This document shows, piece after piece, positions 1 to 64,000 of a DNA stretch of 64,000 nt. The DNA comes from Methanolobus tindarius DSM 2278 (lineage in GTDB: Archaea > Halobacteriota > Methanosarcinia > Methanosarcinales > Methanosarcinaceae): NCBI RefSeq assembly GCF_000504205.1, contig NZ_AZAJ01000001.1:2454879-2518878 (forward strand). The letters run 5' to 3'. The position numbers were made by a program, and so were the translations under genes. Every line of letters begins with the position of its first letter. The stretch's first letter is position 1. The notes under the pieces were generated by a model. That model ran no database searches. It had not been told where the DNA came from and saw nothing but the letters and a program-made list of their open reading frames with translations.

Positions 1-203
1 CCCTTGCAGATGCTGCGGCAACTGCTCTTGGAAATGCTACTGATGTCGGGAGGGATGCAGTTGAAGCTTCCTTTGATGTTGTAAAGAATGTCGAAGGAAT
101 AAAAGGAGCAATTGTTATTCAGGGTGAGTTCATGGGTTTCTGGGGAGATGTGCCTGATATCCAGAGGGCTGATGTAAAATATGAATGCATCACCAAAGGC
201 TGA
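1..203 (+). CDS. UPF0280 family protein, C-terminal fragment
   Basis: The gene enters from beyond the left edge. The open frame begins at base 3 and ends at TGA 201-203, giving about 66 residues. The visible part starts with an alanine-rich [12 protein letters not shown] stretch and ends in [10 protein letters not shown], which I recognise as the C-terminus typical of archaeal UPF0280 proteins (ApbE-like fold, function unknown). The catalytic or binding part lies outside the window, so no function can be assigned. The next gene starts 99 bases downstream on the same strand. Family assignment is from memory of the C-terminal signature. Confidence 0.75.
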
Positions 204-302
204 GGCATTCTGTGCAAGCTTTTGAAACAAAAATCTTTTATTGTTCTGTTCCAATCCTGAATCTGTTTATTTTCTGTAATGCGCACATAGCTTGCGCGGA
301 CG

Positions 303-1463
303 ATGAGTAACATGTTATCTGAAAAAGTCGCAAACATTCCTCCATTTTACGTAATGGAGGTACTGGAAAGGGCACAACAGCTTGAAGAAGAGGGAAGAAG
401 CATAATCCACCTTGAGATAGGTGAACCTGATTTTCCAACAGCTTCGCATATCTGTGATGCTGCAAAGGCTGCAATGTGCGCAGGTAATACAAGATACACA
501 CACAGCCAGGGGCTTATAGAACTGCGGCAGGCTATTGCAAAGAACTATAAAGACAGGTTTGATGTGGATATTGATCCCGGGCAGATAATTGTAACTTCAG
601 GTACCAGTCCTGCGATGCTCTTGCTTTTCCTTGCGCTTATTGATCAGGGTGATGAGATTATAATGTCAAATCCGCATTATGCATGTTATCCGAATTTTGT
701 AACAACTGCTGGTGGAGTGCCTGATTTCATTTACACCAATGAGGACAATGGTTTCATGTTACAGCCAGATGAGCTTGCCACACATATCAATCCTAAAACA
801 AAAGCGATTCTTATCAATTCCCCATCTAATCCTACTGGACAGGTGCTGCCCGCAGAAACTCTGCAGAGGATTGCAAAGGTTGCAGGCGATGTCCCAGTTA
901 TATCTGATGAAATTTATCAGGGACTTGTCTATGAAGGTGAGGATCATACTATATTAGAGTATACTGATAATGCCTTTGTTCTTAATGGTTTTTCCAAGTT
1001 GTATGCCATGACCGGCTGGCGGCTTGGCTATCTGATTTCACCGATGCAGTATGTCAGAACCTTGCAGAAAGTGCAGCAGAACCTTTTCATTTCCACAAAT
1101 GCATTTGTCCAGCATGCAGGTGTTGCCGCTCTAGAAGGTCCGCAGGAGCAGACGCTGGAGATGGTAAAGACATACAACGAGAGACGTCTTTATCTTATTA
1201 AGAGGCTCAGGGGGATTGGTTTTGATATAAAGGTCGAGCCCAAAGGCGCTTATTATGTTCTTGCAGATGCTCGTAAGTTCAGTGAGGATTCACTTGCACT
1301 TAGCAGGCAGATACTTGAGGATATTGGGGTTGCCGTTACTCCTGGTATTGATTTTGGTCAGGGTGGCGAAGGACATTTACGTTTTTCCTATGCTAACAGT
1401 CTCGGGAACATAAAGGAAGGTATGGACAGGCTTGAAAAATACCTGAATAAAGAACGATGTTAA
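303..1463 (+). CDS. Pyridoxal-phosphate aminotransferase, class I/II (AspC-like)
   Basis: The 386-residue protein has the fold-type I aminotransferase layout. It has an N-terminal substrate-loop segment with LEIGEPDF, the cofactor-binding SGTSPAML stretch, the SPSNPTG motif, DEIYQGLVY, and the Schiff-base lysine in NGFSKLYAMTGWRLGY. The C-terminal arginine of LRFSYA would bind the substrate carboxylate. Length is normal for the family. Substrate specificity (aspartate, alanine or aromatic) cannot be read from sequence. The start at 303 has a weak ribosome-binding site and an in-frame ATG at 312 is a close alternative. A strong hairpin spans the stop codon, so the gene probably ends its transcript there. 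Confidence 0.9.
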   Translation: MSNMLSEKVANIPPFYVMEVLERAQQLEEEGRSIIHLEIGEPDFPTASHICDAAKAAMCAGNTRYTHSQGLIELRQAIAKNYKDRFDVDIDPGQIIVTSGTSPAMLLLFLALIDQGDEIIMSNPHYACYPNFVTTAGGVPDFIYTNEDNGFMLQPDELATHINPKTKAILINSPSNPTGQVLPAETLQRIAKVAGDVPVISDEIYQGLVYEGEDHTILEYTDNAFVLNGFSKLYAMTGWRLGYLISPMQYVRTLQKVQQNLFISTNAFVQHAGVAALEGPQEQTLEMVKTYNERRLYLIKRLRGIGFDIKVEPKGAYYVLADARKFSEDSLALSRQILEDIGVAVTPGIDFGQGGEGHLRFSYANSLGNIKEGMDRLEKYLNKERC

Positions 1464-1496
1464 TACAGCATCGTTCTGTATTTCTATCCTTTTTTA
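1451..1496 (+). terminator. Hairpin terminator spanning the aminotransferase stop codon
   Basis: AGAACGATG (1451-1459) pairs perfectly with CATCGTTCT (1469-1477). The 9-nt loop contains the TAA stop. A T-rich tract (1478-1496) follows. The last four codons of the gene therefore form one arm of the stem. Confidence 0.65.
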
Positions 1497-1534
1497 TCCG
1501 TCACTTATTTACTTATTTTTATATTAACTATTTT

Positions 1535-1595
1535 TTGTAGGTTTAATTGGTAAACTTAAAATACTACCTGTAGTATACAAAATTATAACCTACAA
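1535..1595. promoter_or_regulatory. Nested inverted repeats before the DtxR-type regulator gene
   Basis: An outer pair, TTGTAGGTT (1535-1543) and AACCTACAA (1587-1595), encloses an inner perfect palindrome ATACTAC-CT-GTAGTAT (1561-1576). Both arms carry a GTAG core. TA-rich stretches suitable for a TATA box lie within the same 60 bases, so a protein bound here would overlap the promoter. The position suggests an autoregulatory metal-dependent operator for the downstream DtxR-like gene; this is inference. Confidence 0.6.
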
Positions 1596-1645
1596 TTATT
1601 AGATTGAAGGGCAACCTGTTTACAAAATCCATGGGTAGTTTTGAA

Positions 1646-2134
1646 ATGACAACTGAGAGAACTGAAGATTATCTGAAGGTCATCGAGAAGATAATTGAAA
1701 GAAAAGGCTATGCACAGGTCAAGGATGTTTCAAGGGAACTTGATATTAGTTCTCCGAGTGTCACCGGAATGTTCAAGAAGCTTACCAAGATGGGTTACAT
1801 CAATTATGAGAAATACGGTGGTGTCACACTTACTTCTGAAGGTGAAAAAATAGCAAAATGCACCATGGAGAAGCACGGTGTCATTAAAGACTTTTTACTC
1901 ATTTTGGGTCTGGATAAGGAAATTGCAGATCAGGATGCCTGTAAGATAGAGCATGTACTGGCACCGGAAACATTTGAAACGCTCACCAAGTTCGTAGAGT
2001 TTATGAATATGAAGGATGAATGGCCATACTGGCTGGACCATTTCAACTATTATTGTGAAACAGGCAAGTACATTGATTGCAGTCCATCTGCAAAAGATAC
2101 CTGCCCCATTCATGGTAAAACTCATGACAAGTGA
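1646..2134 (+). CDS. DtxR/MntR-family metal-dependent transcriptional regulator
   Basis: The protein is about 162 residues from ATG 1646. It opens with TTERTEDYLKVIEKI and a winged helix-turn-helix (VKDVSRELDISSPSVTGMFK, then a wing ending near GGVTLTSEGE), as in DtxR/MntR/IdeR. The second half matches the metal-binding dimerisation domain, with ACKIEHVLAPETFE carrying the conserved Cys/Glu/His ligands. It ends in a Cys/His-containing tail (CSPSAKDTCPIHGK), and there is no SH3-like domain. In-frame starts at TTG 1604 and ATG 1631 are possible; 1646 fits the family start best. It lies upstream of feoAB on the same strand and probably represses iron uptake when Fe(II) is abundant. Confidence 0.88.
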   Translation: MTTERTEDYLKVIEKIIERKGYAQVKDVSRELDISSPSVTGMFKKLTKMGYINYEKYGGVTLTSEGEKIAKCTMEKHGVIKDFLLILGLDKEIADQDACKIEHVLAPETFETLTKFVEFMNMKDEWPYWLDHFNYYCETGKYIDCSPSAKDTCPIHGKTHDK

Positions 2135-2239
2135 TAAATTCCGGTAATTTGCTATTGAAATTCTTTTATCATTTTCTTTTTTTATTATATTTCTCTGTAG
2201 TGTTCTAATGGTTGTTACTATAAATGTGAATATCTTTTG

Positions 2240-2292
2240 TTTTTTGTATACTGAAACAATTTAGGTAATGCGAAATTGCTATATACAAAAAA
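2240..2292. promoter_or_regulatory. Nested inverted repeats upstream of feoA
   Basis: An 11-base perfect inverted repeat, TTTTTTGTATA (2240-2250) and TATACAAAAAA (2282-2292), encloses a second pair, CAATTT (2257-2262) and AAATTG (2273-2278). The inner loop reads AGGTAATGCG. The two pairs are almost concentric. It could be a double operator for the DtxR-type regulator or an RNA stem-loop in the feoA leader. It lies about 38 bases before the probable feoA start and shares a GTATA element with the repeat before the regulator gene. Confidence 0.6.
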
Positions 2293-2329
2293 CAGGTTAG
2301 AGCTACCATTAAAAAGGACAGGTAATGAC

Positions 2330-2572
2330 TTGAACGAAGATCAGGAGACCACACTGGATACGCTAAAACCCGGAGAGAAAGCCAGTATAACAAAGGTAAG
2401 GGTCAAAGGCACTGCAAGGCGAAAACTCATGGATATGGGAATGGTTGCAGGAACTGAGATTGAACTTGTCAGGAATGCTCCTCTTGGGGATCCCATGGAT
2501 TATAATATAAAAGGTTACCACCTGTCTATCCGTAAAGAAGAAGCAAAACAGATATTCATTACCAAGCTCTGA
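2330..2572 (+). CDS. feoA: FeoA-like small SH3-domain protein of ferrous iron transport
   Basis: This is an 80-residue protein (98 if started at TTG 2276). The core LDTLKPGEKASITKVRVKG, followed by RRKLMDMGMVAGTEIELVRNAPLGDP and ending in LSIRKEEAKQIFI, is the complete FeoA SH3-like beta-barrel. TTG at 2330 is preferred because an AGGACAGGT stretch precedes it; no in-frame ATG exists at the front. FeoA acts at the membrane with FeoB and may modulate its GTPase or transport activity. feoB follows after 86 bases. The nested repeat at 2240-2292 is the obvious control site. Confidence 0.88.
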   Translation: MNEDQETTLDTLKPGEKASITKVRVKGTARRKLMDMGMVAGTEIELVRNAPLGDPMDYNIKGYHLSIRKEEAKQIFITKL

Positions 2573-2658
2573 ACTGGCTATTTTCCAAACCTTTTAGATA
2601 TTTTGTGTCATTATTGTATATTGTAACATTATAGTATAACAGTTCCTGGGGATATTTC

Positions 2659-4656
2659 ATGGAAGGCAGGAAAATAAAGATAGCATTAACAGGAAACCCT
2701 AATGTAGGTAAGACTACGCTATTTAATGCGCTGACAGGTTCCAGGCAGCATGTGGGTAACTGGCCTGGTGTCACCGTGGAAAAAAAGAGTGGCAGGGTCT
2801 CGTACAAAGATTATGACATCGAAGTCATAGACCTGCCGGGCACTTACAGCCTTACTGCTTATTCAATGGATGAGATAGTTGCCCGTGATTTTATCATTGA
2901 GGAGAAACCGGATATTGTCATTCAGGTAGTGGATGCATCCAATCTAGAAAGGAATCTCTATCTTACAACCCAGCTCATGGAGCTTGGTTCTGAAATTCTC
3001 ATTGTACTCAATATGTGTGATATTGCAGAGGAAAGAGGCGACCGTATCTATATAGATAAGATGGAAGAGCTTCTTGCAACTCCTGTGATAAGGACTGTTG
3101 CCAGCCAGAAAAAAGGTATCTGCGATCTTCTGGATAAGGTTATTGAACAAAAAGAGATCCAGCAACATCATGGTCACGAAATAGGATATGGAAATGAGAT
3201 TGAGGACAAAATCCTTGAGATAGAGAAAGTACTTGCTGAGGATGAAACGCGAGACATCAGATATCCACTCAGATGGTTAAGCATACGCCTTCTTGAGGGA
3301 GATAGTAATGTTGCTGGGAAGATCTCACAAAGTCCTGTTTATGATCGGGTAATGCAGATAATCGATTCCATTGATCAGGAGGAATATGAAGCTGAAATCG
3401 CTGATAAGCGCTATCTTGCAATCAATACTGTCTTTCCTCAGATGTGTACCCGTGCCAACGACAAACTTACAAAATCTGATATGATTGACAGGGTGCTTAC
3501 CAACAAGTACCTTGGTATTCCAATATTTTTAGCACTTATGTGGGGTGCATTTGAGCTGACATTTGCCTTTGCAACCCCTTTTATGGATATGATTGACATT
3601 GCATCAACATGGTTTGCAGATTATGTGTCATCAAGTCTTCAACCTGCATGGCTCGCATCCCTTGTAGGTGACGGTATCATCGGTGGTGTGGGTGCTGTAC
3701 TTGTATTTGTGCCAAATATCTTCATATTGTTCTTCCTGCTATCACTTCTGGAAGGAAGCGGTTATCTTGCCAGAGCAGCGTTTATTATGGACAAGCTGAT
3801 GTATAAGATAGGCATGCATGGCAAGTCATTCATCCCGATGCTTATGGGATTCGGATGTAACGTGCCTGCTATAATGGCTGCAAGGAGCATAGAGGATGAA
3901 AAGGACAGACTTATCACTATATTAGTAGTGCCCTTTGTTTCATGCGGAGCCAGACTTCCTATATATGTATTGTTTGCAGGAACTTTCTTTGGCAGGCAGG
4001 CAGGCACTGTGATATTTGGTATGTATATACTGGGGATTATTATTGCCATAATATCTGCCAAGTTACTCAGGGCAACAGTTGTTAAAGGCAAACCTGCGCC
4101 ATTTATCATGGAGCTTCCGCCTTACAGAGTCCCGACTTTGAAAACAAGTCTTATACACATGTGGGACAATGGTTTCATGTACATCAAGAAAGCCGGTACT
4201 ATTATACTAGTAGGTGTTGTGGTAATCTGGGCACTTGCATCGTTTCCATGGGGCGTGCAATATGGAAGTGAGGATAGTTATGTAGGCTCACTCGGTCATG
4301 CAGTAGAACCCATTCTTAAGCCACTTGGTTTTGACTGGAAAATTTCAGTTGCATTAATATTCGGACTTGTTGCCAAGGAAATAGTTGTTGCTTCAATGGG
4401 TGTTCTTTACGGAGCCGGTGACAATTCAGATGTGCTTAGTGACAGATTACTTGCAGATTCCGGTTTAACTGCTTTGAATTCCCTCAGTCTTATGGCTTTC
4501 AGTTTGCTGTATATGCCATGTGTGGCAACTGTAGGTGTTATCAGAAAAGAGACCGGTTCATGGAAATGGACAATATTTGCAATTTTTTACGGAATTATTG
4601 TGGCTTGGCTCACTGCATTTGTAATATATCAGGGAGGTGTTCTGCTTGGATATTAA
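2659..4656 (+). CDS. feoB: Ferrous iron transporter FeoB
   Basis: The 665-residue protein has an N-terminal G domain: G1 GNPNVGKTT near residues 11-19, G3 DLPGTYS, and G4 NMCD. A helical spacer follows, then a polytopic membrane region from about residue 280. The two Gate regions are recognisable by VPNIFILFFLLSLLEGSGYL with MGFGCNVPA, and PFVSCGARLPIY. It drives GTP-linked uptake of Fe(II) across the cytoplasmic membrane. The start at 2659 follows a GGGGATATTTC leader. It is the core of the feoA-feoB-membrane protein-feoC cassette, with the stop overlapped by the next gene. Iron demand is high in methanogens because of their many iron-sulfur enzymes. Confidence 0.97.
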   Translation: MEGRKIKIALTGNPNVGKTTLFNALTGSRQHVGNWPGVTVEKKSGRVSYKDYDIEVIDLPGTYSLTAYSMDEIVARDFIIEEKPDIVIQVVDASNLERNLYLTTQLMELGSEILIVLNMCDIAEERGDRIYIDKMEELLATPVIRTVASQKKGICDLLDKVIEQKEIQQHHGHEIGYGNEIEDKILEIEKVLAEDETRDIRYPLRWLSIRLLEGDSNVAGKISQSPVYDRVMQIIDSIDQEEYEAEIADKRYLAINTVFPQMCTRANDKLTKSDMIDRVLTNKYLGIPIFLALMWGAFELTFAFATPFMDMIDIASTWFADYVSSSLQPAWLASLVGDGIIGGVGAVLVFVPNIFILFFLLSLLEGSGYLARAAFIMDKLMYKIGMHGKSFIPMLMGFGCNVPAIMAARSIEDEKDRLITILVVPFVSCGARLPIYVLFAGTFFGRQAGTVIFGMYILGIIIAIISAKLLRATVVKGKPAPFIMELPPYRVPTLKTSLIHMWDNGFMYIKKAGTIILVGVVVIWALASFPWGVQYGSEDSYVGSLGHAVEPILKPLGFDWKISVALIFGLVAKEIVVASMGVLYGAGDNSDVLSDRLLADSGLTALNSLSLMAFSLLYMPCVATVGVIRKETGSWKWTIFAIFYGIIVAWLTAFVIYQGGVLLGY

Positions 4657-5155
4657 TTCAGTAATGGAAGAAAAGCCGGATACAAAAGTTCCGATGATTT
4701 TTTCAGTTATCTGCGGTTCACTTTATATTATAATGGGACTGCTGCAGCTGGCAGCTGGAACCGGTAAGATAATACTTGGTTCTGAATTTTCAATTCCACT
4801 TAGCAACGTTCTTTTTGTGCCGGCGGATATTATTGGCTCTTTTGTTCTGTTACTTATCGGAACTGTCTTTATTTACGGTGTGCTGGAAATGCGTTCAGGA
4901 GTCTATGAAGGTATATCCTATGCTTATGTGGGAATTCTTCTTGCCCTAATATTTGCGTTCATATATTTGCTTGTGTGCACGGGTAATTTGCTTGAGACTC
5001 ATCTTCTTATGAATGAGGAATTTGAAGGATGGACGCCTCTCAGCGATATGAGTCCTGGTATATATCTTGCAATTCTGCCGCTTTTTGCATATATTAAATG
5101 GAAGGATATTTTTGAACCAGTTCCGGGAACTAATATCAGGGTGGATTTAAAATGA
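4646..5155 (+). CDS. Four-helix membrane protein of the feo operon, function unknown
   Basis: The protein is about 169 residues with four predicted membrane segments: about residues 15-38, 48-72, 86-110 and a weaker one near 140-155 (product numbering approximate). TTG at 4646 is preferred because GGGAGGTG (4632-4639) lies six bases upstream. It overlaps the feoB end by 11 bases. ATG 4664 and GTG 4637 are alternatives. No enzymatic motif was recognised. The 3' end overlaps the next gene by four bases (ATGA), so it is translationally coupled between FeoB and the FeoC-like protein. An accessory role in Fe(II) transport is inferred from position only. Confidence 0.75.
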   Translation: MDINSVMEEKPDTKVPMIFSVICGSLYIIMGLLQLAAGTGKIILGSEFSIPLSNVLFVPADIIGSFVLLLIGTVFIYGVLEMRSGVYEGISYAYVGILLALIFAFIYLLVCTGNLLETHLLMNEEFEGWTPLSDMSPGIYLAILPLFAYIKWKDIFEPVPGTNIRVDLK

Positions 5156-5424
5156 TTAAGGAAACGCTGAAGGTGCTGTTCATAGACAATTGCACTCTCC
5201 AGGAAGCTGCAGACAAATTAGGCGTTAAACAGAATGACATCAAGGACCGGCTTCTCATGCTGCAACATATGGGGTATGTACGGGAGATATGTAATAATTC
5301 CATTCCAAAGTCTTCTGCATGCTGTTCATGCACTGCGGCATCTTCCTGTTCTGATAATGATGATATTTCAGGCTCAAAGGCATATCAGTTGACTGATAAA
5401 GGCAAGCGGATCTGCCGTAACTAA
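5152..5424 (+). CDS. feoC: FeoC-like winged-helix protein with a cysteine cluster
   Basis: This 90-residue protein has an N-terminal helix-turn-helix (CTLQEAADKLGVKQNDIKDR, then LLMLQHMGYVREI). A cysteine-rich loop holds Cys57, Cys58, Cys60 and Cys66, and a wing ends in YQLTDKGKRICRN. FeoC proteins are small winged-helix proteins whose cysteines can bind an iron-sulfur cluster and which act on FeoB or on transcription. The CC-C-x5-C spacing is not the bacterial FeoC pattern, so the cluster is an inference. It overlaps the preceding membrane-protein gene by four bases and is the last gene of the feo cassette; a T-rich stretch follows at about 5447-5462. Confidence 0.72.
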   Translation: MIKETLKVLFIDNCTLQEAADKLGVKQNDIKDRLLMLQHMGYVREICNNSIPKSSACCSCTAASSCSDNDDISGSKAYQLTDKGKRICRN

Positions 5425-5622
5425 TAAAACAGCATCTATAGGTCATATTTTATTATTTTTTGTGTTTGTGGAAATGCAAAACCTGAATATTTCAATCATC
5501 ACTATTATTCATGTGGTTTTATTTTCATGTATGGATATTCTACGGTACTGTTAAATCTCAGCGGTTTTAAGATGTACTTCAATCAGTTTAAATAATGCCA
5601 AACAGACACAAAAAATACCGCA

Positions 5623-5636
5623 ACATATATTTTTAA
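5623..5636 (+). promoter_or_regulatory. TATA box of the corrinoid activase gene
   Basis: The sequence ACATATATTTTTAA is preceded by an A-rich ACCGC stretch that could serve as BRE. Expected transcription start is near 5650-5655, giving a leader of about 40 bases. AAGGGATT before ATG 5692 serves as ribosome-binding site. Confidence 0.5.
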
Positions 5637-5691
5637 GTTCGGACACAGATACTACGTTATTAAATTTAAAAAGGAATTAAAAGGGATTCAA

Positions 5692-7311
5692 ATGAAACTT
5701 GGAGTTGCAATAGACATAGGTACCAGTGGTATCAGAGCACAGAAAATAGATCTTGACACTGGTGATATCCAGAAGACAGTTATAACTCTCCGTAACCCGC
5801 TCCCTGGGGCAAACGTTATGGACCACCTGGACTTTGCCATCACTTATGGTCTTGATCTTGCTCAGGGTCTGCACGTCAATGCTGTAAAGCATGTTATAGA
5901 GACATTGGGAGTTAAACCGGAAGAACTTGAAAGAATGTCCATTTGTGGAAACCCTATACAGCTTTCAATTTTCCAGGGAATCCCAATCGATGACCTTGCA
6001 TATGCAGGAGAAAGGAAGAAGGAAAGACTGAACATTCAGGAATCAGACAGAAGTGCCAGGATCATTGATTGTTCAGAAATCAAGGGGCTGGATGTATATC
6101 CAAACGCACAGCTTGTTGTTCCACCTGCAATCAGGCATGAAGTTGGTGCCGATGCTCTTGCACTTATTATCAAATCAGGATTCCTTGATACAAAGGAAAC
6201 TGCAATTGCAACAGACTACGGAACAAATGCTGAAATGGCTCTTATCCATGAAGGTACCATCTATACAGGCTCCGCCGCAGCAGGTCCTGCTCTTGAAGGT
6301 CAGCAGATCAAATACGGTAACCTTGCATCTCCATTTGTAATTTCGGATGTTGAATTTGAAGGTAAAAACATGCGTAACTACGTACTTGACGACGAAATGA
6401 ATACTGTCAAGGCACAGTTGATCAACCCTAACAATGGGGATATCATTGAAGAGGATTCCATTAAGGCAAAGGGAATTACCGGAACAGGTGTTATTGCAAT
6501 AATTGAAGCAGGAATGAAGGATGGAATTATCACACTTCCAAAGATCAACACACCGGACCACATCCTCTATCTCCAGGACAAAATCAAGTTCTTTGAGAGC
6601 GATGTCGAAGCAGCGGGTCTTGCAATCGGTGCTATCCGTGCAGGTCACCTTGCACTCTGTAATGCAGCAGGTGTTGAGGTTTCTGATGTCAAGAAGGCAT
6701 ACATGTCCGGTGCTGCAGGTACTTACATGGACGCTGTCAAGGCACACCAGGTCGGTATGGTTCCATTTGATGTTGACGAAGTTATCCAGATAGGTAACAC
6801 TTCACTTATTGTTGCAAGGGAAATCCTTCTTTCAGAGGACAGGCTCTGGGAACTCCAGGACATTGCAGCAAAGATTGTCAGCAATCACGTAATGTTTGCA
6901 ACAGATCCGGCATTTAAGGAAGCATACATCCAGGAGATATCATACTGGACAGAAGGAATGCCATTCAAGATGCTTAAGAAATTCCTCAAGAAGAAGGGAC
7001 TTCCAAAGATTGACCTTCCTGAGAAAGAAACAACTGTCACCAAGGTTGTTGAGAAAGATATCCCAGTACTCGGTCCGGAAGGACTTCAGGTCATTGAACA
7101 GGTCGGTACATATCTTACAATGAAGGTCGACTGTCCAGAATGTCCAAAATGTATCAAAGTTTGTCCAAATGACGCGATCACCATTGATGATGAAGGCGTT
7201 GTCATGATCAGTTCAGATCTATGTGATGGTGCAAACTGTAAGAGATGCATTAATGCCTGCCCCAAGGAAACATTCAGGTGGGAGAATCTGGTTGTAATGG
7301 AGAATGCTTAA
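5692..7311 (+). CDS. RamA-like reductive activase of methyltransferase corrinoid proteins
   Basis: At 539 residues this matches RamA, the iron-sulfur ATPase that reduces the Co(II) corrinoid of methylotrophic methyltransferases back to Co(I). The N-terminus (GVAIDIGTSGIRAQKIDL) and a second phosphate-binding segment (ATDYGTNAEMALIHEG) show the ASKHA/DUF4445 ATPase fold. The last 70 residues carry two ferredoxin-type [4Fe-4S] motifs: CPECPKCIKVCP, and CDGANCKRCINACP. Family knowledge assigns RamA to methylamine systems and close paralogs (MapA-like) to methanol. Its location 2 kb from mtaCB suggests this copy activates MtaC. It is followed 39 bases later by a G3E GTPase gene on the same strand. 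Confidence 0.88.
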   Translation: MKLGVAIDIGTSGIRAQKIDLDTGDIQKTVITLRNPLPGANVMDHLDFAITYGLDLAQGLHVNAVKHVIETLGVKPEELERMSICGNPIQLSIFQGIPIDDLAYAGERKKERLNIQESDRSARIIDCSEIKGLDVYPNAQLVVPPAIRHEVGADALALIIKSGFLDTKETAIATDYGTNAEMALIHEGTIYTGSAAAGPALEGQQIKYGNLASPFVISDVEFEGKNMRNYVLDDEMNTVKAQLINPNNGDIIEEDSIKAKGITGTGVIAIIEAGMKDGIITLPKINTPDHILYLQDKIKFFESDVEAAGLAIGAIRAGHLALCNAAGVEVSDVKKAYMSGAAGTYMDAVKAHQVGMVPFDVDEVIQIGNTSLIVAREILLSEDRLWELQDIAAKIVSNHVMFATDPAFKEAYIQEISYWTEGMPFKMLKKFLKKKGLPKIDLPEKETTVTKVVEKDIPVLGPEGLQVIEQVGTYLTMKVDCPECPKCIKVCPNDAITIDDEGVVMISSDLCDGANCKRCINACPKETFRWENLVVMENA

Positions 7312-7350
7312 TTTGCTTTCTCTTCTTTCAATTTTTAGAAGGAATAATTT

Positions 7351-8484
7351 ATGAAAATACTCGTTGTTGGTGGATTTTTAGGTAGTGGAAAAACATCCAC
7401 CATTATTCGTTTAGGAAAAGAATTTAGTGAAGCCGGCCAGAAGGTTGCAGTTATTGTCAATGAAATTGGTGAAGTAGGTCTTGATGGTGATGTCATTTCC
7501 AAATATGGTCTTGATATGACTGAGCTTACAAGTGGTTGCATTTGCTGTTCTCTTAAAGTTAATATGAAAACAACTTTGACCATTCTTAACAGGGATTACC
7601 AGCCTGATGTCATATTAATAGAGCCAACAGGAATTGCATTCCCACAGATAATCAAGAATGAAATAGATCTGATGGACCTGAAGAATACCACAGTTCAACC
7701 TCTTGTAACACTGATTGATGGTAGCAGGTTTAAGCAACTGATGAAGGAAGCAAAGAATTTTGCAATGCGTCAGATAATTGATGCTGAAATCTTATGTATT
7801 AATAAGATCGATCTTGTTGACGATATACGTTTGCCTATTCTTGAAGCCTCTGTGCAGCAATTAAATCCAAAGGCAAAAGTGCTCCTCCTTTCATCCTCCC
7901 GGGAAGATGAACACTGGTTTGAATTTGTCGAACTTGCAATGGGCGATGCTCCCAGTCAGCATGGTCATCATGAGTTAAAGACCACAAGTGCGGATACTGA
8001 GGTCATTGATGAGGCAACAGGGAAGCCTGTAGAGCAGACAATGGATTCCATTGAGGCTTCAGGTATAGCCAGTTATGCTACTGAGTTTGTACTGGATGGT
8101 CGCATTGCCACAGATGTCGCACAGGCAACAGCCAGGGATATTATGACAGCTCTAAAATCTAAGGTTATAGAGCTCAGTCCTGAATTTGTGGGGCACATTA
8201 AGCTCTTCATTGAATCCGGTTCTAATACTGTAAAGACTAATCTTACGGCATATGATCAGGATATTACCATGGAAGTCATTGATACGGAGACCGGGCAAGT
8301 GCCAAGACTAAAGGTTCTCTCGGCAGTTTCAAGTATTGACCGTGACAAGCTTGTGAATATAGTAAATGATACTATTTCTGAAAAACTGGGCGACCAGAAT
8401 ATAGTTTTCAAGCACAACAAGCCTCATGATCATGATCATGATCATGGGCATATCAAACCAATAGATTTAGTCAATAACAATTGA
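7351..8484 (+). CDS. G3E-family (CobW/UreG-like) GTPase, putative metallochaperone
   Basis: The 377-residue protein starts with a Walker A (GGFLGSGKTS, residues 7-16). It has the CxCC metal-binding signature GCICCSL (Cys63, Cys65, Cys66), a Walker B-like EPTG, the guanine-specificity motif NKID, and a C-terminal CobW-type domain. The tail is histidine/aspartate-rich (HDHDHDHGH), typical of G3E proteins that hold Zn, Ni or Co. SD AGAAGGA precedes ATG 7351. Placed between the RamA-like activase and mtaCB, it may deliver metal (Zn for MtaB/MtaA, or Co) to the methanol enzymes, or act with the activase; this is inference. A terminator hairpin follows directly. Confidence 0.85.
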   Translation: MKILVVGGFLGSGKTSTIIRLGKEFSEAGQKVAVIVNEIGEVGLDGDVISKYGLDMTELTSGCICCSLKVNMKTTLTILNRDYQPDVILIEPTGIAFPQIIKNEIDLMDLKNTTVQPLVTLIDGSRFKQLMKEAKNFAMRQIIDAEILCINKIDLVDDIRLPILEASVQQLNPKAKVLLLSSSREDEHWFEFVELAMGDAPSQHGHHELKTTSADTEVIDEATGKPVEQTMDSIEASGIASYATEFVLDGRIATDVAQATARDIMTALKSKVIELSPEFVGHIKLFIESGSNTVKTNLTAYDQDITMEVIDTETGQVPRLKVLSAVSSIDRDKLVNIVNDTISEKLGDQNIVFKHNKPHDHDHDHGHIKPIDLVNNN

Positions 8485-8499
8485 TTATGAGTGATTATT

Positions 8500-8530
8500 G
8501 CAGCAATTATCTTTGCTGCTATCTTTTTTA
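8500..8530 (+). terminator. Hairpin plus T-tract after the G3E GTPase gene
   Basis: GCAGCAA (8500-8506) pairs with TTGCTGC (8513-8519) across a six-base loop. TATCTTTTTTA follows. This closes the activase-GTPase transcription unit. Confidence 0.6.
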
Positions 8531-9343
8531 GGAGTATATTCAGTTTTGTTGTTACCATTTCATTTTGAATCTGTGTTTTGTGTTCTTCATTTTCTTTGTT
8601 TCTTTCGTAGGACCTCTGTCCTAAAATATGTAATATATAAGTATAACGCATTACATGCACTTTTGTGAACTGTTCTAATATTTCTATATCGAGTCTTTGT
8701 ACACTTCGACTTTTGACGATACTTAAATCGAACGGTTAACAATTAGTAACAAAAATCTATATTGAATTAATTGTCTAAAATAATTATATATGCAACTAAA
8801 ATTTATTGGGCAAAAAGGCACACATATTAAATAAAATAGTTTTTTACTTTTTTATATTTAGATGATTAACAAATTCAATTTCGACAAGGAAACTTTAGTT
8901 ATGTCTGCAAAATTGGAAAAAATGTGCGGTCCTATTTAAAGTTAACTGTCACTCTCTTATTTACTTTTATATTAATGTAAATAAAATCATAAAAAACCCG
9001 GTTTACATTCTAAATATAATCAGGCACTTTGTGATGCATTAGTCATAAAAAATGAAATCTAGTGGTACTGTGTAAAATTATGCTTTGTTTTGATATTGTT
9101 TTATTATTATAAATGTACGAAACCGCTAGGTTTATATAGCTATCTAGAATACGTGGTTATGTGGAAAGATGAAGTTAACAAATGACTAAAACATATTAGC
9201 AAATGGTTGTGGAGACTTTTGCTGAATGTAAAAATGTCATATGTCAACAGATATCCATCTGCTGTTTACAAAAGCATAATTCGTTTGAATGTATGCCAGC
9301 GTTGCAGCAGGAAGTCAATCTAGATCTAAGGAGGTAGAATTAG
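8531..9343 (+). promoter_or_regulatory. Long AT-rich leader/promoter region of mtaCB
   Basis: More than 800 bases without a credible gene; I see no conserved small protein. A TATA box (TTTATATAGC, 9131-9140) overlaps the inverted repeat AAACC-GCTA-GGTTT (9120-9133), a plausible operator. The predicted transcription start near 9160 leaves an untranslated leader of about 185 bases. Within it, AACAG (9246-9250) and CTGTT (9262-9266) can form a small hairpin that also contains CAGAT-ATCC-ATCTG. The very strong SD AAGGAGGTA (9328-9336) lies seven bases before ATG 9344. Long mta leaders with post-transcriptional control are known from Methanosarcina. Confidence 0.6.
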
Positions 9344-10105
9344 ATGGATGTAGACCCAAGCAAAATATTAGTTAGGTACAATGTTGCTAAAGAAAAAGCA
9401 CAGACACCTGAAGAGATGGCAGCTGAGATGTATCCAAGCGCAGAGCCTGGAAAGACAATTTGTGCAGCAATCTTTGATGGAGAAGAAGACGACGTAATCG
9501 AAGGTCTTGAGAAGGCAATCGAGGGCGGAGCAGATCCAGTAGCACTCATCGACGACGTGCTTATGGTAGGAATGAAGATCGTCACAGACTTATACGACCA
9601 GGGTGTCATCTTCCTGCCAAACGTAATGATGTCAGCAGATGCAATGCTTGAAGGTATCGAATTCTGTAAGGAACAGGGTGGCGCAGCACCAAAACCAAAA
9701 GGAAAGGTTGTTTGCCACGTAGCAGAAGGTGACGTACACGACATCGGTAAGTCAATTGTAGCAGCACTCCTCAGAGCAGCTGGTTACGAAGTAGTTGACC
9801 TTGGCCGTGATGTACCAGTCGACGAAGTTATCGCAGCTGTAAAGAAGGAAAGCCCAATGATGCTTACCGGTACAGCATTGATGACCACAACCATGTACGC
9901 ATTCAAGGAAGTCAACGACAGACTCCTCGAGTCCGGTATCAAGATACCATTCCAGTGCGGTGGCGGAGCAGTAAACCAGGACTTCGTAACACAGTACGAG
10001 CTCGGAATCTATGGTGAAGAGGCAGCAGACGCACCAAAGATGGCAGACGCAATCCTTTCAGGAAAGGGTCTTGCACAGCTTAAGGAGCAGTTCCACAAAC
10101 ACTAA
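9344..10105 (+). CDS. mtaC: Methanol corrinoid protein MtaC
   Basis: The 253-residue protein has an N-terminal helical cap domain and a C-terminal Rossmann B12-binding domain starting near residue 120. The lower-ligand motif EGDVHDIGKS supplies the cobalt-coordinating histidine. TGTALMTTTMYAF and QCGGGAVNQDF form the rest of the corrinoid pocket. It carries the methyl group from methanol (MtaB) to MtaA in the cytoplasm. Codon use is strongly biased to C-ending codons, as expected for a very abundant protein. The SD is near-perfect. mtaB starts 15 bases downstream, so the pair is one operon. Confidence 0.96.
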   Translation: MDVDPSKILVRYNVAKEKAQTPEEMAAEMYPSAEPGKTICAAIFDGEEDDVIEGLEKAIEGGADPVALIDDVLMVGMKIVTDLYDQGVIFLPNVMMSADAMLEGIEFCKEQGGAAPKPKGKVVCHVAEGDVHDIGKSIVAALLRAAGYEVVDLGRDVPVDEVIAAVKKESPMMLTGTALMTTTMYAFKEVNDRLLESGIKIPFQCGGGAVNQDFVTQYELGIYGEEAADAPKMADAILSGKGLAQLKEQFHKH

Positions 10106-10120
10106 ACAGAGGTGACAGAA

Positions 10121-11506
10121 ATGGTAAAAAGATACACATCACTTGCATACAAAGCAGCTGACGACATGATCTTCGGTAAGTCAGTCTACCCAGTAAAAGC
10201 AGAGCTCGGATTAGAAGTAGGTGCTGGATACGTTACAGCAGAAGTTAACTATGCACCAAGACCAGAAGCTGGTGTCTCCAAGGAGAAACTTGTTTCTGAA
10301 TACCGCAGACTCACAACCGACATTATGGCAAGAGCAGTCCAGATCGGTTTCCCTGCAGTATCACTTGAGACAGAACACGTCGAGCAGATGACCAACAACC
10401 CAGACTGGGGAGGAGAAATCGCTCACGTCCAGAAGACAATCCTGGAAGAATACCACGAAGAATACGGAATCAAATGTGGTCTCAGACACACACCTGGTGA
10501 CATCCGTGAGAACCGTGACCTTCTTGCACTTATCGGCGCAAAGTATGACACCCTTATGGAGTCATTCGAAGCTGTAGCAGATGCAGGAGCAGACTTCCTG
10601 TCCATCGAAACAATGGGCGGTAAGGAAATTCTCGACTACGCAATCCTCAGGAACGATATTCCTGGTCTCGTATATGCAATTGGCTGCCTCGGTTCAATTG
10701 ACATGACCATGATCTGGGAAGACATCAGGAAGATCGCAGACAAGAAGGGAAGAATTGCAGCTGGTGACACAGACTGTTCACAGGCAAACACCGCTATGTT
10801 CATAGCAGGTGGTCTCCTTGACAAGAACCTTGCACACACCATTGCAATCATCGCAAGAGCAATTTCCGCACCAAGGACACTTGCAGGATATGAAGCAGGT
10901 GCTCAGGGTCCAGGAAAGGACTGTGGATACGAGAACACAATCGTAAAAGCAATCACCGGCTGCCCAATCGCTCAGGAAGGAAAGACCTCAACCTGTGCAC
11001 ACGCTGATGTAATGGGTAACCTTGTCATGCAGTGCTGTGACCTCTGGTCAAACGAGTCTGTAGAATACCACGGTGAATTCGGTGGTACCTCAGTACAGTG
11101 CTGGTCCGAGTCCCTTAACTACGATGCAGCAATGCTCAACGTAGCAACCGAGACCGGAAACGCAAAGATGCTCCGTGACATCCTCGTACTCTCTGACAAG
11201 TACAGAGACCCACAGGGATACGTCCTCGCATACGACAACGCATACAAGGTAGCTGAATCAATCGCAAAGGACGGAGACGACCTTTACCTCCGTGCAAAGA
11301 ACGCAGCAATCTCATGCTGTGACATCCTGAACGATGCTGACAGCAAGAAACTTGTCATGTCCAAGTTCGAGATCGGTGCACTCAACGATGCAAAGGCAGC
11401 ACTTGACGCAATGACTGACGAAGCTGACACCTTCATGAGTGACAGCCTCGAGAAGTACAAGGCAGAAGTCGCTGTATTCAGACCAGACGACAACTACAAG
11501 TTCTAA
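10121..11506 (+). CDS. mtaB: Methanol:corrinoid methyltransferase MtaB
   Basis: The 461-residue protein matches MtaB from its first residues (KRYTSLAYKAADDMIFGKS). It is the zinc enzyme that splits methanol and methylates MtaC. Candidate zinc ligands are Cys in GDTDCSQAN and Cys in GKTSTCAH, plus a glutamate in the SIETMGGKE region, consistent with the known MtaB Glu-Cys-Cys set. ATG 10121 is preferred over GTG 10112 because AGAGGTGA (10109-10115) is the ribosome-binding site. Codon bias is the same as in mtaC. A strong terminator follows at 11519. Confidence 0.96.
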   Translation: MVKRYTSLAYKAADDMIFGKSVYPVKAELGLEVGAGYVTAEVNYAPRPEAGVSKEKLVSEYRRLTTDIMARAVQIGFPAVSLETEHVEQMTNNPDWGGEIAHVQKTILEEYHEEYGIKCGLRHTPGDIRENRDLLALIGAKYDTLMESFEAVADAGADFLSIETMGGKEILDYAILRNDIPGLVYAIGCLGSIDMTMIWEDIRKIADKKGRIAAGDTDCSQANTAMFIAGGLLDKNLAHTIAIIARAISAPRTLAGYEAGAQGPGKDCGYENTIVKAITGCPIAQEGKTSTCAHADVMGNLVMQCCDLWSNESVEYHGEFGGTSVQCWSESLNYDAAMLNVATETGNAKMLRDILVLSDKYRDPQGYVLAYDNAYKVAESIAKDGDDLYLRAKNAAISCCDILNDADSKKLVMSKFEIGALNDAKAALDAMTDEADTFMSDSLEKYKAEVAVFRPDDNYKF

Positions 11507-11518
11507 GTCTAAAAGCGA

Positions 11519-11557
11519 AACAAGTTCTTAAGGAACTTGTTCCTTTTTTCTTTTTTT
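11519..11557 (+). terminator. Strong terminator of the mtaCB operon
   Basis: AACAAGTTC (11519-11527) pairs with GAACTTGTT (11533-11541) through a five-base loop. It is followed by TCCTTTTTTCTTTTTTT. Confidence 0.75.
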
Positions 11558-11686
11558 AGTTATTTGAGTTTCACTTACTGTTAAGTATATTTTATTTTTA
11601 GAATATAGAATTTTGAAACTACTTATAGTACGAATCCATTCTGGAATTAGTTTCTCAAATCCAATTTAATATAAAAAATAAATGGG

Positions 11687-13618
11687 TTATTTTATGAATC
11701 TCTTGGGATAACCTATGCCCGTTATCTGTATCACTGTTTCAACAGGATCATGTTTCCAGTCCTCTGGAGAAAATGTTTTTTTTGTCATGTTTATATCAAG
11801 GTTGTCTCTGCTGACTCCGCATTCTCCCATGTATTCAACAACCATATTCTTTCCATGCATTTCCGCATATTCCACAGCTTCACGATAATCTGAAAAACTA
11901 TTTCTTCCTTCAGGAGAGAATACATAATACCCTGCATCAAGATCGTTGATTGATACCGGTCTTACGATAAGTTCTATTCTTCGGATTCCTTTCCCAAACA
12001 GAGCTCCGGCAGCATTGCCAACCTGGGCATGTTCAGGGACAGCAATTTCCGCATCAATTATGCCTTCCATAATTTCTTTATACGCTACAACGGGACCACC
12101 AAGAAGAACAACCGGAATGTCCACTTTAAATCTGGCATTGAATTTTCCATCAACAATTTTCTTAATGCCATTTATCTCTATATCAGGCAAGATGTAAGTC
12201 ATCAGGTTGAAAGCCATGTTCTTTGCAACTATTTCCTTTACTTTTGTGCTGAATTCAACGTCAGTCATTTTATTCAGTTTTCCAAGTTTTTCAGCCCCAA
12301 TTACTGATGCTTTTGTATCCCATGAGTTGTACTCTCCTAAAACATGAAGTGCGTCCGATGGTGTAAATCCAATAGCCTGAATTAGCCTTTTCTGTATAAG
12401 TGAGTCCAGTATAACAGTAGAAGGATAGCGAGTTGAAATTGCAGCAATTTCATCCAGACTCATTGGTTCATTAGCAATAGCTTTGAGGACTTCAGCTTCA
12501 GAATCTTCAAGTCCTTTAGGTTCAAAACCGGATCTCATGAAAAACTTTGTAGGCTGGATATTTCTGTCAAGAGTACTTCTCTTAGGAATAAGATTTCTTT
12601 TAAGTTTATCCAGAAATCCCGGAAATTTAGATGATGCAAGGCAGAGAGGAATTACTCTTCGTGGTCCGATATGGATTACTTTGTTGCGTGTCCAGACATG
12701 ACTGTCGCCACCCATGGCAGATGTCTCCATCCTGGTTGCACGGACACGGGTTTTCCATCCTCCTACGACTGCACCCGTGTCTGAAAGTTCAGGAATACCG
12801 TCTTTAATGGCAGATACATCAGTACTGGTTCCACCAACATCTACAACTGCACATGTGTCAAATCCAGAAAGGAAGGAAGCTCCCACAAGACTTGCAGCGG
12901 GACCTGAGAATATCGTTTCAACTGGTTTTTCCAGCGCATCTTTTAAACCAACAACTGTTCCGTCACATTTCAACATTAATAGACGTGCATCTATTTCTCT
13001 TCTTTTTATTTCGTCTATTACAGAAAGGATAAATTTATGGGATATTGGAAGAAGTTGCGCATTAAGGGATGCTGTAACAGCACGTTCATATGCTCCAAGA
13101 TCCTGGGAGAGTTCATGACCGCAGACCACAGGCAGTCCTGTAATTTTGTGTAGAACATCGGTAATTTCAAGTTCATGTTCCGGATTTCTTATGCTGAAAA
13201 ATGAAGATACAGCAAAAGCTGAAACATCATCCTTATACTTTTCAGCAAACTCTTTTACTGCAGCGATATCTGGTTTTTGAATTTCTTCTCCATTGTAACT
13301 ATGCCCTCCGGAGATTGAAAGCACATGTTTTGCAGGAAAATCTCCTTTTACAGGATGTTCACCCACAAGAATAAGAGCAACAGGACTTCCGGTTCCTTCA
13401 AGTACTGTATTGGTAGCAAGAGTTGTTGAAACTGACACCAGATTTACTTTTTTTACATATTCAGAATCGAGGGTATCAATGGCATTTTTTATTCCTTCAA
13501 CAAGATCCGGGTATGTTGTAAGTGCTTTCCCTGAACCTACTACCGTTCCATCTGAATCTCTTACAAGAATCGCATCAGTATACGTGCCACCAGCATCAAT
13601 TCCTAGACTATAGTGCAT
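11687..13618 (-). CDS. HyuA-like (hydantoinase/oxoprolinase) ASKHA-fold protein, copy 1
   Basis: This 643-residue protein starts with HYSLGIDAGGTYTDAILV, the phosphate-1 loop of the hydantoinase A/oxoprolinase family. It continues with SVSTTLATNTVLEG, FSGPAASLVGASFL and VVDVGGTSTDVS. The remaining half is less typical, with a winged-helix-like stretch (LDSLIQKRLIQAIGF) and a conserved EHAQVGNAAGALFGKG segment. Classical enzymes work with a HyuB subunit that is absent here, so hydantoin cleavage should not be assumed. SD GGAGATATATT precedes the start. It lies downstream of mtaA on the same strand, separated by a terminator. It is a paralog of the protein at 19803-21737. A role around corrinoid methyltransferases is only inferred from position. 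Confidence 0.82.
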   Translation of the reverse strand: MHYSLGIDAGGTYTDAILVRDSDGTVVGSGKALTTYPDLVEGIKNAIDTLDSEYVKKVNLVSVSTTLATNTVLEGTGSPVALILVGEHPVKGDFPAKHVLSISGGHSYNGEEIQKPDIAAVKEFAEKYKDDVSAFAVSSFFSIRNPEHELEITDVLHKITGLPVVCGHELSQDLGAYERAVTASLNAQLLPISHKFILSVIDEIKRREIDARLLMLKCDGTVVGLKDALEKPVETIFSGPAASLVGASFLSGFDTCAVVDVGGTSTDVSAIKDGIPELSDTGAVVGGWKTRVRATRMETSAMGGDSHVWTRNKVIHIGPRRVIPLCLASSKFPGFLDKLKRNLIPKRSTLDRNIQPTKFFMRSGFEPKGLEDSEAEVLKAIANEPMSLDEIAAISTRYPSTVILDSLIQKRLIQAIGFTPSDALHVLGEYNSWDTKASVIGAEKLGKLNKMTDVEFSTKVKEIVAKNMAFNLMTYILPDIEINGIKKIVDGKFNARFKVDIPVVLLGGPVVAYKEIMEGIIDAEIAVPEHAQVGNAAGALFGKGIRRIELIVRPVSINDLDAGYYVFSPEGRNSFSDYREAVEYAEMHGKNMVVEYMGECGVSRDNLDINMTKKTFSPEDWKHDPVETVIQITGIGYPKRFIK

Positions 13619-13792
13619 AATATATCTCCTGTTTTACAATGCAAAAGAACCAAAGTTAAATTTGAAAAGACGTATGAAATGTGCAAATAACCTTTGATCA
13701 ATAAAAGATGTGCTCAGGTTATATTAAAGAGTTATGTTAACGCCGAAGACTAAAAACGAAAGCAATAAACGCAAAATCAGTTTAAATTATGC

Positions 13793-13833
13793 AAAAAAAG
13801 AATAGTGCATGACCATAGTGAACTATGGCATGC
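13793..13833 (-). terminator. Terminator of mtaA (minus strand)
   Basis: On the plus strand, GCATG-a-CCATAGT and ACTATGGCATGC (13807-13833) form a 12-bp stem with a two-base loop and one bulge. Reading in the mtaA direction, it is followed by CTATTCTTTTTTT (13793-13805). Confidence 0.75.
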
Positions 13834-13846
13834 TTTGTTAAAGAAT

Positions 13847-14857
13847 TTATGCGTAGTATTCGTCTCTTGCTTCGACCATTGCCTTAAGGTTTGCAACTGG
13901 TGTGTCAGGTGCAATTCCACAGCCTGGTGCGAGGACATCGATTCCGTTGTCAAGAGCGGTCTTTGCTGCTTCCTTGACAGCTGCTTCGTCGCCTGCAAGA
14001 AGTACGAAAGGACTGGATACGTTACCGCAGATAGTGACCTTGTCTCCTACCTTTGCCTTTGCGCCTGCAAGGTCCTTTACCTTCTCTTCGATACTGATGG
14101 ACTCGAAGTGGCAGTCTGCCATCATTTCGATGATTGGGGATACGTCACCACAAACGTGGAGAATCATTGGTCCCTTTACACCGTCAGCAAATTTCTGGAG
14201 AACTGGCTTGAGCATCTTGTCGAATGTGTCAGGAGCCATAAGGTCTGGGGATGCTACTGGGTCTGGTACACTGATTACGTCTACTCCTGCGTCGAAGAGT
14301 GCGTTTGCGTATGCAGTACATGCCTCACATGCGAAGTCGAGGATCTTTTCGAAGTCTTCTGGCTTTTTGATGGACCATTTCATGAACTTCTTTACACTTG
14401 CAAGGTCAGATGCGAGGGTAACTGGACCTTCCATACCTGCGATGATTGGTACGTCGTCTCCTACCTTCTCTCTGATGATCTTCATTGCTTCCATTACAGC
14501 AGGAATTCTGCCTATGCTAAGGAGATCCTCTGGCATAGCAAGGTCTTCAACACCCTTTGGGTATGGGTGACCTGTGACTGAAGGCTGTCTGTTCTTTGTA
14601 CCCATGTTAATTTCACAGCCCATTGCTTCTGCAAGTACTGTAAGACAGTATGGAGCTCTTACACCTTCAAGACCACATACTTCGTATGATGCGACTGCAA
14701 GGTCTGCCATCTTCTGTGCGTCGGTGTGTGCCTCTGGCCATGCTGCACCTGTCTGGTCCATGAGCTCAACAATAGCGGACTGTGTTACTGTGCACACAGG
14801 TACTTTGTCTACTTCTTCACCTTTTAATGCTTTGAGTAATCTTTCTTTCATGTTCAT
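13847..14857 (-). CDS. mtaA: Methylcobamide:CoM methyltransferase MtaA
   Basis: The 336-residue uroporphyrinogen-decarboxylase-fold protein is of MtaA/MtbA type. The zinc ligands are visible as His and Cys in ILHVCGDVSP and Cys in LAPGCGIAPDTP, which activate the thiol of coenzyme M. It transfers the methyl group from methyl-MtaC to CoM, producing methyl-CoM for methyl-CoM reductase. Start ATG 14857 has SD AGAAGGATTCATT. It is transcribed opposite to mtaCB, from its own promoter, and shares their C-ending codon bias. MtbA (methylamine-specific) is the alternative, but proximity to mtaCB favours MtaA. Confidence 0.92.
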   Translation of the reverse strand: MNMKERLLKALKGEEVDKVPVCTVTQSAIVELMDQTGAAWPEAHTDAQKMADLAVASYEVCGLEGVRAPYCLTVLAEAMGCEINMGTKNRQPSVTGHPYPKGVEDLAMPEDLLSIGRIPAVMEAMKIIREKVGDDVPIIAGMEGPVTLASDLASVKKFMKWSIKKPEDFEKILDFACEACTAYANALFDAGVDVISVPDPVASPDLMAPDTFDKMLKPVLQKFADGVKGPMILHVCGDVSPIIEMMADCHFESISIEEKVKDLAGAKAKVGDKVTICGNVSSPFVLLAGDEAAVKEAAKTALDNGIDVLAPGCGIAPDTPVANLKAMVEARDEYYA

Positions 14858-15083
14858 AATGAATCCTTCTCTGTTGAGTAGATTTTAGTCACCTTGATTT
14901 GCGTTACATCAGATATAAAACTATTGGATTAAAGCAGGGGATGCAGAAAATGAAAAATAATTCGAATTAATAACCATTAACAAATAAGAAATTTAGTAAA
15001 CAAATGTCATCGAAATACAACAGATTTATTAAAAATAAGAAAAGAAAAACGCTAATAAAACTGCCATTCAGAATTAAATCTGC

Positions 15084-15269
15084 TTATTTCTTCTCATCGC
15101 TCCATATGGCAATTATCTTATCAATAGCAATATGTGTGTATTTGTTTTCATCCTTGATGGTCAGTACACCATCTGCGCATGCTTCAACAACTCCGTAAAA
15201 CCTGTCAGGACCACCACAGTAAATGTCGATCTTCTTTTGTAAATAGTGCTCTACGATAAAAGATTGCAT
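15084..15269 (-). CDS. Small conserved beta-rich protein, possibly LSm-like
   Basis: The 61-residue protein has the pattern IVEHYLQKKIDIYCGG, then GVVEACADGVLTIKDE, then THIAIDKIIAIW. This alternating beta-strand pattern resembles small Sm/Hfq-like barrels found in methanogens; assignment is tentative. SD GGGAGGAATATA before ATG 15269 is excellent, supporting a real gene. It lies 103 bases downstream of the Lhr-type helicase on the same strand and may be co-transcribed. No catalytic residue is evident; RNA or metal binding would both be compatible. Confidence 0.7.
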   Translation of the reverse strand: MQSFIVEHYLQKKIDIYCGGPDRFYGVVEACADGVLTIKDENKYTHIAIDKIIAIWSDEKK

Positions 15270-15372
15270 TATATTCCTCCCGGCTTAAGATCATTAATCT
15301 TCAACCATATTAAATTTGTACTGTATTTATATTAAGATTGTCTATACTAGCTACCTTACACGTAAAAGCAAT

Positions 15373-18204
15373 TCAGCTCCAGAACCTCTTGTTTTTAGCA
15401 TAATTCCTTTCGGCAACCAGTATATCGCGATAGAATGCTTCCTCATCATGCCTCATTTTCTGTATAATACGGGTTGCCATCTCAGGACCAACACCTCTAC
15501 TTGCAAGTGCTATAACTGCCATCTTTCCATGGGTCATAACGATATTCGCATTCCTGTGAACCCTGCGTATACGTTTAATATCCTCTTTTGCAGTTACCTT
15601 ATCCTGCTTTCTCACAAGTTTGATTTCCTCATCTTCCCATGGCTTGAGTGCTGCCACCATCCCGGAATCACAAACAGGACATATAATCTCATCAGGTACA
15701 TTTTTCACCTGCCTTCTTGATGTCCATTTCTTACAATGAACGCAGAAAAGGATCACTCTGTCATTCATAATACGTTCCTTCAAAGCCATAACAATGGACC
15801 TGTCAGCTTTTTCAGGAGCCACAAGATCACGTTTCATGGCGAATCCCGAACTGCCTATTGGTGTTGACCTGCTTACCACAAGCCGGATCTCGTCTTCAGC
15901 CATTCTCGTAAGTATTTCCGTGACCCTTTTGACATCCAGCATATCATGGAATATTTCCCTGATAACTTCATCATACATTGCAGTATCACGATAAATTTCA
16001 AGTAACTTCTTCATGCTTATCCTGTCATAATCAATATCCTTGCTCAAAGCACCGAATTTTCTGGCAACATGTACCATTTTCCACTTCATCAGCGAAGTGT
16101 TCTTCAGGGTCATCTCTATAATAGGTTCAATATGTTCCGGCTGAATATCCTGCAACAGAGTCTCTATTTCCTTAGCTCTTATCCTGTGTGGCAATGTCAT
16201 TTTTATCCTGTAAGGATCTATTTCCTGAGCCACACTGCTTCCATATCTTGCTGCAAGAAGTGATGTCAGCACTTTTGCAAGTGTTTCGTTGGCATTGTGT
16301 CCAATGCATGTGTTTATCAGCACTGCATCGCCGTCATTCTCAATAACAAACAAATTTTTGTCTGGAAGCGGATATCCTCCTTCAACATGTTCCCTGAGTA
16401 TTGAAAGCATCTCTGTAAGGCTTTCTGGATCAATCGGATACAAAGCAGCCAGCTCAGAGGCAATTTCATTGTCTTCCTTTTCTTCAATAATCATACCTGC
16501 AATAACAGAGCGTATGTTTGCAACTTCCTGTGCAACCTCAAAAGGAACAGGAATTTCTTCCCCGGTCCAGCTTGGTATTTCTCCCATGCCTCTCACAGGT
16601 TCTACTTTTATCCGGTTGCGGTCACTGATCATCTCAATGACACGCCACATGTCACCTTTTGTAATGAAAACAGCACCAGGTGTAGCAAAGTTAATAACGA
16701 AAGCTTCGTCCAGCACTCCAACAGGCCTGCCGGTGACAATATCAAATATCTCATACTTTTTCTCATCCGGAATCATGGAGAGATTATCGTAATAATATTG
16801 CCAGCTCTTTCTTCTACGGCTGATATTGTCAGATCCTTCCTCCTGCCAGACCATACGGTAATCTTTGATCTGGGCTATTACTTTCCTGAGAACTTCAATT
16901 CGAAGATTCCTGAAAGGATATGCTCGCTTCAGAATACTGTATATTTTCTCAATTCCGATATCTCCGAAATCAAGAACAATTCCTGCAAGCTGATTTGCCA
17001 CAACATCAAGTGAATTCATGTGAGGAGAAATGGATTCAACCTTTCCTTCAGTCGCAAGTTTGCAAATTGCCATGCTCTCAGCCACATCATCGGCATCCAT
17101 GGCAATGATAGTACCTCTGGATACCTCATGTATCCTGTGTCCTGCACGTCCGACACGTTGCAGGAGTCTTGAAACCTGTCTCGGAGAACCATACTGTACA
17201 ACATGGTCCACGTTACCAATATCAATTCCAAGCTCCATTGATGAAGTGCAAATAAGTCCCTGAAGGTCTCCGTTTTTGAATGATTCTTCTGCCTCGATAC
17301 GAGAGTCTACGGACAGTGAACCGTGATGGACTCCAATTGGCAGTTCCAGCATATTGAATCCGGCAGCAAGTGCTTCGGCGCTCTGTCTGGTATTTACAAA
17401 TACAAGTGTGGATACATTTTCCAGTACAATGTCCCTTACGCATCGTATATGTGCTGCAAAATTAACATCGCATGCAAGTTTCTTTGAGAGTGTGATGTCA
17501 TCATCCGTAACCTGTGGGCAAACTACACTAAAATCAAGAAGTTTAAGCAGGGATACGGAAATAATAGAAACCTCTCTTTGTGAACCAGCAAGGAACTTTG
17601 CCACTTCTTCAGGATTACCAACAGTGGCTGAAAGCCCGATTCTCTGGAACTCTCCGGAAAGTTCCACAAGTCTTTCAAGGCCAACTGAAAGTTGAGTTCC
17701 TCTTTTTGAAGATGCCATTTCATGTATCTCATCCACGACAACATGAGTAACGTATGACAGGTTTTTCCTAAGGCGTGAGCCGGTGAACATTGCCTGCAAA
17801 GTCTCAGGTGTTGTAATCAAAAAATCAGGCGGTTTGCGTGACTGTTTTTGTCTCTCATACTGGGAAGTATCACCATGCCTGACCTGCACATCAATACCAA
17901 GTTCCTTTCCCCACCATTGTATTCGGGAAAGCATATCGCGGTTAAGTGCCCTCAAGGGTGTGATATAAAGTGCTGATATTCCGACTCTCTGCTCCTGGGT
18001 TTTAGCAAGAATTGCATGGAATATGGGAAGAACTGCAGATTCTGTCTTTCCTGAACCTGTGGGAGCAATCAGGAATGTGTGATCTCCATTTAGAATATAT
18101 GGAAATACTCTCTCCTGTGGTTCGGTTGGAGCCTTAAATCCCTGTTTTTCCAGAGCACCCTGAATTCTCGGATCAAATGAATCGAAGATGTTACCAAAAC
18201 TCAT
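15373..18204 (-). CDS. Lhr-type superfamily 2 DNA/RNA helicase with C-terminal zinc-binding motif
   Basis: At 943 residues it has both RecA domains. Motif I is [10 protein letters not shown], motif II VVDEIHE, motif III SAT, and motif [11 protein letters not shown]. The long C-terminal part is typical of archaeal Lhr helicases. Near the end, CVHCKKW and CPVCDSG form a probable four-cysteine zinc site, followed by a basic tail. Lhr helicases translocate on single-stranded DNA and act in repair and replication restart. The start overlaps the stop of the phosphoesterase gene upstream by four bases (ATGA), so the two are co-translated, as in bacterial Lhr/PdeM pairs. Confidence 0.92.
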
Positions 18205-19070
18205 TTTCTGCTCCTTTTCTGTTCTCCTTTCTTTCCAGCTTTACGTTTCATTCTTGGCCGAACCTTACTTTCCTCGAGCTTTCTTATGTTTTTTAGTTTT
18301 CCAAGTTGAGTCCCATCAAGCAGATATGCCTGTGCATTATCGATGTCAACACCTCGTGATGAAAATAATGGTCCAAGAAGATCGTCATGTAGTGATTCAT
18401 TAAAAGCAACACCTCCACAAAGTTCATTGAATGAAGGTACAATTATCATCTCAGGGTCGTTCCAGTTATCACTATCATTTTCAAGTTCAACACTGCTGAA
18501 ATGTTCCTGAAGTACAGGGAGATTCAGACGAGTTCTTATCCAGCTTTGTTCTACCATGGCATATCCAAGTGAATCGGTAAGGCGGATAGTTGGGTGATTG
18601 TGTGCGGTAATAATGTACTGTGCTTTTAGCATTTCAGGGTCAGGCCATGTATGCCCGTGAAAATAACCCACATTTTCAATAATAGCTCCCCTTGCAGGAT
18701 GTACTGTTATGTTCTCCCTTTCCGGCAGCAAGTACTCGATGCCTCCATCGTGATTTCCGGGGAATATTTCCACATCTGCATGGTCAGACAGGACCGAAAG
18801 GAAATGCGGAATCTCATTTCTCTCCTGCCATGAAATTTGTGGAACATTATGTTTCACATCCCCAAGCAAAATTATTCTGTCAGGAGAAACCTGACTGATG
18901 TAACCCAGAATTCTTTCAAGACCGTATTTCATTCGGCTTGGGATTGAAAATCCGCTTCTGTAAAGATCCCATTCGATTCCAAGGTGGATATCGGCAACTA
19001 CAAGTGACTTTGTTTCGCTGCTTACCACAAGTGCAGGTTCATCAATAATAGGATCTATCTGGATGGTCAT
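18201..19070 (-). CDS. PdeM-like metallophosphoesterase coupled to Lhr
   Basis: The 289-residue protein has calcineurin-like phosphoesterase motifs in order: [33 protein letters not shown], and GHTWPD with a later TAHNHP. It ends in a strongly basic tail ([17 protein letters not shown]) likely to contact nucleic acid. PdeM is a nuclease-type phosphoesterase associated with ligase-linked repair helicases in bacteria; archaeal homologs pair with Lhr. Translational coupling to the downstream helicase (four-base overlap) supports a joint DNA-repair role. Confidence 0.85.
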
Positions 19071-19104
19071 TTTTCCGGGTTTTAAAATCTCAAACTAGAT
19101 GTTA

Positions 19105-19521
19105 TCACTGGATATTGTCCTTTTGATTCATGCGGTCGATTTTCTCTGACATATCAAAGACAACTTTTTTCAGTTCATCAATGTCATCCTCAAGGTCGAG
19201 GATCTTATTGTACATGGGACTTCTGTCGTCTTTTATCGCCTGCTCCTGAGAAAAGCGCTGTTTACTGGGGAACACATACACATAGGTTAGCCACATGCCT
19301 ATAAACGCCACAACAAAAAGTGCTGCAAGGAACAGCAGGTAGTGAGGAAAGAGAACCCTCATGAAGCTGTCACCTGAACTGTAATACTGCAACCTTGTGA
19401 TCATCAGGAAGTTGAGCAGGGAAAAAAGAAACATAGTTTCTCCTACTATTATCAGCAGTCCTCCAATTCTTGTTGACATTTTCCGCTGCTTTGGAATTAT
19501 CTTTTCAAATATGGCACTCAT
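19105..19521 (-). CDS. Two-helix membrane protein with C-terminal coiled coil
   Basis: The 138-residue protein has membrane helices at about 20-43 and 60-86, separated by a short loop. It ends in a hydrophilic tail with heptad-like spacing (ILDLEDDIDELKKVVFDMSE). No catalytic motif was recognised. It lies 34 bases upstream of the PdeM-like gene on the same strand and is probably the first gene of that unit. A membrane-anchoring or scaffold role is possible, but no function can be assigned. Confidence 0.65.
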   Translation of the reverse strand: MSAIFEKIIPKQRKMSTRIGGLLIIVGETMFLFSLLNFLMITRLQYYSSGDSFMRVLFPHYLLFLAALFVVAFIGMWLTYVYVFPSKQRFSQEQAIKDDRSPMYNKILDLEDDIDELKKVVFDMSEKIDRMNQKDNIQ

Positions 19522-19633
19522 TAAAGATAATATGACATTTATCTATTATTATATTATGCAGCCTGTGAGTTGCTGATGGAATTATTGTTTTGACGTTTTT
19601 TGATATTCAATTTTCACTATTTTTATACTGATT

Positions 19634-19792
19634 TCAAGGTTCGATTCCAAGGATATTCAGGAGCTCAAGAGCTTCGGTTTTTCTGCGGAGAGTGCCGGAT
19701 TTAGCCATGTAATGTATGGTTTCCTTGTTTTCTTCATAGAGAATCCGGAGCTGCTCCCGATACTCATCGGAGAACTCGTCATCTTTCTTCAT
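19634..19792 (-). CDS. 52-residue protein at the end of the HyuA-like operon
   Basis: A short open frame runs from ATG (19790-19792) to TGA (19634-19636). The product is hydrophilic and mostly helical, beginning KKDDEFSDEYREQLRILYEE and ending LNILGIEP. AAGGTGAT sits three bases before the start, a strong ribosome-binding site that overlaps the end of the HyuA-like gene ten bases upstream. Charge distribution and codon use look genuine. No known family was recognised. It is likely a small partner of the HyuA-like or PUA-like proteins. Confidence 0.6.
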   Translation of the reverse strand: MKKDDEFSDEYREQLRILYEENKETIHYMAKSGTLRRKTEALELLNILGIEP

Positions 19793-19802
19793 ATTATCAC
19801 CT

Positions 19803-21737
19803 TCATTCCTTCAAGACCATCAATGGATTTCCCACACCCATCACAGTGATGGTAGTCTGGAGGGGGGCATGGGTCCAGTCCGGCGGTGAAGCAGTTCTGG
19901 TTGTGACATTAATTTCGGTTTCCCGGCGGCTGACTCCGCATCTTTCGACATAGTCAAGAACTATATCCCTGCCAACCTCGATGGCACATTCGATTGCTTC
20001 AGAATATGTTATTACTCCATGTCTTCCCAGGGGTGAGAATACATAGAAATTCCTGTCAAGTTCGTCCGGGGACTGGGCCCGTATAAGCATTTCAACTTTC
20101 TTAACACCTTTTCCTACAAGTGCGCCGATAGCGTTACCAACCTCGGCATGTTCCGGGACAATTACTTCGCCACCTATTATGGATGTGAAATCTTCAGTAT
20201 AACTTTTAACAGGGCCACCAAGTAGTACCGTTGGTACTCCCATTCTGTATCCTGCCGGATATTCACCGCTTACTCCATCCATGATTACTTCTTTCGGGTG
20301 ATGTGGATAAACAAAGGACATCAGTCCGTAACCCATATTCTGTGCAAGCATTCTTCTTACGAGTGAGCAGAATTCGAATTTACCCATCTGACTGAATTTG
20401 GACAGATAGAATGCTCCAATGTCAGATGCATGTGAATTCCACTGGTTGTAGACTTTCAGTACATGAAGTGCATCGGTTGGTGTGAATCCGATTGCCTGGA
20501 CCAGTCTTTTCTGTATAAGCGAATCCAGCATCTTGTTTGAAGGTGGTACATTGGAAGTATCTGAAAGATCGTTAATGGATACAGGTTCATAATTAATGTA
20601 AGTCAGAAGCTCGGCTTCCTGTTCGGAAAGTCCTCTTGCAGGATAGTCAGTCCTGACAAAGAATGTTGTTGGCTGATAATGCCTGTCCATCATCTGGCGA
20701 GAAAGTATCCTGTTTCTTTTCAGGCTCCTGATGAAATCCGGGTATTTTTCGGCAGCAACACAAAGCGGGATAACCCTTCTTGGACCAATATTTACCTTCT
20801 TGTCCTTTACCCAGATGTGACTGTCACCGCCGTTGGCAAAGGTCTCCATTTTCATCGCCCTTACTCTTGTTTTCCAGCCACCTACAACGGAACCCGATTC
20901 ACTTATCTCTGGCAGTCCTTCTTTTAGCATTGCAACATCGGTGCTTGTACCGCCAACATCAATTACGGCACAAGTATCTTCTTTTGCGAGATAGGATGCA
21001 CCAAGAAGACTTGCAGCAGGTCCTGAGAATATGGTTTCTACTGGCTTTTCCAGTGCATCTTCTATGTTGTATACTGAGCCATCTCCCTTGAGCATAAGAA
21101 TTCTTGCGTGGATTCCTCTTTTTTGAAGGTCCATGGCAACGGAATTGACAAATTTGTATGTTATGGGAATTAATTGTGCATTCAGCACTGCAGTCACACT
21201 TCTCTCATAAGCTCCAAGAGCCTGCGTCAGTTCGTGACCGCAGACAACCGGGAGTCCGGTTTCGCGCTTGAGGAATTCCTTGACACGTAACTCATGTTCG
21301 GGATTACGTGTGCTGAAAATAGCTGATACTGCGTAGGCTGATACATTGTCCATTGTGCTGCGGGCAAAATGTGTGAGTCTTGAAAGGTCAAGCTCATATT
21401 CCTCAGTGCCCCTGGGGTCGTGCCCACCTTCGATTTCTATCATATTTTCTGTAGGATATGGTTCTTCATGTGGGTGTTCTCCTACAACTACAAGTCCTAC
21501 CGGTGTTCCTGTTCCTTCAAGAAGTGAGTTCGTTGAGAGTGTTGTTGATACTGAAACAAGGTTTACCTGTTTGAGATATTCAGGGTCAAGATGGTCAAGT
21601 ACATTTTTGATTCCATGTTCCAGTTCAGGATATGTTGTGAATGATTTGTGGGAATCAACTATTTTCCCGTCACTTCCTCTCAGTATAACAGCATCGGTGT
21701 ATGTTCCTCCTGCATCTATTCCAAGTCCGTAGTGCAT
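19803..21737 (-). CDS. HyuA-like (hydantoinase/oxoprolinase) ASKHA-fold protein, copy 2
   Basis: The 644-residue protein starts at ATG 21737 behind SD GAGGAGGTC, so an upstream in-frame ATG at 21752 can be dismissed. Motifs: GLGIDAGGTYTDAV, SVSTTLSTNSLLEG, FSGPAASLLGASYL, VIDVGGTSTDVAML and EHAEVGNAIGALVGKG. It is colinear with the copy at 11687-13618 throughout, including the winged-helix-like LDSLIQKRLVQAIGF segment. No HyuB gene is adjacent. It sits between a PUA-like protein gene (stop 11 bases upstream) and a 52-residue gene (10 bases downstream), forming a tight operon. An ATP-dependent activation role is possible by analogy with the ASKHA fold of RamA; unproven. Confidence 0.82.
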   Translation of the reverse strand: MHYGLGIDAGGTYTDAVILRGSDGKIVDSHKSFTTYPELEHGIKNVLDHLDPEYLKQVNLVSVSTTLSTNSLLEGTGTPVGLVVVGEHPHEEPYPTENMIEIEGGHDPRGTEEYELDLSRLTHFARSTMDNVSAYAVSAIFSTRNPEHELRVKEFLKRETGLPVVCGHELTQALGAYERSVTAVLNAQLIPITYKFVNSVAMDLQKRGIHARILMLKGDGSVYNIEDALEKPVETIFSGPAASLLGASYLAKEDTCAVIDVGGTSTDVAMLKEGLPEISESGSVVGGWKTRVRAMKMETFANGGDSHIWVKDKKVNIGPRRVIPLCVAAEKYPDFIRSLKRNRILSRQMMDRHYQPTTFFVRTDYPARGLSEQEAELLTYINYEPVSINDLSDTSNVPPSNKMLDSLIQKRLVQAIGFTPTDALHVLKVYNQWNSHASDIGAFYLSKFSQMGKFEFCSLVRRMLAQNMGYGLMSFVYPHHPKEVIMDGVSGEYPAGYRMGVPTVLLGGPVKSYTEDFTSIIGGEVIVPEHAEVGNAIGALVGKGVKKVEMLIRAQSPDELDRNFYVFSPLGRHGVITYSEAIECAIEVGRDIVLDYVERCGVSRRETEINVTTRTASPPDWTHAPLQTTITVMGVGNPLMVLKE

Positions 21738-21748
21738 TTTTGACCTCC

Positions 21749-22489
21749 TCACTCTGCCCTGTCAATGAACCACTGTTCGTGGATGATTTTAAGTGCCAGT
21801 GCTTCTGCATCTGTACTCAGCTTGAAAACATTCTGCATGGGTGGAAGTCTGGAATAAAGGTCTTCGGAGAAGATCATACGCTTTTTCCATCTGGCTTTTC
21901 TCACATGCTTTATGCCGGGGGCGATATTTTTGAACTCGTATTCTCCTTTTATTTTTCCCACTGCAAAGGAGCCGCGTTCTTTCAGAGGCATAATTACCAT
22001 GTCTCCAATCTCAACTTCATTCATAAATCTCAGCACATCATCATACCAGTTCATGAGCCTGGAACTTTCGATGGTCATTAGACGGTCGACTATTATCTTT
22101 TTGAAGTGTTCCTGACGCTCGAATTCATCGAAGTCTTTCATGAGCTCGTCAAGGTTCTTCATCCTGGTTGTAAAATCTACAACCTTTTTGTTGAGACGAA
22201 CTATCTTCTGGAAGCCTTCTTTAGAATCAAGACCTTTTCCGAGTTTTTTGAATTCGCGCCCCAGATCTCCCCGGAAATCCCTGTCGAATTCCTGATAGAT
22301 CTCTTTGAGAGCTTCTTCTTTTTTGTGTTCCCGGAATGACATACTGAATTCCTGTAATTCGCCACCGAGTTCTTCCATTAGATGAATGTCTATGTCAAAT
22401 GTGGCATAGCCTTCGTCTATACATGTTCTGCTTTTGTCCCCTGAAGGGTCCACACTCATATACCATATTGTTTTGCCTTTTATGCTCAT
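21749..22489 (-). CDS. Protein with central coiled coil and C-terminal PUA-like domain
   Basis: The protein is about 246 residues from ATG 22489 (an ATG at 22504 is an alternative). The middle third is helical and charged. The C-terminal part (VEIGDMVIMPLKERGSFAVG, then GIKHVRKARWKKRMIF and LYSRLPPMQNVFKL) resembles the PUA/EVE-like reader domain at the front of some Mrr-type restriction proteins. No nuclease motif follows, so it is not a complete restriction enzyme. It is the first gene of the operon with HyuA-like copy 2 and the 52-residue protein and is divergent from the cysteine-rich regulator at 22726. Function unknown. Confidence 0.6.
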   Translation of the reverse strand: MSIKGKTIWYMSVDPSGDKSRTCIDEGYATFDIDIHLMEELGGELQEFSMSFREHKKEEALKEIYQEFDRDFRGDLGREFKKLGKGLDSKEGFQKIVRLNKKVVDFTTRMKNLDELMKDFDEFERQEHFKKIIVDRLMTIESSRLMNWYDDVLRFMNEVEIGDMVIMPLKERGSFAVGKIKGEYEFKNIAPGIKHVRKARWKKRMIFSEDLYSRLPPMQNVFKLSTDAEALALKIIHEQWFIDRAE

Positions 22490-22600
22490 GGTGGTATCCC
22501 CCATTTCAGGCTTCCTGACCTGTCATCCCCACGGACCATTTGTCAGGCATTTTTATGTGTCGTCTGAAACTGATGCCTTTTTCTTTCTAATTTTGAATTG

Positions 22601-22620
22601 GTCAGGTATTGATATATACT
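22601..22620 (+). promoter_or_regulatory. Probable promoter of the ArsR-type regulator, with GTCAGG repeats
   Basis: GATATATACT (22611-22620) is a TATA box. It directly follows TTGGTCAGGTATT; a similar TTGTCAGGCATT occurs at 22540-22551 and the inverted form CCTGAC at 22514-22519. The repeated GTCAGG lies between the divergent genes and could bind the regulator itself. Confidence 0.4.
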
Positions 22621-22725
22621 TTAGCGTCATTGGAATACACAAAGATTTAGTTTTGTACATCTGACTAACTATTAAATACATTATTACACAGTGACTACAC
22701 GTTGACATCAAAGAAGTGAAGAAAC

Positions 22726-23538
22726 ATGATGCATCCACAGCAAACATGTAACATAAATCCTAAAAAACTGGATCAGATCGAGGAAAGTATTCGTAAATTA
22801 CAGGCAGATATGCAGTTGTTTCAGGAGCAGAGCAACCAGAGATGTTATGAGCTTCTCTCTTCTGAGATAAGGAATAATTTCTCCCGGACCATGATTGGCA
22901 ATATCCAGGAACGCATCGACCAGGACATTGAAAGCAATATTGCCTCCTGTTGTGATATGCGTGATTTCTGTAAAGGTGCTTTCACCGAGTTTTTGAACGA
23001 GACCGTGCAGCTCATAGATAAAGAACGGGTTGAGAAAGAAACCATCGATGAATACTGGAATAAGCTAGGAGAGATCCGCAAACTCGTACACTTTGAAGAC
23101 TGCGACCTTTGTTTTAAGGAAGTTTCCCGCATCTTCCAGAAACAAATAGATGTCCTGTCATCACTCAGGATATATGATAAAGAAGGCACTTTCGTGGAAA
23201 ACCTGCCAGATGTCAGCATGGAGGAAGTTGTCGATGATATCTGTGAACCCTTTGCAAACAAACAGCGTCTTACAATAATGAAAGCTTTAGTTCTTGATTC
23301 AAGAAGCTTCACTGACCTTTCAAAGCTAACCGGTCTGCGAGGCGGAAATCTCCTGTTCCATCTGCAAAAACTTGTAGACAAAGGAATGATCCTCCAGAGA
23401 AACGAAAGGGGAGATTACATTATCACCTCAAAGGGTCATTCTGTGTTCAAGGGAATTATGAATATCTATAGTTCTGTTAGTGAGAAAAGGAATGAATGTG
23501 GGGTTGTGGCAGATGAGAGCGTTGAGGATGCGGTTTGA
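22726..23538 (+). CDS. Cysteine-rich ArsR-type winged-helix regulator
   Basis: The 270-residue protein has an N-terminal charged helical half and a C-terminal winged helix (about residues 172-245: PFANKQRLTIMKAL, then SFTDLSKLTGLRGGNLLFHL and a wing ending in YIITSKGHSVF), as in archaeal ArsR-family regulators. Nine cysteines are present at 8, 40, 75, 76, 82, 126, 129, 173 and 258. The groups SCCDMRDFC and CDLC suggest metal or redox sensing. It is divergent from the PUA-like/HyuA-like operon and is therefore a candidate regulator of it. GAAGA precedes the ATG pair at 22726/22729. Confidence 0.78.
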   Translation: MMHPQQTCNINPKKLDQIEESIRKLQADMQLFQEQSNQRCYELLSSEIRNNFSRTMIGNIQERIDQDIESNIASCCDMRDFCKGAFTEFLNETVQLIDKERVEKETIDEYWNKLGEIRKLVHFEDCDLCFKEVSRIFQKQIDVLSSLRIYDKEGTFVENLPDVSMEEVVDDICEPFANKQRLTIMKALVLDSRSFTDLSKLTGLRGGNLLFHLQKLVDKGMILQRNERGDYIITSKGHSVFKGIMNIYSSVSEKRNECGVVADESVEDAV

Positions 23539-23754
23539 GATATGCAACAACTAATCCTAAAAGTGCCAGGCTGTTTAGTTTGAAGATTAATGTTAGGAAA
23601 ATTGGATATCTGGCATATATATACATACTTTTTATAATTTCATATTATGCAAACAGGCGGAAGTACTATTCACTGATTTATTTAAATAAAATTGATACAT
23701 AAGTGTGCATCAAATAAGATTATGCTTAATACTTTTTCATGGGATGTGAATTAA

Positions 23755-24540
23755 CTGAAAAAACGTTTACTTGATGTAGCATTTGCTTCTGAAAAGAGAA
23801 TGAATGTATTATTATCTCTACAGGACGGGGCAAAAGAAATGGCTACTCTTCTGGAATTAATAAACACGAACAGGAATTCATTGCTTCCTCAAATGAAGAT
23901 TCTGGAAGCGCATTATCTTATTAAGCACTACAATGACACTTATGAGTTAACAACCATTGGAAAACTTGTTGTTGACAATATGATCCCTTTACTGGATAAA
24001 ACCGATATTATAGATCTTGATATTGATTACTGGGGAAGCCGGAATCTTGATTTCATCCCATCTAACTTGCTAGATAAAATAGGTCAGCTTAAAGATTATG
24101 AAATAATAAATCCCCCTATCACAGAGTTATTTTCGATGCATAAATCTTTCAATGTTGATTATAATGTATCTTCGCATGTCTATGTGGTTACTACTATCCT
24201 TTACCCTGATTTCGATTCGATAATCGCAGAGCTTCTTGTGAATAATGTCAATTTCCATTACATTGTTTCGCAAGAGTTACTCAACAAGCTAAAAACAGAA
24301 TATCAAAAAGAGTTTGCAGGTTTTATTAACAACAAATTTTTCCACATGTATGTTTACACTAAAGAGATGAAATTCATATATTTCACATTTGACAGTGTCC
24401 ATTCTGTAATAAGTGCGTTTAATAAAAAAGGCGATTTCGATTACAAATTCATGTTGTGCAAAGGCCAGAGCGCAGTTGACTGGACAAAAGAACTTTATGA
24501 TTGTATTCTTGAAGATTCAAGAGTAGTGGATGAGATTTAA
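23755..24540 (+). CDS. Msr-type (DUF1724/FilR1) methyltransferase regulator with apparent CTG start
   Basis: From the first ATG (23800) the product is 246 residues. The 15 codons before it, beginning with CTG 23755, encode KKRLLDVAFASEKR, which I recognise as the conserved N-terminus of the Msr family. A stop codon (TAA 23752-23754) immediately precedes CTG, and no ATG, GTG or TTG lies in frame between. The rest comprises a winged helix (about 20-80) and the C-terminal DUF1724 domain (FSMHKSFNVDYNVSSHVYV to the end). Known Msr proteins control mtaCB and methylsulfide methyltransferase genes in Methanosarcina. This one may act on mta genes 12-14 kb away. Weak SD; TATA-like sequences lie at about 23614-23625. 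Confidence 0.8.
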   Translation: MKKRLLDVAFASEKRMNVLLSLQDGAKEMATLLELINTNRNSLLPQMKILEAHYLIKHYNDTYELTTIGKLVVDNMIPLLDKTDIIDLDIDYWGSRNLDFIPSNLLDKIGQLKDYEIINPPITELFSMHKSFNVDYNVSSHVYVVTTILYPDFDSIIAELLVNNVNFHYIVSQELLNKLKTEYQKEFAGFINNKFFHMYVYTKEMKFIYFTFDSVHSVISAFNKKGDFDYKFMLCKGQSAVDWTKELYDCILEDSRVVDEI

Positions 24541-24559
24541 TTGGTTTTGTTCTTAAATA

Positions 24560-25987
24560 TCACTTATCAATAACTTCCCAGTGGCCGCCCTTATCCGGGC
24601 CCACCCGCTTAAGCATTTCTTCACCCTGAAGCTTCTGAATGTTACGCTCTATGGAACGTGGAGTAACTCCTATTATTTCGGAAAGCTCGGCAATTGTGAC
24701 ATGCTGATTCTTCTGAACTTCATGTAATATTTTCTCCGACGTTTTCTCCGACGTTTTCTCCGACGTTTTCTCCGACGTTTTCTCCGACACTTTTTCAGGA
24801 ATGACATCTTTTTCCAGTGGGAAAGTGATCTTATAATGATCTATATCGCTTGCAACCTCAGGTTCAATCTCATAATACGACTTCCAGCCGCTAAACATTT
24901 TGTCAAAGCCTGAGCCTGCGTTTTCGGAGAGTTTGATGACCCTGAATATTTTAGCGATAATAGGGTTTCTTGGCATCGTGAAATCTTCTTTTATGATGGA
25001 TTCGATATCTTTTGGAAGGCTGCCGGGATTTAAGAATTCTATTCTGTCGAGAAAAACTCTTATCCGTGGTTTCATTGGGCTGAAATAATCGCAGTGCATC
25101 AGCAGATTCACAAGAGCTTCACGAATAGCAACAAGCTGGGGCTGGTTGTCAGTGGCAAAGCCATCAGCTCTTAAAGTGAAAGGCAGGTCTATCTTTTTGA
25201 TAAGGCGTTCAAAAATGCTGAAATAGAACCGGAAAAGATTCTCTTCCTCAGAAAGCCTGTAATTATATCGGGTCGGTGCATCGGAATAAGACGTACCCAT
25301 GATCTCAAGATAATCAATTCTGAAATCTGTAAGCATGCGATTGATATTGTCTTCATTTCCAAAGACCAGTAAACCGCCGATAGTTACTTTTCCATCGACT
25401 ACGACCTGTAACTTCTCCAGCAATTGTTCCGTTGATAGTTTGTTATATCTGTGCTCAGGGTTTACATTCTCAAGATAAGTCTTGTAATCAGAGATCGTCC
25501 TCTCATCCAGGTCATCAATGGTAAACTCAGTAAGTTCCTTATCCTTCAAACCGAAGGAAGAATCTCTATACATAGCATCGATCTCAGCATCTGTTGCTCT
25601 CTGGTCTCCGCTGCCGGTTCGTATGAACGTATTTTTCCTCGAATTGAAATAGACTGGCTTCTGCCCGGAAGCAGGAACATAAAAAGCAAGCACGATTTTT
25701 CCATCAAAATCATACTTTATACTTCTTACCCTGATTTTCTGGTTGAACTTGTCCCCACGAAGAGTGGTGGTAAAATCCTGCTCGATCTTTTCGGCGTCTG
25801 TAACACCTGTAATCTCAAAAGTCTTCTTCGTTTGCTTTACTCCAAAAACAAGCCAACCACCATTAGTATTGGAAAATGCACTCACCGTTTCAAAACTGCT
25901 CTTAGGAATAGAGGACTTCGCCTCTTTTACTTCAAAATCTTCCCACTCAAGCTCTTCCAGCCGGTCGAACAGTTCTGTTTTATCCAT
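24560..25987 (-). CDS. AlbA_2 (Schlafen-like) / ATPase / winged-helix protein
   Basis: The protein is 475 residues from ATG 25987 (SD AGAGGAAAC). The N-terminal AlbA_2 domain contains EWEDFEVKEA and FSNTNGGWLVFGV. The middle holds a GHKL-like ATPase (REALVNLLMHCDYF, NAGSGFDKMF). The end is a winged helix (VTIAELSEIIGVTPRSIERN, LKRVGPDKGGHW). A low-complexity linker of SEKT repeats separates ATPase and DNA-binding parts. Family members are annotated as putative transcriptional regulators or RecG-like ATP-binding proteins; Schlafen-type AlbA_2 domains also occur in defence proteins. It lies tail-to-tail with the Msr-type gene and downstream of the TIR-like fusion gene on the same strand. Confidence 0.82.
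   Translation of the reverse strand: MDKTELFDRLEELEWEDFEVKEAKSSIPKSSFETVSAFSNTNGGWLVFGVKQTKKTFEITGVTDAEKIEQDFTTTLRGDKFNQKIRVRSIKYDFDGKIVLAFYVPASGQKPVYFNSRKNTFIRTGSGDQRATDAEIDAMYRDSSFGLKDKELTEFTIDDLDERTISDYKTYLENVNPEHRYNKLSTEQLLEKLQVVVDGKVTIGGLLVFGNEDNINRMLTDFRIDYLEIMGTSYSDAPTRYNYRLSEEENLFRFYFSIFERLIKKIDLPFTLRADGFATDNQPQLVAIREALVNLLMHCDYFSPMKPRIRVFLDRIEFLNPGSLPKDIESIIKEDFTMPRNPIIAKIFRVIKLSENAGSGFDKMFSGWKSYYEIEPEVASDIDHYKITFPLEKDVIPEKVSEKTSEKTSEKTSEKTSEKILHEVQKNQHVTIAELSEIIGVTPRSIERNIQKLQGEEMLKRVGPDKGGHWEVIDK
24730..24788. repeat. 12-bp tandem repeat encoding SEKT units
   Basis: Unit TTTTCTCCGACG is repeated four full times plus one 11-base partial copy, with no mismatch. On the minus strand it encodes SEKT four times and a final SEKI in the linker of the AlbA_2/HTH protein. 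A 12-base period keeps the frame, so copy-number change would only alter linker length. Confidence 0.95.
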
Positions 25988-26176
25988 GTTTGAGTTTCCT
26001 CTATTTCTCTTGTTGTAATTTCCTGGTTTCACTTTTTTGGTGTTCGCATTGCAGATACCCTAGTTAGCAAATTTTGTATATACAGTTGTAAAATGTTAAA
26101 ATAGAACTTCTTGAATTAGGGTTGTGAAGTTTATATTATTTTTTTAAAATTCTTCTTGGAATGAGCAATTTAGAGA

Positions 26177-27607
26177 TTAGGCATACTCTCTTATCACTTT
26201 GAATTCAAGATTATCTGAGTCAGCAACTTTTAATTTCATGCCTTCTGCAATTTCTTGTATTGAATTTTTTCTTAAAAGTATTGGGTCTTCATTCACCATA
26301 ATCATTGAACTATCGGCAATACGGTCAACTATCAAAACATCAAATTTGTCACCGATTTCAAGCTCAATGATGTTTTCGTAATCAATTAGCCAGATGCCTT
26401 CGACTACAACAAGGCTGTCTATCTGACCCTGAAACACATTAGTTACATTCACTCTAAAAACTTCAACGTTACTCTCATCTGCAATATTGACATTATGTAT
26501 CCATGTTCCATCTGTTTTCTCATCGACAAGGATTACTTTATCTTCAATGAATTCACCATCTTTTGAGAATTCCATCCAAACCTTGTTACCTACTACATCA
26601 ATCTGCTTTGCGGTAAGTTCATAGCCACCACCGAGTTCAAGTGTGGAACCAATTCTCAGGGTGTACTTGTCATCACTGTCAATAATTAGATTAGTCAACT
26701 TGTTTGGTGTATTATCCTTTAGTGATACATACACATCTCCAAATAATTCCATGACATTATAGGTGTCTTCCCATGCACCATATTTAAAATCAATCTGCTG
26801 GATTTGGGTTTCATATATAAGTCCATCTCTCTTAATATATCTATTATCGACAAAAGACCCACCATAAATCTTGAGTTTTTCCTGCGAAATGAACCCTGCA
26901 AAGTTAGTTGCGTTTATTTCAATAAACTTGCCATCATCTAAACCAATTATATTGTGAAGGTCTGCACCAGTGTATGTTATGTCGCCCTCGTAAACAGCAC
27001 CTACTGCCGGTTTATTGGTAGATCTCACCCTTTCCGCCAAAGAGTTATTTGTTTTATTTTTCTTGAGGAAAGACAATGTTTTTTGTTTTGAAACGCTTTT
27101 ATGAATTTCCTTAAAATTAGAAATATTGTTCTGATTTGCTAATTCAATGAACTGATTATCAGGAATATTTTTATTATTTTCAAACCATTCAAATTGTTTT
27201 TTTAACCTTTGAGATAATTTCTTCAACCCAGTACCTGTATTATCATATTCTATATATCTTGAATGTGCAATGTCAAAAGGAAGCGGAACATCACTTTTTT
27301 CTTTGATTAAAATAGTTCCTATTTTGCATGCGTGCCTAAGTCCTAATTCATAAAATACATTTGGATTTGGAAAAGTAATATCTGCAACTACATAATCAGA
27401 AGTCATTAATCTTTTTAGAATATCATTTGTAATAACTCCTGGTATATCAACATCGTCTGCACGTGTTACGTCCAAATCAGGTTTCGCTCTTAAAATAGCT
27501 TCCTTTATGAGGTCATCATATTTACTTCGAAGACTTTCAGCAGAAATCATTTCATCTCCGATTTTTTGATTTCCGATTGGCATTATCACAAAACAAGTTT
27601 TAACCAT
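26177..27607 (-). CDS. TIR/deoxyribosyltransferase-like domain fused to an S-layer (DUF1608) domain
   Basis: This is one uninterrupted 476-residue frame. Residues 1-140 show a Rossmann-like fold of the nucleoside 2-deoxyribosyltransferase/TIR-like type: CFVIMPIG (5-12), ADITFPNPNVFYELGLRHA with candidate catalytic Glu87, and PFDIAHSRYIEY. A lysine/asparagine-rich linker (145-195) follows. Residues about 196-476 match a complete Methanosarcina S-layer domain (PF07752/DUF1608): KYTLRIGSTLELGGGYELTA, KVWMEFSKDGEFIEDKV, NVFQGQIDSL, GIWLIDYENIIELEIGDKF. No signal peptide or membrane helix is visible, so the protein should be cytoplasmic, although S-layer domains are normally exported. TIR-like domains often cleave NAD or bind nucleotides in defence. 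Function here is unknown. Confidence 0.75.
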   Translation of the reverse strand: MVKTCFVIMPIGNQKIGDEMISAESLRSKYDDLIKEAILRAKPDLDVTRADDVDIPGVITNDILKRLMTSDYVVADITFPNPNVFYELGLRHACKIGTILIKEKSDVPLPFDIAHSRYIEYDNTGTGLKKLSQRLKKQFEWFENNKNIPDNQFIELANQNNISNFKEIHKSVSKQKTLSFLKKNKTNNSLAERVRSTNKPAVGAVYEGDITYTGADLHNIIGLDDGKFIEINATNFAGFISQEKLKIYGGSFVDNRYIKRDGLIYETQIQQIDFKYGAWEDTYNVMELFGDVYVSLKDNTPNKLTNLIIDSDDKYTLRIGSTLELGGGYELTAKQIDVVGNKVWMEFSKDGEFIEDKVILVDEKTDGTWIHNVNIADESNVEVFRVNVTNVFQGQIDSLVVVEGIWLIDYENIIELEIGDKFDVLIVDRIADSSMIMVNEDPILLRKNSIQEIAEGMKLKVADSDNLEFKVIREYA

Positions 27608-27762
27608 AATCTGAACACTACCCCTATATAATCTAAGAAAAGACCATAATCAATTAAAAATATTTCTAATTTTTTGAGGTTTGTACTTAACTTTATTCCT
27701 CTCATAATAACCTTAAAGAACAACTTCCTCGTTAACTCTGCTTATATTAAAGAGGCTTTCAA

Positions 27763-28716
27763 ATGGAACATTGTCATTCACATGGAGAAAAACTGAAAAA
27801 TCCTATCAGACAGGCGAAGATCACAGAGAATATGGGCGTTGATGAACTGGTACATGCAATCGATGGGTGTGCTTTTGGTGCAGGAAAACTTGCAGACGCC
27901 GTTGACATCTACACTGAGATGCTTGCAAACGGGTCAACCAGTTTCTTCGGGCTTGCCGGTGCCATGGTTCCGGCAGGAATGCGTCAGATAGTTACCGATC
28001 TAATATACGATGGCTACATCGATGTGCTGGTCACAACCGGTGCAAACATGGTTCACGAAATCGTGGAATCCATGGGGCTGCACCACTACAAAGGCTGCGC
28101 CGAATGTGACGACATCGAACTTAAACACGATGAGATAAACAGGATATACGATGTCTACCTTCCTGAACCTTATTTTGTAGACTTCGAGGAAAAACTCAAA
28201 GCCATACTCTCAGATGTTGGAACTGACACCATATCCATCAGGGAATTCATGACACACCTTGGAAATAACATAGAGGACAGGGACTCAATCTTAAAAGCAG
28301 CAGCAGACATGAACGTACCGGTCTACTGTCCTGCAATCCAGGACTCAATGATCGGACTTCAGGCATGGCTCTACAAACAGAGCAACCCGCTCAACGTTGA
28401 TGCCTTTGCAGACATGAAAGAGATAATCGATATCTGCTACGAGGCAAAAGACCCTGGAGCAGTTCTTATCGGCGGCGGAGTTCCAAAGAACTACATCTTC
28501 CAGTCTATGCTCATAACACACCAGGAATTCGAATACGCAATCCAGCTTACAATGGACACTCCAGAAACAGGAGGTCTTAGTGGTGCAACACTTGATGAAG
28601 CACGTTCATGGGGTAAGGTCAGCGAAACAGCACGCTCAGTAACAGTCCACTCTGATGCCACCATCACACTTCCGATAATGGTTGCAGCAGCAAGGAGCAG
28701 ACTTGCAAAAATGTAA
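27763..28716 (+). CDS. dys: Deoxyhypusine synthase (or DHS-like paralog)
   Basis: The 317-residue protein has the NAD-dependent DHS fold: [38 protein letters not shown]. The active-site lysine is in [12 protein letters not shown] near the C-terminus. DHS transfers the aminobutyl group of spermidine (or acts with agmatine in archaea) to a lysine of aIF5A. Methanosarcinales often carry a second DHS-like paralog of unclear substrate, and this could be either copy. A TATA-like CTTATATTAAAG lies about 20 bases upstream, and GAGG precedes ATG 27763. pyrF follows after 19 bases, probably co-transcribed. Confidence 0.88.
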
Positions 28717-28735
28717 ATTTCAGGGAGAAAATCAC

Positions 28736-29389
28736 ATGGAAAGAAAGACAGGACTCATACTTGCACTTGATGTCACAGACAGGCTTGAGGCAGTGGAAAT
28801 ATCTGAAAAGGTTGCGGGCTATGTTGATGCAATCAAAATCGGCTATCCACTCGTACTTTCAACCGGAATGGATATGATAAGCCAGCTTTCAAAATTCGCT
28901 CCTATAATCGCTGACTTTAAGGTAGCAGACATCCCTAATACAAACCGCCTGATATGTGAACAGGTTTTCAAGGCAGGAGCAGATGCAGTTATCGTCCAGG
29001 GATTTACCGGACATGACAGTCTTGAAGCTGCTGTAAAACTTGCAAAGGAAGAGAACAAGGACATTTATGTGGTCACTGAAATGAGCCATCCGGGTGCACT
29101 TGATTTCATGCAGCAGGTCGGAGAAGGAATCGCAAAGATGGCAGCAGATGCAAAAGCATCAGGTGTAGTTGCTCCGGCAACACGTCCTGAAAGGGTTGCA
29201 GAGATAAGAAAGATAATCGGAAACGATCTTTCAATAATCTCACCAGGTGTAGGTGCACAGGGTGGTTCAGCTTCAGATGTCATTAAAGCAGGAGCTGACT
29301 GGGTAATAGTTGGCAGAGCAATCTACCAGGCCGAAGATCCTGCAATGGCTGCAAAAAAGTTAGTTGATGAGATGAAAGAGTTCATCTGA
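28736..29389 (+). CDS. pyrF: Orotidine 5'-phosphate decarboxylase
   Basis: The 217-residue TIM-barrel protein has LILALDVTD near the N-terminus and the catalytic tetrad segment [12 protein letters not shown] (Asp-x-Lys-x-x-Asp). The phosphate-binding end is [14 protein letters not shown] followed by [13 protein letters not shown]. It converts OMP to UMP, the last step of de novo pyrimidine synthesis. ATG 28736 has SD CAGGGAGA; an upstream in-frame start would overlap the dys gene and is unlikely. Confidence 0.96.
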
Positions 29390-29428
29390 ACTTCTTTTTT
29401 CATATTAAAATAGTATACTAATAATATA

Positions 29429-29490
29429 GTGTGCCGATGATGATAAATCACATCTGATTTGTGATGAACCCTATGAGTTCTGAGGCACAC
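29429..29490. other. Structured intergenic element
   Basis: GTGTGCC (29429-29435) can pair with GGCACAC (29484-29490). Inside, ATCACA (29447-29452) can pair with TGTGAT (29460-29465). The element lies between convergent pyrF and the coiled-coil gene. It may be a bidirectional terminator-like structure or a small RNA, but the T-tracts beside it are poor. Confidence 0.4.
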
Positions 29491-29515
29491 ATATAATATA
29501 GCATCAAATGTAGCA

Positions 29516-31108
29516 TCATATGGACTGTGGTTTGTCCATCAGTTCCATATTGGTTTTAAGTATCTGTGAGAATACTTCGTTCTTTTTAACATCACACCTT
29601 GCTTCCTCAAGGTTTCTTTTAAGTTCCGCAACAGATGATTCAAGACTCTGTATGTAGATTGTCTGCTGTTCCAGCTTATTGTTGAGCTTCTTAATGTCAA
29701 GGTTCTGACGATGAATAGTAACATGATTTCCGATCTCACTGTTTGTTTTCTCGATCATTTCATCAAGTTCTTTTCTTTTATCTTCCATCTCAGCAAGCAT
29801 TTTTTCCATCTCAGCTTCAAACTTTGAATTCTCCTCACGCTTCTGGTCAATATTCTCGCTTTCAGCTTTAATCTCAGCTTTCTTAGCTTCAAGAGCATTC
29901 ATATCTTCCTGGAAAGCACGCTCCTTCTCTTCATGAGCCCTGACATTTTCTTCATGCTTTAACCTGAGTTCTTCACGCTCGGCATCAATCGCAGCCTTTC
30001 TCTCCTCAAAGGTCGCCTCAAAGGCTCTGATGTTCTCCTCATGCTCCAGCTTAATCCTTTCACGTTCGGCTTTAAATTCTGCTTTCTTTTCATCAAAAGC
30101 CTTTATCTTTTCTTCAAAAGAAAGCTCCTTTTCCTGATGCTCTTTAAGCCTTTCTTCATAGCCAGCAACAGTACTCTCAAGTTCTTTTGCCTTGTTTCCA
30201 ATGTCAGAAATATCAGTCTGGATGTGCTCTCTCATCTTCTCAATGGAAGAGCGTTTTTCATTCAGAAGTGATTCATCATCTTCTAACTGTGTTTTTATTG
30301 TCTGGAAATCTGCTTTTTTCCTGTTAAACTCTTTCAGCTCTGAATAATATCCAGCCTTAATAACTTCAAGTGCTGCCTGTGATGTTGCTTTAGTGAACTC
30401 AATGGATAGCTCTTCTCCCTTTAAAAGCTGCTCTTCAAGTATCCTGCATTGTTCATCCAGCTCGGATCTCTTTGCTTTGTACTGTTCAAATTCAGTTTCA
30501 TAAGCTAATCTCAGGGAATCAAGTTCATCCTTTTTAGCTTTATATTCAGCAAAATCCTTCTCATGTTTCTGTCTGGATACTTCAAACTCTTTGACACGGA
30601 CTTCAAGTTCCTCACGCTTCTTTTCAAATTCAGCAATCTCTTTTTCAAGATCATCTTTCTGGTCTTGTGAAATAGCCTTATTTGCTCTTTCACTGGCAGA
30701 TTTTATGATAGAACACTTTTTGCGGAGTTGTTTTTCCTGTTCGCTAAATTCATTTTTAAGCTTATCAAGTTCTTTCTGCTTGCTTTCATACTCGCTAATT
30801 TCAGACTCATAGCGTTCTCTGATTTTAACGAGTTCAGCTTCTTTCTCAATAAGTCCCTCTATATTGGAATTGAAACCCTCCGGAATATTAACTACCTGGG
30901 TTGATGCCTGAGTAGAAATATTAGAATTACTGGAAAAAGTGTCATCATTTTTATCGGATGCAGGTACATAGTTCTGAGGACCTGATGAAGCATTATTTAC
31001 GTCTTCATGTTCCTCTTTCATAACGGGCTTGCGGTAGATATTAGGGGTGAATACCTTGGATGAATTATCATTTTCCTTGTTCCTACCTGTTAAGTTCAAT
31101 GGATTCAT
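29516..31108 (-). CDS. Long coiled-coil protein, partner of the actin-like ATPase
   Basis: The 530-residue protein has a disordered Ser/Asn-rich N-terminal tail of about 95 residues and then almost continuous coiled coil to about residue 525. Repeated segments rich in EEKIKAFDEKKAE and LKHEENVRAHEEKE indicate internal duplication. No membrane helix, Walker motif or SMC hinge is visible. Its start overlaps the stop of the upstream actin-like gene by four bases (ATGA), so the two are translationally coupled. A filament-binding or scaffold role is inferred. Coiled-coil prediction cannot by itself assign homology. Confidence 0.8.
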   Translation of the reverse strand: MNPLNLTGRNKENDNSSKVFTPNIYRKPVMKEEHEDVNNASSGPQNYVPASDKNDDTFSSNSNISTQASTQVVNIPEGFNSNIEGLIEKEAELVKIRERYESEISEYESKQKELDKLKNEFSEQEKQLRKKCSIIKSASERANKAISQDQKDDLEKEIAEFEKKREELEVRVKEFEVSRQKHEKDFAEYKAKKDELDSLRLAYETEFEQYKAKRSELDEQCRILEEQLLKGEELSIEFTKATSQAALEVIKAGYYSELKEFNRKKADFQTIKTQLEDDESLLNEKRSSIEKMREHIQTDISDIGNKAKELESTVAGYEERLKEHQEKELSFEEKIKAFDEKKAEFKAERERIKLEHEENIRAFEATFEERKAAIDAEREELRLKHEENVRAHEEKERAFQEDMNALEAKKAEIKAESENIDQKREENSKFEAEMEKMLAEMEDKRKELDEMIEKTNSEIGNHVTIHRQNLDIKKLNNKLEQQTIYIQSLESSVAELKRNLEEARCDVKKNEVFSQILKTNMELMDKPQSI

Positions 31109-32142
31109 ACTATCATTTCCTTATTTTTGTTTTCAGCATTCAGCTGAGTCCAGAATTCCGGTGGCATATTCTTTGCAATTTCAAGTGCACCTTCTGAGAT
31201 CCCGTATACAGGATCGATATCACAAATGACTTTACCACCGCCAAGCACCTTCAGTTCGTTCTCGATAAAAATATCAAGCCCCTCAAGGTCGCTGGTCCCC
31301 CCTAAAATATGGATGTTGTTCCTTAGTTTTTCACGCAATTCCGGTTCAATATCAGATATCAGTTTGATAATTCCCGATACAATATCCGTTACAACGAATT
31401 CACATGCCAGTTGCAACTCTTCAATAATAGATTCCTGAACATTGCCACTTTCAAGAGGTACGTCAACGACACATGTGTCCGGAGCTGAAACCAGCCGGCC
31501 GTATTTCTCTTTCCATTCACTGGCAAGTTCCTCGGTTACTTTTGAATCTTCCCACCTTTCGCTAATGAGCTTAACAATTTCAGAATCAATATCTTTCCCG
31601 GCACATGAAAGTCTCAGGCAATCATTTTCCCTGGGAACTTCACTGTCAATTATGGATATATCTGTTTTACTGTACCCAATATCCACTATAATGGATTTGT
31701 CAGGAAGATTATTCTTGTAGGATGCACAAAAGAGTTCATCGACAAGCATAGCACCTGAAAATACCTCATTTGCAAGCTCAAGGAATTTACGTTTGTATTC
31801 TCTGCTTGCATTAGAAGGAGTTCCAAGTATCGCATACTTATCTCTGCTTGCGTCAACATCGTGCTTTTCAAGAATGGATTTCAGGAACTTTCTGCAAGCG
31901 TCTATGTCTTCCTCTGTCCGGAGTTCACCTTTGAAAAGCTCTATTATATTCCCATCTTCCAGTTCAAGTGCATCCTTGCCGGATACTACTTTTTGTTCCT
32001 GGTTGTTGCTGCCCTCAGTGGAAACAACAACTGCACTGCGTTCTGTGAATTTTTTACCTTCACTGGTACACACAGATGTTTTGAACATTCCTGCATCTAT
32101 TCCAATATACAGGCTATTGTCACTGGTTGTCTGATCTTCCAT
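31105..32142 (-). CDS. Actin/MreB-like ATPase
   Basis: The 345-residue protein shows the actin-superfamily signature in order. Phosphate-1 is YIGIDAGMFKTSVC, connect/phosphate-2 is IIVDIGYSKTDISI (preceded by GAMLVDELFCASYKN, like the MreB/MamK LVDEP segment), and the adenosine motif is IHILGGTSDLEGL. Length fits MreB, MamK, ParM or Ta0583 rather than Hsp70. No N-terminal amphipathic helix was obvious. A TATA-like TATATAAATAC lies about 100 bases upstream in its direction. It is coupled to a long coiled-coil gene, suggesting a cytoskeletal or positioning system. Polymerisation is not provable from sequence. Confidence 0.78.
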   Translation of the reverse strand: MEDQTTSDNSLYIGIDAGMFKTSVCTSEGKKFTERSAVVVSTEGSNNQEQKVVSGKDALELEDGNIIELFKGELRTEEDIDACRKFLKSILEKHDVDASRDKYAILGTPSNASREYKRKFLELANEVFSGAMLVDELFCASYKNNLPDKSIIVDIGYSKTDISIIDSEVPRENDCLRLSCAGKDIDSEIVKLISERWEDSKVTEELASEWKEKYGRLVSAPDTCVVDVPLESGNVQESIIEELQLACEFVVTDIVSGIIKLISDIEPELREKLRNNIHILGGTSDLEGLDIFIENELKVLGGGKVICDIDPVYGISEGALEIAKNMPPEFWTQLNAENKNKEMIV

Positions 32143-32375
32143 GTAATCAACTACTTGTTTTTAAGACCCACATGGAATTACAACAAAATACATGGGATCC
32201 GTTTTTCTTAATAAAAGTTGATTCGATTAAATCAGTATTTATATATTATGAACATAGGATTTGCAGTTATGGCTATACTTTCAAGTCAATAAAATCCATA
32301 AAAGATAAAAAAAGGTAGCTATATACTGTTTTTTGAAAAAATGTTTCATGTCCAAAAACACGGAATATATGAGAG

Positions 32376-33269
32376 TTATTTTATATATCTATCTGTATGT
32401 TTCTTGTACAGTACATGCACTATTCCATCCGCCAGACCAAGTTTTGGTACATGCATGTATTCAATGTCACCCCATTTCATGACAGAGTAATAAATCTTGG
32501 AAGCTGGAACTATAACATCAGCCCTGTCCGGCCTTAAACCAAGTTTTGTTATCCTCTGTTCCAGAGTAAAGCCTCTAAGGTATTTTTTAAGCTGACGTAT
32601 ATCATCCCTTAAAAGTAGTGTACCGTCTTTTCGGCCTGACATTCGATGAAGTTTATTAATGTTGCCGCCACTGCCAATGGCATAATCCGGAGTATGGTCA
32701 TTGGTCACTTTCCTGACCCATTTTTTCATCTCATTCCATTCATCTTTTGTTACAATGCCTTCAAGCAACCGGATTGTACCAATATTGAATGACCTGTACG
32801 CGAATACTTTTTTCCCCTTAAACAGGATAAGTTCTGTGCTTCCACCACCCACATCAACATGCAGGTAAGTTGAATCATCGCTTCCGATTATCTTTTCAAT
32901 CCTGTTTGAATAGATTATCTTTGCTTCTTTCCTGCCGCTTATCACATTCAGATCAATGCCGCTTTTCTTTTTAATCCTGGCAATGATTTCATCGCTGTTT
33001 TCTGCTTCACGCATGGCTGAAGTGGCGCATGCCATGTAATCCAGTGGTTCGTACGCGTCCATCAGATACTTAAATCCAATCATGGTTTTTATGAGACGTG
33101 ATTCTTTTTCCGGAGAAATATTATTGTGAATGAAAGCATCTTCACCAAGTCTGATTGGCATGCGTATAAATGATATCTTCTCAAAGACCGGTTCAACTCC
33201 TTCAGAATCTACTTTTGAGAGAAGAAGCCTGACAGCATTCGAACCAACGTCAATGGCAGCAAATTTCAT
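32376..33269 (-). CDS. ppx: Ppx/GppA-type exopolyphosphatase, short form
   Basis: The 297-residue ASKHA protein has AAIDVGSNAVRLLL, ACATSAMREAEN, HVDVGGGSTELILF and AIGSGGNINKLHR, the standard Ppx/GppA set. It lacks the C-terminal HD-like extension of long Ppx proteins. It would hydrolyse terminal phosphates of polyphosphate (or pppGpp). It overlaps the end of ppk1 by four bases, so both are one translationally coupled unit, synthesising and degrading the same polymer. Confidence 0.92.
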   Translation of the reverse strand: MKFAAIDVGSNAVRLLLSKVDSEGVEPVFEKISFIRMPIRLGEDAFIHNNISPEKESRLIKTMIGFKYLMDAYEPLDYMACATSAMREAENSDEIIARIKKKSGIDLNVISGRKEAKIIYSNRIEKIIGSDDSTYLHVDVGGGSTELILFKGKKVFAYRSFNIGTIRLLEGIVTKDEWNEMKKWVRKVTNDHTPDYAIGSGGNINKLHRMSGRKDGTLLLRDDIRQLKKYLRGFTLEQRITKLGLRPDRADVIVPASKIYYSVMKWGDIEYMHVPKLGLADGIVHVLYKKHTDRYIK

Positions 33270-35338
33270 TCTGTGTCCTCATTTTGCAGTTGTTTTTCAA
33301 GGAACGCGTATATATCTTCCTGGGCACGGCAGAAATTACATTCGTTTCTGACATATCTGTTGTCCTGTTTTTCATTAATTATTCTGGCTTTTGTATTATC
33401 AGAAAACTGGATGTCCATGTGTTCTCTCAGTTCTTTCTGTAAAGCCAGATCGTATATCGGTGTAGCAACTTCAACACGCCTGTTGAGGTTTCTTCCCATC
33501 CAGTCAGCAGATGAAATGTAATATTTTTCCTGTCCCTCGTTACAGAAAATAAATATTCTGGAGTGCTCAAGATATTTATCTACTATACTTGTAACTTCAA
33601 TATTCTCACTAAGTCCTTCAACACCCGGGACAAGTGAACATATTCCCCTGATAACAAGCTTAATCTTAACTCCGGCATCATTAGCTTCATAGAGTTTGTC
33701 TATCATACCACTGTCAACAAGGCTGTTCATCTTAGCATGAATGTATGCTGGTTTCCCTGCTCTTGCGTTTTTTATTTCATTATCAATGAGTTTTACAAAC
33801 TTATTACGCATCTGGAGTGGTGCAACGACCAGATGCTCATAATCGTATACCTTGTAGTTATGGTCAAAGAAATCAAAGATTTTTTCAACTTCATTTGTGA
33901 TATCTTCATTTCTTGTCATCAACATGTGGTCGCAATAGAGTTTGGCAGTGGATTCATTGAAGTTCCCGGTTCCGATACAGGAATAATGAATAGTGTCTTC
34001 TCCTTCTTTCCGTGTAATGTGGCAGAGTTTGGAATGCACTTTCAGGCCCGGCACACCATCAATAATTCTTGCACCAGCATGTTCAAGTTTCTGTGTCCAG
34101 TAAATGTTGGATTCTTCATCAAAACGAGCCTGGAGTTCAATGACAACAGTAACTGTTTTTCCATTCTTGATAGCGTTTATGAGTGCATTGATTACATTTG
34201 AATTGCGTGCGACCCTGTATAAGGTAACTTTTATGCTTGTAACATTAGGATCGATTGCCGCTTCCCGAAGCAGATCAATGAAATAATCAAAAGACTGATA
34301 TGGATAGTGTAGAAGAATGTCCTTTTCCCTGATAGCAGCAAGCATACTCTTATGCTTTCTCAGGTCTTTGTGTGGCAAAGGCTGCTTCTTTTCATAATAA
34401 AATGATTCGGGCCCTATTTCCGGGAATCCCATGAAATCCTTTGCATTATGATATTTCCCGCCTGGTACAAGGTTTTCGAATTTCTGTATATCCAGCCTTT
34501 TCAGAGTGAAATCAAGAAGATAATACGGCATTTCCCTGTCATAAACAAAACGTACCGGCTGGCCTTTTTTTCTTTCCTCAAGACTCTCTGATACTTTTTC
34601 AAAGAAACTCTTGGTCACATCATCATCAATATCAAGCTCAGCATCTCTTGTAAGTTTAATAGTGTATGCGCCTATGGAGTCATAATCAAAGGTTGAGAAT
34701 ATGTCATCCAGTCCGAAACGGATGATGTCATCAAGCATGATTACACATTTTCGTCCCTCTGAATCCGGAAGATTAACAAAACGTGGAAGCACGTCTGCAG
34801 GAACTTCTATCAATGCAAATTTTGAGCTTTGGGGATCCCATTTCTTTCTGACATCTACCACCAGGTATATGACCTGGTTTTTAAGGTATGGGAAATCCGG
34901 GATGTCTTTCAGCATTACAGGAATAAGACGTGGGCGAACTTTTTCCTGGAAATAAATTTTCAGGAATGCTTTCTGCTTATCATCAAGCTGGGTTTCATCG
35001 ACAATGAAAATATTCTGAGTTTCAAGTTCTTTTGTAACTCTTGTGAAAACCTTATCGAATTCATCCCTCAGGTCAAGTACGGTACTGTGTACTTCTTTCA
35101 TGACCTTTTTAGGCGATGCTCCGACCATTGCTTTTGATTTCACATCCGCATCTATCATCCTTTGCAGAGTACCTACCCTCACGCTAAAGAATTCATCCAG
35201 ATTGGAAGAAAATATCCCAAGGAATTTCAGACGCTCAAGTAAAGGGACACTGGGATCCTTTGCTTCCTGCAGTACTCTTGCATTGAAAGAAAGCCAGCTG
35301 ATTTCCCTGTTGACATATTCGTTTACTTCATTAGACAT
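33266..35338 (-). CDS. ppk1: Polyphosphate kinase 1
   Basis: The protein is about 690 residues from ATG 35338; ATG 35347 is equally possible. It begins with YVNREISWLSFNARVLQEA, the Ppk1 N-terminal domain. It contains DPNVTSIKVTLYRVA, the phosphorylated histidine in GLKVHSKLCHITR, GTGNFNESTAKLYCDH, and ADWMGRNLNRRVEV. It reversibly transfers the gamma phosphate of ATP to polyphosphate at the membrane or cytoplasm. The C-terminus carries a short CNFC cysteine pair. The ppx start overlaps its stop. An imperfect hairpin lies in its leader (35376-35400). Confidence 0.95.
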   Translation of the reverse strand: MSNEVNEYVNREISWLSFNARVLQEAKDPSVPLLERLKFLGIFSSNLDEFFSVRVGTLQRMIDADVKSKAMVGASPKKVMKEVHSTVLDLRDEFDKVFTRVTKELETQNIFIVDETQLDDKQKAFLKIYFQEKVRPRLIPVMLKDIPDFPYLKNQVIYLVVDVRKKWDPQSSKFALIEVPADVLPRFVNLPDSEGRKCVIMLDDIIRFGLDDIFSTFDYDSIGAYTIKLTRDAELDIDDDVTKSFFEKVSESLEERKKGQPVRFVYDREMPYYLLDFTLKRLDIQKFENLVPGGKYHNAKDFMGFPEIGPESFYYEKKQPLPHKDLRKHKSMLAAIREKDILLHYPYQSFDYFIDLLREAAIDPNVTSIKVTLYRVARNSNVINALINAIKNGKTVTVVIELQARFDEESNIYWTQKLEHAGARIIDGVPGLKVHSKLCHITRKEGEDTIHYSCIGTGNFNESTAKLYCDHMLMTRNEDITNEVEKIFDFFDHNYKVYDYEHLVVAPLQMRNKFVKLIDNEIKNARAGKPAYIHAKMNSLVDSGMIDKLYEANDAGVKIKLVIRGICSLVPGVEGLSENIEVTSIVDKYLEHSRIFIFCNEGQEKYYISSADWMGRNLNRRVEVATPIYDLALQKELREHMDIQFSDNTKARIINEKQDNRYVRNECNFCRAQEDIYAFLEKQLQNEDTE

Positions 35339-35375
35339 AAAACTCATGTTTTTCAGCTTCAAAAACGTTAGAACG

Positions 35376-35400
35376 CTGTTGTGTTTTGATAAAACAACAG
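35376..35400 (-). promoter_or_regulatory. Leader hairpin before ppk1
   Basis: CTGTTGT-g-TTTT and AAAACAACAG form a ten-base stem with one bulged base and a three-base loop, about 30-40 bases before the ppk1 start. AT-rich TATA-like sequences lie further out at about 35430-35455. It may regulate translation or mark a protein site. Confidence 0.4.
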
Positions 35401-35497
35401 TGATTCTATTATATAACACTTCATACAGTTTCATATATAGTAGTATATAGCACAATATAGCTTACATATTCAATACTATTCAGGCTGCAGCCTGTTA

Positions 35498-37417
35498 TCA
35501 GGAGTTGTAAATTCCTGCAATTGCCTGTGAAAACCTTACACTGAAATCAGGGTCAATAACCTTTGACCATGCTTCAGGGAATGAATCCAGCAAGGATGCA
35601 AGTTCCTTTTTCCTGTATTCCATATATGCATCGACGCCCGGATAATCCCTGATACTTGATTTCTTTCCGTGTGCTTCTCCCCACACGCCATATTTCTCAA
35701 AGTTTTCAAGCATTTCGAGTGCAACCACAGTATCATGCATATCACCAAGATTGTCCTGAAGACCTTTGAGATCTTTTATAATGCTCTTTGATTCGGAACC
35801 AAGAACTTCCTTAAAGAACTCAATGGTATAACGCAGTATCTTCACATCAATTCTTAGCTGGTGGTATTTTTCAAGGTAAGGATCAATTTTTGTGTCGTCA
35901 GTAAGTACATCACCATATGCCCTGACAGTTGCAAGCTGGGAATAAAGAAGCACTGGCAATACATCAACGACTCTGGCAGGTATAGGTTCACCATTTTTCT
36001 TTGCAGATTTCATCTTCCATGATTTCTTAGTATTCAGATAGTCTGCAAAGTTCTTTTTGAATTTATTATAAGGTGAATCATCAAGGTACACAAGCATATT
36101 TCCACGATGCTTTGCTCTTTCAATCAGGAGAGAGTCTGTGAGAGGCTCAATTTCCAGGGCTCTTTCAAGTGGCTGGGCTGTAAGATAATGGTCTATCTTC
36201 TCAAGGAACACGTCCAGATCACGAACAGTTCCAAGTGTTTTCCTTATGGATTTTACGCCCTTGTAATAGGGAGTCATATCTTTCATGTTAAGATAATCCT
36301 CAAGAACCTCTACAATTGAACGCATACGCATTGCAGCAACCCTCATATCATGGAGTTCTTCAATATCCCTTCCGATTTTTGTACCTCTCTCATGTTCAAG
36401 CATCTGACCGAAATGATACATGAGGATCTTGCGTGCAGCTTCACGCATTGTATCATCAGATTTTATATTTGTCTTTTTAAGTGACCTGAATTCCGCATAG
36501 GGTACAATAAGTTCCTTAAGATCAGACTTTTCATTTGAAGAGGGATCTTCTTCAGGTTGATTATCTGCTTTATCTTCATCCTCTGTTTCCTGAGTTTCTT
36601 CAATATCCTCGATTTCTTTTTCAATTTCAGGTTCAATAACTTCTGCTATTTCAGGGAACTGTGTTGTTTCAAGAGCTGTAGTTTCTTCCGGTTCCTCTTC
36701 AACATTACACATTTTATAATTTTCATCGTCAACTGCATCTGCTGCAGTTACAACTTCAGTTTCGGTGATGGTTTTTTCCTCATTGAATTCCATAATTATG
36801 GACTCCGAACGTTTTTCTTCAGAATTTGTATCACTTACCATGTAGGTATTTTCATTATCACTTGTACCTGTAAGAAAAGCAGGCTCATAGGTACCTGATG
36901 TGATATTAGTCATTAGAATGCCTGCAAATGTTGTAAGGACAGAACAGTCATTGTGCTGAGGTTCAGTACATGGAACACTATCCTTCTGGTATTTTTCTTC
37001 CTGCCGCCTGGAATCTCCCAGTGCCTGCAGGAAATAATTGACAAAGATATTGATTAAAAGCAGGAAAATTCCAAGTGAATAGGCTATTATTGCATAGCTG
37101 ACCCGTGGATAAACCCAGTTGTCAGGGAAAGATGACATAAAAACAAGCAGTCCGGTTGCGGATAACAACAGACCTGCAAGGAAAGAATAACTACGTGAGA
37201 GCTTCTGGCGTATTCCTGCAGCATTGATTCCAGATAGGATCAATACTACTCCTGTGGCAAGTAACATGCAGACAACCAGGATTGTCTCAGTCCCAGAACC
37301 TCGGTTGAGTCTGCTGACAATAGCAAAAAGTAACCCTGTCATGCATGACACCAGGCCTGCAAGAAAACCCAGTGATGCCGCTAAGGAGTATTTTCTTACA
37401 AATATATTCGATGACAT
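35498..37417 (-). CDS. Membrane-anchored CHAD-domain protein
   Basis: The 639-residue protein has four N-terminal membrane helices (about 14-34, 44-66, 78-97, 106-130). A long acidic, probably disordered linker (about 135-300, rich in Glu and Thr) follows. The CHAD domain covers about 318-639 (ELHDMRVAAMRMRSIVEVL, HQLRIDVKILRYTIEFF, LKGLQDNLGDMHDTV), with the conserved histidines and basic residues that bind polyphosphate. SD GAGGGGAGA precedes the start. It lies directly upstream of ppk1-ppx, so it probably tethers polyphosphate near the membrane. The four-helix anchor is unusual for CHAD proteins. Confidence 0.88.
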   Translation of the reverse strand: MSSNIFVRKYSLAASLGFLAGLVSCMTGLLFAIVSRLNRGSGTETILVVCMLLATGVVLILSGINAAGIRQKLSRSYSFLAGLLLSATGLLVFMSSFPDNWVYPRVSYAIIAYSLGIFLLLINIFVNYFLQALGDSRRQEEKYQKDSVPCTEPQHNDCSVLTTFAGILMTNITSGTYEPAFLTGTSDNENTYMVSDTNSEEKRSESIIMEFNEEKTITETEVVTAADAVDDENYKMCNVEEEPEETTALETTQFPEIAEVIEPEIEKEIEDIEETQETEDEDKADNQPEEDPSSNEKSDLKELIVPYAEFRSLKKTNIKSDDTMREAARKILMYHFGQMLEHERGTKIGRDIEELHDMRVAAMRMRSIVEVLEDYLNMKDMTPYYKGVKSIRKTLGTVRDLDVFLEKIDHYLTAQPLERALEIEPLTDSLLIERAKHRGNMLVYLDDSPYNKFKKNFADYLNTKKSWKMKSAKKNGEPIPARVVDVLPVLLYSQLATVRAYGDVLTDDTKIDPYLEKYHQLRIDVKILRYTIEFFKEVLGSESKSIIKDLKGLQDNLGDMHDTVVALEMLENFEKYGVWGEAHGKKSSIRDYPGVDAYMEYRKKELASLLDSFPEAWSKVIDPDFSVRFSQAIAGIYNS

Positions 37418-37492
37418 TGTTCTCCCCTCAGCAATTACAAGCTGCTCCTCTTTATTCAGGTTATATTTATATGTAACCTCTATAGATTCAAA

Positions 37493-37837
37493 TTAAAGTT
37501 TTATCCGTTTCAGTTCTTTCATAGTTCCACGGATAATTTCCTGTTCACGTTTTAGCTGACGTAGCTGACTCTTGATAAGACGTTTCTTTGAACTCTTATT
37601 TTTGGATCGTTCAAGTGAGTTTTTAGCAGATTTGATATTTTCACTTATTTTGAACTTCACGATTTCCTTATCTTTGAGTATCGCTTTGACGGGACATATT
37701 TTTATGCATTTCCCACAATTGATGCACTTATCTTCTTCGATTAAGGCCTTTCCTTTTACCATTTCAATGGCATCCACTGGGCATTTTTTGACGCATTTCT
37801 TGCACGACACGCATTTTTTCTTATTAACCCATGGCAT
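37493..37837 (-). CDS. Dicluster ferredoxin with basic C-terminal extension
   Basis: The protein is 114 residues from ATG 37837 (SD GAGGA; GTG 37852 is less likely). The first 60 residues hold two [4Fe-4S] motifs: CVSCKKCVKKCP and CINCGKCIKICP. The remaining half is lysine/arginine-rich and helical (SAKNSLERSKNKSSKKRL), not typical for ferredoxin. It would be an electron carrier; the basic tail could contact polyphosphate or nucleic acid, which is speculative. It is divergent from the DUF4010 gene. Confidence 0.88.
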   Translation of the reverse strand: MPWVNKKKCVSCKKCVKKCPVDAIEMVKGKALIEEDKCINCGKCIKICPVKAILKDKEIVKFKISENIKSAKNSLERSKNKSSKKRLIKSQLRQLKREQEIIRGTMKELKRIKL

Positions 37838-37923
37838 TATATCAGTCCTCACTATTAGTTTGTTAAGCAGATATAAAAATATATAGTAATATATGTAGTA
37901 TAGATAAACAACTGGACAGTCAT

Positions 37924-39270
37924 TTGTGCACTGGTATAATTAAACCCGTTTTGGACAGATACCAGAATTATTTCTTCAGGAGGGATGAGGATATTATAAG
38001 CATTCAACCGGGCATTGATCCGCTATATGCCACTATACTGGAAAAAATCGTACTTTCAATGATGATAGGAATTCTTATAGGTCTTGAAAGGGAACACTGG
38101 CGTTCAGACAAGAAAGTATTTGCAGGTGTGAGGACTTTTTCCATTACATGTATTACAGGTGCAGTTGCTGCATTTCTTGTTGATTACATCGGAATGTGGA
38201 TACTAATATTAGCTACAGTGTTGGTATTAATTGCCTCTGCCTCCCTTATTTACCTGGTCAATATTCTCAAAGGAAAATCAGGTCTTACCACAGCTATTGC
38301 ATTGTTCTGTACATATCTTCTGGGAATAATAGTTGCCCAGGGTCTTTATCTTATAGCAATAGTCACAGGACTTCTGGTTACATTCCTGCTTATTGAGAAA
38401 AAACCGCTTCACTCCTTTGCAGAACATCTCTCTGATGAGGATATAAGCAGTGCTCTGAAGTTCCTTGCAGTTGCTTTTGTTCTGTATCCTGTTATGCCTG
38501 AAGAACCTATCTTTGGAATACTAAACCTGAAACAATCCATACTAATTGTTGTACTTGTTTCCTTTATCAGTTTTGTAAGCTACATCTCCCTGAAAAAACT
38601 CGGACCTCGCGGAGGTATTCCTTACTCGGGTTTCTTTGGAGGTTTTATTAGCAGTGAAGCAACTGTTGCAGCTCTGTCCGGTATGTCAAAAAAAGGTTCA
38701 TTGCTTAAAGATTCGGTTCACATCGGCTCTTTATTGTCAGTGGTTTCTATGATCATAAGCAACACTATTATTGCATTAATAGCCGATCCAACTGCCCGGA
38801 CCGCTTCTCTGATGGCTCCTCCGTTTATTATTATGGGCATTGTAACTCTCATATTTGTAGGTCTGAAATGGAAAAAGACAGTAAATCCCAATGATACTAT
38901 AGATATAGGTTCACCGTTTGCACTTGGTCCGGCATTCAAGTTTGGTGCTGTTTTTACAATACTGCTGATTTTTGCAAATTATGCTAATGTCTACGGAGGC
39001 GCCGAAGGAACCTATATAACCGCACTTGGTGGAATTGTCAGCAGCTCGGCAGTTACTGCTTCGGTTGCAGCTCTCGCTTTCTCAGGTAACATTTCTGTCC
39101 AGACCGCAGGAATAACGGCTGTGCTTGCAGGCCTTATAAGTACTCTCAATAAGCCATTGTATATCAAAATAAGCGGTTCACCTGAGTTTTTCAGGACAGC
39201 CGTCCTGTCTTTCATAATTATTGCATTGTGTGGAGCAGTCACTCTGTTGATATGGAGTTTCTATATGTGA
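37924..39270 (+). CDS. MgtC/DUF4010 family membrane protein
   Basis: The protein is up to 448 residues. It has an MgtC-like N-terminal part (KIVLSMMIGILIGLEREHWR, then FAGVRTFSITCITGAVAAF), followed by the DUF4010 membrane domain, with at least ten helices in total. Function is unsettled; MgtC proteins are linked to magnesium or acid stress. The start is uncertain: TTG 37924 opens the frame, but AGGAGGGA (37978-37985) is an ideal SD seven bases before an ATT codon at 37993. No ATG occurs before the first helix. TATA-like sequence lies at 37872-37882. It sits within the polyphosphate region. Confidence 0.83.
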   Translation: MCTGIIKPVLDRYQNYFFRRDEDIISIQPGIDPLYATILEKIVLSMMIGILIGLEREHWRSDKKVFAGVRTFSITCITGAVAAFLVDYIGMWILILATVLVLIASASLIYLVNILKGKSGLTTAIALFCTYLLGIIVAQGLYLIAIVTGLLVTFLLIEKKPLHSFAEHLSDEDISSALKFLAVAFVLYPVMPEEPIFGILNLKQSILIVVLVSFISFVSYISLKKLGPRGGIPYSGFFGGFISSEATVAALSGMSKKGSLLKDSVHIGSLLSVVSMIISNTIIALIADPTARTASLMAPPFIIMGIVTLIFVGLKWKKTVNPNDTIDIGSPFALGPAFKFGAVFTILLIFANYANVYGGAEGTYITALGGIVSSSAVTASVAALAFSGNISVQTAGITAVLAGLISTLNKPLYIKISGSPEFFRTAVLSFIIIALCGAVTLLIWSFYM

Positions 39271-39336
39271 TAATCCTATGATATACATATAAATATAACT
39301 ATATATACGAAGATGAACCATATTTAAAATGATATT

Positions 39337-40839
39337 ATGCTTGAAAATGTAGATCTCACCAAAACGCTTCCAAAGGAAGAGTATAAAACGATAATGGAAG
39401 ACCTTAAAATTCAGATGGGTGAGCTGCAGCGAAAAGCGTGGAAAATGGATATTCCGATAATTATCGTTTTTGAGGGATGGCATGCTTCAGGTATGTCTGA
39501 GATCATAAACAGGTTCCTTCTAACCTTAAGCCCGATGGGTTTCAATTTGCATACTACCGGAAGGCCTTGTTATCAGGAAGAACAGAAACCTCTTTTGTGG
39601 CGTTTCTGGACAAAGATTCCACAAAAAGGCAGAATGGCAATTTTTGACAGAAGCTGGTATCGCAGAATAATTATTGAACATAACAAGAAGGGCAAAGCCA
39701 ATAAGAATATGCAAAAATGCCTTTCCAATCTTACATATTTTGAACGACAGCTCACAGACGGTGGATATCTTCTGATTAAACTCTTCCTTCACATAAGCAA
39801 GGATGAACAGGATAAGCGATATGGGGAAATGAAAGATACCGGGATTCCCCAGTTTATCATTGAAGAGGAAGAAAGGGATTACCTGAATGGATATGATAAA
39901 TACCTGCCACTTATTGAAGGAATTCTTGAAAAAACAGATCGTTCCTTTGCACCATGGACAATTGTAGAAGCAGATGACAGGAATTTTGCAACTGTAAAAG
40001 TGCTGGCAAAGGTTATAGAATCTATTGAATACAGGATTCAGGATCTTGAAAACAAGGAATTATTGGAACAAAACCAGAAAAAAGATACATGTGTCATTCC
40101 TAATATCGACTCTTCCATTCTGGAAAAAATAAATCCTGACAAGAGTCTCACTTATGAAGAGTACAAGGCAGAAAAGAAAAAATGCCAGAAAAAGCTGAAA
40201 ACCCTCCAGTATGATCTTTTCAGAAACAGAATACCACTTATTGTTGTATTTGAAGGCTGGGATGCTTCCGGCAAAGGTGGAGGTATCAGAAGGCTTGTTA
40301 AAAAGCTAAATCCCCGGCTTTACCAGGTAACTCCAGTGGGAGTGCCCACTCCGGATGAGCTTCGACGTCATTACCTGTGGAGATTCTATAATCAGATTCC
40401 AGAGGCAGGCCATATAGGAATTTATGACCGGAGCTGGTATGGACGGGTATTGGTTGAGAGAGTTGAGGACCTGTGCAATGTTGAGGAATGGAAACGTGCT
40501 TACAGGGAAATCAATGAATTTGAAGAAACTCTCTCTAACTACGGTACTATAATTGTCAAGTTCTGGATGCACATTGATAAGGATGAGCAGCTTAGAAGGT
40601 TCAAAGAGCGCGAAAAAGTAGATTATAAACAATGGAAGATAACTCCTGACGACTGGCGCAATCGCGAGAAGTGGAATCTTTACCTTGATGCTGCCGATGA
40701 AATGCTCACAAAGACCAGTACTTCATGGGCTCCCTGGACCATTGTGGAATCCAATGACAAATACTATTCCAGAATCAAAATTATGAATACGGTCATTGGC
40801 CGCATTGAGAGTGAACTTAAGGAACGGGGACTTCAGTAA
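39337..40839 (+). CDS. pap: Two-domain PPK2, polyphosphate:AMP phosphotransferase-like
   Basis: The 500-residue protein is made of two tandem PPK2 domains (about 10-240 and 265-495). The second has an intact Walker A (FEGWDASGKGGGIRRL) and lid/Walker B (GIYDRSWYGRVLVERVE). In the first, the P-loop reads FEGWHASGMSEIINRF, lacking the Gly-Lys, and the Arg segment reads IFDRSWYRRIIIEH. This matches two-domain PAP enzymes, in which only the C-terminal half is catalytic. It should use polyphosphate to phosphorylate AMP (or NDPs). Its start has no clear SD but TATA-like sequence lies 30-50 bases upstream, suggesting a very short leader. Confidence 0.9.
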   Translation: MLENVDLTKTLPKEEYKTIMEDLKIQMGELQRKAWKMDIPIIIVFEGWHASGMSEIINRFLLTLSPMGFNLHTTGRPCYQEEQKPLLWRFWTKIPQKGRMAIFDRSWYRRIIIEHNKKGKANKNMQKCLSNLTYFERQLTDGGYLLIKLFLHISKDEQDKRYGEMKDTGIPQFIIEEEERDYLNGYDKYLPLIEGILEKTDRSFAPWTIVEADDRNFATVKVLAKVIESIEYRIQDLENKELLEQNQKKDTCVIPNIDSSILEKINPDKSLTYEEYKAEKKKCQKKLKTLQYDLFRNRIPLIVVFEGWDASGKGGGIRRLVKKLNPRLYQVTPVGVPTPDELRRHYLWRFYNQIPEAGHIGIYDRSWYGRVLVERVEDLCNVEEWKRAYREINEFEETLSNYGTIIVKFWMHIDKDEQLRRFKEREKVDYKQWKITPDDWRNREKWNLYLDAADEMLTKTSTSWAPWTIVESNDKYYSRIKIMNTVIGRIESELKERGLQ

Positions 40840-41198
40840 TTGTTCCCATCAACATTTGTTTTGTTTTTCTAATTTTCCAAAATATTTTGAAAAATCTGTC
40901 CACTAAAATTGTAACTCTCAAAACATAATAAAATAAACAATTTAGTATATTTTGCACTGGAAATAAAGGGCTTACAAATATAACATAACTAACAAAATTA
41001 GTGAATCTCTTCTTTTGCATATTGTGTTTAGATTTGTATCTAGATCTCTTTTTATAGATTTAATTATATAGTATATTTGACCACAAAATCTATTAACTGG
41101 GCAAAAGTTCAACACACATTCAATGTGCTTAAAATGCATATTATGTGCTAACATGGCCGGCGACCATTGATATTCAAAAATGCTGACAAAGGGTTATA
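40840..41198. other. Intergenic region before the multi-PAS kinase
   Basis: No gene was seen in these 359 bases. It is AT-rich. A TATA-like TTATATAGTATATTTGA lies at about 41065-41081 and an AT-rich imperfect palindrome at about 41116-41150. AAAGGG (41190-41195) serves as SD for ATG 41199. Confidence 0.5.
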
Positions 41199-44100
41199 AT
41201 GCAAAATAATAACATTCCTTCAACATGTATTCCGGGTGAACTAAAACTGGACTATAACCAGTTATTCAATAACGATTATACTATCATGTTAATTATTGAT
41301 CCAGAAAGCCTTCAGATTATTAATGTCAATAATGCTGCTTCTGATTATTACGGCTGGTCATGTGAAGAACTGATACTAAAGAAAATAAGCCAGATTGATA
41401 TCTCTTCTGAAGATGAATTAAAAACGGAGCTTTGTAAAGCTAAAACCGGGATAAAAAATCATTTTCACTTTAAGCATCAACTACAAAATCTTGAAATACA
41501 TGATGTTGAACTCTGTGCCATTCCAATAAAAGACAAGAATAAAACACTGCTGTGTCTCATTATCCATGATATAACTAAAACAAAGCAAATAGAAAAAGAA
41601 AATATTCTTGAAAAAGCAAGATTAAGAAGTATCCTTGAAATTTTAGAATCAAAGCATGATTCTATTCAGGAATTCCTTGACTTTGCATTAAATGAAGCTA
41701 TTAAACTCACCAACAGTAAAATTGGTTATATCTACTATTATAATGAGAAAAAAGAACAGTTCACCTTGAACACATGGTCAAAAGGGGTGATGAGGGAATG
41801 TGACATCACAGAACCCCGGACCATATATAATCTCAAGGAGACGGGTATATGGGGAGAGGCAGTCAGGCAGCGTAAATCTATAATTGTAAATGATTTCCAC
41901 GCTCCTGATCCGTTAAAAAAAGGCTATCCTGAAGGCCATGTAATACTTCATAAGTTCATGACAATTCCTATTTTTAAGAACAATAAGGTTGTTGCTGTAG
42001 TCGGAGTTGCCAACAAAGAATCAAATTATAATGAGAACGACACTCTACAGCTTACTCTACTAATGGATTCCTTATGGAATATCATAGGAAAGATCGGAGC
42101 TGAGAATGCGCTAAAAGAAAGTGAAAAAAAATATAGGGAACTCTTTGAAAACGATATAAGTGGCGTGGCAATCCACAAAATAGTTTTTGATGATAGTGGA
42201 AAGCCAATTGATTACATCTTCCTTGATGCAAATGAAGCATTTGAAAAACATACCGGACTGGAAATAACTGATATCATAGGAAAGCGTGTTACTGAAGTTC
42301 TCCCGGGTACTGAAGAAACATCTTTGATAGAAACATATGGAAAAGTTGTACTAACTGGAAAACCTGCTGTTTTTGAAACGTATTCACCACAATTGAATAA
42401 GCATTATAGTGTTAGTGCACATAAAGTTGACAATGATTCTTTTGCTGCTGTATTTCAGGATATTACTGAACGCAAACAAGCAGAAACTGCCATTTTTGAG
42501 AGTGAAGAACAATATAGGACTCTTTTCACAGAAGCACCTCTTTCGATAATTATACATGACAAAGAAAGCGGAGAGATTATCGATGCTAATCCTAATGCCT
42601 GGAAAATATATGGTTTTTCTTCGCTTGAGCAATTACAAACAAATGAATTCTGGATGGAGCCACCATATTCTTTTGAAGATGCATTGGGATGGATACATAA
42701 AGCTGCAGCCGAAGGTGCTCAGGAATTTGAATGGTTCAACAAAAAGGTAACTGGAGAATTATTCTGGGAGCATGTCCGTTTAAGCCCTGTAAACATCAAC
42801 GGTGTAGAAAGGGTAATGGCAACTACGGTTGACATAACTGAACGTAAAAATGCGGAGATTGCACTAAAAAACAGTGAGGGACAACTGCGTACATTGGTAG
42901 ATACCATTCCTGATCTTGTCTGGCTGAAGAATTCCGATGGAGTATACCTGTCATGTAATACCAAATTTGAACGTTTCTTTGGTGCAAAAGAGGAAGATAT
43001 CGTCGGGAAAACCGATTATGATTTTGTCAATAAAGAACTTGCAGATCTCTTCAGGCAAAAAGACATTGAAGCATTGGAAGCCGGCGGACCATCTGTAAAT
43101 GAGGAACTCATTACCTTTGCGGATGACGGGCATCAGGAATATCTGGAAACCATTAAAAGTCCCATGCATGATTCCAGTGGTAAAACCATAGGAGTTTTAG
43201 GCGTTGGAAGGAACATTTCTGAAAGAAAACAGGCGGAAAAAGACATCTTAGAGGAACGCAAGCGTCTGGCGAATATCATCGAAGGTACAAATGTCGGTAC
43301 ATGGGAATGGAATATACAGACTGGTGAAACCATTTTCAATGATCGCTGGGCAGAGATGCTTGGCTATACTCTGGATGAGTTGACTCCATTTGATATCCAT
43401 ACGTGGAATAAGCTGGTTCATCCTGTAGATATGAAAAGATCAGAAGCAGTTCTTAAAAAGCATTTTGCCGGTCTATTGGATAACTACGAGTATGAAGCTC
43501 GTATGAAGCACAAAAATGGGGACTGGGTATGGGTGCTTGATCGTGGTAAAGTTATAGAGTGGGATGAAGATGGAAAGCCACTTCTTATGTACGGAACTCA
43601 TGCCGACATTACAGAGAAAAAGAGATCTGAAAAGAAAATTGAAGAGGAACGTACCAGAAAGAAAATACTCGTTGAACAATCAAATGATGGTATTGTCGTT
43701 GTAAATGGCAAAGGCGAAGTAGTTGAGGGTAACCAGAAATTTGCGGATATGCTGGGCTATACCATGGATGAAGTTCTAAGTTTACACGTTTGGGACTGGG
43801 AAAATGTTTCAACACGCGAAGAAATACTTGAGATAATAAATGATATTGATGAGTCCGGATTTACATTCGAGACATGTCATCGTCGTAAAGATGGGAAGCT
43901 ACTTGATGTTGAGGTTAGTTCGAACGGGGCTATTTTAAGTGGTCAGAAACTGGCCTTTTGTGTTTGCAGGGATATTACTGATAGGAAAAGAGCCGAAGAA
44001 ATGCTAAGGCAGGCAGAGAAGAAATACAAGCATGCCTACAAGCTTTTGAGGGAGGTTATTGAAAGTCCAAAGGATGTTGTCATATTCGCTCTGGACAAAA

Positions 44101-45143
44101 ATTATTGTTACATTACTTTTAACGAGAACCATCGGATAACAATGGAAAATATATGGGGTACTAAAATTGAAATTGGCTCCAGTATGCTAGAGTATATTCA
44201 AAATCCCGATGACAGGCAAAAAGCAAAATCTAATTTTGACAGGGTACTTGCAGGAGAGGCTTTCACCATTGTCGAAGAGTATGGCGATTCCTTATTCGAA
44301 AGAAAATGGTACGAGAATGTGTACAGTCCTCTGGAAGATGACGAAGGAAATATTATCGGGCTTACATTGTTCTTAACAGACATAACTGAAAGTAAACAGG
44401 CTGAAATGGCTCTTATCCAGGCAAAAGCACTGGCTGAAGAATCGAGTCAGATTAAATCAGAATTCATCGCGAATATGAGCCATGAACTTCGCACACCTCT
44501 TAATTCAGTTATTGGTTTTTCACAGATATTAAATGATAAAATATTTGGTGACCTGAACGATAAGCAAAATCAGTATGTTTGTAATATACTTAAAAGTGGA
44601 AATCATCTGCTGGAATTAATCAATGATATTCTTGATCTTTCTAAAATAGAATCTGGCAGCATGGATTATAATCCTGAAATGATTGACATTTATGAGGAGA
44701 TGCATGAGGTCATATCATTGATGGATCCTTTGTTCAAAGAGAAAAAACATGATTTTGAAGTCAATATCGAATTTGAAAAGCTGGAAATCAATGCTGACCG
44801 GTTAAAGTTCAAACAGGTAATTTATAACCTTCTTAGCAATGCTATTAAATTCACACCTGTAAAAGGTAAAATGCAACTAAATTCTAAAATTGTGGATGGC
44901 AATGTTGAGATATCTATATGCGATAATGGTATAGGTATTCCTCTTGATCAGCAAAAAATAATATTTAATCCGTTTAAACAGGTTAGTTCTTTTGTAAACC
45001 GCAGTCATGGTGGAACAGGACTTGGACTTGCCATTGCCAGACATTACATCGAGATGCATTCAGGGGAAATAATTGTAGAAAGTGAATCCGGCAAAGGAAG
45101 CACTTTCACCGTCAGAATTCCAATAAACCAGATAAATCAATAA
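41199..45143 (+). CDS. Soluble multi-PAS/GAF sensor histidine kinase
   Basis: At 1314 residues, domains in order are: PAS (about 20-125), GAF (150-305; [24 protein letters not shown]), six further PAS/PAC units, most closed by a DIT-ERK/ESK-type signature (about 310-1065), HisKA with phospho-accepting His1095 ([18 protein letters not shown]), and HATPase ([28 protein letters not shown]). No membrane helix or signal peptide is visible, so sensing is cytoplasmic. No receiver domain or response regulator gene is adjacent. Signal unknown. It converges with the CYTH-HD gene, overlapping its end by seven bases. Confidence 0.92.
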
Positions 45144-46390
45144 TCTTCCCTGAAGTAGATATCCCTTTCAAAGAGCAAGCGCCAGAGGTCTGCTTTTGTG
45201 TCCGCTCTGTCTGCATCAAGTTCTGCTCCTTTTCCGCTTATTTTTACGATGATATCCTCTTTTGTAAGATCAATCTCTGTGATCCGGCTTCCCATCCTGC
45301 TGTAATCCAGGCCATCAGCCATTCTTAATATGGCCGAAAGAATGAGTATATCCTCACGCATCTGGGATGGGAGTATAAAGAAATTTCTTTTAAGGGATAG
45401 TTTTTCCAGTTTTTTGAGGTCTATTCTTTTCTTATGCAGGAATGCCATCCATGGAAGAATTGCACAGAGTGGACATGGGAGTTCATCTGGACATGTTTCC
45501 GAGAGAATATCCCGTCCAACCTTATGATGCTTTTTTACATCGGTCATGACTCCTATGTCATGAACAAGCGAAGCAATTCTGAGTGTATGAAGTAACTCAC
45601 TGCGCAAATGATGTATGCTTTTTAGTTCTGTAAAAAGCCTGTAGGAATTTTCTGCAACTCTTCGTGCATGTTCTCTTTCAATTCCATATTCCTCTATTAT
45701 TTCCTGAAGAGGTGAATATTTAACAGTTCTGTTCTCAGCATCTATATTGTAGTTAAGTATACTGGCATTTTTTCTTACATTTTTCATAAAAAGCTTAAGA
45801 CCATTATCGAACTTTGAACTGCTTCCCGGAGTAAGTCCTTCTTCGTCCCTGAGATATTCAGCTATCTGGTTCAGTTCTGATTCCGTACCATCGCCTGTAA
45901 GTTCAACTTCCAGTTCGAGATAACTTTTCTTGCTCTTCTCGCATTTGAGAATTACATCATCAAAGCTCAGCTCTGCAACATTTCTCTGGCCGGTGCCCAG
46001 AAGGAAATCAGTTCTTTTATGAGTTACAGTGAATAAAGGAAAAAGTTCCCCTGAGCCTGTCATGGAAAGCACTCTTTCCCTGAGGACACAATTATCCCAG
46101 TCTTTTACAGGTAACTTCTCGGTAAGTGTAAACTCAACTTCCTCTCTCATGTGCACAAGAGAGTTTGAAGTAGAAAGTGATTTTAGTGTGTAAGTTACCT
46201 TGCTACCTTTTTCGCGGCAGCGGAATGAAAAACCAGAAGCGTAAATAGCCATATCCATCGTATCAAGATATGTATCTGTGAATTCTTTATCAACAGGCTC
46301 GCCGGCATCAAATCCGGCAATAGATGTAATGCCTTTGAGTTTTTCAAAGCTATCACGTTCAGATATGATGAATTTAGCTTCAATTTCCAT
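45137..46390 (-). CDS. CYTH (triphosphate tunnel) domain fused to an HD domain
   Basis: In this 417-residue protein, residues 1-190 form a CYTH domain beginning with MEIEAKFII (the ExExK signature), with YTLKSLSTS and SYLELEVEL strands. Residues about 210-417 are HD-phosphohydrolase-like: [23 protein letters not shown] and [14 protein letters not shown] resemble the C-terminal HD part of long Ppx/GppA proteins. CYTH enzymes hydrolyse inorganic triphosphate or bind polyphosphate. The fusion would fit tripolyphosphate or polyphosphate turnover, matching the neighbouring ppk1, ppx, CHAD and PPK2 genes. A weak TATA lies just before the start, so the transcript may be nearly leaderless. Confidence 0.88.
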
Positions 46391-46626
46391 ACAGAGAAAT
46401 ATATACCAAGACTAAAAAGGTTTCTTATATTGATGTGGAAATACAGAGATGAAAACCGCTTTGTCCGAATATTCCTGATTTTCTCTAAAAAATCGTATTT
46501 TAGATCGATATTAGTGTTGTTATCTTACTAATTAAACACAAACTGCCAAATTTTCATAGATTATATTGTAAAATTATTTATCAGATTGAGCTTATATGCA
46601 ACGCTAGACGCTTGGAGTGATAAAAT

Positions 46627-47502
46627 ATGAGGAAATCCGGAATGATAATGGTACTGCTTCTAATAAGTTGCATGTTATTAGCGGAAGGATGTGTTGATCT
46701 TGAAAAGTACAGATATACGAATGTATATTCCTCATCATCTATTAATGCCAACTTTGAAGGAAATAACCTGAATCTTAGAAATGTGGGCACGCTGGCATCA
46801 CAACACTATTCTGTTGAAGATGTTTTGCCTACTGAGGGAATACCTCTTGAAAATGATAATATATTGCCTTCACTATTTGATAATAACTCTACTGTTTATC
46901 TCTTAAAAGTGTTGGTGCCTCATGATAATAAAATATTTGATGATGAATACCCGGAATATCTAACCTTCTTCATTCATCAGAATAATGCTGAAATGGCGTG
47001 GTCTGCAATTCCTCAGAGTAACAGTAATTATCCACAGAATTTTGTTGCTGACATTGTAAAACTATCATTCAACATATCTGATAAGAAGAGTGATCAATAT
47101 GCTGAAATATTTGGCGAAAACATCACAACAATATCCATTCCACATCAACCTGAAGTCAGAGTCATCGTTGATTACCTGAACGAACATGGAGATTCAGATA
47201 TACAGTCTTTAGGAAATGGAAATTATCTAATCGAATTTTTAAATGATTCTTTACCTTATGAATATAAGGCTGCAGGAAGCATTTTTGTACATACTCGATA
47301 CTTAAAAATAATTCATTCCACAGAAAATGCCAGATATGAAATTAGAATTGACGGGTCGGGAAACCTTACAGCAGCTATCCATACATCGATCAATGGCGTT
47401 TCACTTGAAGATGGGAAGGTGGTGCTGAAAAGTATGTTTGAAGATATTGGACTAAATACAGAACTTGTTGATGAAATGGAATTTGGATTGGCAGTCGCAT
47501 GA
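46627..47502 (+). CDS. Secreted lipoprotein of unknown function
   Basis: The 291-residue protein starts with a signal peptide (MRKSGMIMVLLLISCML) and a lipobox LAEGC at about residue 23, so it is probably anchored outside the membrane by a lipid. The mature part is acidic, asparagine-rich and without recognisable motifs. SD GGAGTGAT precedes ATG 46627. Neighbours are the CYTH-HD gene (divergent) and a GNAT gene (convergent), neither of which suggests a job. Confidence 0.7.
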   Translation: MRKSGMIMVLLLISCMLLAEGCVDLEKYRYTNVYSSSSINANFEGNNLNLRNVGTLASQHYSVEDVLPTEGIPLENDNILPSLFDNNSTVYLLKVLVPHDNKIFDDEYPEYLTFFIHQNNAEMAWSAIPQSNSNYPQNFVADIVKLSFNISDKKSDQYAEIFGENITTISIPHQPEVRVIVDYLNEHGDSDIQSLGNGNYLIEFLNDSLPYEYKAAGSIFVHTRYLKIIHSTENARYEIRIDGSGNLTAAIHTSINGVSLEDGKVVLKSMFEDIGLNTELVDEMEFGLAVA

Positions 47503-47517
47503 AACTGCTGTTTTTAA

Positions 47518-47868
47518 TCAGGAGTTCACTGCAGAAACAACGGGGGATGTTGTTCCTTTTTTCATGAAAACAAAGGAACCATCTCCTTTGCTTGTAAATC
47601 CCATTTTTTCCCAGAAACCAATTGCTGTAGGTCTGACCCGGTCCGCAACAATGGTACCGAACTGGGATTTGAAATAATCAATTGTCCTTTTCCCGTAATG
47701 CTTTCCTTCAAATTCCGGGAAAATATTGATGGAGTAGATTATAAGGACGTTACCGTCTGCCTTGCCCCTGGCTTTTCCGACTCTTATCCCTTTTCTGTCT
47801 ATATTCATCCACCTGTATTCAGAGCCCGGTGCAGGCGGCAGTAGTGTGAATTTCAGTTCCTGGGGCAT
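47518..47868 (-). CDS. GNAT-family N-acetyltransferase
   Basis: The 116-residue protein starts at ATG 47868, behind GGAGAG nine bases upstream. It shows the late part of a GNAT fold: LIIYSINIFPEFEGKHYGKRTIDYFK (acetyl-CoA loop with G-x-x-Y-G-K) and RPTAIGFWEKMGFTSKGDG. It is shorter than usual (about 140-160), with the first strands reduced. Substrate unknown. Downstream of the cheR-like gene on the opposite side of the lipoprotein gene. Confidence 0.75.
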   Translation of the reverse strand: MPQELKFTLLPPAPGSEYRWMNIDRKGIRVGKARGKADGNVLIIYSINIFPEFEGKHYGKRTIDYFKSQFGTIVADRVRPTAIGFWEKMGFTSKGDGSFVFMKKGTTSPVVSAVNS

Positions 47869-47902
47869 GTTCACAATCTCTCCACTTTGTGTCCATATAT
47901 GC

Positions 47903-48505
47903 TTAGTTGTTTATTTTACGATACAACTGTGCGTTTGCTACAACCGGTTCAAACTGGTCCTGAAGCTCAGCCGGAAGCTTCTGTGTCTGTTCGGTTGCGA
48001 AATAGCCGCCGTCAAGGGAATCGTGGAACATTTGCATTACTTCTACTCTTTCAGCTTCTGTGAAGTGAAGAAGGACATTTTTGCAGAGAATAAGGTTTAG
48101 TCCCGATCTGATTGGTTTCATGTCAAGGAGATTCTGTCTTGTAAAATCAACACTTTTTCTTATCTCATCGGATATCTGGAAATGGTCTGGTTCATCTGCT
48201 GGTGAGAAATACTTTTCAAATATAGGTTGTGGTATTCTTTGAACCATTTCTCTTGGGTATATTCCATCTTTGATAATGTCACCAAAAAGATTACTGTTGT
48301 CAATGTCAGTTGCGTGTATTTTCACATTCCTGAAGATCATTCCCATATTCTCTCTTAACACAATGGCAAGTGAATACGGTTCCGGGCCCATTGCACACCC
48401 TGCATCCCATATGTGGATGTATCTGCGGCTTCTGAGTTCAGGAATTACGTAGTCTCTGATCATTTCCAGTGTTTGCATGTCTCTAAAGAAATAAGTGAAT
48501 GCCAT
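47903..48505 (-). CDS. CheR-type methyltransferase lacking the N-terminal domain
   Basis: The 200-residue protein begins at TYFFRD, which in full CheR follows an N-terminal helical domain of about 75 residues. SAM-binding motif I is WDAGCAMGPEPYSLAI; HATDID and LILCKNVLLHF follow. SD AGGAGAG precedes ATG 48505, so the short form looks genuine rather than a misplaced start. CheR methylates glutamates of chemoreceptors. The missing domain normally helps receptor binding. It is the third gene downstream of a poly-HAMP MCP and CheW, on the same strand. Confidence 0.82.
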   Translation of the reverse strand: MAFTYFFRDMQTLEMIRDYVIPELRSRRYIHIWDAGCAMGPEPYSLAIVLRENMGMIFRNVKIHATDIDNSNLFGDIIKDGIYPREMVQRIPQPIFEKYFSPADEPDHFQISDEIRKSVDFTRQNLLDMKPIRSGLNLILCKNVLLHFTEAERVEVMQMFHDSLDGGYFATEQTQKLPAELQDQFEPVVANAQLYRKINN

Positions 48506-48714
48506 AATTTTTCTCTCCTATATTGAAAATAACCTATGGATCTAAATATATATATTATGTACAAAAATGCCATAAGTATGGTCATGGAGCTTGATGGCGT
48601 AATTAGATTGCATGTTGTACAATATAAGAAATTAAGCAATATGGAATCAAAAATTAATAAAAAGTAAAACAAGTACTATGGATTAACAAAATAAAAAGAT
48701 AAAATCCTGCCTTA

Positions 48715-49206
48715 TCAGGCAAGACTTGCAATTTCTGCTGCTTCCTTTTTGTCCATTACCTTTGCAAGGTCAAGAAGGATCAGAAGACGGCCATCTATTT
48801 TTCCAACACCTGTGATGTACTCACGGCTAATGTTTGATGTTACAAGTTCCGGTGCAGGATCTACACTTGACTTTGGAATTCTCAGGACTTCATTGACAGA
48901 ATCAACTATCATTCCAACAACATTTTCTCCAATCTCAACCACAATGATACGTGAATGTGCATCAACTTCCTTTGAAGCAAGGTTGAAACGTTTGTCAAGG
49001 TTGATGACAACGATTATCCTGCCACGAAGGTTGATAACTCCTTCCACAAATTCAGGAGATTGTGGGATCTGAGTGATCTCAGGCATCCTGATAATCTCCT
49101 GTACTTTCATAATCTCTACGCCAAACTCCTCGCCACCCAGCTGGAAGACTACCATCTGTAATAACTCATCAGTCGGGCCATTTCCGGATATTGAAACATC
49201 TTTCAT
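48715..49206 (-). CDS. cheW: Chemotaxis coupling protein CheW (copy 1)
   Basis: The 163-residue protein consists of one CheW domain: MVVFQLGGEEFGVEIMKVQE, the RMPEITQIPQSPEFVEGVIN segment and NLRGRIIVVINLDKRF, then GMIVDSVNEVLRIP. It links receptors to the CheA kinase. It starts 12 bases after the poly-HAMP MCP stop, so the two are co-expressed. It is a paralog of the CheW at 53070-53576. No CheA or CheY gene is in the window. Confidence 0.94.
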   Translation of the reverse strand: MKDVSISGNGPTDELLQMVVFQLGGEEFGVEIMKVQEIIRMPEITQIPQSPEFVEGVINLRGRIIVVINLDKRFNLASKEVDAHSRIIVVEIGENVVGMIVDSVNEVLRIPKSSVDPAPELVTSNISREYITGVGKIDGRLLILLDLAKVMDKKEAAEIASLA

Positions 49207-49218
49207 ATTCTCATCTCA

Positions 49219-52200
49219 TTATACAAGGATGTGCTCCTCTTTCTCAGTTTCTTCCCTTTTCCCGGGGCCAGCAGTATTCCCGCCATTCATGGAAACGGTT
49301 TCTAATATAAATTTGTCAACTACAACTTTCATATCAGCTGCAAGTCTTGAAAGATCTCCTGCTGAACTTGAAAGCTCCTGCATTGTTGCACTCTGTTGTT
49401 CTACAGCTGCTGATGCTTCTTCAGTTCCTGCTGCGGATTCTTCTGATATTGCGCTTACTTCTTCTATTGAGGAAGTAACCTCTTCAATGGAAGCAGACTG
49501 CTCCTGGGCAGCAGCAGCAATATCCTGTACCATGTTAGCTATAAGTGTACCTGCATCTACTACCTGTTCAACAACCTGCACTGCTTCGTTCAGGGCAAGT
49601 GCACCGGTATCAACTTCAGCTGAACCCTGCTGCATTGAAGTAACTGCATTGTGAGTTCCTTCCTGGATCTCGCCTATGAGTGTTGATATCTGTTTTGCTG
49701 CATTACCTGAATCTTCTGCAAGCTTTCTGACTTCATCTGCCACCACTGCAAATCCACGACCATGTTCGCCTGCACGTGCTGCTTCAATCGCTGCGTTCAG
49801 TGCTAGAAGGTTAGTCTGGTCTGCAATATTAGTAATGAGGTTAACAATTTCTCCAATCTGCTTGGATTTACCATCAAGCTCCATAATTACTCCTGAGGAA
49901 TCAGCAGTTGCAGTCTTAATTGAATCCATCTTAATTATCAGATCCTTTGCAATCGTACCAAGGTTGCTTATCAGTTCATTGGAGTCTTTTGCATTCTCTG
50001 CCGCTTTCTGGGAGTTAGTTGCAACTTCCTGAACTGTCATGGTCATGTCAACCATTGCACGGGATACTTCCTCTGTTTTAGAAGCCTGGCTCTGTGCACC
50101 TCTTGATATCTCTGAAACAGTATCAGCTACCTGATATGATGATGCTGACATCTCTTCAACTGAAGCAGACATTTCTTCAGCGGTTGATGCAACGTTTCTC
50201 GAACTGTCATGTACCATGGATACAACTTCGTTCAGTGATCTTCTGGTGTTTTCCACATTATCTGTAAGTAGCTTGAATTCACCTACGCCATGAACAGAAA
50301 CTGGCTGGCTCAGATCGTTGTTTGCAATTGCTTCAAGTACGTGGGATGAATCAGCAATAATTGCCTGCAGGTTATTACCAAAAGCATCAACAGTGTCAGC
50401 AAATACCTTAAAATCGCCTTCTGTTTCAAAGCTGAACCTTGTGTTAAGTTTACCTGATGAGAATTCATTAACCATGCGCATTGCTTCATTCATTGGTGTC
50501 ACAAGGGCATCAATAGCTTCGGAAACTGCTTCTATTGCATCCTTATATGCACCATCGAATTGTGATGAATCCGCCTTGTAATCGAGGTTACCGCTCTTTG
50601 CAGCGTGACCCAGTTTGACAAATTCATTACCAAGGTTCTCAATGTTGGTCATCATAGAAATGTAACATGGGATAAGTTCATCATTCTCGGAGCGCTTACC
50701 AACTTTCTTCAGCCCTTCAAGATTGCTCAGATCACCTACTGCAATCTTCTTGTTCACATCCATAATGGTGAGCATTCTCTGACGTATTCCATTGGTTGCT
50801 TCAGCAACTTCAGCGTAGATTCCCTGATAGTCACCTTCAACGCTTCTGGTGTGATCGTTTTCCTGCATCAGGTGCAGGACTTCATTTGCTTCTACAAGTC
50901 CTCCGAGTCCGTCAATACAATCATTGATATTGCCTTTTATTCTGTTGAAATCCCCGAGGTATTCATCAGTTATTCTTTCAGGAATTTCTCCTCTTGAGAT
51001 CTGCTCAATATAACCAGCAGTTACATTAAGCGGACAAATAATGGCATCAAGGCAATTGTTAACTCCTTCAACAACCTTACTGAAGTCTCCTGTATGTCTG
51101 GAGGCATCTGCTCTTACGTCCAGACGACCTTCAACACCTGCATTTGCCAGTAACAGAGCATCATCAACAAGCATGTTTACAGCATCAATACACTGATTGA
51201 GGTTGTCTTTAATGTGGTTAAAGTCACCGTTGTATTCATCTGTGATTTTCTCTGGAATATTACCTTTTGAAATACGGTCGACATAGTCTGCTGCAACGTT
51301 AAGCGGACCGACCACGGAGTCAAGTGTTTGGTTTATTCCGTCTAGAACAAGTTTAAATCCACCTTCATAGCCGGAAGAATCTGCTCTGTAATCAAGGTTT
51401 CCGGCTTTTGCTGCATCTGTAAGGTCAACAGTCTCATTGATCATACCGTTGACATTTTCCATCATTTTAATGAAAGAAGGAGTAATATTATCATTTTCTG
51501 AACGTTTACCAGTTCCGTTTCCTATCTCGCGGTATGCTCCAAGATCACTCATATCTCCGCGTGAAATATTCTGGGCGGTGTCTGTTATATGGAGAAGACG
51601 TCCGCGAACATCATTTACTGCATTACCGACTTCAGCATAAATTCCCTGATAGTTACCTTCAACATGGCTTGTATAATCATTAACTGCCATTTTCTGAAGC
51701 ACATTGTTTGCCTCAACCATGCCGCCAAGACCATCGATACATGCATTTATGTTATCTTTGATTATGTTGAAGTCTCCATGATACTCATCTGTGATTTTCT
51801 CAGGTATTTTTCCTTTTGAGATACAATCTACGTAATCAGCGGTCATGTTAAGTGGATTGATCAATGCATCAAATGCACTGTTTACAGTGCCAACCGCTTC
51901 CTGGAAAAGTCCGTCGAAGTTGGAAGCGTCCAGTCTGTATTCGAGGTTTCCGGCTTCAGCAGCTCCACCAAGTTCTATGAATTCATCTGCCATTCCCTTG
52001 ACAGTTTCCATGAGTCCGATAGTGTATGGCAACAATTTATCGTTGTCAGATCGCTTTCCAGCCTGCTTGTATCTTGGCAGATCACTGAAATCACCTCTGG
52101 CCATGAACTCAAATGTACGCTGAATATTCAGGAGTCTGTTTCGGACTTCATTAACTGCGTATGCATTATCTTTGAATATTCCTTCATATTGGCCTTCTAC

Positions 52201-52860
52201 ACCGTTTTCAAAGTCATTGACAGCCAGTTTGAGTAGAATATCCGTACTTTCGTTCAATGGTTTTGCCATGGAATCAAGAGTATTATTAAGGTTCTCTATA
52301 ATAGTGCGGAATTCTCCGCCGTGTCTGGTGGCATCTGCACGGATATCAACATTACCTACTGAACCGGCTTGTGCCAGCATTTCGGAATCTTCAATAAGGG
52401 CGTTGATAGCATCCACGCAAATATTGAGCCTGTTTTTGAAGTCGTTGTAACTGCCTTTGAATTCCTTTGTTATTTTAGGAGGAATATCTCCGTCAGAAAG
52501 ACGTGTCACGTATTTTGATGCTGCCATAAAAGGGGTTACAATGGCATCAAGCATCTGGTTAACACCTGCTGCAAGTTCCCTGAATTCGCCTTCAAAGTCA
52601 TCAGGTTTTGTTCTTACGTCCAGGCGGCCTTCAACCGTTGCAGTTACCATCTGATTTACCTGTTTTGACAGTTCATGCTGCTGTTCAACTTCATTTTTCC
52701 ATCCGGTAGCTTCATCTAAAAATGAGTTTAGAGCATCTGCCATTTCTTTTTCAACACCAGTTGATGCCAGATCCAGTCTTGCATCTAACTGTCCTTCATC
52801 AATAGATTTCAGGACTTCGATGATTTCGTTGTATGTTTTATTGTTGTTTTTCCCTAACAT
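49219..52860 (-). CDS. Soluble poly-HAMP methyl-accepting chemotaxis protein, copy 1
   Basis: In this 1213-residue protein, about the first 880 residues are successive HAMP-like modules. These alternate a type with [20 protein letters not shown] plus GDFN and a type with [21 protein letters not shown] count at least eight. The C-terminal signalling domain contains the hairpin tip [18 protein letters not shown] and [17 protein letters not shown]. No membrane helix or ligand-binding domain is visible, so it is cytoplasmic. DNA repeats within the gene reflect module duplication. cheW follows after 12 bases. It is paralogous to the receptor at 53594-57133. Confidence 0.92.
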
Positions 52861-53069
52861 GTTTTCACCCTAACAGTAATAAAAGTCATTAACAATTGTT
52901 CAACTTTTACTCTCCTGCTGCCATTTCGCACATCATACTCTTCAGTATAATTATAATTATGCAGATTTATAGATGTAAATAATTATATAAAAATATATCC
53001 TCAAATACTATATAAATGCATCTATATATGCCTCAATGTCTTTAGATGCTGATTTTGTATTATTGAGGA

Positions 53070-53576
53070 TTATTCAGAAACAATATCCTGATACCCGGAT
53101 TTGACAATATTCAATTGTTCATCTTTTCCTAATATATTTCTGGAATCTATTAATAAGAGAATGCGATTCTCAAGTTTGCCTACACCTTTTACACACTTTG
53201 AACTTTTACCGGAAATGAGCATTTCAGGTGCCGGGTCAATATCAGTAGAAGGAATCCTGAGTACTTCACTGACAGAATCAACCATAAGTCCTACAATTAT
53301 ATCTTCAAGTTCCGTGACAATTATACGTGAATTGTGATCCTGTTCTTTCATTTCTACATTAAACATATTTGCAATATTTACAGCTACAATTATATCGCCG
53401 CGTATGTTGACAATCCCTTCAACATAATCCGGTGTCTGTGGAATTTGTACCAGTTCAGGAACGCGTATTATTTCCTTAACGCTGGAAATATCCATTCCGA
53501 ATTCTTCACCGGCAAGTTGAAAAACAACTACCTGGAGCATGTCTCCAGGAGTTGCATTTGAAATCGTATCTTCCAT
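53070..53576 (-). CDS. cheW: Chemotaxis coupling protein CheW (copy 2)
   Basis: The 168-residue protein starts at ATG 53576 behind SD AAGGAGGA (an upstream in-frame TTG overlaps the SD). It carries VVVFQLAGEEFGMDISSVKE, the IRVPELVQIPQTPDYVEGIV segment, VNIRGDIIVAVNI and GLMVDSVSEVLRIP. It lies 17 bases after the second poly-HAMP receptor, repeating the receptor-CheW order of copy 1. Confidence 0.94.
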   Translation of the reverse strand: MEDTISNATPGDMLQVVVFQLAGEEFGMDISSVKEIIRVPELVQIPQTPDYVEGIVNIRGDIIVAVNIANMFNVEMKEQDHNSRIIVTELEDIIVGLMVDSVSEVLRIPSTDIDPAPEMLISGKSSKCVKGVGKLENRILLLIDSRNILGKDEQLNIVKSGYQDIVSE

Positions 53577-53593
53577 TAACAATTTCCTCCTTA

Positions 53594-56500
53594 TCAGATA
53601 AGTGCGGTATTCTTAACTAAAGATTCATCTTTTTCAGTTTTCCCGGAACCTATGCTATTCATTCCGGATTCTGTGCAAACGATTCTGAACCTGTTGACAA
53701 CTCTATTCATATCTTTAGCAATCTCTGATAACCCATCAGCAGAATTTGCAAGTTCGTGCATTGAAGATGTTTGTTCCTGAACTGCTGCTGCAGTTTGTTC
53801 AGTTCCTGCTGCTGTTTGTTCGGAAATAGCCGCCACTTCTTCAATAGATGATGCAACCTGTTCAATGGCTGCAGATTGTTCTTCAGCAGCTGCTGCAATG
53901 TCAACAACCATTCTGGTGATATCATCCACAGCAATTATTACCTGTTCAATTTCCCTGACGCCTTCGCCTAATGACTCTGCACCCCGTGTAACTTCGGTGG
54001 TACCCATTTCCATTGAGGTGACTGCTTCTGAAGTTCCGTCCTGTATTTCATGAATCAGATCTGCAATCTGTTTTGCAGCGTTTCCTGAATCCTCTGCAAG
54101 TTTTCTGACCTCATCTGCCACAACAGCAAATCCACGTCCGTGATCCCCTGCACGTGCTGCTTCGATTGCGGCATTCAGTGCAAGCAGGTTAGTCTGATCA
54201 GCAATATTTGTGATAAGGTTAACAATCTCGTCAATACGCCTTGATTTTTCTTCAAGATTATTGATAACAGATGCAGATCCGGATACAGCATCTTTAATGT
54301 CATCCATCATTTTGAGAAGTTCATTACTGGTTCTGCCAAGCTCAGTCATTTTCTGATTTGATTCGCGTGCATGGCTTGCAACATTTTGTGAATTGCATGC
54401 AACATCCTGTATACTCTTTGTCATATGCTGCATGGTGCGTGAAACTTCTTCTGTTTTAGTAGACTGGTCCTGTGATCCGCGTGATATTTCTTCCACCGTT
54501 CCTGAAACTTCATTTGCAGAAGAGTTTAGTTGTGTGGTTGCTGCTGACATGTTTTCCGCAGTATTAACCACCATCTCTGCAACGTTCATTACATGTGAGA
54601 CAACATCGTTGAGTGACATACGTGCACTTTCAATTCCATCTGTAAGTTTTCTGAAATCCCCTACAGATTCCACGGCAACTCCTCTTGTAAGGTTGTCTTT
54701 TGCCATCTCTGCCAGAACCTCGCTGGAATCATTAATGAGTTCCTGCAGATCCTTGCCAAAAGTGTTCAGGGTATTTGCCAGTTCAGCAAAGTCACCATTC
54801 ATTTTCATTGTAATTCTGGAGTCAAGATCGCCATTTGCATAGGAGTTGATCACCTCGCAACTTATGTTCAATGGTGTTACAATCGCATCAAGTGTGTTGT
54901 TAAATCCTGCAACTATTCTCGCGAAATCGCCACCATGCTGTGAATCATCAGCACGAATTGAAAGCTGCCCTTCCACACCTGCCTGCGCCAGTAATTGTGA
55001 ATCCTTTACAAGGAGATTTATAGCATCAATGCAGGTATTGATATTGTTTTTAATCTCGTTGAAGTCTCCGTAATAAGTATCTGTGATTCTTTGCGGAATA
55101 TCACCTTTTGAAATCCTGTCAATATATTCCGCAGCTACATTCAATGGTGAAACAACAGCATCGAAAGCTAAATTTACATCCTGTATGGCTTCATTGTACA
55201 CTCCTTCAAAACCAGATGGATCTGCTCTGAAATCCAGTTTACCTTCCTCTACAGCAGCACCGAGGGCAACAAACTGGTCAACAAGACCCTGTATGTTTTC
55301 CATCATATGGATGTATGCAGGCAGGAATTCATCGTTTTCAGATCTCTTTCCAAGGCCTCTGTAAACGTCAAGCATCTGAAGATCACCTGCAGCTATTTCC
55401 TTGGTTGTATCCAGAATACGAATTATGTGGTCTAAAGCCTCATTTGTTCCCTTTGCAAGTTCTCCGAATATTCCCTGATATTCATTTTCTACCTTTACAG
55501 TAAGATCATTGACTGCTGAGTTGTGAAGGACGGTATTACATTCGGTAAGAGCTCCAAGTCCGTCAATACACATATTAAGGTTGTTCTTTATTTCATTGAA
55601 GTCCCCTCTGTACTCATCTGTGATCTTTTCGGGAATTTCTCCTTTTGAAATGCGGTCAATGTATTCGGCTGCTACATTCAGAGGTCCTATGCATGCATCA
55701 AGACAATCGTTTACTCCTTCTACAACTTTGCGGAAGTCTCCGTGATGCTTACTGGCATCTGCACGTGTGTCCAGACGTCCGTCAACCCCTGCCTGTGCCA
55801 GCATTACTGACTCCTCAACTAAATAATTCACAGCATAAATACATCCGTTGATGTTGTTCTTTATCTCATTGAAGTCCCCGTAATACGTATCAGTGATAGG
55901 TGCAGGAATATCCCCTTTTGATATTCTGTCAATATATTCGGCTGCAACATTCAGGGGTGAGATGACGGCATCAAAAGCTGTGTTTACATCCTGTATTGCT
56001 TCTTCAAAAACACCTTCAAAACCAGATGGGTTAGCCCTGTGATCAAGTTTTCCATTTTCAACTTCTGACCCAAGGACTACGAATTCGTCTACCAGACCCT
56101 TTATGCTCTCCATCATCTTTATGTATGCAGGAATGAATTCGTCATTTTCGCATCTTTGTCCAATCTCCCTGTATATTTCCAGCATTTTTAAATTTCCGCT
56201 GGCAATTTCCTGGGTTGTGTTCAGAACGACTCTGTTGTGTTCTATTGCTTTATTTGTACCTTCAGCAATTTCCTTATATATTCCCTGATATTCACTCTCT
56301 ACTTTGGTTGTGAGATCGTTGACTGCCATTTTTTGGAGTACCTCATTACATTCCGTAAGTGCTCCCAAACCATCAATACACATGTTGAGATTGTTCCTTA
56401 TTTCGTTGAAGTCTCCATTATATGAGTCTGTGATCTTCTGTGGGATGTCACCTTTTGAAATCCTGTCAATATACTCAGCTGCAACATTCAGCGGACCAAT

Positions 56501-57133
56501 GAATGCATCAAGACAGCCGTTTACTCCTTCCACAACCTTGCAGAAATCCCCATTGTGTCTGCTGGCATCGGCACGCATGTCAAGTTGTCCTTCAACTCCT
56601 GCCTGTGCCAGCATTATAGAATCTTCTACCAGGGCGTTGATAGAATCAATGCACATGTTGAGATTGTTCTTTATCTCGTTGAAGTCTCCTTTGTATTCGT
56701 CAGTAATCTTTTCAGGAATGTCTCCTTTTGATATTCTGTCAATATATTCTGCAGATACATTTAGTGGTCCCATCACAGCATCAAGTAGCTGGTTTACACC
56801 TTCCAGTATACTCTTGCAATTACCGGCTAACCCGGAAGTATCACCACGGGCATCCAGTTTCCCCTCCACCACTGCATTAATCAGATCTGCAACCTGATTT
56901 GCAAGCATTTCGTTATGGAAATCTTCCGCTTCTTTTAGTTCAATAATACTTTTGTTTTGCATCACTTCATTTTTAAGAGAAAAATAGTCATCCAAAAGAA
57001 AATTTAATGATTGGGCAATTTGAGCATCCTGATTTGAATCTTTGGGAGAAATCCTGGCTTCTGTATCTCCTGAGCCAACTGCTTCAAGTACATTAATAAG
57101 TTCTGTTTTTAATTTATCGTTCATTCCTAACAT
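53594..57133 (-). CDS. Soluble poly-HAMP methyl-accepting chemotaxis protein, copy 2
   Basis: The protein is 1179 residues from ATG 57133, chosen because it aligns with the MLGKN start of copy 1 (MLGMN here); ATG 57172 would add 13 residues. It has repeated HAMP modules typified by [35 protein letters not shown] and [20 protein letters not shown]. The signalling domain has [18 protein letters not shown] and [20 protein letters not shown]. No membrane helix was seen. The modules are more uniform than in copy 1, suggesting more recent internal duplication or conversion. Confidence 0.92.
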
Positions 57134-57450
57134 AGTTAACCCGTCCGCTAACGATTGGCAACTTTTGCACATCTCTCTGTGATATTTTTGCGTAGAGTCT
57201 CACATTTGATGAGCATCTTTGCAATGCAAAAGAATATTATATTGACTAGATATATAAATTTATTCTATATACTAATATATATTGAACAAGAAGTAAGGTG
57301 AGCTAGTTTTTTTGTTAGTTCTTTTATGGAAGATGCTATCGTATTTTGATATTAAGTGCAAACAAGCCCCTGTGTTATTGTGTATTACTTCCGATTAACA
57401 GCCGTATCAATCGCAAAATTTATATGAGGATACAGTACACCATTATATTT
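57134..57450. other. Divergent promoter region between MCP copy 2 and the HTH-PAS gene
   Basis: AT-rich, with no credible gene. TATA-like ATATATAAATTTATT lies around 57250-57264. AAATTTATATG (57416-57426) lies about 27-35 bases before ATG 57451 and could drive a leaderless transcript of the HTH-PAS gene. Confidence 0.45.
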
Positions 57451-58494
57451 ATGGAGTTATACAAAGAGGAGTCTGCTAAGATTAAATCTCTTCTTAAAGA
57501 AAATCCTCGTGGTATGAGTGTTACGGATATTTCTAAAAAGGTAGCTGTTAATCGAAATACTGTTGCAAAATATCTTGAACTCCTGAGAATCAGTGGCCAT
57601 ATTGAAATGGAAAATGTGGGTACTGCAAAAGTCTATTTTTTATCCCAGAGGATACCGGTTTCCACATTACTTAACTTTTCATCTGATTTTATTGTAGTTA
57701 TTGATGATAACAACAGAATAGTTCAGGCAAATGACAGGTTTACGGAACTGGCAAAGGTTTCTAAAAGTGAAATTCAGGGAAAAAAACTCTGTGATGTGTT
57801 TCCTCCAATGATATCCAATAAAACTCTGCTTGATAGTATAAAACATGCCAGGAAAGGGGATGATCAGGTGGAAACACTAGATTTGTTTGTTGACAATAAG
57901 TTGTGTTTTTTCAAGACCAAGATAATCCCTTCTACATTTGATGACGGAGAAATCGGTGTCACTCTGATCATGGAAAATATTACAGAAGAAATTAATTCCC
58001 GGAATCTTCTCAAGAGTCAGCAGGAAGAACTGGAATTACTGGTTTCCCAGAGGACATCTGAAATTGAAAAAGCTAATGAGATGTTAAAAAGAGAAATTGC
58101 TGAGAGAATAAAGATCGAAGCTGAATTAAGAGAAAGTGAGAACAAATATCGCCTTCTTGCCGAAAATACTATGGATTGCATCTGGACAATCGACAAAGAT
58201 CTGGTTTTTACTTATGTGAATCCTGCCGTATCTGATATAACAGGTTATACGCCTCAAGAGTGGATTGGTACTAAACTGAGTGATCATTTTCCCGAAGAAG
58301 AAATGAAAAAGCTTAATGATATCATCTGGTACTTCCAGATAAATGGTCCAGATTATTCAAGAACCCGCATAGAGTCTAAAATGTATAATAAGAACAAGGA
58401 TCTGGTGCCTATTGATATCTATGGAAAAATGCTTCTTGATGAGCATGGGAAGTATCAGGGTTTTCAGGGAACTACCAGGAAAATAGAATTTTGA
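57451..58494 (+). CDS. HTH regulator with two PAS domains
   Basis: The protein is 347 residues from ATG 57451. It has an N-terminal helix-turn-helix (LLKENPRGMSVTDISKKV, VNRNTVAKYLELLRISGH), PAS 1 (LNFSSDFIVVIDDNNRIVQA, about 75-180), a coiled-coil linker (LLVSQRTSEIEKANEMLKRE) and PAS 2 (LLAENTMDCIWTIDKDLVF, about 225-340). No kinase domain follows, so this is a one-component sensor-regulator. No SD is visible before 57451, but a TATA box sits at leaderless spacing; an in-frame ATG at 57424 is the alternative. Located divergent from the chemoreceptors; target unknown. Confidence 0.82.
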   Translation: MELYKEESAKIKSLLKENPRGMSVTDISKKVAVNRNTVAKYLELLRISGHIEMENVGTAKVYFLSQRIPVSTLLNFSSDFIVVIDDNNRIVQANDRFTELAKVSKSEIQGKKLCDVFPPMISNKTLLDSIKHARKGDDQVETLDLFVDNKLCFFKTKIIPSTFDDGEIGVTLIMENITEEINSRNLLKSQQEELELLVSQRTSEIEKANEMLKREIAERIKIEAELRESENKYRLLAENTMDCIWTIDKDLVFTYVNPAVSDITGYTPQEWIGTKLSDHFPEEEMKKLNDIIWYFQINGPDYSRTRIESKMYNKNKDLVPIDIYGKMLLDEHGKYQGFQGTTRKIEF

Positions 58495-58570
58495 TTAATA
58501 TTTCATGGCAATGTAACTATATTTTGTTCTGTTTTTTCATTTATAAATCATGATTATGTGGCATTTGTAG

Positions 58571-58620
58571 ATATATAAATGCTCACCAGAAACTACATAA
58601 AAGAACATGATATATAAGGT
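58571..58620 (+). promoter_or_regulatory. Two TATA elements before pycB
   Basis: ATATATAAAT (58571-58580) and TATATAAGGT (58611-58620) both lie upstream of pycB, predicting starts near 58600 and 58640. CGGAGGA (58685-58691) is the SD for ATG 58698. Confidence 0.5.
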
Positions 58621-58697
58621 ACAATTTCATCTGGAAATTAGATGATTCTCTATCACATTGACTATTATATTATTATAAATACTCCCGGAGGATTCCT

Positions 58698-60428
58698 ATG
58701 AAAGTAAAAATAACTGAAACTATTCTTCGAGATGCGCATCAATCCCTCATTGCCACAAGAATGCGCACACGGAACATGCTTCCGATTGTGGATAAGCTAG
58801 ATCAGGTCGGATACTATTCCTTAGAAATGTGGGGCGGTGCAACATTTGACAGTTCTATAAGGTATCTTAATGAAGACCCATGGGAGAGGTTGAGAGAACT
58901 TAAAAAACACATGCAAGAGACCCCTGCACAGATGCTTCTCAGGGGGCAGAATCTTGTAGGTTACAGGCACTATTCTGATGATATTGTTGAAAAGTTCGTA
59001 AAGAAAGCTTATGAAAACGGTATCGATATCTTCAGAGTATTTGATGCTGTTAACGATATACGCAACATGGAAAAAGCTATAACTGTAGCTAAAAAGGAAG
59101 GAGCACACGTACAGGGTACAATTGCGTATACTATCAGTCCGGTTCACACCATTGACAAATACGTGGAACTTGCAACCGGTCTTGCAGAGCTTGAATGTGA
59201 TTCTATCTGTATAAAGGATATGGCAGGTCTTATCTCCCCACAGCAGGCATATGACCTTGTAAAAGCACTCAAGGCAGAGGTAAATATCCCTGTTGACCTG
59301 CATGCTCACTGTACATCAGGTATGGCACCAATGAGTTATATGTCCGCATGCAGAGCCGGTGTTGATATTCTTGACACTGCACTTTCTCCATTTGCATGGG
59401 GAACATCACAGCCACCTACAGAGTCCATTGTGGCATCACTTGCTGAGACAAAACGTGCAACAGGACTTGATCTCGAACTTATATCCGAAATTTCACAATA
59501 TTTCAAGGATCTCAAGGAAGAATATCGCTGTATCCTTGACCCGATTTCCGAGCAGGTAGATACCAATGTCCTGCTTTACCAGATCCCCGGTGGAATGCTT
59601 TCCAACCTTGTTTCCCAGCTTAAAGAGCAAGATGCACTTGACAAGTTTGATGATGTACTCAAGGAAATGCCACTTGTCCGTGCAGAACTTGGTTACCCTC
59701 CACTTGTTACACCTACAAGCCAGATTGTAGGTACCCAGGCAGTTCTTAATGTGCTTATGGGTGAAAGATACAAGGTAATTCCAAAAGAGGTGAAGGATTA
59801 TGTCCGCGGCCTCTACGGCAGGCCACCACAGAAGATCAGTGATGAAATTATTGCAAAGATAATTGGTGACGAAGAACCGATTTCATGCAGACCTGCAGAT
59901 CTCATTGCTCCGGAATATGAGAAGGCTAAAAAGGAAGCTGAGGAAATGGGTATTGTCAGTAAGGAAGAAGACATCCTGACATACGCACTCTACCCTGCAA
60001 TTGCTCCAGCATTCCTCAAGGGCGAACTCGAGGAAGAACAACTTACGCCTATTATGGAGAAAAAGCATCCTTGTGCTGCAGCAGCTGATGTTACTGGCAT
60101 ACCAACAGACTATAAAGTTGAGATTGATGGCGAGGTTTTCAATGTAAAGGTCAATCCTGTTGGTGGCTCAGTTCAGGTTGTAGACTCTGCTGAGAAGCCA
60201 ACGGCAGACTCTGTGGCCGGAGCTGTAACAAGCCACATGCAGGGAATGGTACTATCTGTCAAAGTGGCTATAGGAGACTGCATCAATGAAGGTGACACGG
60301 TTTGTGTTATTGAAGCCATGAAGATGGAAAATGCGATTCATGCACCTCATGGCGGTACTGTAAAGGCTATACTGATTTCAGAGGGTGATGCCGTGAAATC
60401 AGGCGATGTACTTTTGAGTATTGAGTAG
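58698..60428 (+). CDS. pycB: Pyruvate carboxylase subunit B (carboxyltransferase plus biotin carrier)
   Basis: The 576-residue protein begins with an HMGL-like TIM barrel (ETILRDAHQSLIATRMRT, metal site in VDLHAHCTSG). A conserved PycB C-terminal domain follows, then a biotinyl domain with the target lysine in IEAMKMENAIHAP. It transfers CO2 from carboxybiotin to pyruvate, forming oxaloacetate for the partial TCA route to 2-oxoglutarate in methanogens. pycA starts ten bases downstream. Oxaloacetate decarboxylase alpha is the sequence-level alternative, but the pycA and birA neighbours decide for pyruvate carboxylase. Confidence 0.95.
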   Translation: MKVKITETILRDAHQSLIATRMRTRNMLPIVDKLDQVGYYSLEMWGGATFDSSIRYLNEDPWERLRELKKHMQETPAQMLLRGQNLVGYRHYSDDIVEKFVKKAYENGIDIFRVFDAVNDIRNMEKAITVAKKEGAHVQGTIAYTISPVHTIDKYVELATGLAELECDSICIKDMAGLISPQQAYDLVKALKAEVNIPVDLHAHCTSGMAPMSYMSACRAGVDILDTALSPFAWGTSQPPTESIVASLAETKRATGLDLELISEISQYFKDLKEEYRCILDPISEQVDTNVLLYQIPGGMLSNLVSQLKEQDALDKFDDVLKEMPLVRAELGYPPLVTPTSQIVGTQAVLNVLMGERYKVIPKEVKDYVRGLYGRPPQKISDEIIAKIIGDEEPISCRPADLIAPEYEKAKKEAEEMGIVSKEEDILTYALYPAIAPAFLKGELEEEQLTPIMEKKHPCAAAADVTGIPTDYKVEIDGEVFNVKVNPVGGSVQVVDSAEKPTADSVAGAVTSHMQGMVLSVKVAIGDCINEGDTVCVIEAMKMENAIHAPHGGTVKAILISEGDAVKSGDVLLSIE

Positions 60429-60438
60429 GTGAACAGAT

Positions 60439-61920
60439 ATGTTCAAGAAAGTACTTATCGCTAACAGGGGTGAGATAGCAATACGTGCAATGCGTGCATG
60501 CCGTGAACTGGGTGTGCAGACAGTCGCAGTACACTCCGAAGCTGACAAGAATGCTCTCTTTGCAAAGTATGCGGATGAAGCATACAATATAGGTCCTGCA
60601 CCTTCCAGCCAGAGCTATCTGAATGGTGACAAAATAATAGAAGTCGCACTTGAATGCGGAGCAGAAGGAATCCATCCCGGATACGGTTTCCTTTCAGAAA
60701 ATGCTAAATTTGCACGCAAGTGTGAGGAAGCAGGTATTACGTTTATCGGCCCTTCAAGTAAGGCTATTGAACAAATGGGAAGTAAAATTGCTGCTAGAAA
60801 TACCATGATAGCAGCCGGCGTTCCTGTGGTTCCTGGAACCAACGAAGCAATCTCTGATCCAGAAGAAGCTGCAGATATTGCAGATGGTATAGGCTATCCT
60901 GTTATAATCAAGGCATCTGCTGGTGGCGGTGGAATTGGAATGAAGATAGTCCATTCCAGAGGTGATTTCCAGAATGCTCTTAACTCAATACAGTCAGTTG
61001 CGGAATCAGCTTTCGGAGATTCAACCGTATTTATAGAGAAATACGTGGAGGAACCAAGGCACATTGAGTTCCAGATACTTGCTGACAAGTATGGTGATGC
61101 TGTATATGTAATGGAAAGAGAATGCTCAATCCAGCGCAGGCACCAGAAGCTTATCGAGGAAGCTCCATCCCCGGTAATGACGCCTGAATTGCGTAAGCAG
61201 ATGGGTGAAACTGCTGTAAAGGCTGCAAAAGCAATAGGATATGAAAATGCAGGTACAGTGGAGTTCCTTTACTCAAAAGGTGACTTCTATTTCCTTGAAG
61301 TTAACACCAGACTTCAGGTAGAACACACCATCAGTGAGATGATAACAGGTATTGATCTTGCAAAACAGCAACTTCATATTGCATGTGGAGAACACCTGCC
61401 ATTCAAGCAGGAAGATATCACCATTCGTGGATGGGCTATTGAATGTCGTGTCAATGCGGAAGATCCGCTGAATGATTTTGCTCCTTCACCAGGTAAAATT
61501 AGAAGATATCGCTCGGCAGGAGGACCAGGTATCAGGGTCGACAGTGGTGTCCACATGGGTTACACTATTTCACCATATTATGATTCAATGATATCCAAGC
61601 TCTGTGCATGGGGAAGTGACAGGAATGAAGCCATTGACAGGATGCAGCGCGCGCTCTATGAATACGTTGTTGTGGGTGTAACTACTAACATACCATTCCA
61701 CAAGGCGGTAATGAGACATCCTGCATTCAGGGAAGGAAAACTCACCACACATTTTATAGATGATTATAATATCATCGATGATGTCAGAAAGGTTGTTGAG
61801 GAAGATTCCGCCAAGGGAGCAACACTTGCATCAGCACTTTCCAACCAGGATCAGAAAGTTGCTGCGGTAACTGCTGCTGTTAGCTCATATGTGAATGCTG
61901 CCAAAAAACAGACAAAGTAA
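60439..61920 (+). CDS. pycA: Pyruvate carboxylase subunit A (biotin carboxylase)
   Basis: The 493-residue ATP-grasp protein starts with KVLIANRGEIAIRAMRACRE. It has the ATP-binding glycine loop KASAGGGGIGMK, the active-site segment LEVNTRLQVEHTISEM and the C-terminal biotin carboxylase domain (AIECRVNAEDP). It carboxylates biotin on PycB with bicarbonate and ATP. SD GGTGA precedes ATG 60439. The C-terminus is a short alanine-rich tail. Operon with pycB, followed by birA after 50 bases. Confidence 0.96.
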   Translation: MFKKVLIANRGEIAIRAMRACRELGVQTVAVHSEADKNALFAKYADEAYNIGPAPSSQSYLNGDKIIEVALECGAEGIHPGYGFLSENAKFARKCEEAGITFIGPSSKAIEQMGSKIAARNTMIAAGVPVVPGTNEAISDPEEAADIADGIGYPVIIKASAGGGGIGMKIVHSRGDFQNALNSIQSVAESAFGDSTVFIEKYVEEPRHIEFQILADKYGDAVYVMERECSIQRRHQKLIEEAPSPVMTPELRKQMGETAVKAAKAIGYENAGTVEFLYSKGDFYFLEVNTRLQVEHTISEMITGIDLAKQQLHIACGEHLPFKQEDITIRGWAIECRVNAEDPLNDFAPSPGKIRRYRSAGGPGIRVDSGVHMGYTISPYYDSMISKLCAWGSDRNEAIDRMQRALYEYVVVGVTTNIPFHKAVMRHPAFREGKLTTHFIDDYNIIDDVRKVVEEDSAKGATLASALSNQDQKVAAVTAAVSSYVNAAKKQTK

Positions 61921-61970
61921 TAAACTTTGGCAGCGTATGTTTAATTTGGGAGTAAACATCCGATGGTGGA

Positions 61971-62948
61971 ATGCCTGTGAATGATAATAAAAAAGCAATT
62001 ATCAGCATATTAAGAAAATCAGAAGGAACTCCAGTGTCCGGCCAGGAGATAGGGCAAAAATTAGGCATTACCAGGGCCATGGTATGGAAGTACATAAAAG
62101 CCCTTCGCAAAGAAGGATACGATGTCCGTTCTTCTCCTAAGACCGGGTATATACTGGATTCATGTCCTGATAAAATAGATCCTGATATGCTGCAAAGCAT
62201 TCTTAAGACCACTCTCATTGGTAGTGATATTCAGTATTATACAGAACTGGAATCCACTAATAATACTGCCAGGGAAATTGCCCTTGGGGCTTTAGAAGGT
62301 ACTGTTGTACTGGCAGAGACCCAGAAAAACGGAAGAGGGCGCATGGGTTCGGAATGGCAATCTGTTCCTGGTGGATTGTGGCTGTCCCTGATACTTAAAC
62401 CTTCGATTCCTCTGGAGAGTCTTTCAAAAATCACTCTTGTTGCGGGTATTGCTGTAACTAATGCTCTGAGAGCTGTAGATGTGGATGCACATATCAAATG
62501 GCCTAACGATGTTCTTGTTAGAGGTAGGAAAATATGTGGAATTCTCACCGAAGTCAGTGCTGAGATTGGAAAAGTAGATTATGTTGTTCTTGGAATCGGC
62601 ATAAACGTAAATGTCAAGCTTTCTGATCTAAATGAGGATATAAGAAGAAATTCCACTAGTGTTTCAAATGAAATCGGAAAACCTCTTGACAGGACATCTT
62701 TTCTTGCATCTCTTCTTTATGAACTTGAGCAGCAGTACATAAGGTTTAAGACAAGACAGTTTGCTGAGATTGTGGATGAGTGGATCAATCTTTCAGATAC
62801 AATAGGAAGAAATGTAAGAGTAAGGACTCCTGCTATGCTCATTGAAGGTAAAGCAGTTGGAATTACTGAAAAAGGGGCACTTGTGGTTCTTGATAAAAAT
62901 GATAAAAAACACAAGATCATTGCCGGTAATTGCCGTTATGCTGATTAA
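61971..62948 (+). CDS. birA: Bifunctional biotin-protein ligase/repressor BirA
   Basis: The 325-residue protein has an N-terminal winged helix (SGQEIGQKLGITRAMVWKYI), a ligase core (TQKNGRGRMGSEWQSVPGGL, HIKWPNDVLVRGRKICGIL) and a C-terminal SH3-like domain. It biotinylates the PycB lysine and may repress biotin-related genes. The initiation codon is ambiguous: ATG 61971 directly abuts GGTGGA, while GTG 61977 has that SD at six-base spacing. Position directly after pycA supports its role in activating pyruvate carboxylase. Confidence 0.94.
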   Translation: MPVNDNKKAIISILRKSEGTPVSGQEIGQKLGITRAMVWKYIKALRKEGYDVRSSPKTGYILDSCPDKIDPDMLQSILKTTLIGSDIQYYTELESTNNTAREIALGALEGTVVLAETQKNGRGRMGSEWQSVPGGLWLSLILKPSIPLESLSKITLVAGIAVTNALRAVDVDAHIKWPNDVLVRGRKICGILTEVSAEIGKVDYVVLGIGINVNVKLSDLNEDIRRNSTSVSNEIGKPLDRTSFLASLLYELEQQYIRFKTRQFAEIVDEWINLSDTIGRNVRVRTPAMLIEGKAVGITEKGALVVLDKNDKKHKIIAGNCRYAD

Positions 62949-62965
62949 ACAGTGATGTGTTCTTC

Positions 62966-63553
62966 ATGACTTTTTTGAAAAGAACGTCTTATGTGTTCTT
63001 CATGATTCTTTTTTTAAGCATGATACTAATAGTTGTAACAGCGGTTAGTGCCGAACCTTTGCGTATCAATGCGGCTCTGGGCATGGATGGGGATGCAGAT
63101 ACTGTACTTATCAATGGTACGGGGATATTTCTGACAACAGGTGATTCCTGGGATTTTTATCAGGGTTATTCCTTAAATGTAAAAAGTGTTAATCAAGACC
63201 AAAAGCAGGTGTGGGTGAAGCTTTTACATGATGGTGAACTACTACAGGATGATATCCTGTCAGAAGGTGATATTTTTGTATATTCCAAAAATACGGAAAT
63301 AATGAACATTACGGTAGATACCATTTACATAAGTCCCGGAGGAGAACTGATCACATTCAAACCTATTTATCAATATCTGGATGAAGAGTATCCTGAACCA
63401 GAGCTTGAAGAAACGATGGATAATTCCACACAGGAAGAAGAGCAAAATTCAACAGTTAATCCATCTTCCATGCAGACAAATGGATTTTCCATTTTTCAGG
63501 CATTTGCATGCATATCTGCAGTAATATTGTGCAGAATTGCTATTAACAGGTGA
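62966..63553 (+). CDS. Secreted S-layer-like half-domain protein with C-terminal anchor
   Basis: The protein is about 195 residues from ATG 62966 (GTG 62957 possible). Signal peptide up to about residue 28 (ILFLSMILIVVTAVSAEP), then a single S-layer-like beta region (SWDFYQGYSLNVKSVNQDQ, VWVKLLHDGELLQDDILSEG, NITVDTIYISPGGELITF). An acidic/threonine-rich spacer follows, and a C-terminal hydrophobic helix (FSIFQAFACISAVILC) anchors it. It resembles about half of a PF07752 repeat, so it is likely an external cell-envelope protein. Same strand as birA, starting 17 bases after its stop. Confidence 0.7.
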   Translation: MTFLKRTSYVFFMILFLSMILIVVTAVSAEPLRINAALGMDGDADTVLINGTGIFLTTGDSWDFYQGYSLNVKSVNQDQKQVWVKLLHDGELLQDDILSEGDIFVYSKNTEIMNITVDTIYISPGGELITFKPIYQYLDEEYPEPELEETMDNSTQEEEQNSTVNPSSMQTNGFSIFQAFACISAVILCRIAINR

Positions 63554-63613
63554 ATCCAGTATAAGTTTAAATATTACTTATATAAAAAATATAATAAAAA
63601 CAGAAGGGAAAGA

Positions 63614-64000
63614 TCAGAATTTAAGATCTCCCTTTTCCATAAGAACTTTCAGGTCTTCAAGACTCAGGCGACCACTCTTTTCCAGTTTCTCTTTTGCAAC
63701 AACAAGATGCTCTTCCTGCTTCTTATCATCCTTTTCAACCTGGATGTCATTGAGTTTGCTAAGATAAACATCAAGTTCTTCCCTAAGAGCTGCTATCTTC
63801 TTTTTGAGTGGGTCTATTTTTTCCCTGATTGGAGCGGTAACTGCATATTTCTCGGGTATCTGTGAGTGAGCGGTGTCTGCTGCTTTTCTCAGTTCATCTG
63901 CCTGATTGTAGAGTTCTATCATTTCTAAATGATGCTTCTGTGACTCTTCAGCAAGCTTGCCAATTTCACTGCCGAAATCCTCTCTGGACTCAAATACTTC
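63614..64000 (-). CDS. COG1340-like coiled-coil protein, C-terminal part
   Basis: The frame is open to the right edge, so the 5' end is outside the window; at least 128 residues are visible. They are helical and charged, with EMIELYNQADELRKAADTAH and heptad-type KKKIAALREELDVYL, ending in SGRLSLEDLKVLMEKGDLKF. This C-terminal part resembles the COG1340 family of archaeal coiled-coil proteins (function unknown, sometimes annotated as phosphoserine phosphatase by transfer). An internal ATG at 63922 is not the likely start. It is convergent with the S-layer-like gene. Confidence 0.7.
   Translation of the reverse strand, partial: EVFESREDFGSEIGKLAEESQKHHLEMIELYNQADELRKAADTAHSQIPEKYAVTAPIREKIDPLKKKIAALREELDVYLSKLNDIQVEKDDKKQEEHLVVAKEKLEKSGRLSLEDLKVLMEKGDLKF

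Follow-up and report, generated by a model that had tools for sequence, protein, structure and literature searches.

Introduction

The S-layer is the coat of the archaeal cell and a known virus receptor in archaea, as the Haloferax virus HFTV1 uses the S-layer protein as its receptor (PMC9973310). S-layer domains of the PF07752 type form dimers and lattices (PMC12175726), and the major S-layer proteins contain two domains in tandem (PMC3361143). Antiviral STAND proteins combine N-terminal effectors with C-terminal sensors (PMC10907252), and the active casposon MetMaz-C1 is characterized by a 14-nt target duplication and the terminal repeat GGGATATAGGTAAC (PMC10359463).

We analyzed a stretch of 64,000 nucleotides from Methanolobus tindarius DSM 2278, hereafter the window, and describe a gene in which an S-layer domain follows an N-terminal domain resembling nucleoside 2'-deoxyribosyltransferases (NDT) and TIR effectors. 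Sister genes carry a KAP NTPase in the same place, and the S-layer domain may act inside the cell as the recognition part of modular defence proteins.

Results

Architecture of the fusion protein

The gene is one open frame of 476 codons with an ATG start, and its product comprises an NDT/TIR-like domain, a linker and a complete S-layer domain. The main features, in window coordinates, are:

26177–27607, minus strand: NDT/TIR–S-layer fusion gene, an open frame, with the same fusion in M. vulcani (499 aa)
27158–27607, minus strand: NDT/TIR-like domain, residues 1–150 (PADLOC TIR effector, Rcl/DNPH1 profile match, AF2 and Foldseek)
27347–27349, minus strand: codon of Glu87 within NPNVFYELGLRHA, the expected catalytic glutamate (invariant in 16 and 29 relatives; Rcl alignment)
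26993–27157, minus strand: linker, residues 151–205, with the recombination breakpoint at its start and a 23-residue insertion in M. vulcani
27026–27043, minus strand: SLAERV, beginning of the stretch common to the KAP–S-layer proteins, which have SLAEKV (junction comparison of five fusions)
26180–26992, minus strand: S-layer domain, residues 206–476, with the PF07752 match at 233–463 (profile matches; five-member fused clade)
27158–27757, minus strand: recently exchanged tract of upstream region and NDT/TIR coding part, 98.9% identical to M. vulcani (windowed identity, dS)
24560–26032, minus strand: downstream AlbA_2/HATPase_c_4/winged-helix gene (Pfam), a neighbor without demonstrated partnership
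27763–28716, plus strand: conserved gene that we take to be dhs, marking the site, with an upstream interval that varies among Methanolobus (locus comparison)

A sequence-only reading of the window had proposed a single fusion frame and a search for the same architecture in relatives. Both are borne out by M. vulcani PL 12/M, in which the fusion also occupies one frame (499 aa, 81% identity) at the same position beside dhs, ruling out a frameshift or an assembly chimera at the linker.

Residues 1–150 match no Pfam model on their own, and residues 58–138 match the PADLOC TIR effector model PDLC00733 (E 2e-8). Relatives of this domain match Nuc_deoxyrib_tr and CAP12/PCTIR TIR, and the family profile retrieves Rcl/DNPH1 structures (E 1e-5) and, weakly, CAP12. 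An AF2 model of the N-terminal part (pLDDT 89.9, pTM 0.87) returned nucleoside 2'-deoxyribosyltransferases first in Foldseek, followed by DNPH1 and the SPARTA TIR-APAZ subunit. In the full-length AF2 model the S-layer half is poor (mean pLDDT 59.9), because six S-layer rows are partly misaligned onto the N-terminus, and only the separate N-terminal model was used. Glu87 is invariant in two alignments of relatives (n=16 and n=29) and aligns with the glutamate of GYELG in Rcl, so that the domain combines the Rossmann-like fold and the conserved catalytic glutamate that define the NDT/TIR superfamily. Taken together, the PADLOC, family-profile, member and Foldseek matches justify the label NDT/TIR-like. 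The proposed Rossmann-type, TIR/deoxyribosyltransferase-like N-terminus with Glu87 is thereby supported, with a predicted fold that appears somewhat nearer to NDT/DNPH1 than to classical TIR domains.

The nearest relatives of the NDT/TIR-like domain are short lone genes in viral contigs, with the exception of one at a Methanosarcina contig end. The viral-contig genes (~230 aa; L105–L115, about 2001–2700) share 50–60% identity with it and end in a different C-terminal region of ~80 residues instead of an S-layer domain. Among the phage and plasmid matches listed, only the N-terminal part was represented, the exception being S-layer genes carried by a single methanogen plasmid, and no virus-encoded S-layer protein was found in the viral contigs, either as a source or as a ligand.

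The C-terminal part matches PF07752 at residues 233–463 (profile positions 14–259 of 259; 185.6 bits, cut-off 30), TIGR01567 (176.6 bits, cut-off 121.9) and the solved S-layer protein MA0829 (3u2g; E 5e-49). These matches extend over the whole domain and exceed the curated family cut-offs, confirming that the S-layer domain is complete. The absence of a signal peptide and of a membrane helix was likewise confirmed: the maximum 19-residue Kyte–Doolittle mean is 1.15, as compared with 2.66 for the signal peptide and 1.87 for the C-terminal anchor of an exported S-layer protein of the same genome. Neither end is hydrophobic, whereas a coat protein has a signal peptide for export and usually a C-terminal anchor. 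Judged by these features, the protein is a member of the S-layer domain family, yet we do not class it as an S-layer (coat) protein, and its location is predicted to be cytoplasmic. The fused S-layer domains are 44–54% identical to exported ones and retain the core motifs, the domain in the window being ~49% identical to one coat protein of the same genome. S-layer domains are also numerous in Methanoperedenaceae genomes.

KAP NTPases precede the same S-layer module

The genome of the window contains a second S-layer fusion, a 728-aa protein with a KAP NTPase at its N-terminus and 67% identity over residues 136–475. Two further Methanolobus genomes encode KAP–S-layer fusions, of 727 aa in G060 and of 899 aa in G064, the latter with pentapeptide repeats between the two parts. 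One type of S-layer module thus stands behind an NDT/TIR-like domain in two genes and behind a KAP NTPase in three, and the stretch common to both fusion types starts at SLAE[RK]V, ~17 residues ahead of the S-layer domain. The KAP parts match PF07693 (131.9 and 134.2 bits, cut-off 20), with weak NACHT-like similarity besides, and contain the Walker A and B motifs GxWGSGKTTLM and VIFIDDLDR; this combination, which defines the KAP defence family, occurs in the sister genes only. The best PADLOC matches of the two KAP parts scanned are PDC-S20, PifA and QatA.

KAP relatives elsewhere in the class mostly end in pentapeptide or HEAT-like repeats, not in an S-layer domain. Since the relatives of both effectors end in other domains, the S-layer module fills, in both lineages, the C-terminal place that other domains hold elsewhere. 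In G044 (L188, 835–3524), a related KAP–pentapeptide gene without an S-layer part is split into two frames.

S-layer fusions of this type were found as five genes in 4 of 27 Methanolobus genomes. Across 112 Methanosarcinaceae genomes, no other match came near the identity of the fusions or covered the shared linker likewise; among those examined, the best matches in other Methanosarcinaceae were of the exported type or ended at the edge of the locus. The literature searched held no paper joining an S-layer domain to a KAP NTPase or a TIR domain in this sense, and we found no earlier description, among these papers, of an S-layer domain kept constant behind exchangeable defence-type effectors.

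Single origin of the module and exchange of N-termini

A tree of 57 S-layer domains places the five fused ones together in a single clade (100/97) lying among exported proteins, which indicates a single origin. The nearest neighbors of this clade are S-layer proteins of another genus of the family, and the tree does not support the fused module being a recent copy of a resident S-layer protein. Within the clade, the M. vulcani NDT/TIR fusion joins the KAP fusions (98/83) and not the fusion of the window, so that the N-terminal types are discordant with the branching of the S-layer domains.

Comparison of the window gene with its M. vulcani counterpart locates this exchange. The NDT/TIR parts are 99.3% identical (dS 0.045), whereas the S-layer parts are 78.6% identical (dS 0.46), about as diverged as the adjacent dhs gene (dS 0.51). 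By windowed identity, the TIR-like half and the promoter are 98.9% identical between the two species, against a 15% difference in the S-layer halves. The tract of near identity extends from about 27757, in the intergenic region, to about 27158, ending at the linker. The simplest reading of this contrast is that a segment comprising the promoter and the NDT/TIR coding part was recently transferred onto resident S-layer modules.

Between the two species, the S-layer part has a dN/dS of ~0.24, close to the 0.15–0.23 of exported major S-layer proteins, which argues that it is kept functional under purifying selection; this average gives no sign of diversifying selection.

Genomic settings of the fusions

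The KAP fusion of the window's genome is a mobile cargo gene inside a ~13.2 kb casposon:

L055 about 915–14105, equal to G000 C1 about 3015414–3028604: casposon with solo cas1, PolB, terminal inverted repeats and a 14-nt duplication

The left terminal inverted repeat starts with GGGATATAGGTAACATCC. Both ends are flanked by the 14-nt repeat CGCATATTTTTATG, the left copy lying at the 3' end of a tRNA-Leu gene. A type I restriction (R-M) locus follows the casposon. The KAP–S-layer gene is immediately followed by 151 nt that repeat the 3' terminus of the element's polB gene in inverted orientation (87%; L055 12028–12178 versus 3568–3718), probably a scar of cargo acquisition. In G064 (L057 12747–18912), small unknown genes and a Zot-like ATPase adjoin the KAP–pentapeptide–S-layer gene, which suggests that a mobile element, virus-like or of another kind, has integrated there.

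At the site upstream of dhs where the window has its fusion gene, G060 has its KAP fusion, likewise followed by an AlbA_2 gene. In some Methanolobus there is almost nothing between dhs and a conserved membrane-protein/phosphoesterase/helicase block, and in others this interval is filled in different ways, including with genes without an evident link to defence; this mixture marks the site as variable and not as an island of defence genes alone. A pair of genes for a 530-aa coiled-coil protein and a 345-aa protein, actin-like by sequence only (window 29516–32142, minus strand), is also found beside dhs in M. vulcani and G060.

The suggestion that the neighboring AlbA_2/ATPase gene is an accessory did not hold as a requirement: it adjoins only the copies at the dhs locus, is cut short in M. 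vulcani PL 12/M, where the fusion is intact, and is absent beside the casposon copy. An obligate partnership is thereby ruled out. The AlbA_2 protein of the window (24560–26032, minus strand) has a run of SEKT repeats ahead of its winged helix, and this repeat differs in the M. vulcani remnant. Between the fusion and the truncated AlbA_2 gene, M. vulcani PL 12/M carries a CBASS cyclase (373 bits) and a Cap15 2TM effector (L021 9823–11309, minus strand). This CBASS system has Cap15 as its own effector and lies on the strand opposite to the fusion; no cyclase gene adjoins the gene in the window, which consequently lacks the cyclase–effector operon that defines CBASS.

Discussion

The reading that we favor, and to which we give about an even chance, is that the fusions are modular, probably abortive-infection defence proteins, in which a cytoplasmic S-layer domain serves for recognition and the effector, NDT/TIR or KAP, can be swapped. 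The S-layer domain would have been captured once from an exported S-layer-type protein and retained as the constant C-terminal recognition module, while the N-terminal module would be the exchangeable effector, a KAP P-loop NTPase in the sister genes. At rest the enzyme would be inactive. An intracellular ligand would then bind the S-layer domain, candidates being an S-layer-targeting viral protein, newly made for receptor binding or egress, or a mislocalized envelope protein; binding would gather the effector domains, and the NDT/TIR-fold enzyme, for which we expect Glu87-dependent cleavage of the glycosidic bond in NAD+ or a nucleotide, would deplete the nucleotide pool.

A coat domain inside the cell, joined to two interchangeable defence-type enzymes, is probably the recognition or switch part, and effector N-termini changing on a constant, selected C-terminus are what one expects if the constant part recognizes and the variable part acts. 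Given that an archaeal virus uses an S-layer protein as its receptor, a plausible ligand would be a viral protein that binds S-layers and is made in the cytoplasm. The sequence-only reading had proposed that the S-layer fold is reused in a defence-type cytoplasmic protein, and the shared KAP fusions, the exchange of N-termini and the CBASS and casposon settings support this proposal. The favored reading is further supported by the common junction of both effector types on one module, the single fused clade with discordant N-termini, the KAP fusion at the dhs site of G060, the PifA, QatA, PDC-S20 and TIR effector matches, the viral-contig relatives of the NDT/TIR domain, the type I R-M locus near the casposon, the different C-termini in relatives of both effectors, and the intact S-layer part with its dN/dS of ~0.24. 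Against it we count the lack of average diversifying selection, a module that is no recent copy of the resident coat protein, the failure to find a virus-encoded relative, and a dhs site that also receives genes unrelated to defence.

Integrated decoys are known from plant NLRs, and the S-layer domain may tentatively be seen as one, although we put this well below an even chance. It would mimic the virus receptor inside the cell: the receptor-binding proteins of S-layer-binding viruses would be synthesized in the cytoplasm ahead of virus release, and there they would bind the decoy and fire the effector. The sequence-only reading had offered both a sensor and a self-assembly module. The main rival to a sensor is a self-assembly scaffold, in which the S-layer domain self-associates into dimers or small lattices in the cytoplasm and concentrates the NDT/TIR or KAP domains, another signal providing activation. 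TIR and KAP-type NTPases work as oligomers, and a scaffold accounts for a single module serving two effectors. Self-assembly as a role of the module fits equally well, and domains of this type do make dimers and lattices (PMC12175726), but major S-layer proteins use two tandem domains (PMC3361143) where the fusions have only one, and a bare oligomerizer would leave a 476-residue single-gene protein without a sensor; as a full explanation we consider the scaffold unlikely.

Three further explanations dispense with viruses or with a function for the S-layer part. The domain could co-assemble with unexported host S-layer precursors or with the S-layer protein of another strain, the effector regulating or killing the cell upon export failure or arrival of a foreign protein. 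Its homology to host coat proteins (one, from the same genome, is ~49% identical) and the use of similar effector–sensor proteins in fungal incompatibility (discussed in PMC10907252) agree with such envelope or kin surveillance, which should however be conserved with the coat, and the fusions are rare and mobile (4 of 27 Methanolobus genomes, one casposon copy), making it quite unlikely. Structurally, the N-terminal part is best matched by NDT and DNPH1, which are metabolic enzymes, as expected of a housekeeping nucleotide-salvage or regulatory protein for which the S-layer part is merely a tether; such a protein would hardly be sporadic and mobile, trade places with a KAP NTPase at one site and lie close to CBASS and R-M, and we regard this as improbable. 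Recombination within these genes is clear, and it could by accident have linked effector genes in transit with an S-layer gene undergoing decay, leaving the S-layer part inert. All five genes have this part intact, it is subject to purifying selection (dN/dS ~0.24), and it was kept while the N-termini changed, which makes an accident highly improbable.

The fusions share the full domain and core motifs with exported Methanosarcinaceae S-layer proteins (PF07752/DUF1608, MA0829 type), but lack a signal peptide and a C-terminal anchor and have one domain, joined to an enzyme-type domain. With NDT/TIR-like effectors (NDT, DNPH1, CBASS Cap12-type TIR, SPARTA TIR and the NDT-like retron) the domain in the window shares the fold, the conserved glutamate and the PADLOC match, whereas it is fused to an S-layer domain, has no adjoining cyclase, Argonaute or reverse transcriptase partner and matches no Pfam model. 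The KAP domain of the sister fusions has its best PADLOC matches in the defence NTPases PifA, QatA and PDC-S20, while the gene in the window itself has no NTPase and KAP relatives in the class have pentapeptide or HEAT-like C-termini. The casposon agrees with MetMaz-C1 in its 14-nt target duplication and terminal repeat (PMC10359463), and is a casposon carrying an S-layer fusion gene as cargo.

Antiviral STAND proteins (Avs) place an effector N-terminally and a recognition part C-terminally (PMC10907252). The fusions, with their putative recognition module, resemble them in this, and resemble in the same way those plant NLRs that contain integrated decoys. The protein in the window differs in lacking the central STAND NTPase (the Pfam scan shows no NTPase in it) and in having a cell-surface protein domain as its C-terminal part. 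A coat domain inside the cell, behind swapped defence-type ends, suggests that a surface protein was recruited by archaea as an internal sensor, which would offer a testable route by which an archaeal cell detects infection through the virus's own need to recognize the coat. If the decoy interpretation were true, these proteins would be an archaeal counterpart of the integrated decoys of plant NLRs, made from a cell-coat protein.

Follow-up and report, generated by a model that had tools for sequence, protein, structure and literature searches.

Among described archaeal systems, crenactin, which belongs to the eukaryote-like branch of actins, resembles the locus reported here in being an archaeal actin with a regulator (arcadin-2) encoded alongside. 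The nearest solved structure, by sequence as well as by fold, is MamK, the magnetosome-organising actin of Magnetospirillum (PDB 5ljv, 5ljw and 5jyg). In Desulfovibrio magneticus, a network of MamK and Mad coiled-coil proteins places the magnetosomes, and this is counted here as a published precedent for a filament acting together with a coiled-coil protein (PMC12748827); the likeness, of a MamK-family actin with coiled-coil proteins, is one of role, whereas the Mad proteins belong to a magnetosome gene cluster and to a bacterium. Salactin, a euryarchaeal, MamK-related actin homolog of haloarchaea in the same phylum, forms dynamic filaments from the poles and has a suggested role in DNA partitioning (PMC10746226). 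ArlCDE, the switch complex of the archaellum, is related to a domain of the partner protein discussed below in most of its lineages; it binds CheF and ArlH, and contact with the polar cap has been proposed for it (PMC8978795).

The window (the whole stretch of 64,000 nucleotides of Methanolobus tindarius DSM 2278 that was analysed) contains two minus-strand genes that an earlier note, made from the sequence alone, had described as a 345-residue actin-like ATPase and a 530-residue coiled-coil protein with a four-base overlap of stop and start codons. This description is confirmed (P0001 and P0002; Table 1). Most close Methanolobus keep the four-base overlap; in the other members the overlap is of one base, or the two genes are separated by gaps of no more than 46 bases. 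Compared with four close relatives, dN/dS is approximately 0.10 to 0.14 for the ATPase and its partner alike; both genes are under purifying selection and are therefore functional, although the ATPase of one close pair (L048/L049) has a dN/dS of 0.45. Given these low values and the significant Pfam and NCBIfam matches of the ATPase, the two reading frames are not a product of chance.

Table 1. Features of the actin-partner locus, in positions of the window.
Feature	Position	Strand	Basis and remarks
MamK-like actin-fold ATPase P0001	31105..32142	-	345 aa; open reading frame, NCBIfam and Pfam matches, AlphaFold2 model
Coiled-coil partner P0002	29516..31108	-	530 aa; open reading frame, directly 3' of the ATPase in 26/26 ATPase-bearing Methanolobus, AlphaFold2 helix
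ATGA overlap of ATPase stop and partner start	31105..31108	-	Sequence; kept in most close Methanolobus
Phosphate-1 loop GIDAGMFKT (residues 14-22)	32077..32103	-	Departs from DLGT consensus; alignment with MamK and relatives
Phosphate-2 loop VDIGYSKTD (residues 153-161)	31660..31686	-	Departs from GAGTTD consensus; alignment; D154 kept in 26/26 Methanolobus
E136, aligned to MamK E143	31735..31737	-	Lost in 10/26 Methanolobus
Adenosine motif LGGTSDL (residues 280-286)	31285..31305	-	Aligned with MamK AGGGSRI
FTPNIYRKP motif (partner residues 20-28)	31025..31051	-	In disordered, low-confidence N-terminal tail
C-terminal module (partner residues 463-525)	29534..29722	-	Profile alignment, four-lineage alignment, shuffle control
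Promoter-like block TTCATAATATATAAATACTGATTTAAT	32226..32252	-	Conserved in aligned Methanolobus upstream regions; putative promoter

P0001 matches the NCBIfam models of MamK (NF040964, 1.7e-62) and BeeR (7.8e-27) and the Pfam families MreB_Mbl (6.6e-16) and Actin (8e-10), and its best sequence match in the PDB is MamK (4.7e-40, 27-28% identity). The AlphaFold model (57 sequences; pLDDT 87.8, pTM 0.86) has the MamK filament 5ljv as its top structural match (Z 36.7, rmsd 2.6, 316 residues), ahead of BeeR (Z 33.7), MreB (31.9) and actins (approximately 31), and the actin fold spans the full protein, its alignments to MamK, MreB and actin covering 304 to 330 residues (Z 31-37). The claim of an actin-like ATPase thus stands up to structural comparison, the best match being a polymerising actin and not DnaK or PilM; judged by its model, P0001 belongs among the MamK-side actins and not with proteins of the Hsp70 or PilM type. 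It lies below the MamK cut-off (211 versus 400 bits for NF040964, on which Methanoperedens scores 394, family f3 371 and bacterial relatives up to 436 bits). P0001 passes Pfam MreB_Mbl (58.5 versus a cut-off of 27) and is under the cut-offs of the NCBIfam MreB models (NF010539, 47.9 versus 293; TIGR00904, 35.9 versus 365.75), of BeeR (NF053558, 94.2 versus 530 bits) and of salactin (PF25229, 20.3 versus 27.1 bits); it is outside the salactin family also in having no match to NF053533 at E values up to 1, and PADLOC gave no match for the ATPase.

Within the family, the ATPase is present in 26 of 27 Methanolobus genomes and in three genomes of a second genus (g14), and within the order it occurs in 54 of 185 genomes, which belong to Methanolobus, g14, family f3 and family f5 (which includes Ca. 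Methanoperedens); no match came from any of the named Methanosarcina-type genomes. In the sampled phylum beyond the order, all other matches are weak (1e-11 to 1e-13), and the two that were scanned are salactin-like; the bacterial relatives aligned are 23-32% identical to P0001. In a midpoint-rooted tree with salactin on the far side, and with long branches flagged, the archaeal ATPases form one clade (support 92/82), confined to Methanosarcinales and distinct from the salactins, which occupy a long branch of their own. Methanoperedens branches first, then f3, then g14, and Methanolobus is nested on a long stem. The archaeal clade adjoins the bacterial group that holds the sole MamK row (92/82 and 90/71), and salactin is distant. 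Loss of the pair in Methanolobus genome G047 was considered and set aside: on the side expected to bear the pair, the contig ends approximately 220 bases beyond ppx, so absence there is not established. Bacterial MamK-like genes (of Acidobacteriota, Desulfobulbaceae and others) lie just 3' of, and often overlap, a gene for an N-acetylmuramoyl-L-alanine amidase (Amidase_3), which was found in 12 of the 12 upstream proteins scanned (L091, L092, L094, L096, L097, L105-L107, L110, L112, L121 and L134).

The partner is encoded directly 3' of the ATPase in all 54 ATPase-positive genomes: the 26 of Methanolobus and, by profile search, 19 of 19 in f5, six of six in f3 and three of three in g14. Eight f5 (Methanoperedens) genomes without the ATPase are also without the partner, a profile search finding only other Arch_fla_DE genes in them. 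Gene order across Methanosarcinales, to which the earlier note had looked for support, is thus conserved wherever the ATPase is present, but the pair itself is not order-wide. Long reading frames in two genomes (G174 and G158) are not actin-adaptor fusions but read-through of an in-frame stop, since the adaptor shares the frame of the ATPase and begins just behind that stop; in Methanoperedens, some ATPase genes end in TAG and others in TAA, so that neither fusion nor conserved read-through is supported. Beside the partner, no flanking gene at the inspected loci was observed to be common to every lineage, and context therefore does not name a cargo. Whereas MamK organises magnetosomes, no magnetosome genes are among the neighbours of the pair at the locus, and, to the extent checked, P0002 is not among the known partners of MamK. 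No gene for an ArlD/E-type partner was detected beside the salactin loci inspected.

Partner length ranges from approximately 190 to 1943 residues between lineages. The Methanoperedens partners (190-209 residues) consist of an Arch_fla_DE domain (PF04659; 5e-13 to 5e-17 in four scanned) and a coil; those of g14 begin with the same domain (3e-6 to 4e-7), as do those of f3, the open frames of which reach 1943 residues. Two of the f3 frames, of approximately 1660 and 1940 residues (L210 and L212, from G125 and G128), are very long coiled coils by archaeal standards. The likeness to ArlCDE lies in this domain at the start, followed by a coil; in contrast to ArlCDE, the ArlD/E-type partner is encoded with an actin and not in the arl cluster, and its domain matches at approximately 1e-9 to 1e-17 versus approximately 1e-26 for other copies. 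Arch_fla_DE is absent from P0002 and from the two other Methanolobus partners scanned. Because Methanoperedens, f3 and g14 branch before the nested Methanolobus, the distribution is most simply explained if the ArlD/E domain was ancestral in the partner and was lost in Methanolobus.

In its AlphaFold model (mean pLDDT 74.4), P0002 has a disordered tail (residues 1-79) and a near-continuous helix (80-522). Across 25 Methanolobus partners, the F, P, N, I, Y, R, K and P of the tail motif FTPNIYRKP are invariant and its T is nearly so, and the genome has a single occurrence of the coding pattern for FTPNIYR. At the other end, the last 65 or so residues of the Methanolobus coil align without gaps to the C-terminal coil of the Methanoperedens partner (E 6.5e-8, probability 94.6), other windows of the coil giving no more than 26% in the profile comparison. 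Among 100 heptad-block shuffles of this module (mean score 19.2), one scored 45.8 against 44.8 for the real sequence and the second best 32.5; as one shuffle matched the real score, the score by itself is strong without being overwhelming, and the case for homology of the module draws also on its position at the C-terminus, the shared motif and the gene context. In an alignment of the four lineages, the module has the pattern HR or QR, I..L...LE and a closing N..(L/I/K), as seen in complete partners, some of those of g14 and f3 running off contig ends; it is the only piece found in the partners of all four. That the ends are conserved while the middle varies suggests that the rod is a spacer. 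Matches of the partner to SMC, Rad50, TPR/MLP, JetC and LmuB were rejected as reflecting coiled-coil composition; PHROGs gave no significant match, and the PDB held no sequence relative of the ArlD/E-type partner except one coiled-coil match.

These results support the earlier reading of the locus and add to it three elements that it had not contained, namely MamK as the nearest family, an ancestral partner of ArlD/E type, and the eroded nucleotide-binding loops of Methanolobus. The two genes probably encode a cytoskeletal module for positioning, composed of a MamK-type filament and a dedicated tether or adaptor. The first gene would encode an actin that probably assembles into double-stranded filaments, and the second, which directly follows it in translation, a three-part filament adaptor. 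The C-terminal helical module of the adaptor, about 65 residues long, probably binds the actin, the rod of lineage-variable length may serve as a spacer or cross-link, and the lineage-specific N-terminal end may be a hook for cargo or for the cell pole. This hook would be the Arch_fla_DE domain in the ancestral form (Methanoperedens, f3 and g14) and the disordered tail with FTPNIYRKP in Methanolobus. In a bolder version, put forward tentatively and with less than even confidence, the pair may represent an archaeal actin system for positioning that arose when a MamK-type filament acquired an adaptor related to the archaellum switch. The adaptor would have a coiled-coil rod of evolvable length, one end that stays constant and binds the filament, and another that can be exchanged to suit the cargo; the system could act as a polar-cap scaffold in some Methanosarcinales or position another body in those without archaella.

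In a narrower interpretation, which is rather unlikely, the two proteins would position or anchor the archaellum motor together with the chemotaxis apparatus at the cell pole, and the ArlD/E-type domain would touch the motor in the manner of ArlCDE. The attractions of this interpretation are the Arch_fla_DE domain that opens the ancestral partner, the known binding of CheF and ArlH by ArlCDE together with the proposed polar cap contact (PMC8978795), the arl cluster in the genome of the window, and the archaellins and further Arch_fla_DE genes present in all Methanolobus and most Methanoperedens genomes. However, G125 (100% complete) and G129 (97%) both have the pair although neither genome gives an archaellin match or contains a second Arch_fla_DE gene, which indicates that the pair is not simply part of the archaellum and weakens an archaellum-only role; Methanolobus is archaellated, yet its partner is without the domain, and the ATPase is absent from many archaellated relatives. 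The presence of Arch_fla_DE in the partner thus does not prove a function in the archaellum, and the domain is better interpreted as an adaptor module. CheF, found in one of 12 genomes, was uninformative as an archaellum marker. The genome of the window also encodes, approximately 58 kb from its arl cluster, an Arch_fla_DE protein of approximately 950 residues (L208, 4814-7666, minus strand; C1, about 870.8-873.7 kb), and such large copies occur across Methanolobus.

The earlier note had the phosphate-1, phosphate-2 and adenosine motifs retained, and their glycines and aspartates (GID.G, VDIG, GG) are indeed kept, G14, D16, G18, D154, G156 and G281 being invariant in the ATPase alignment, but the loop residues are non-canonical: P0001 has DAGMFKT and DIGYSKTD where MamK has DLGTSHT and DIGAGTTD. 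The position aligned with E143, the catalytic glutamate of MamK, is E in 16 of 26 Methanolobus and G, D or S in ten. The ATPases of Methanoperedens and g14 keep MamK-like phosphate-1, phosphate-2 and catalytic motifs (D.GT, GAGT and SEPF); f3 has SDPF. Position 278 of MamK, the site of the published non-polymerising mutant, was uninformative as a marker of polymerisation because D or E is already present in most relatives. The Methanolobus loops are eroded, which suggests that nucleotide turnover there is slow or lacking and that the filament is more static; dynamic filaments are doubtful in this genus because both phosphate loops are off consensus and the aligned glutamate is missing in ten of 26. 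The same substitutions could mark an actin-fold switch that does not polymerise, or barely hydrolyses ATP, with the coiled coil as its scaffold, at least in Methanolobus. This is unlikely: the nearest structures are those of filament formers, the canonical motifs persist in Methanoperedens and g14 and D154 in every Methanolobus, and polymerisation can survive loss of hydrolysis.

The genes flanking the pair in the window and at Methanolobus loci are ppk, ppx, CHAD, OMPDC, deoxyhypusine synthase and an S-layer protein gene. The position of ppk-ppx-CHAD directly 5' of the pair in most Methanolobus loci might point to positioning of polyphosphate (acidocalcisome-like) granules. Although ppk and ppx overlap each other, 233 bases separate ppx from the ATPase, and the pair has its own conserved promoter-like block, the TATA of which lies approximately 103 nt 5' of the ATPase start and is conserved in the alignment of Methanolobus upstream regions; the two genes are probably transcribed as a separate unit. 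At the locus, several Methanolobus, as well as g14 and Methanoperedens, are without the polyphosphate genes, and OMPDC and deoxyhypusine synthase on the other side are equally well conserved, so that plain synteny explains the neighbourhood and a granule-positioning role appears very unlikely. A role in DNA segregation like that of ParM-ParR, with the coiled coil as DNA or plasmid adaptor, is highly improbable: the actin-first, adaptor-second operon and the suggested DNA partitioning by the related salactin (PMC10746226) are in its favour, but the locus is chromosomal, genus-wide and syntenic, and no DNA-binding domain was found in the scanned partners (P0002, other Methanolobus, g14 and Methanoperedens).

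For the filament-and-adaptor module, a search of an open library, with subscription journals and preprints mostly outside its coverage, found no description of the pair, and the papers searched give no actin-type cytoskeleton for Methanolobus or Methanoperedens, in agreement with the earlier note's supposition that such a system was undescribed for this group. The filament type is already known; the archaeal clade with its dedicated partner is undescribed in the literature searched. If the pair polymerises, it would extend MamK-type organisation into methane-cycling archaea (Methanoperedens being an anaerobic methane oxidiser), tie an archaellum switch domain to an actin filament, and provide, in culturable Methanolobus strains, a concrete way into the cell biology of these archaea through two genes. 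The Methanolobus branch, in which purifying selection acts on an ATPase with eroded residues, would then offer a natural test of whether an actin filament can dispense with turnover and still be of use.

Two other genes in the window have unusual domain content. A 476-residue protein (26177-27607, minus strand) combines an N-terminal match to a TIR-type effector (PADLOC, 2.2e-8, residues 58-138) with an S-layer domain in its C-terminal half (PF07752, residues 233-463), an odd fusion with relatives of 499 residues (L032) and 727 residues (L042). Beside it is an AlbA_2/Schlafen-type protein with HATPase_c_4 and HTH domains (24560-26032, minus strand).
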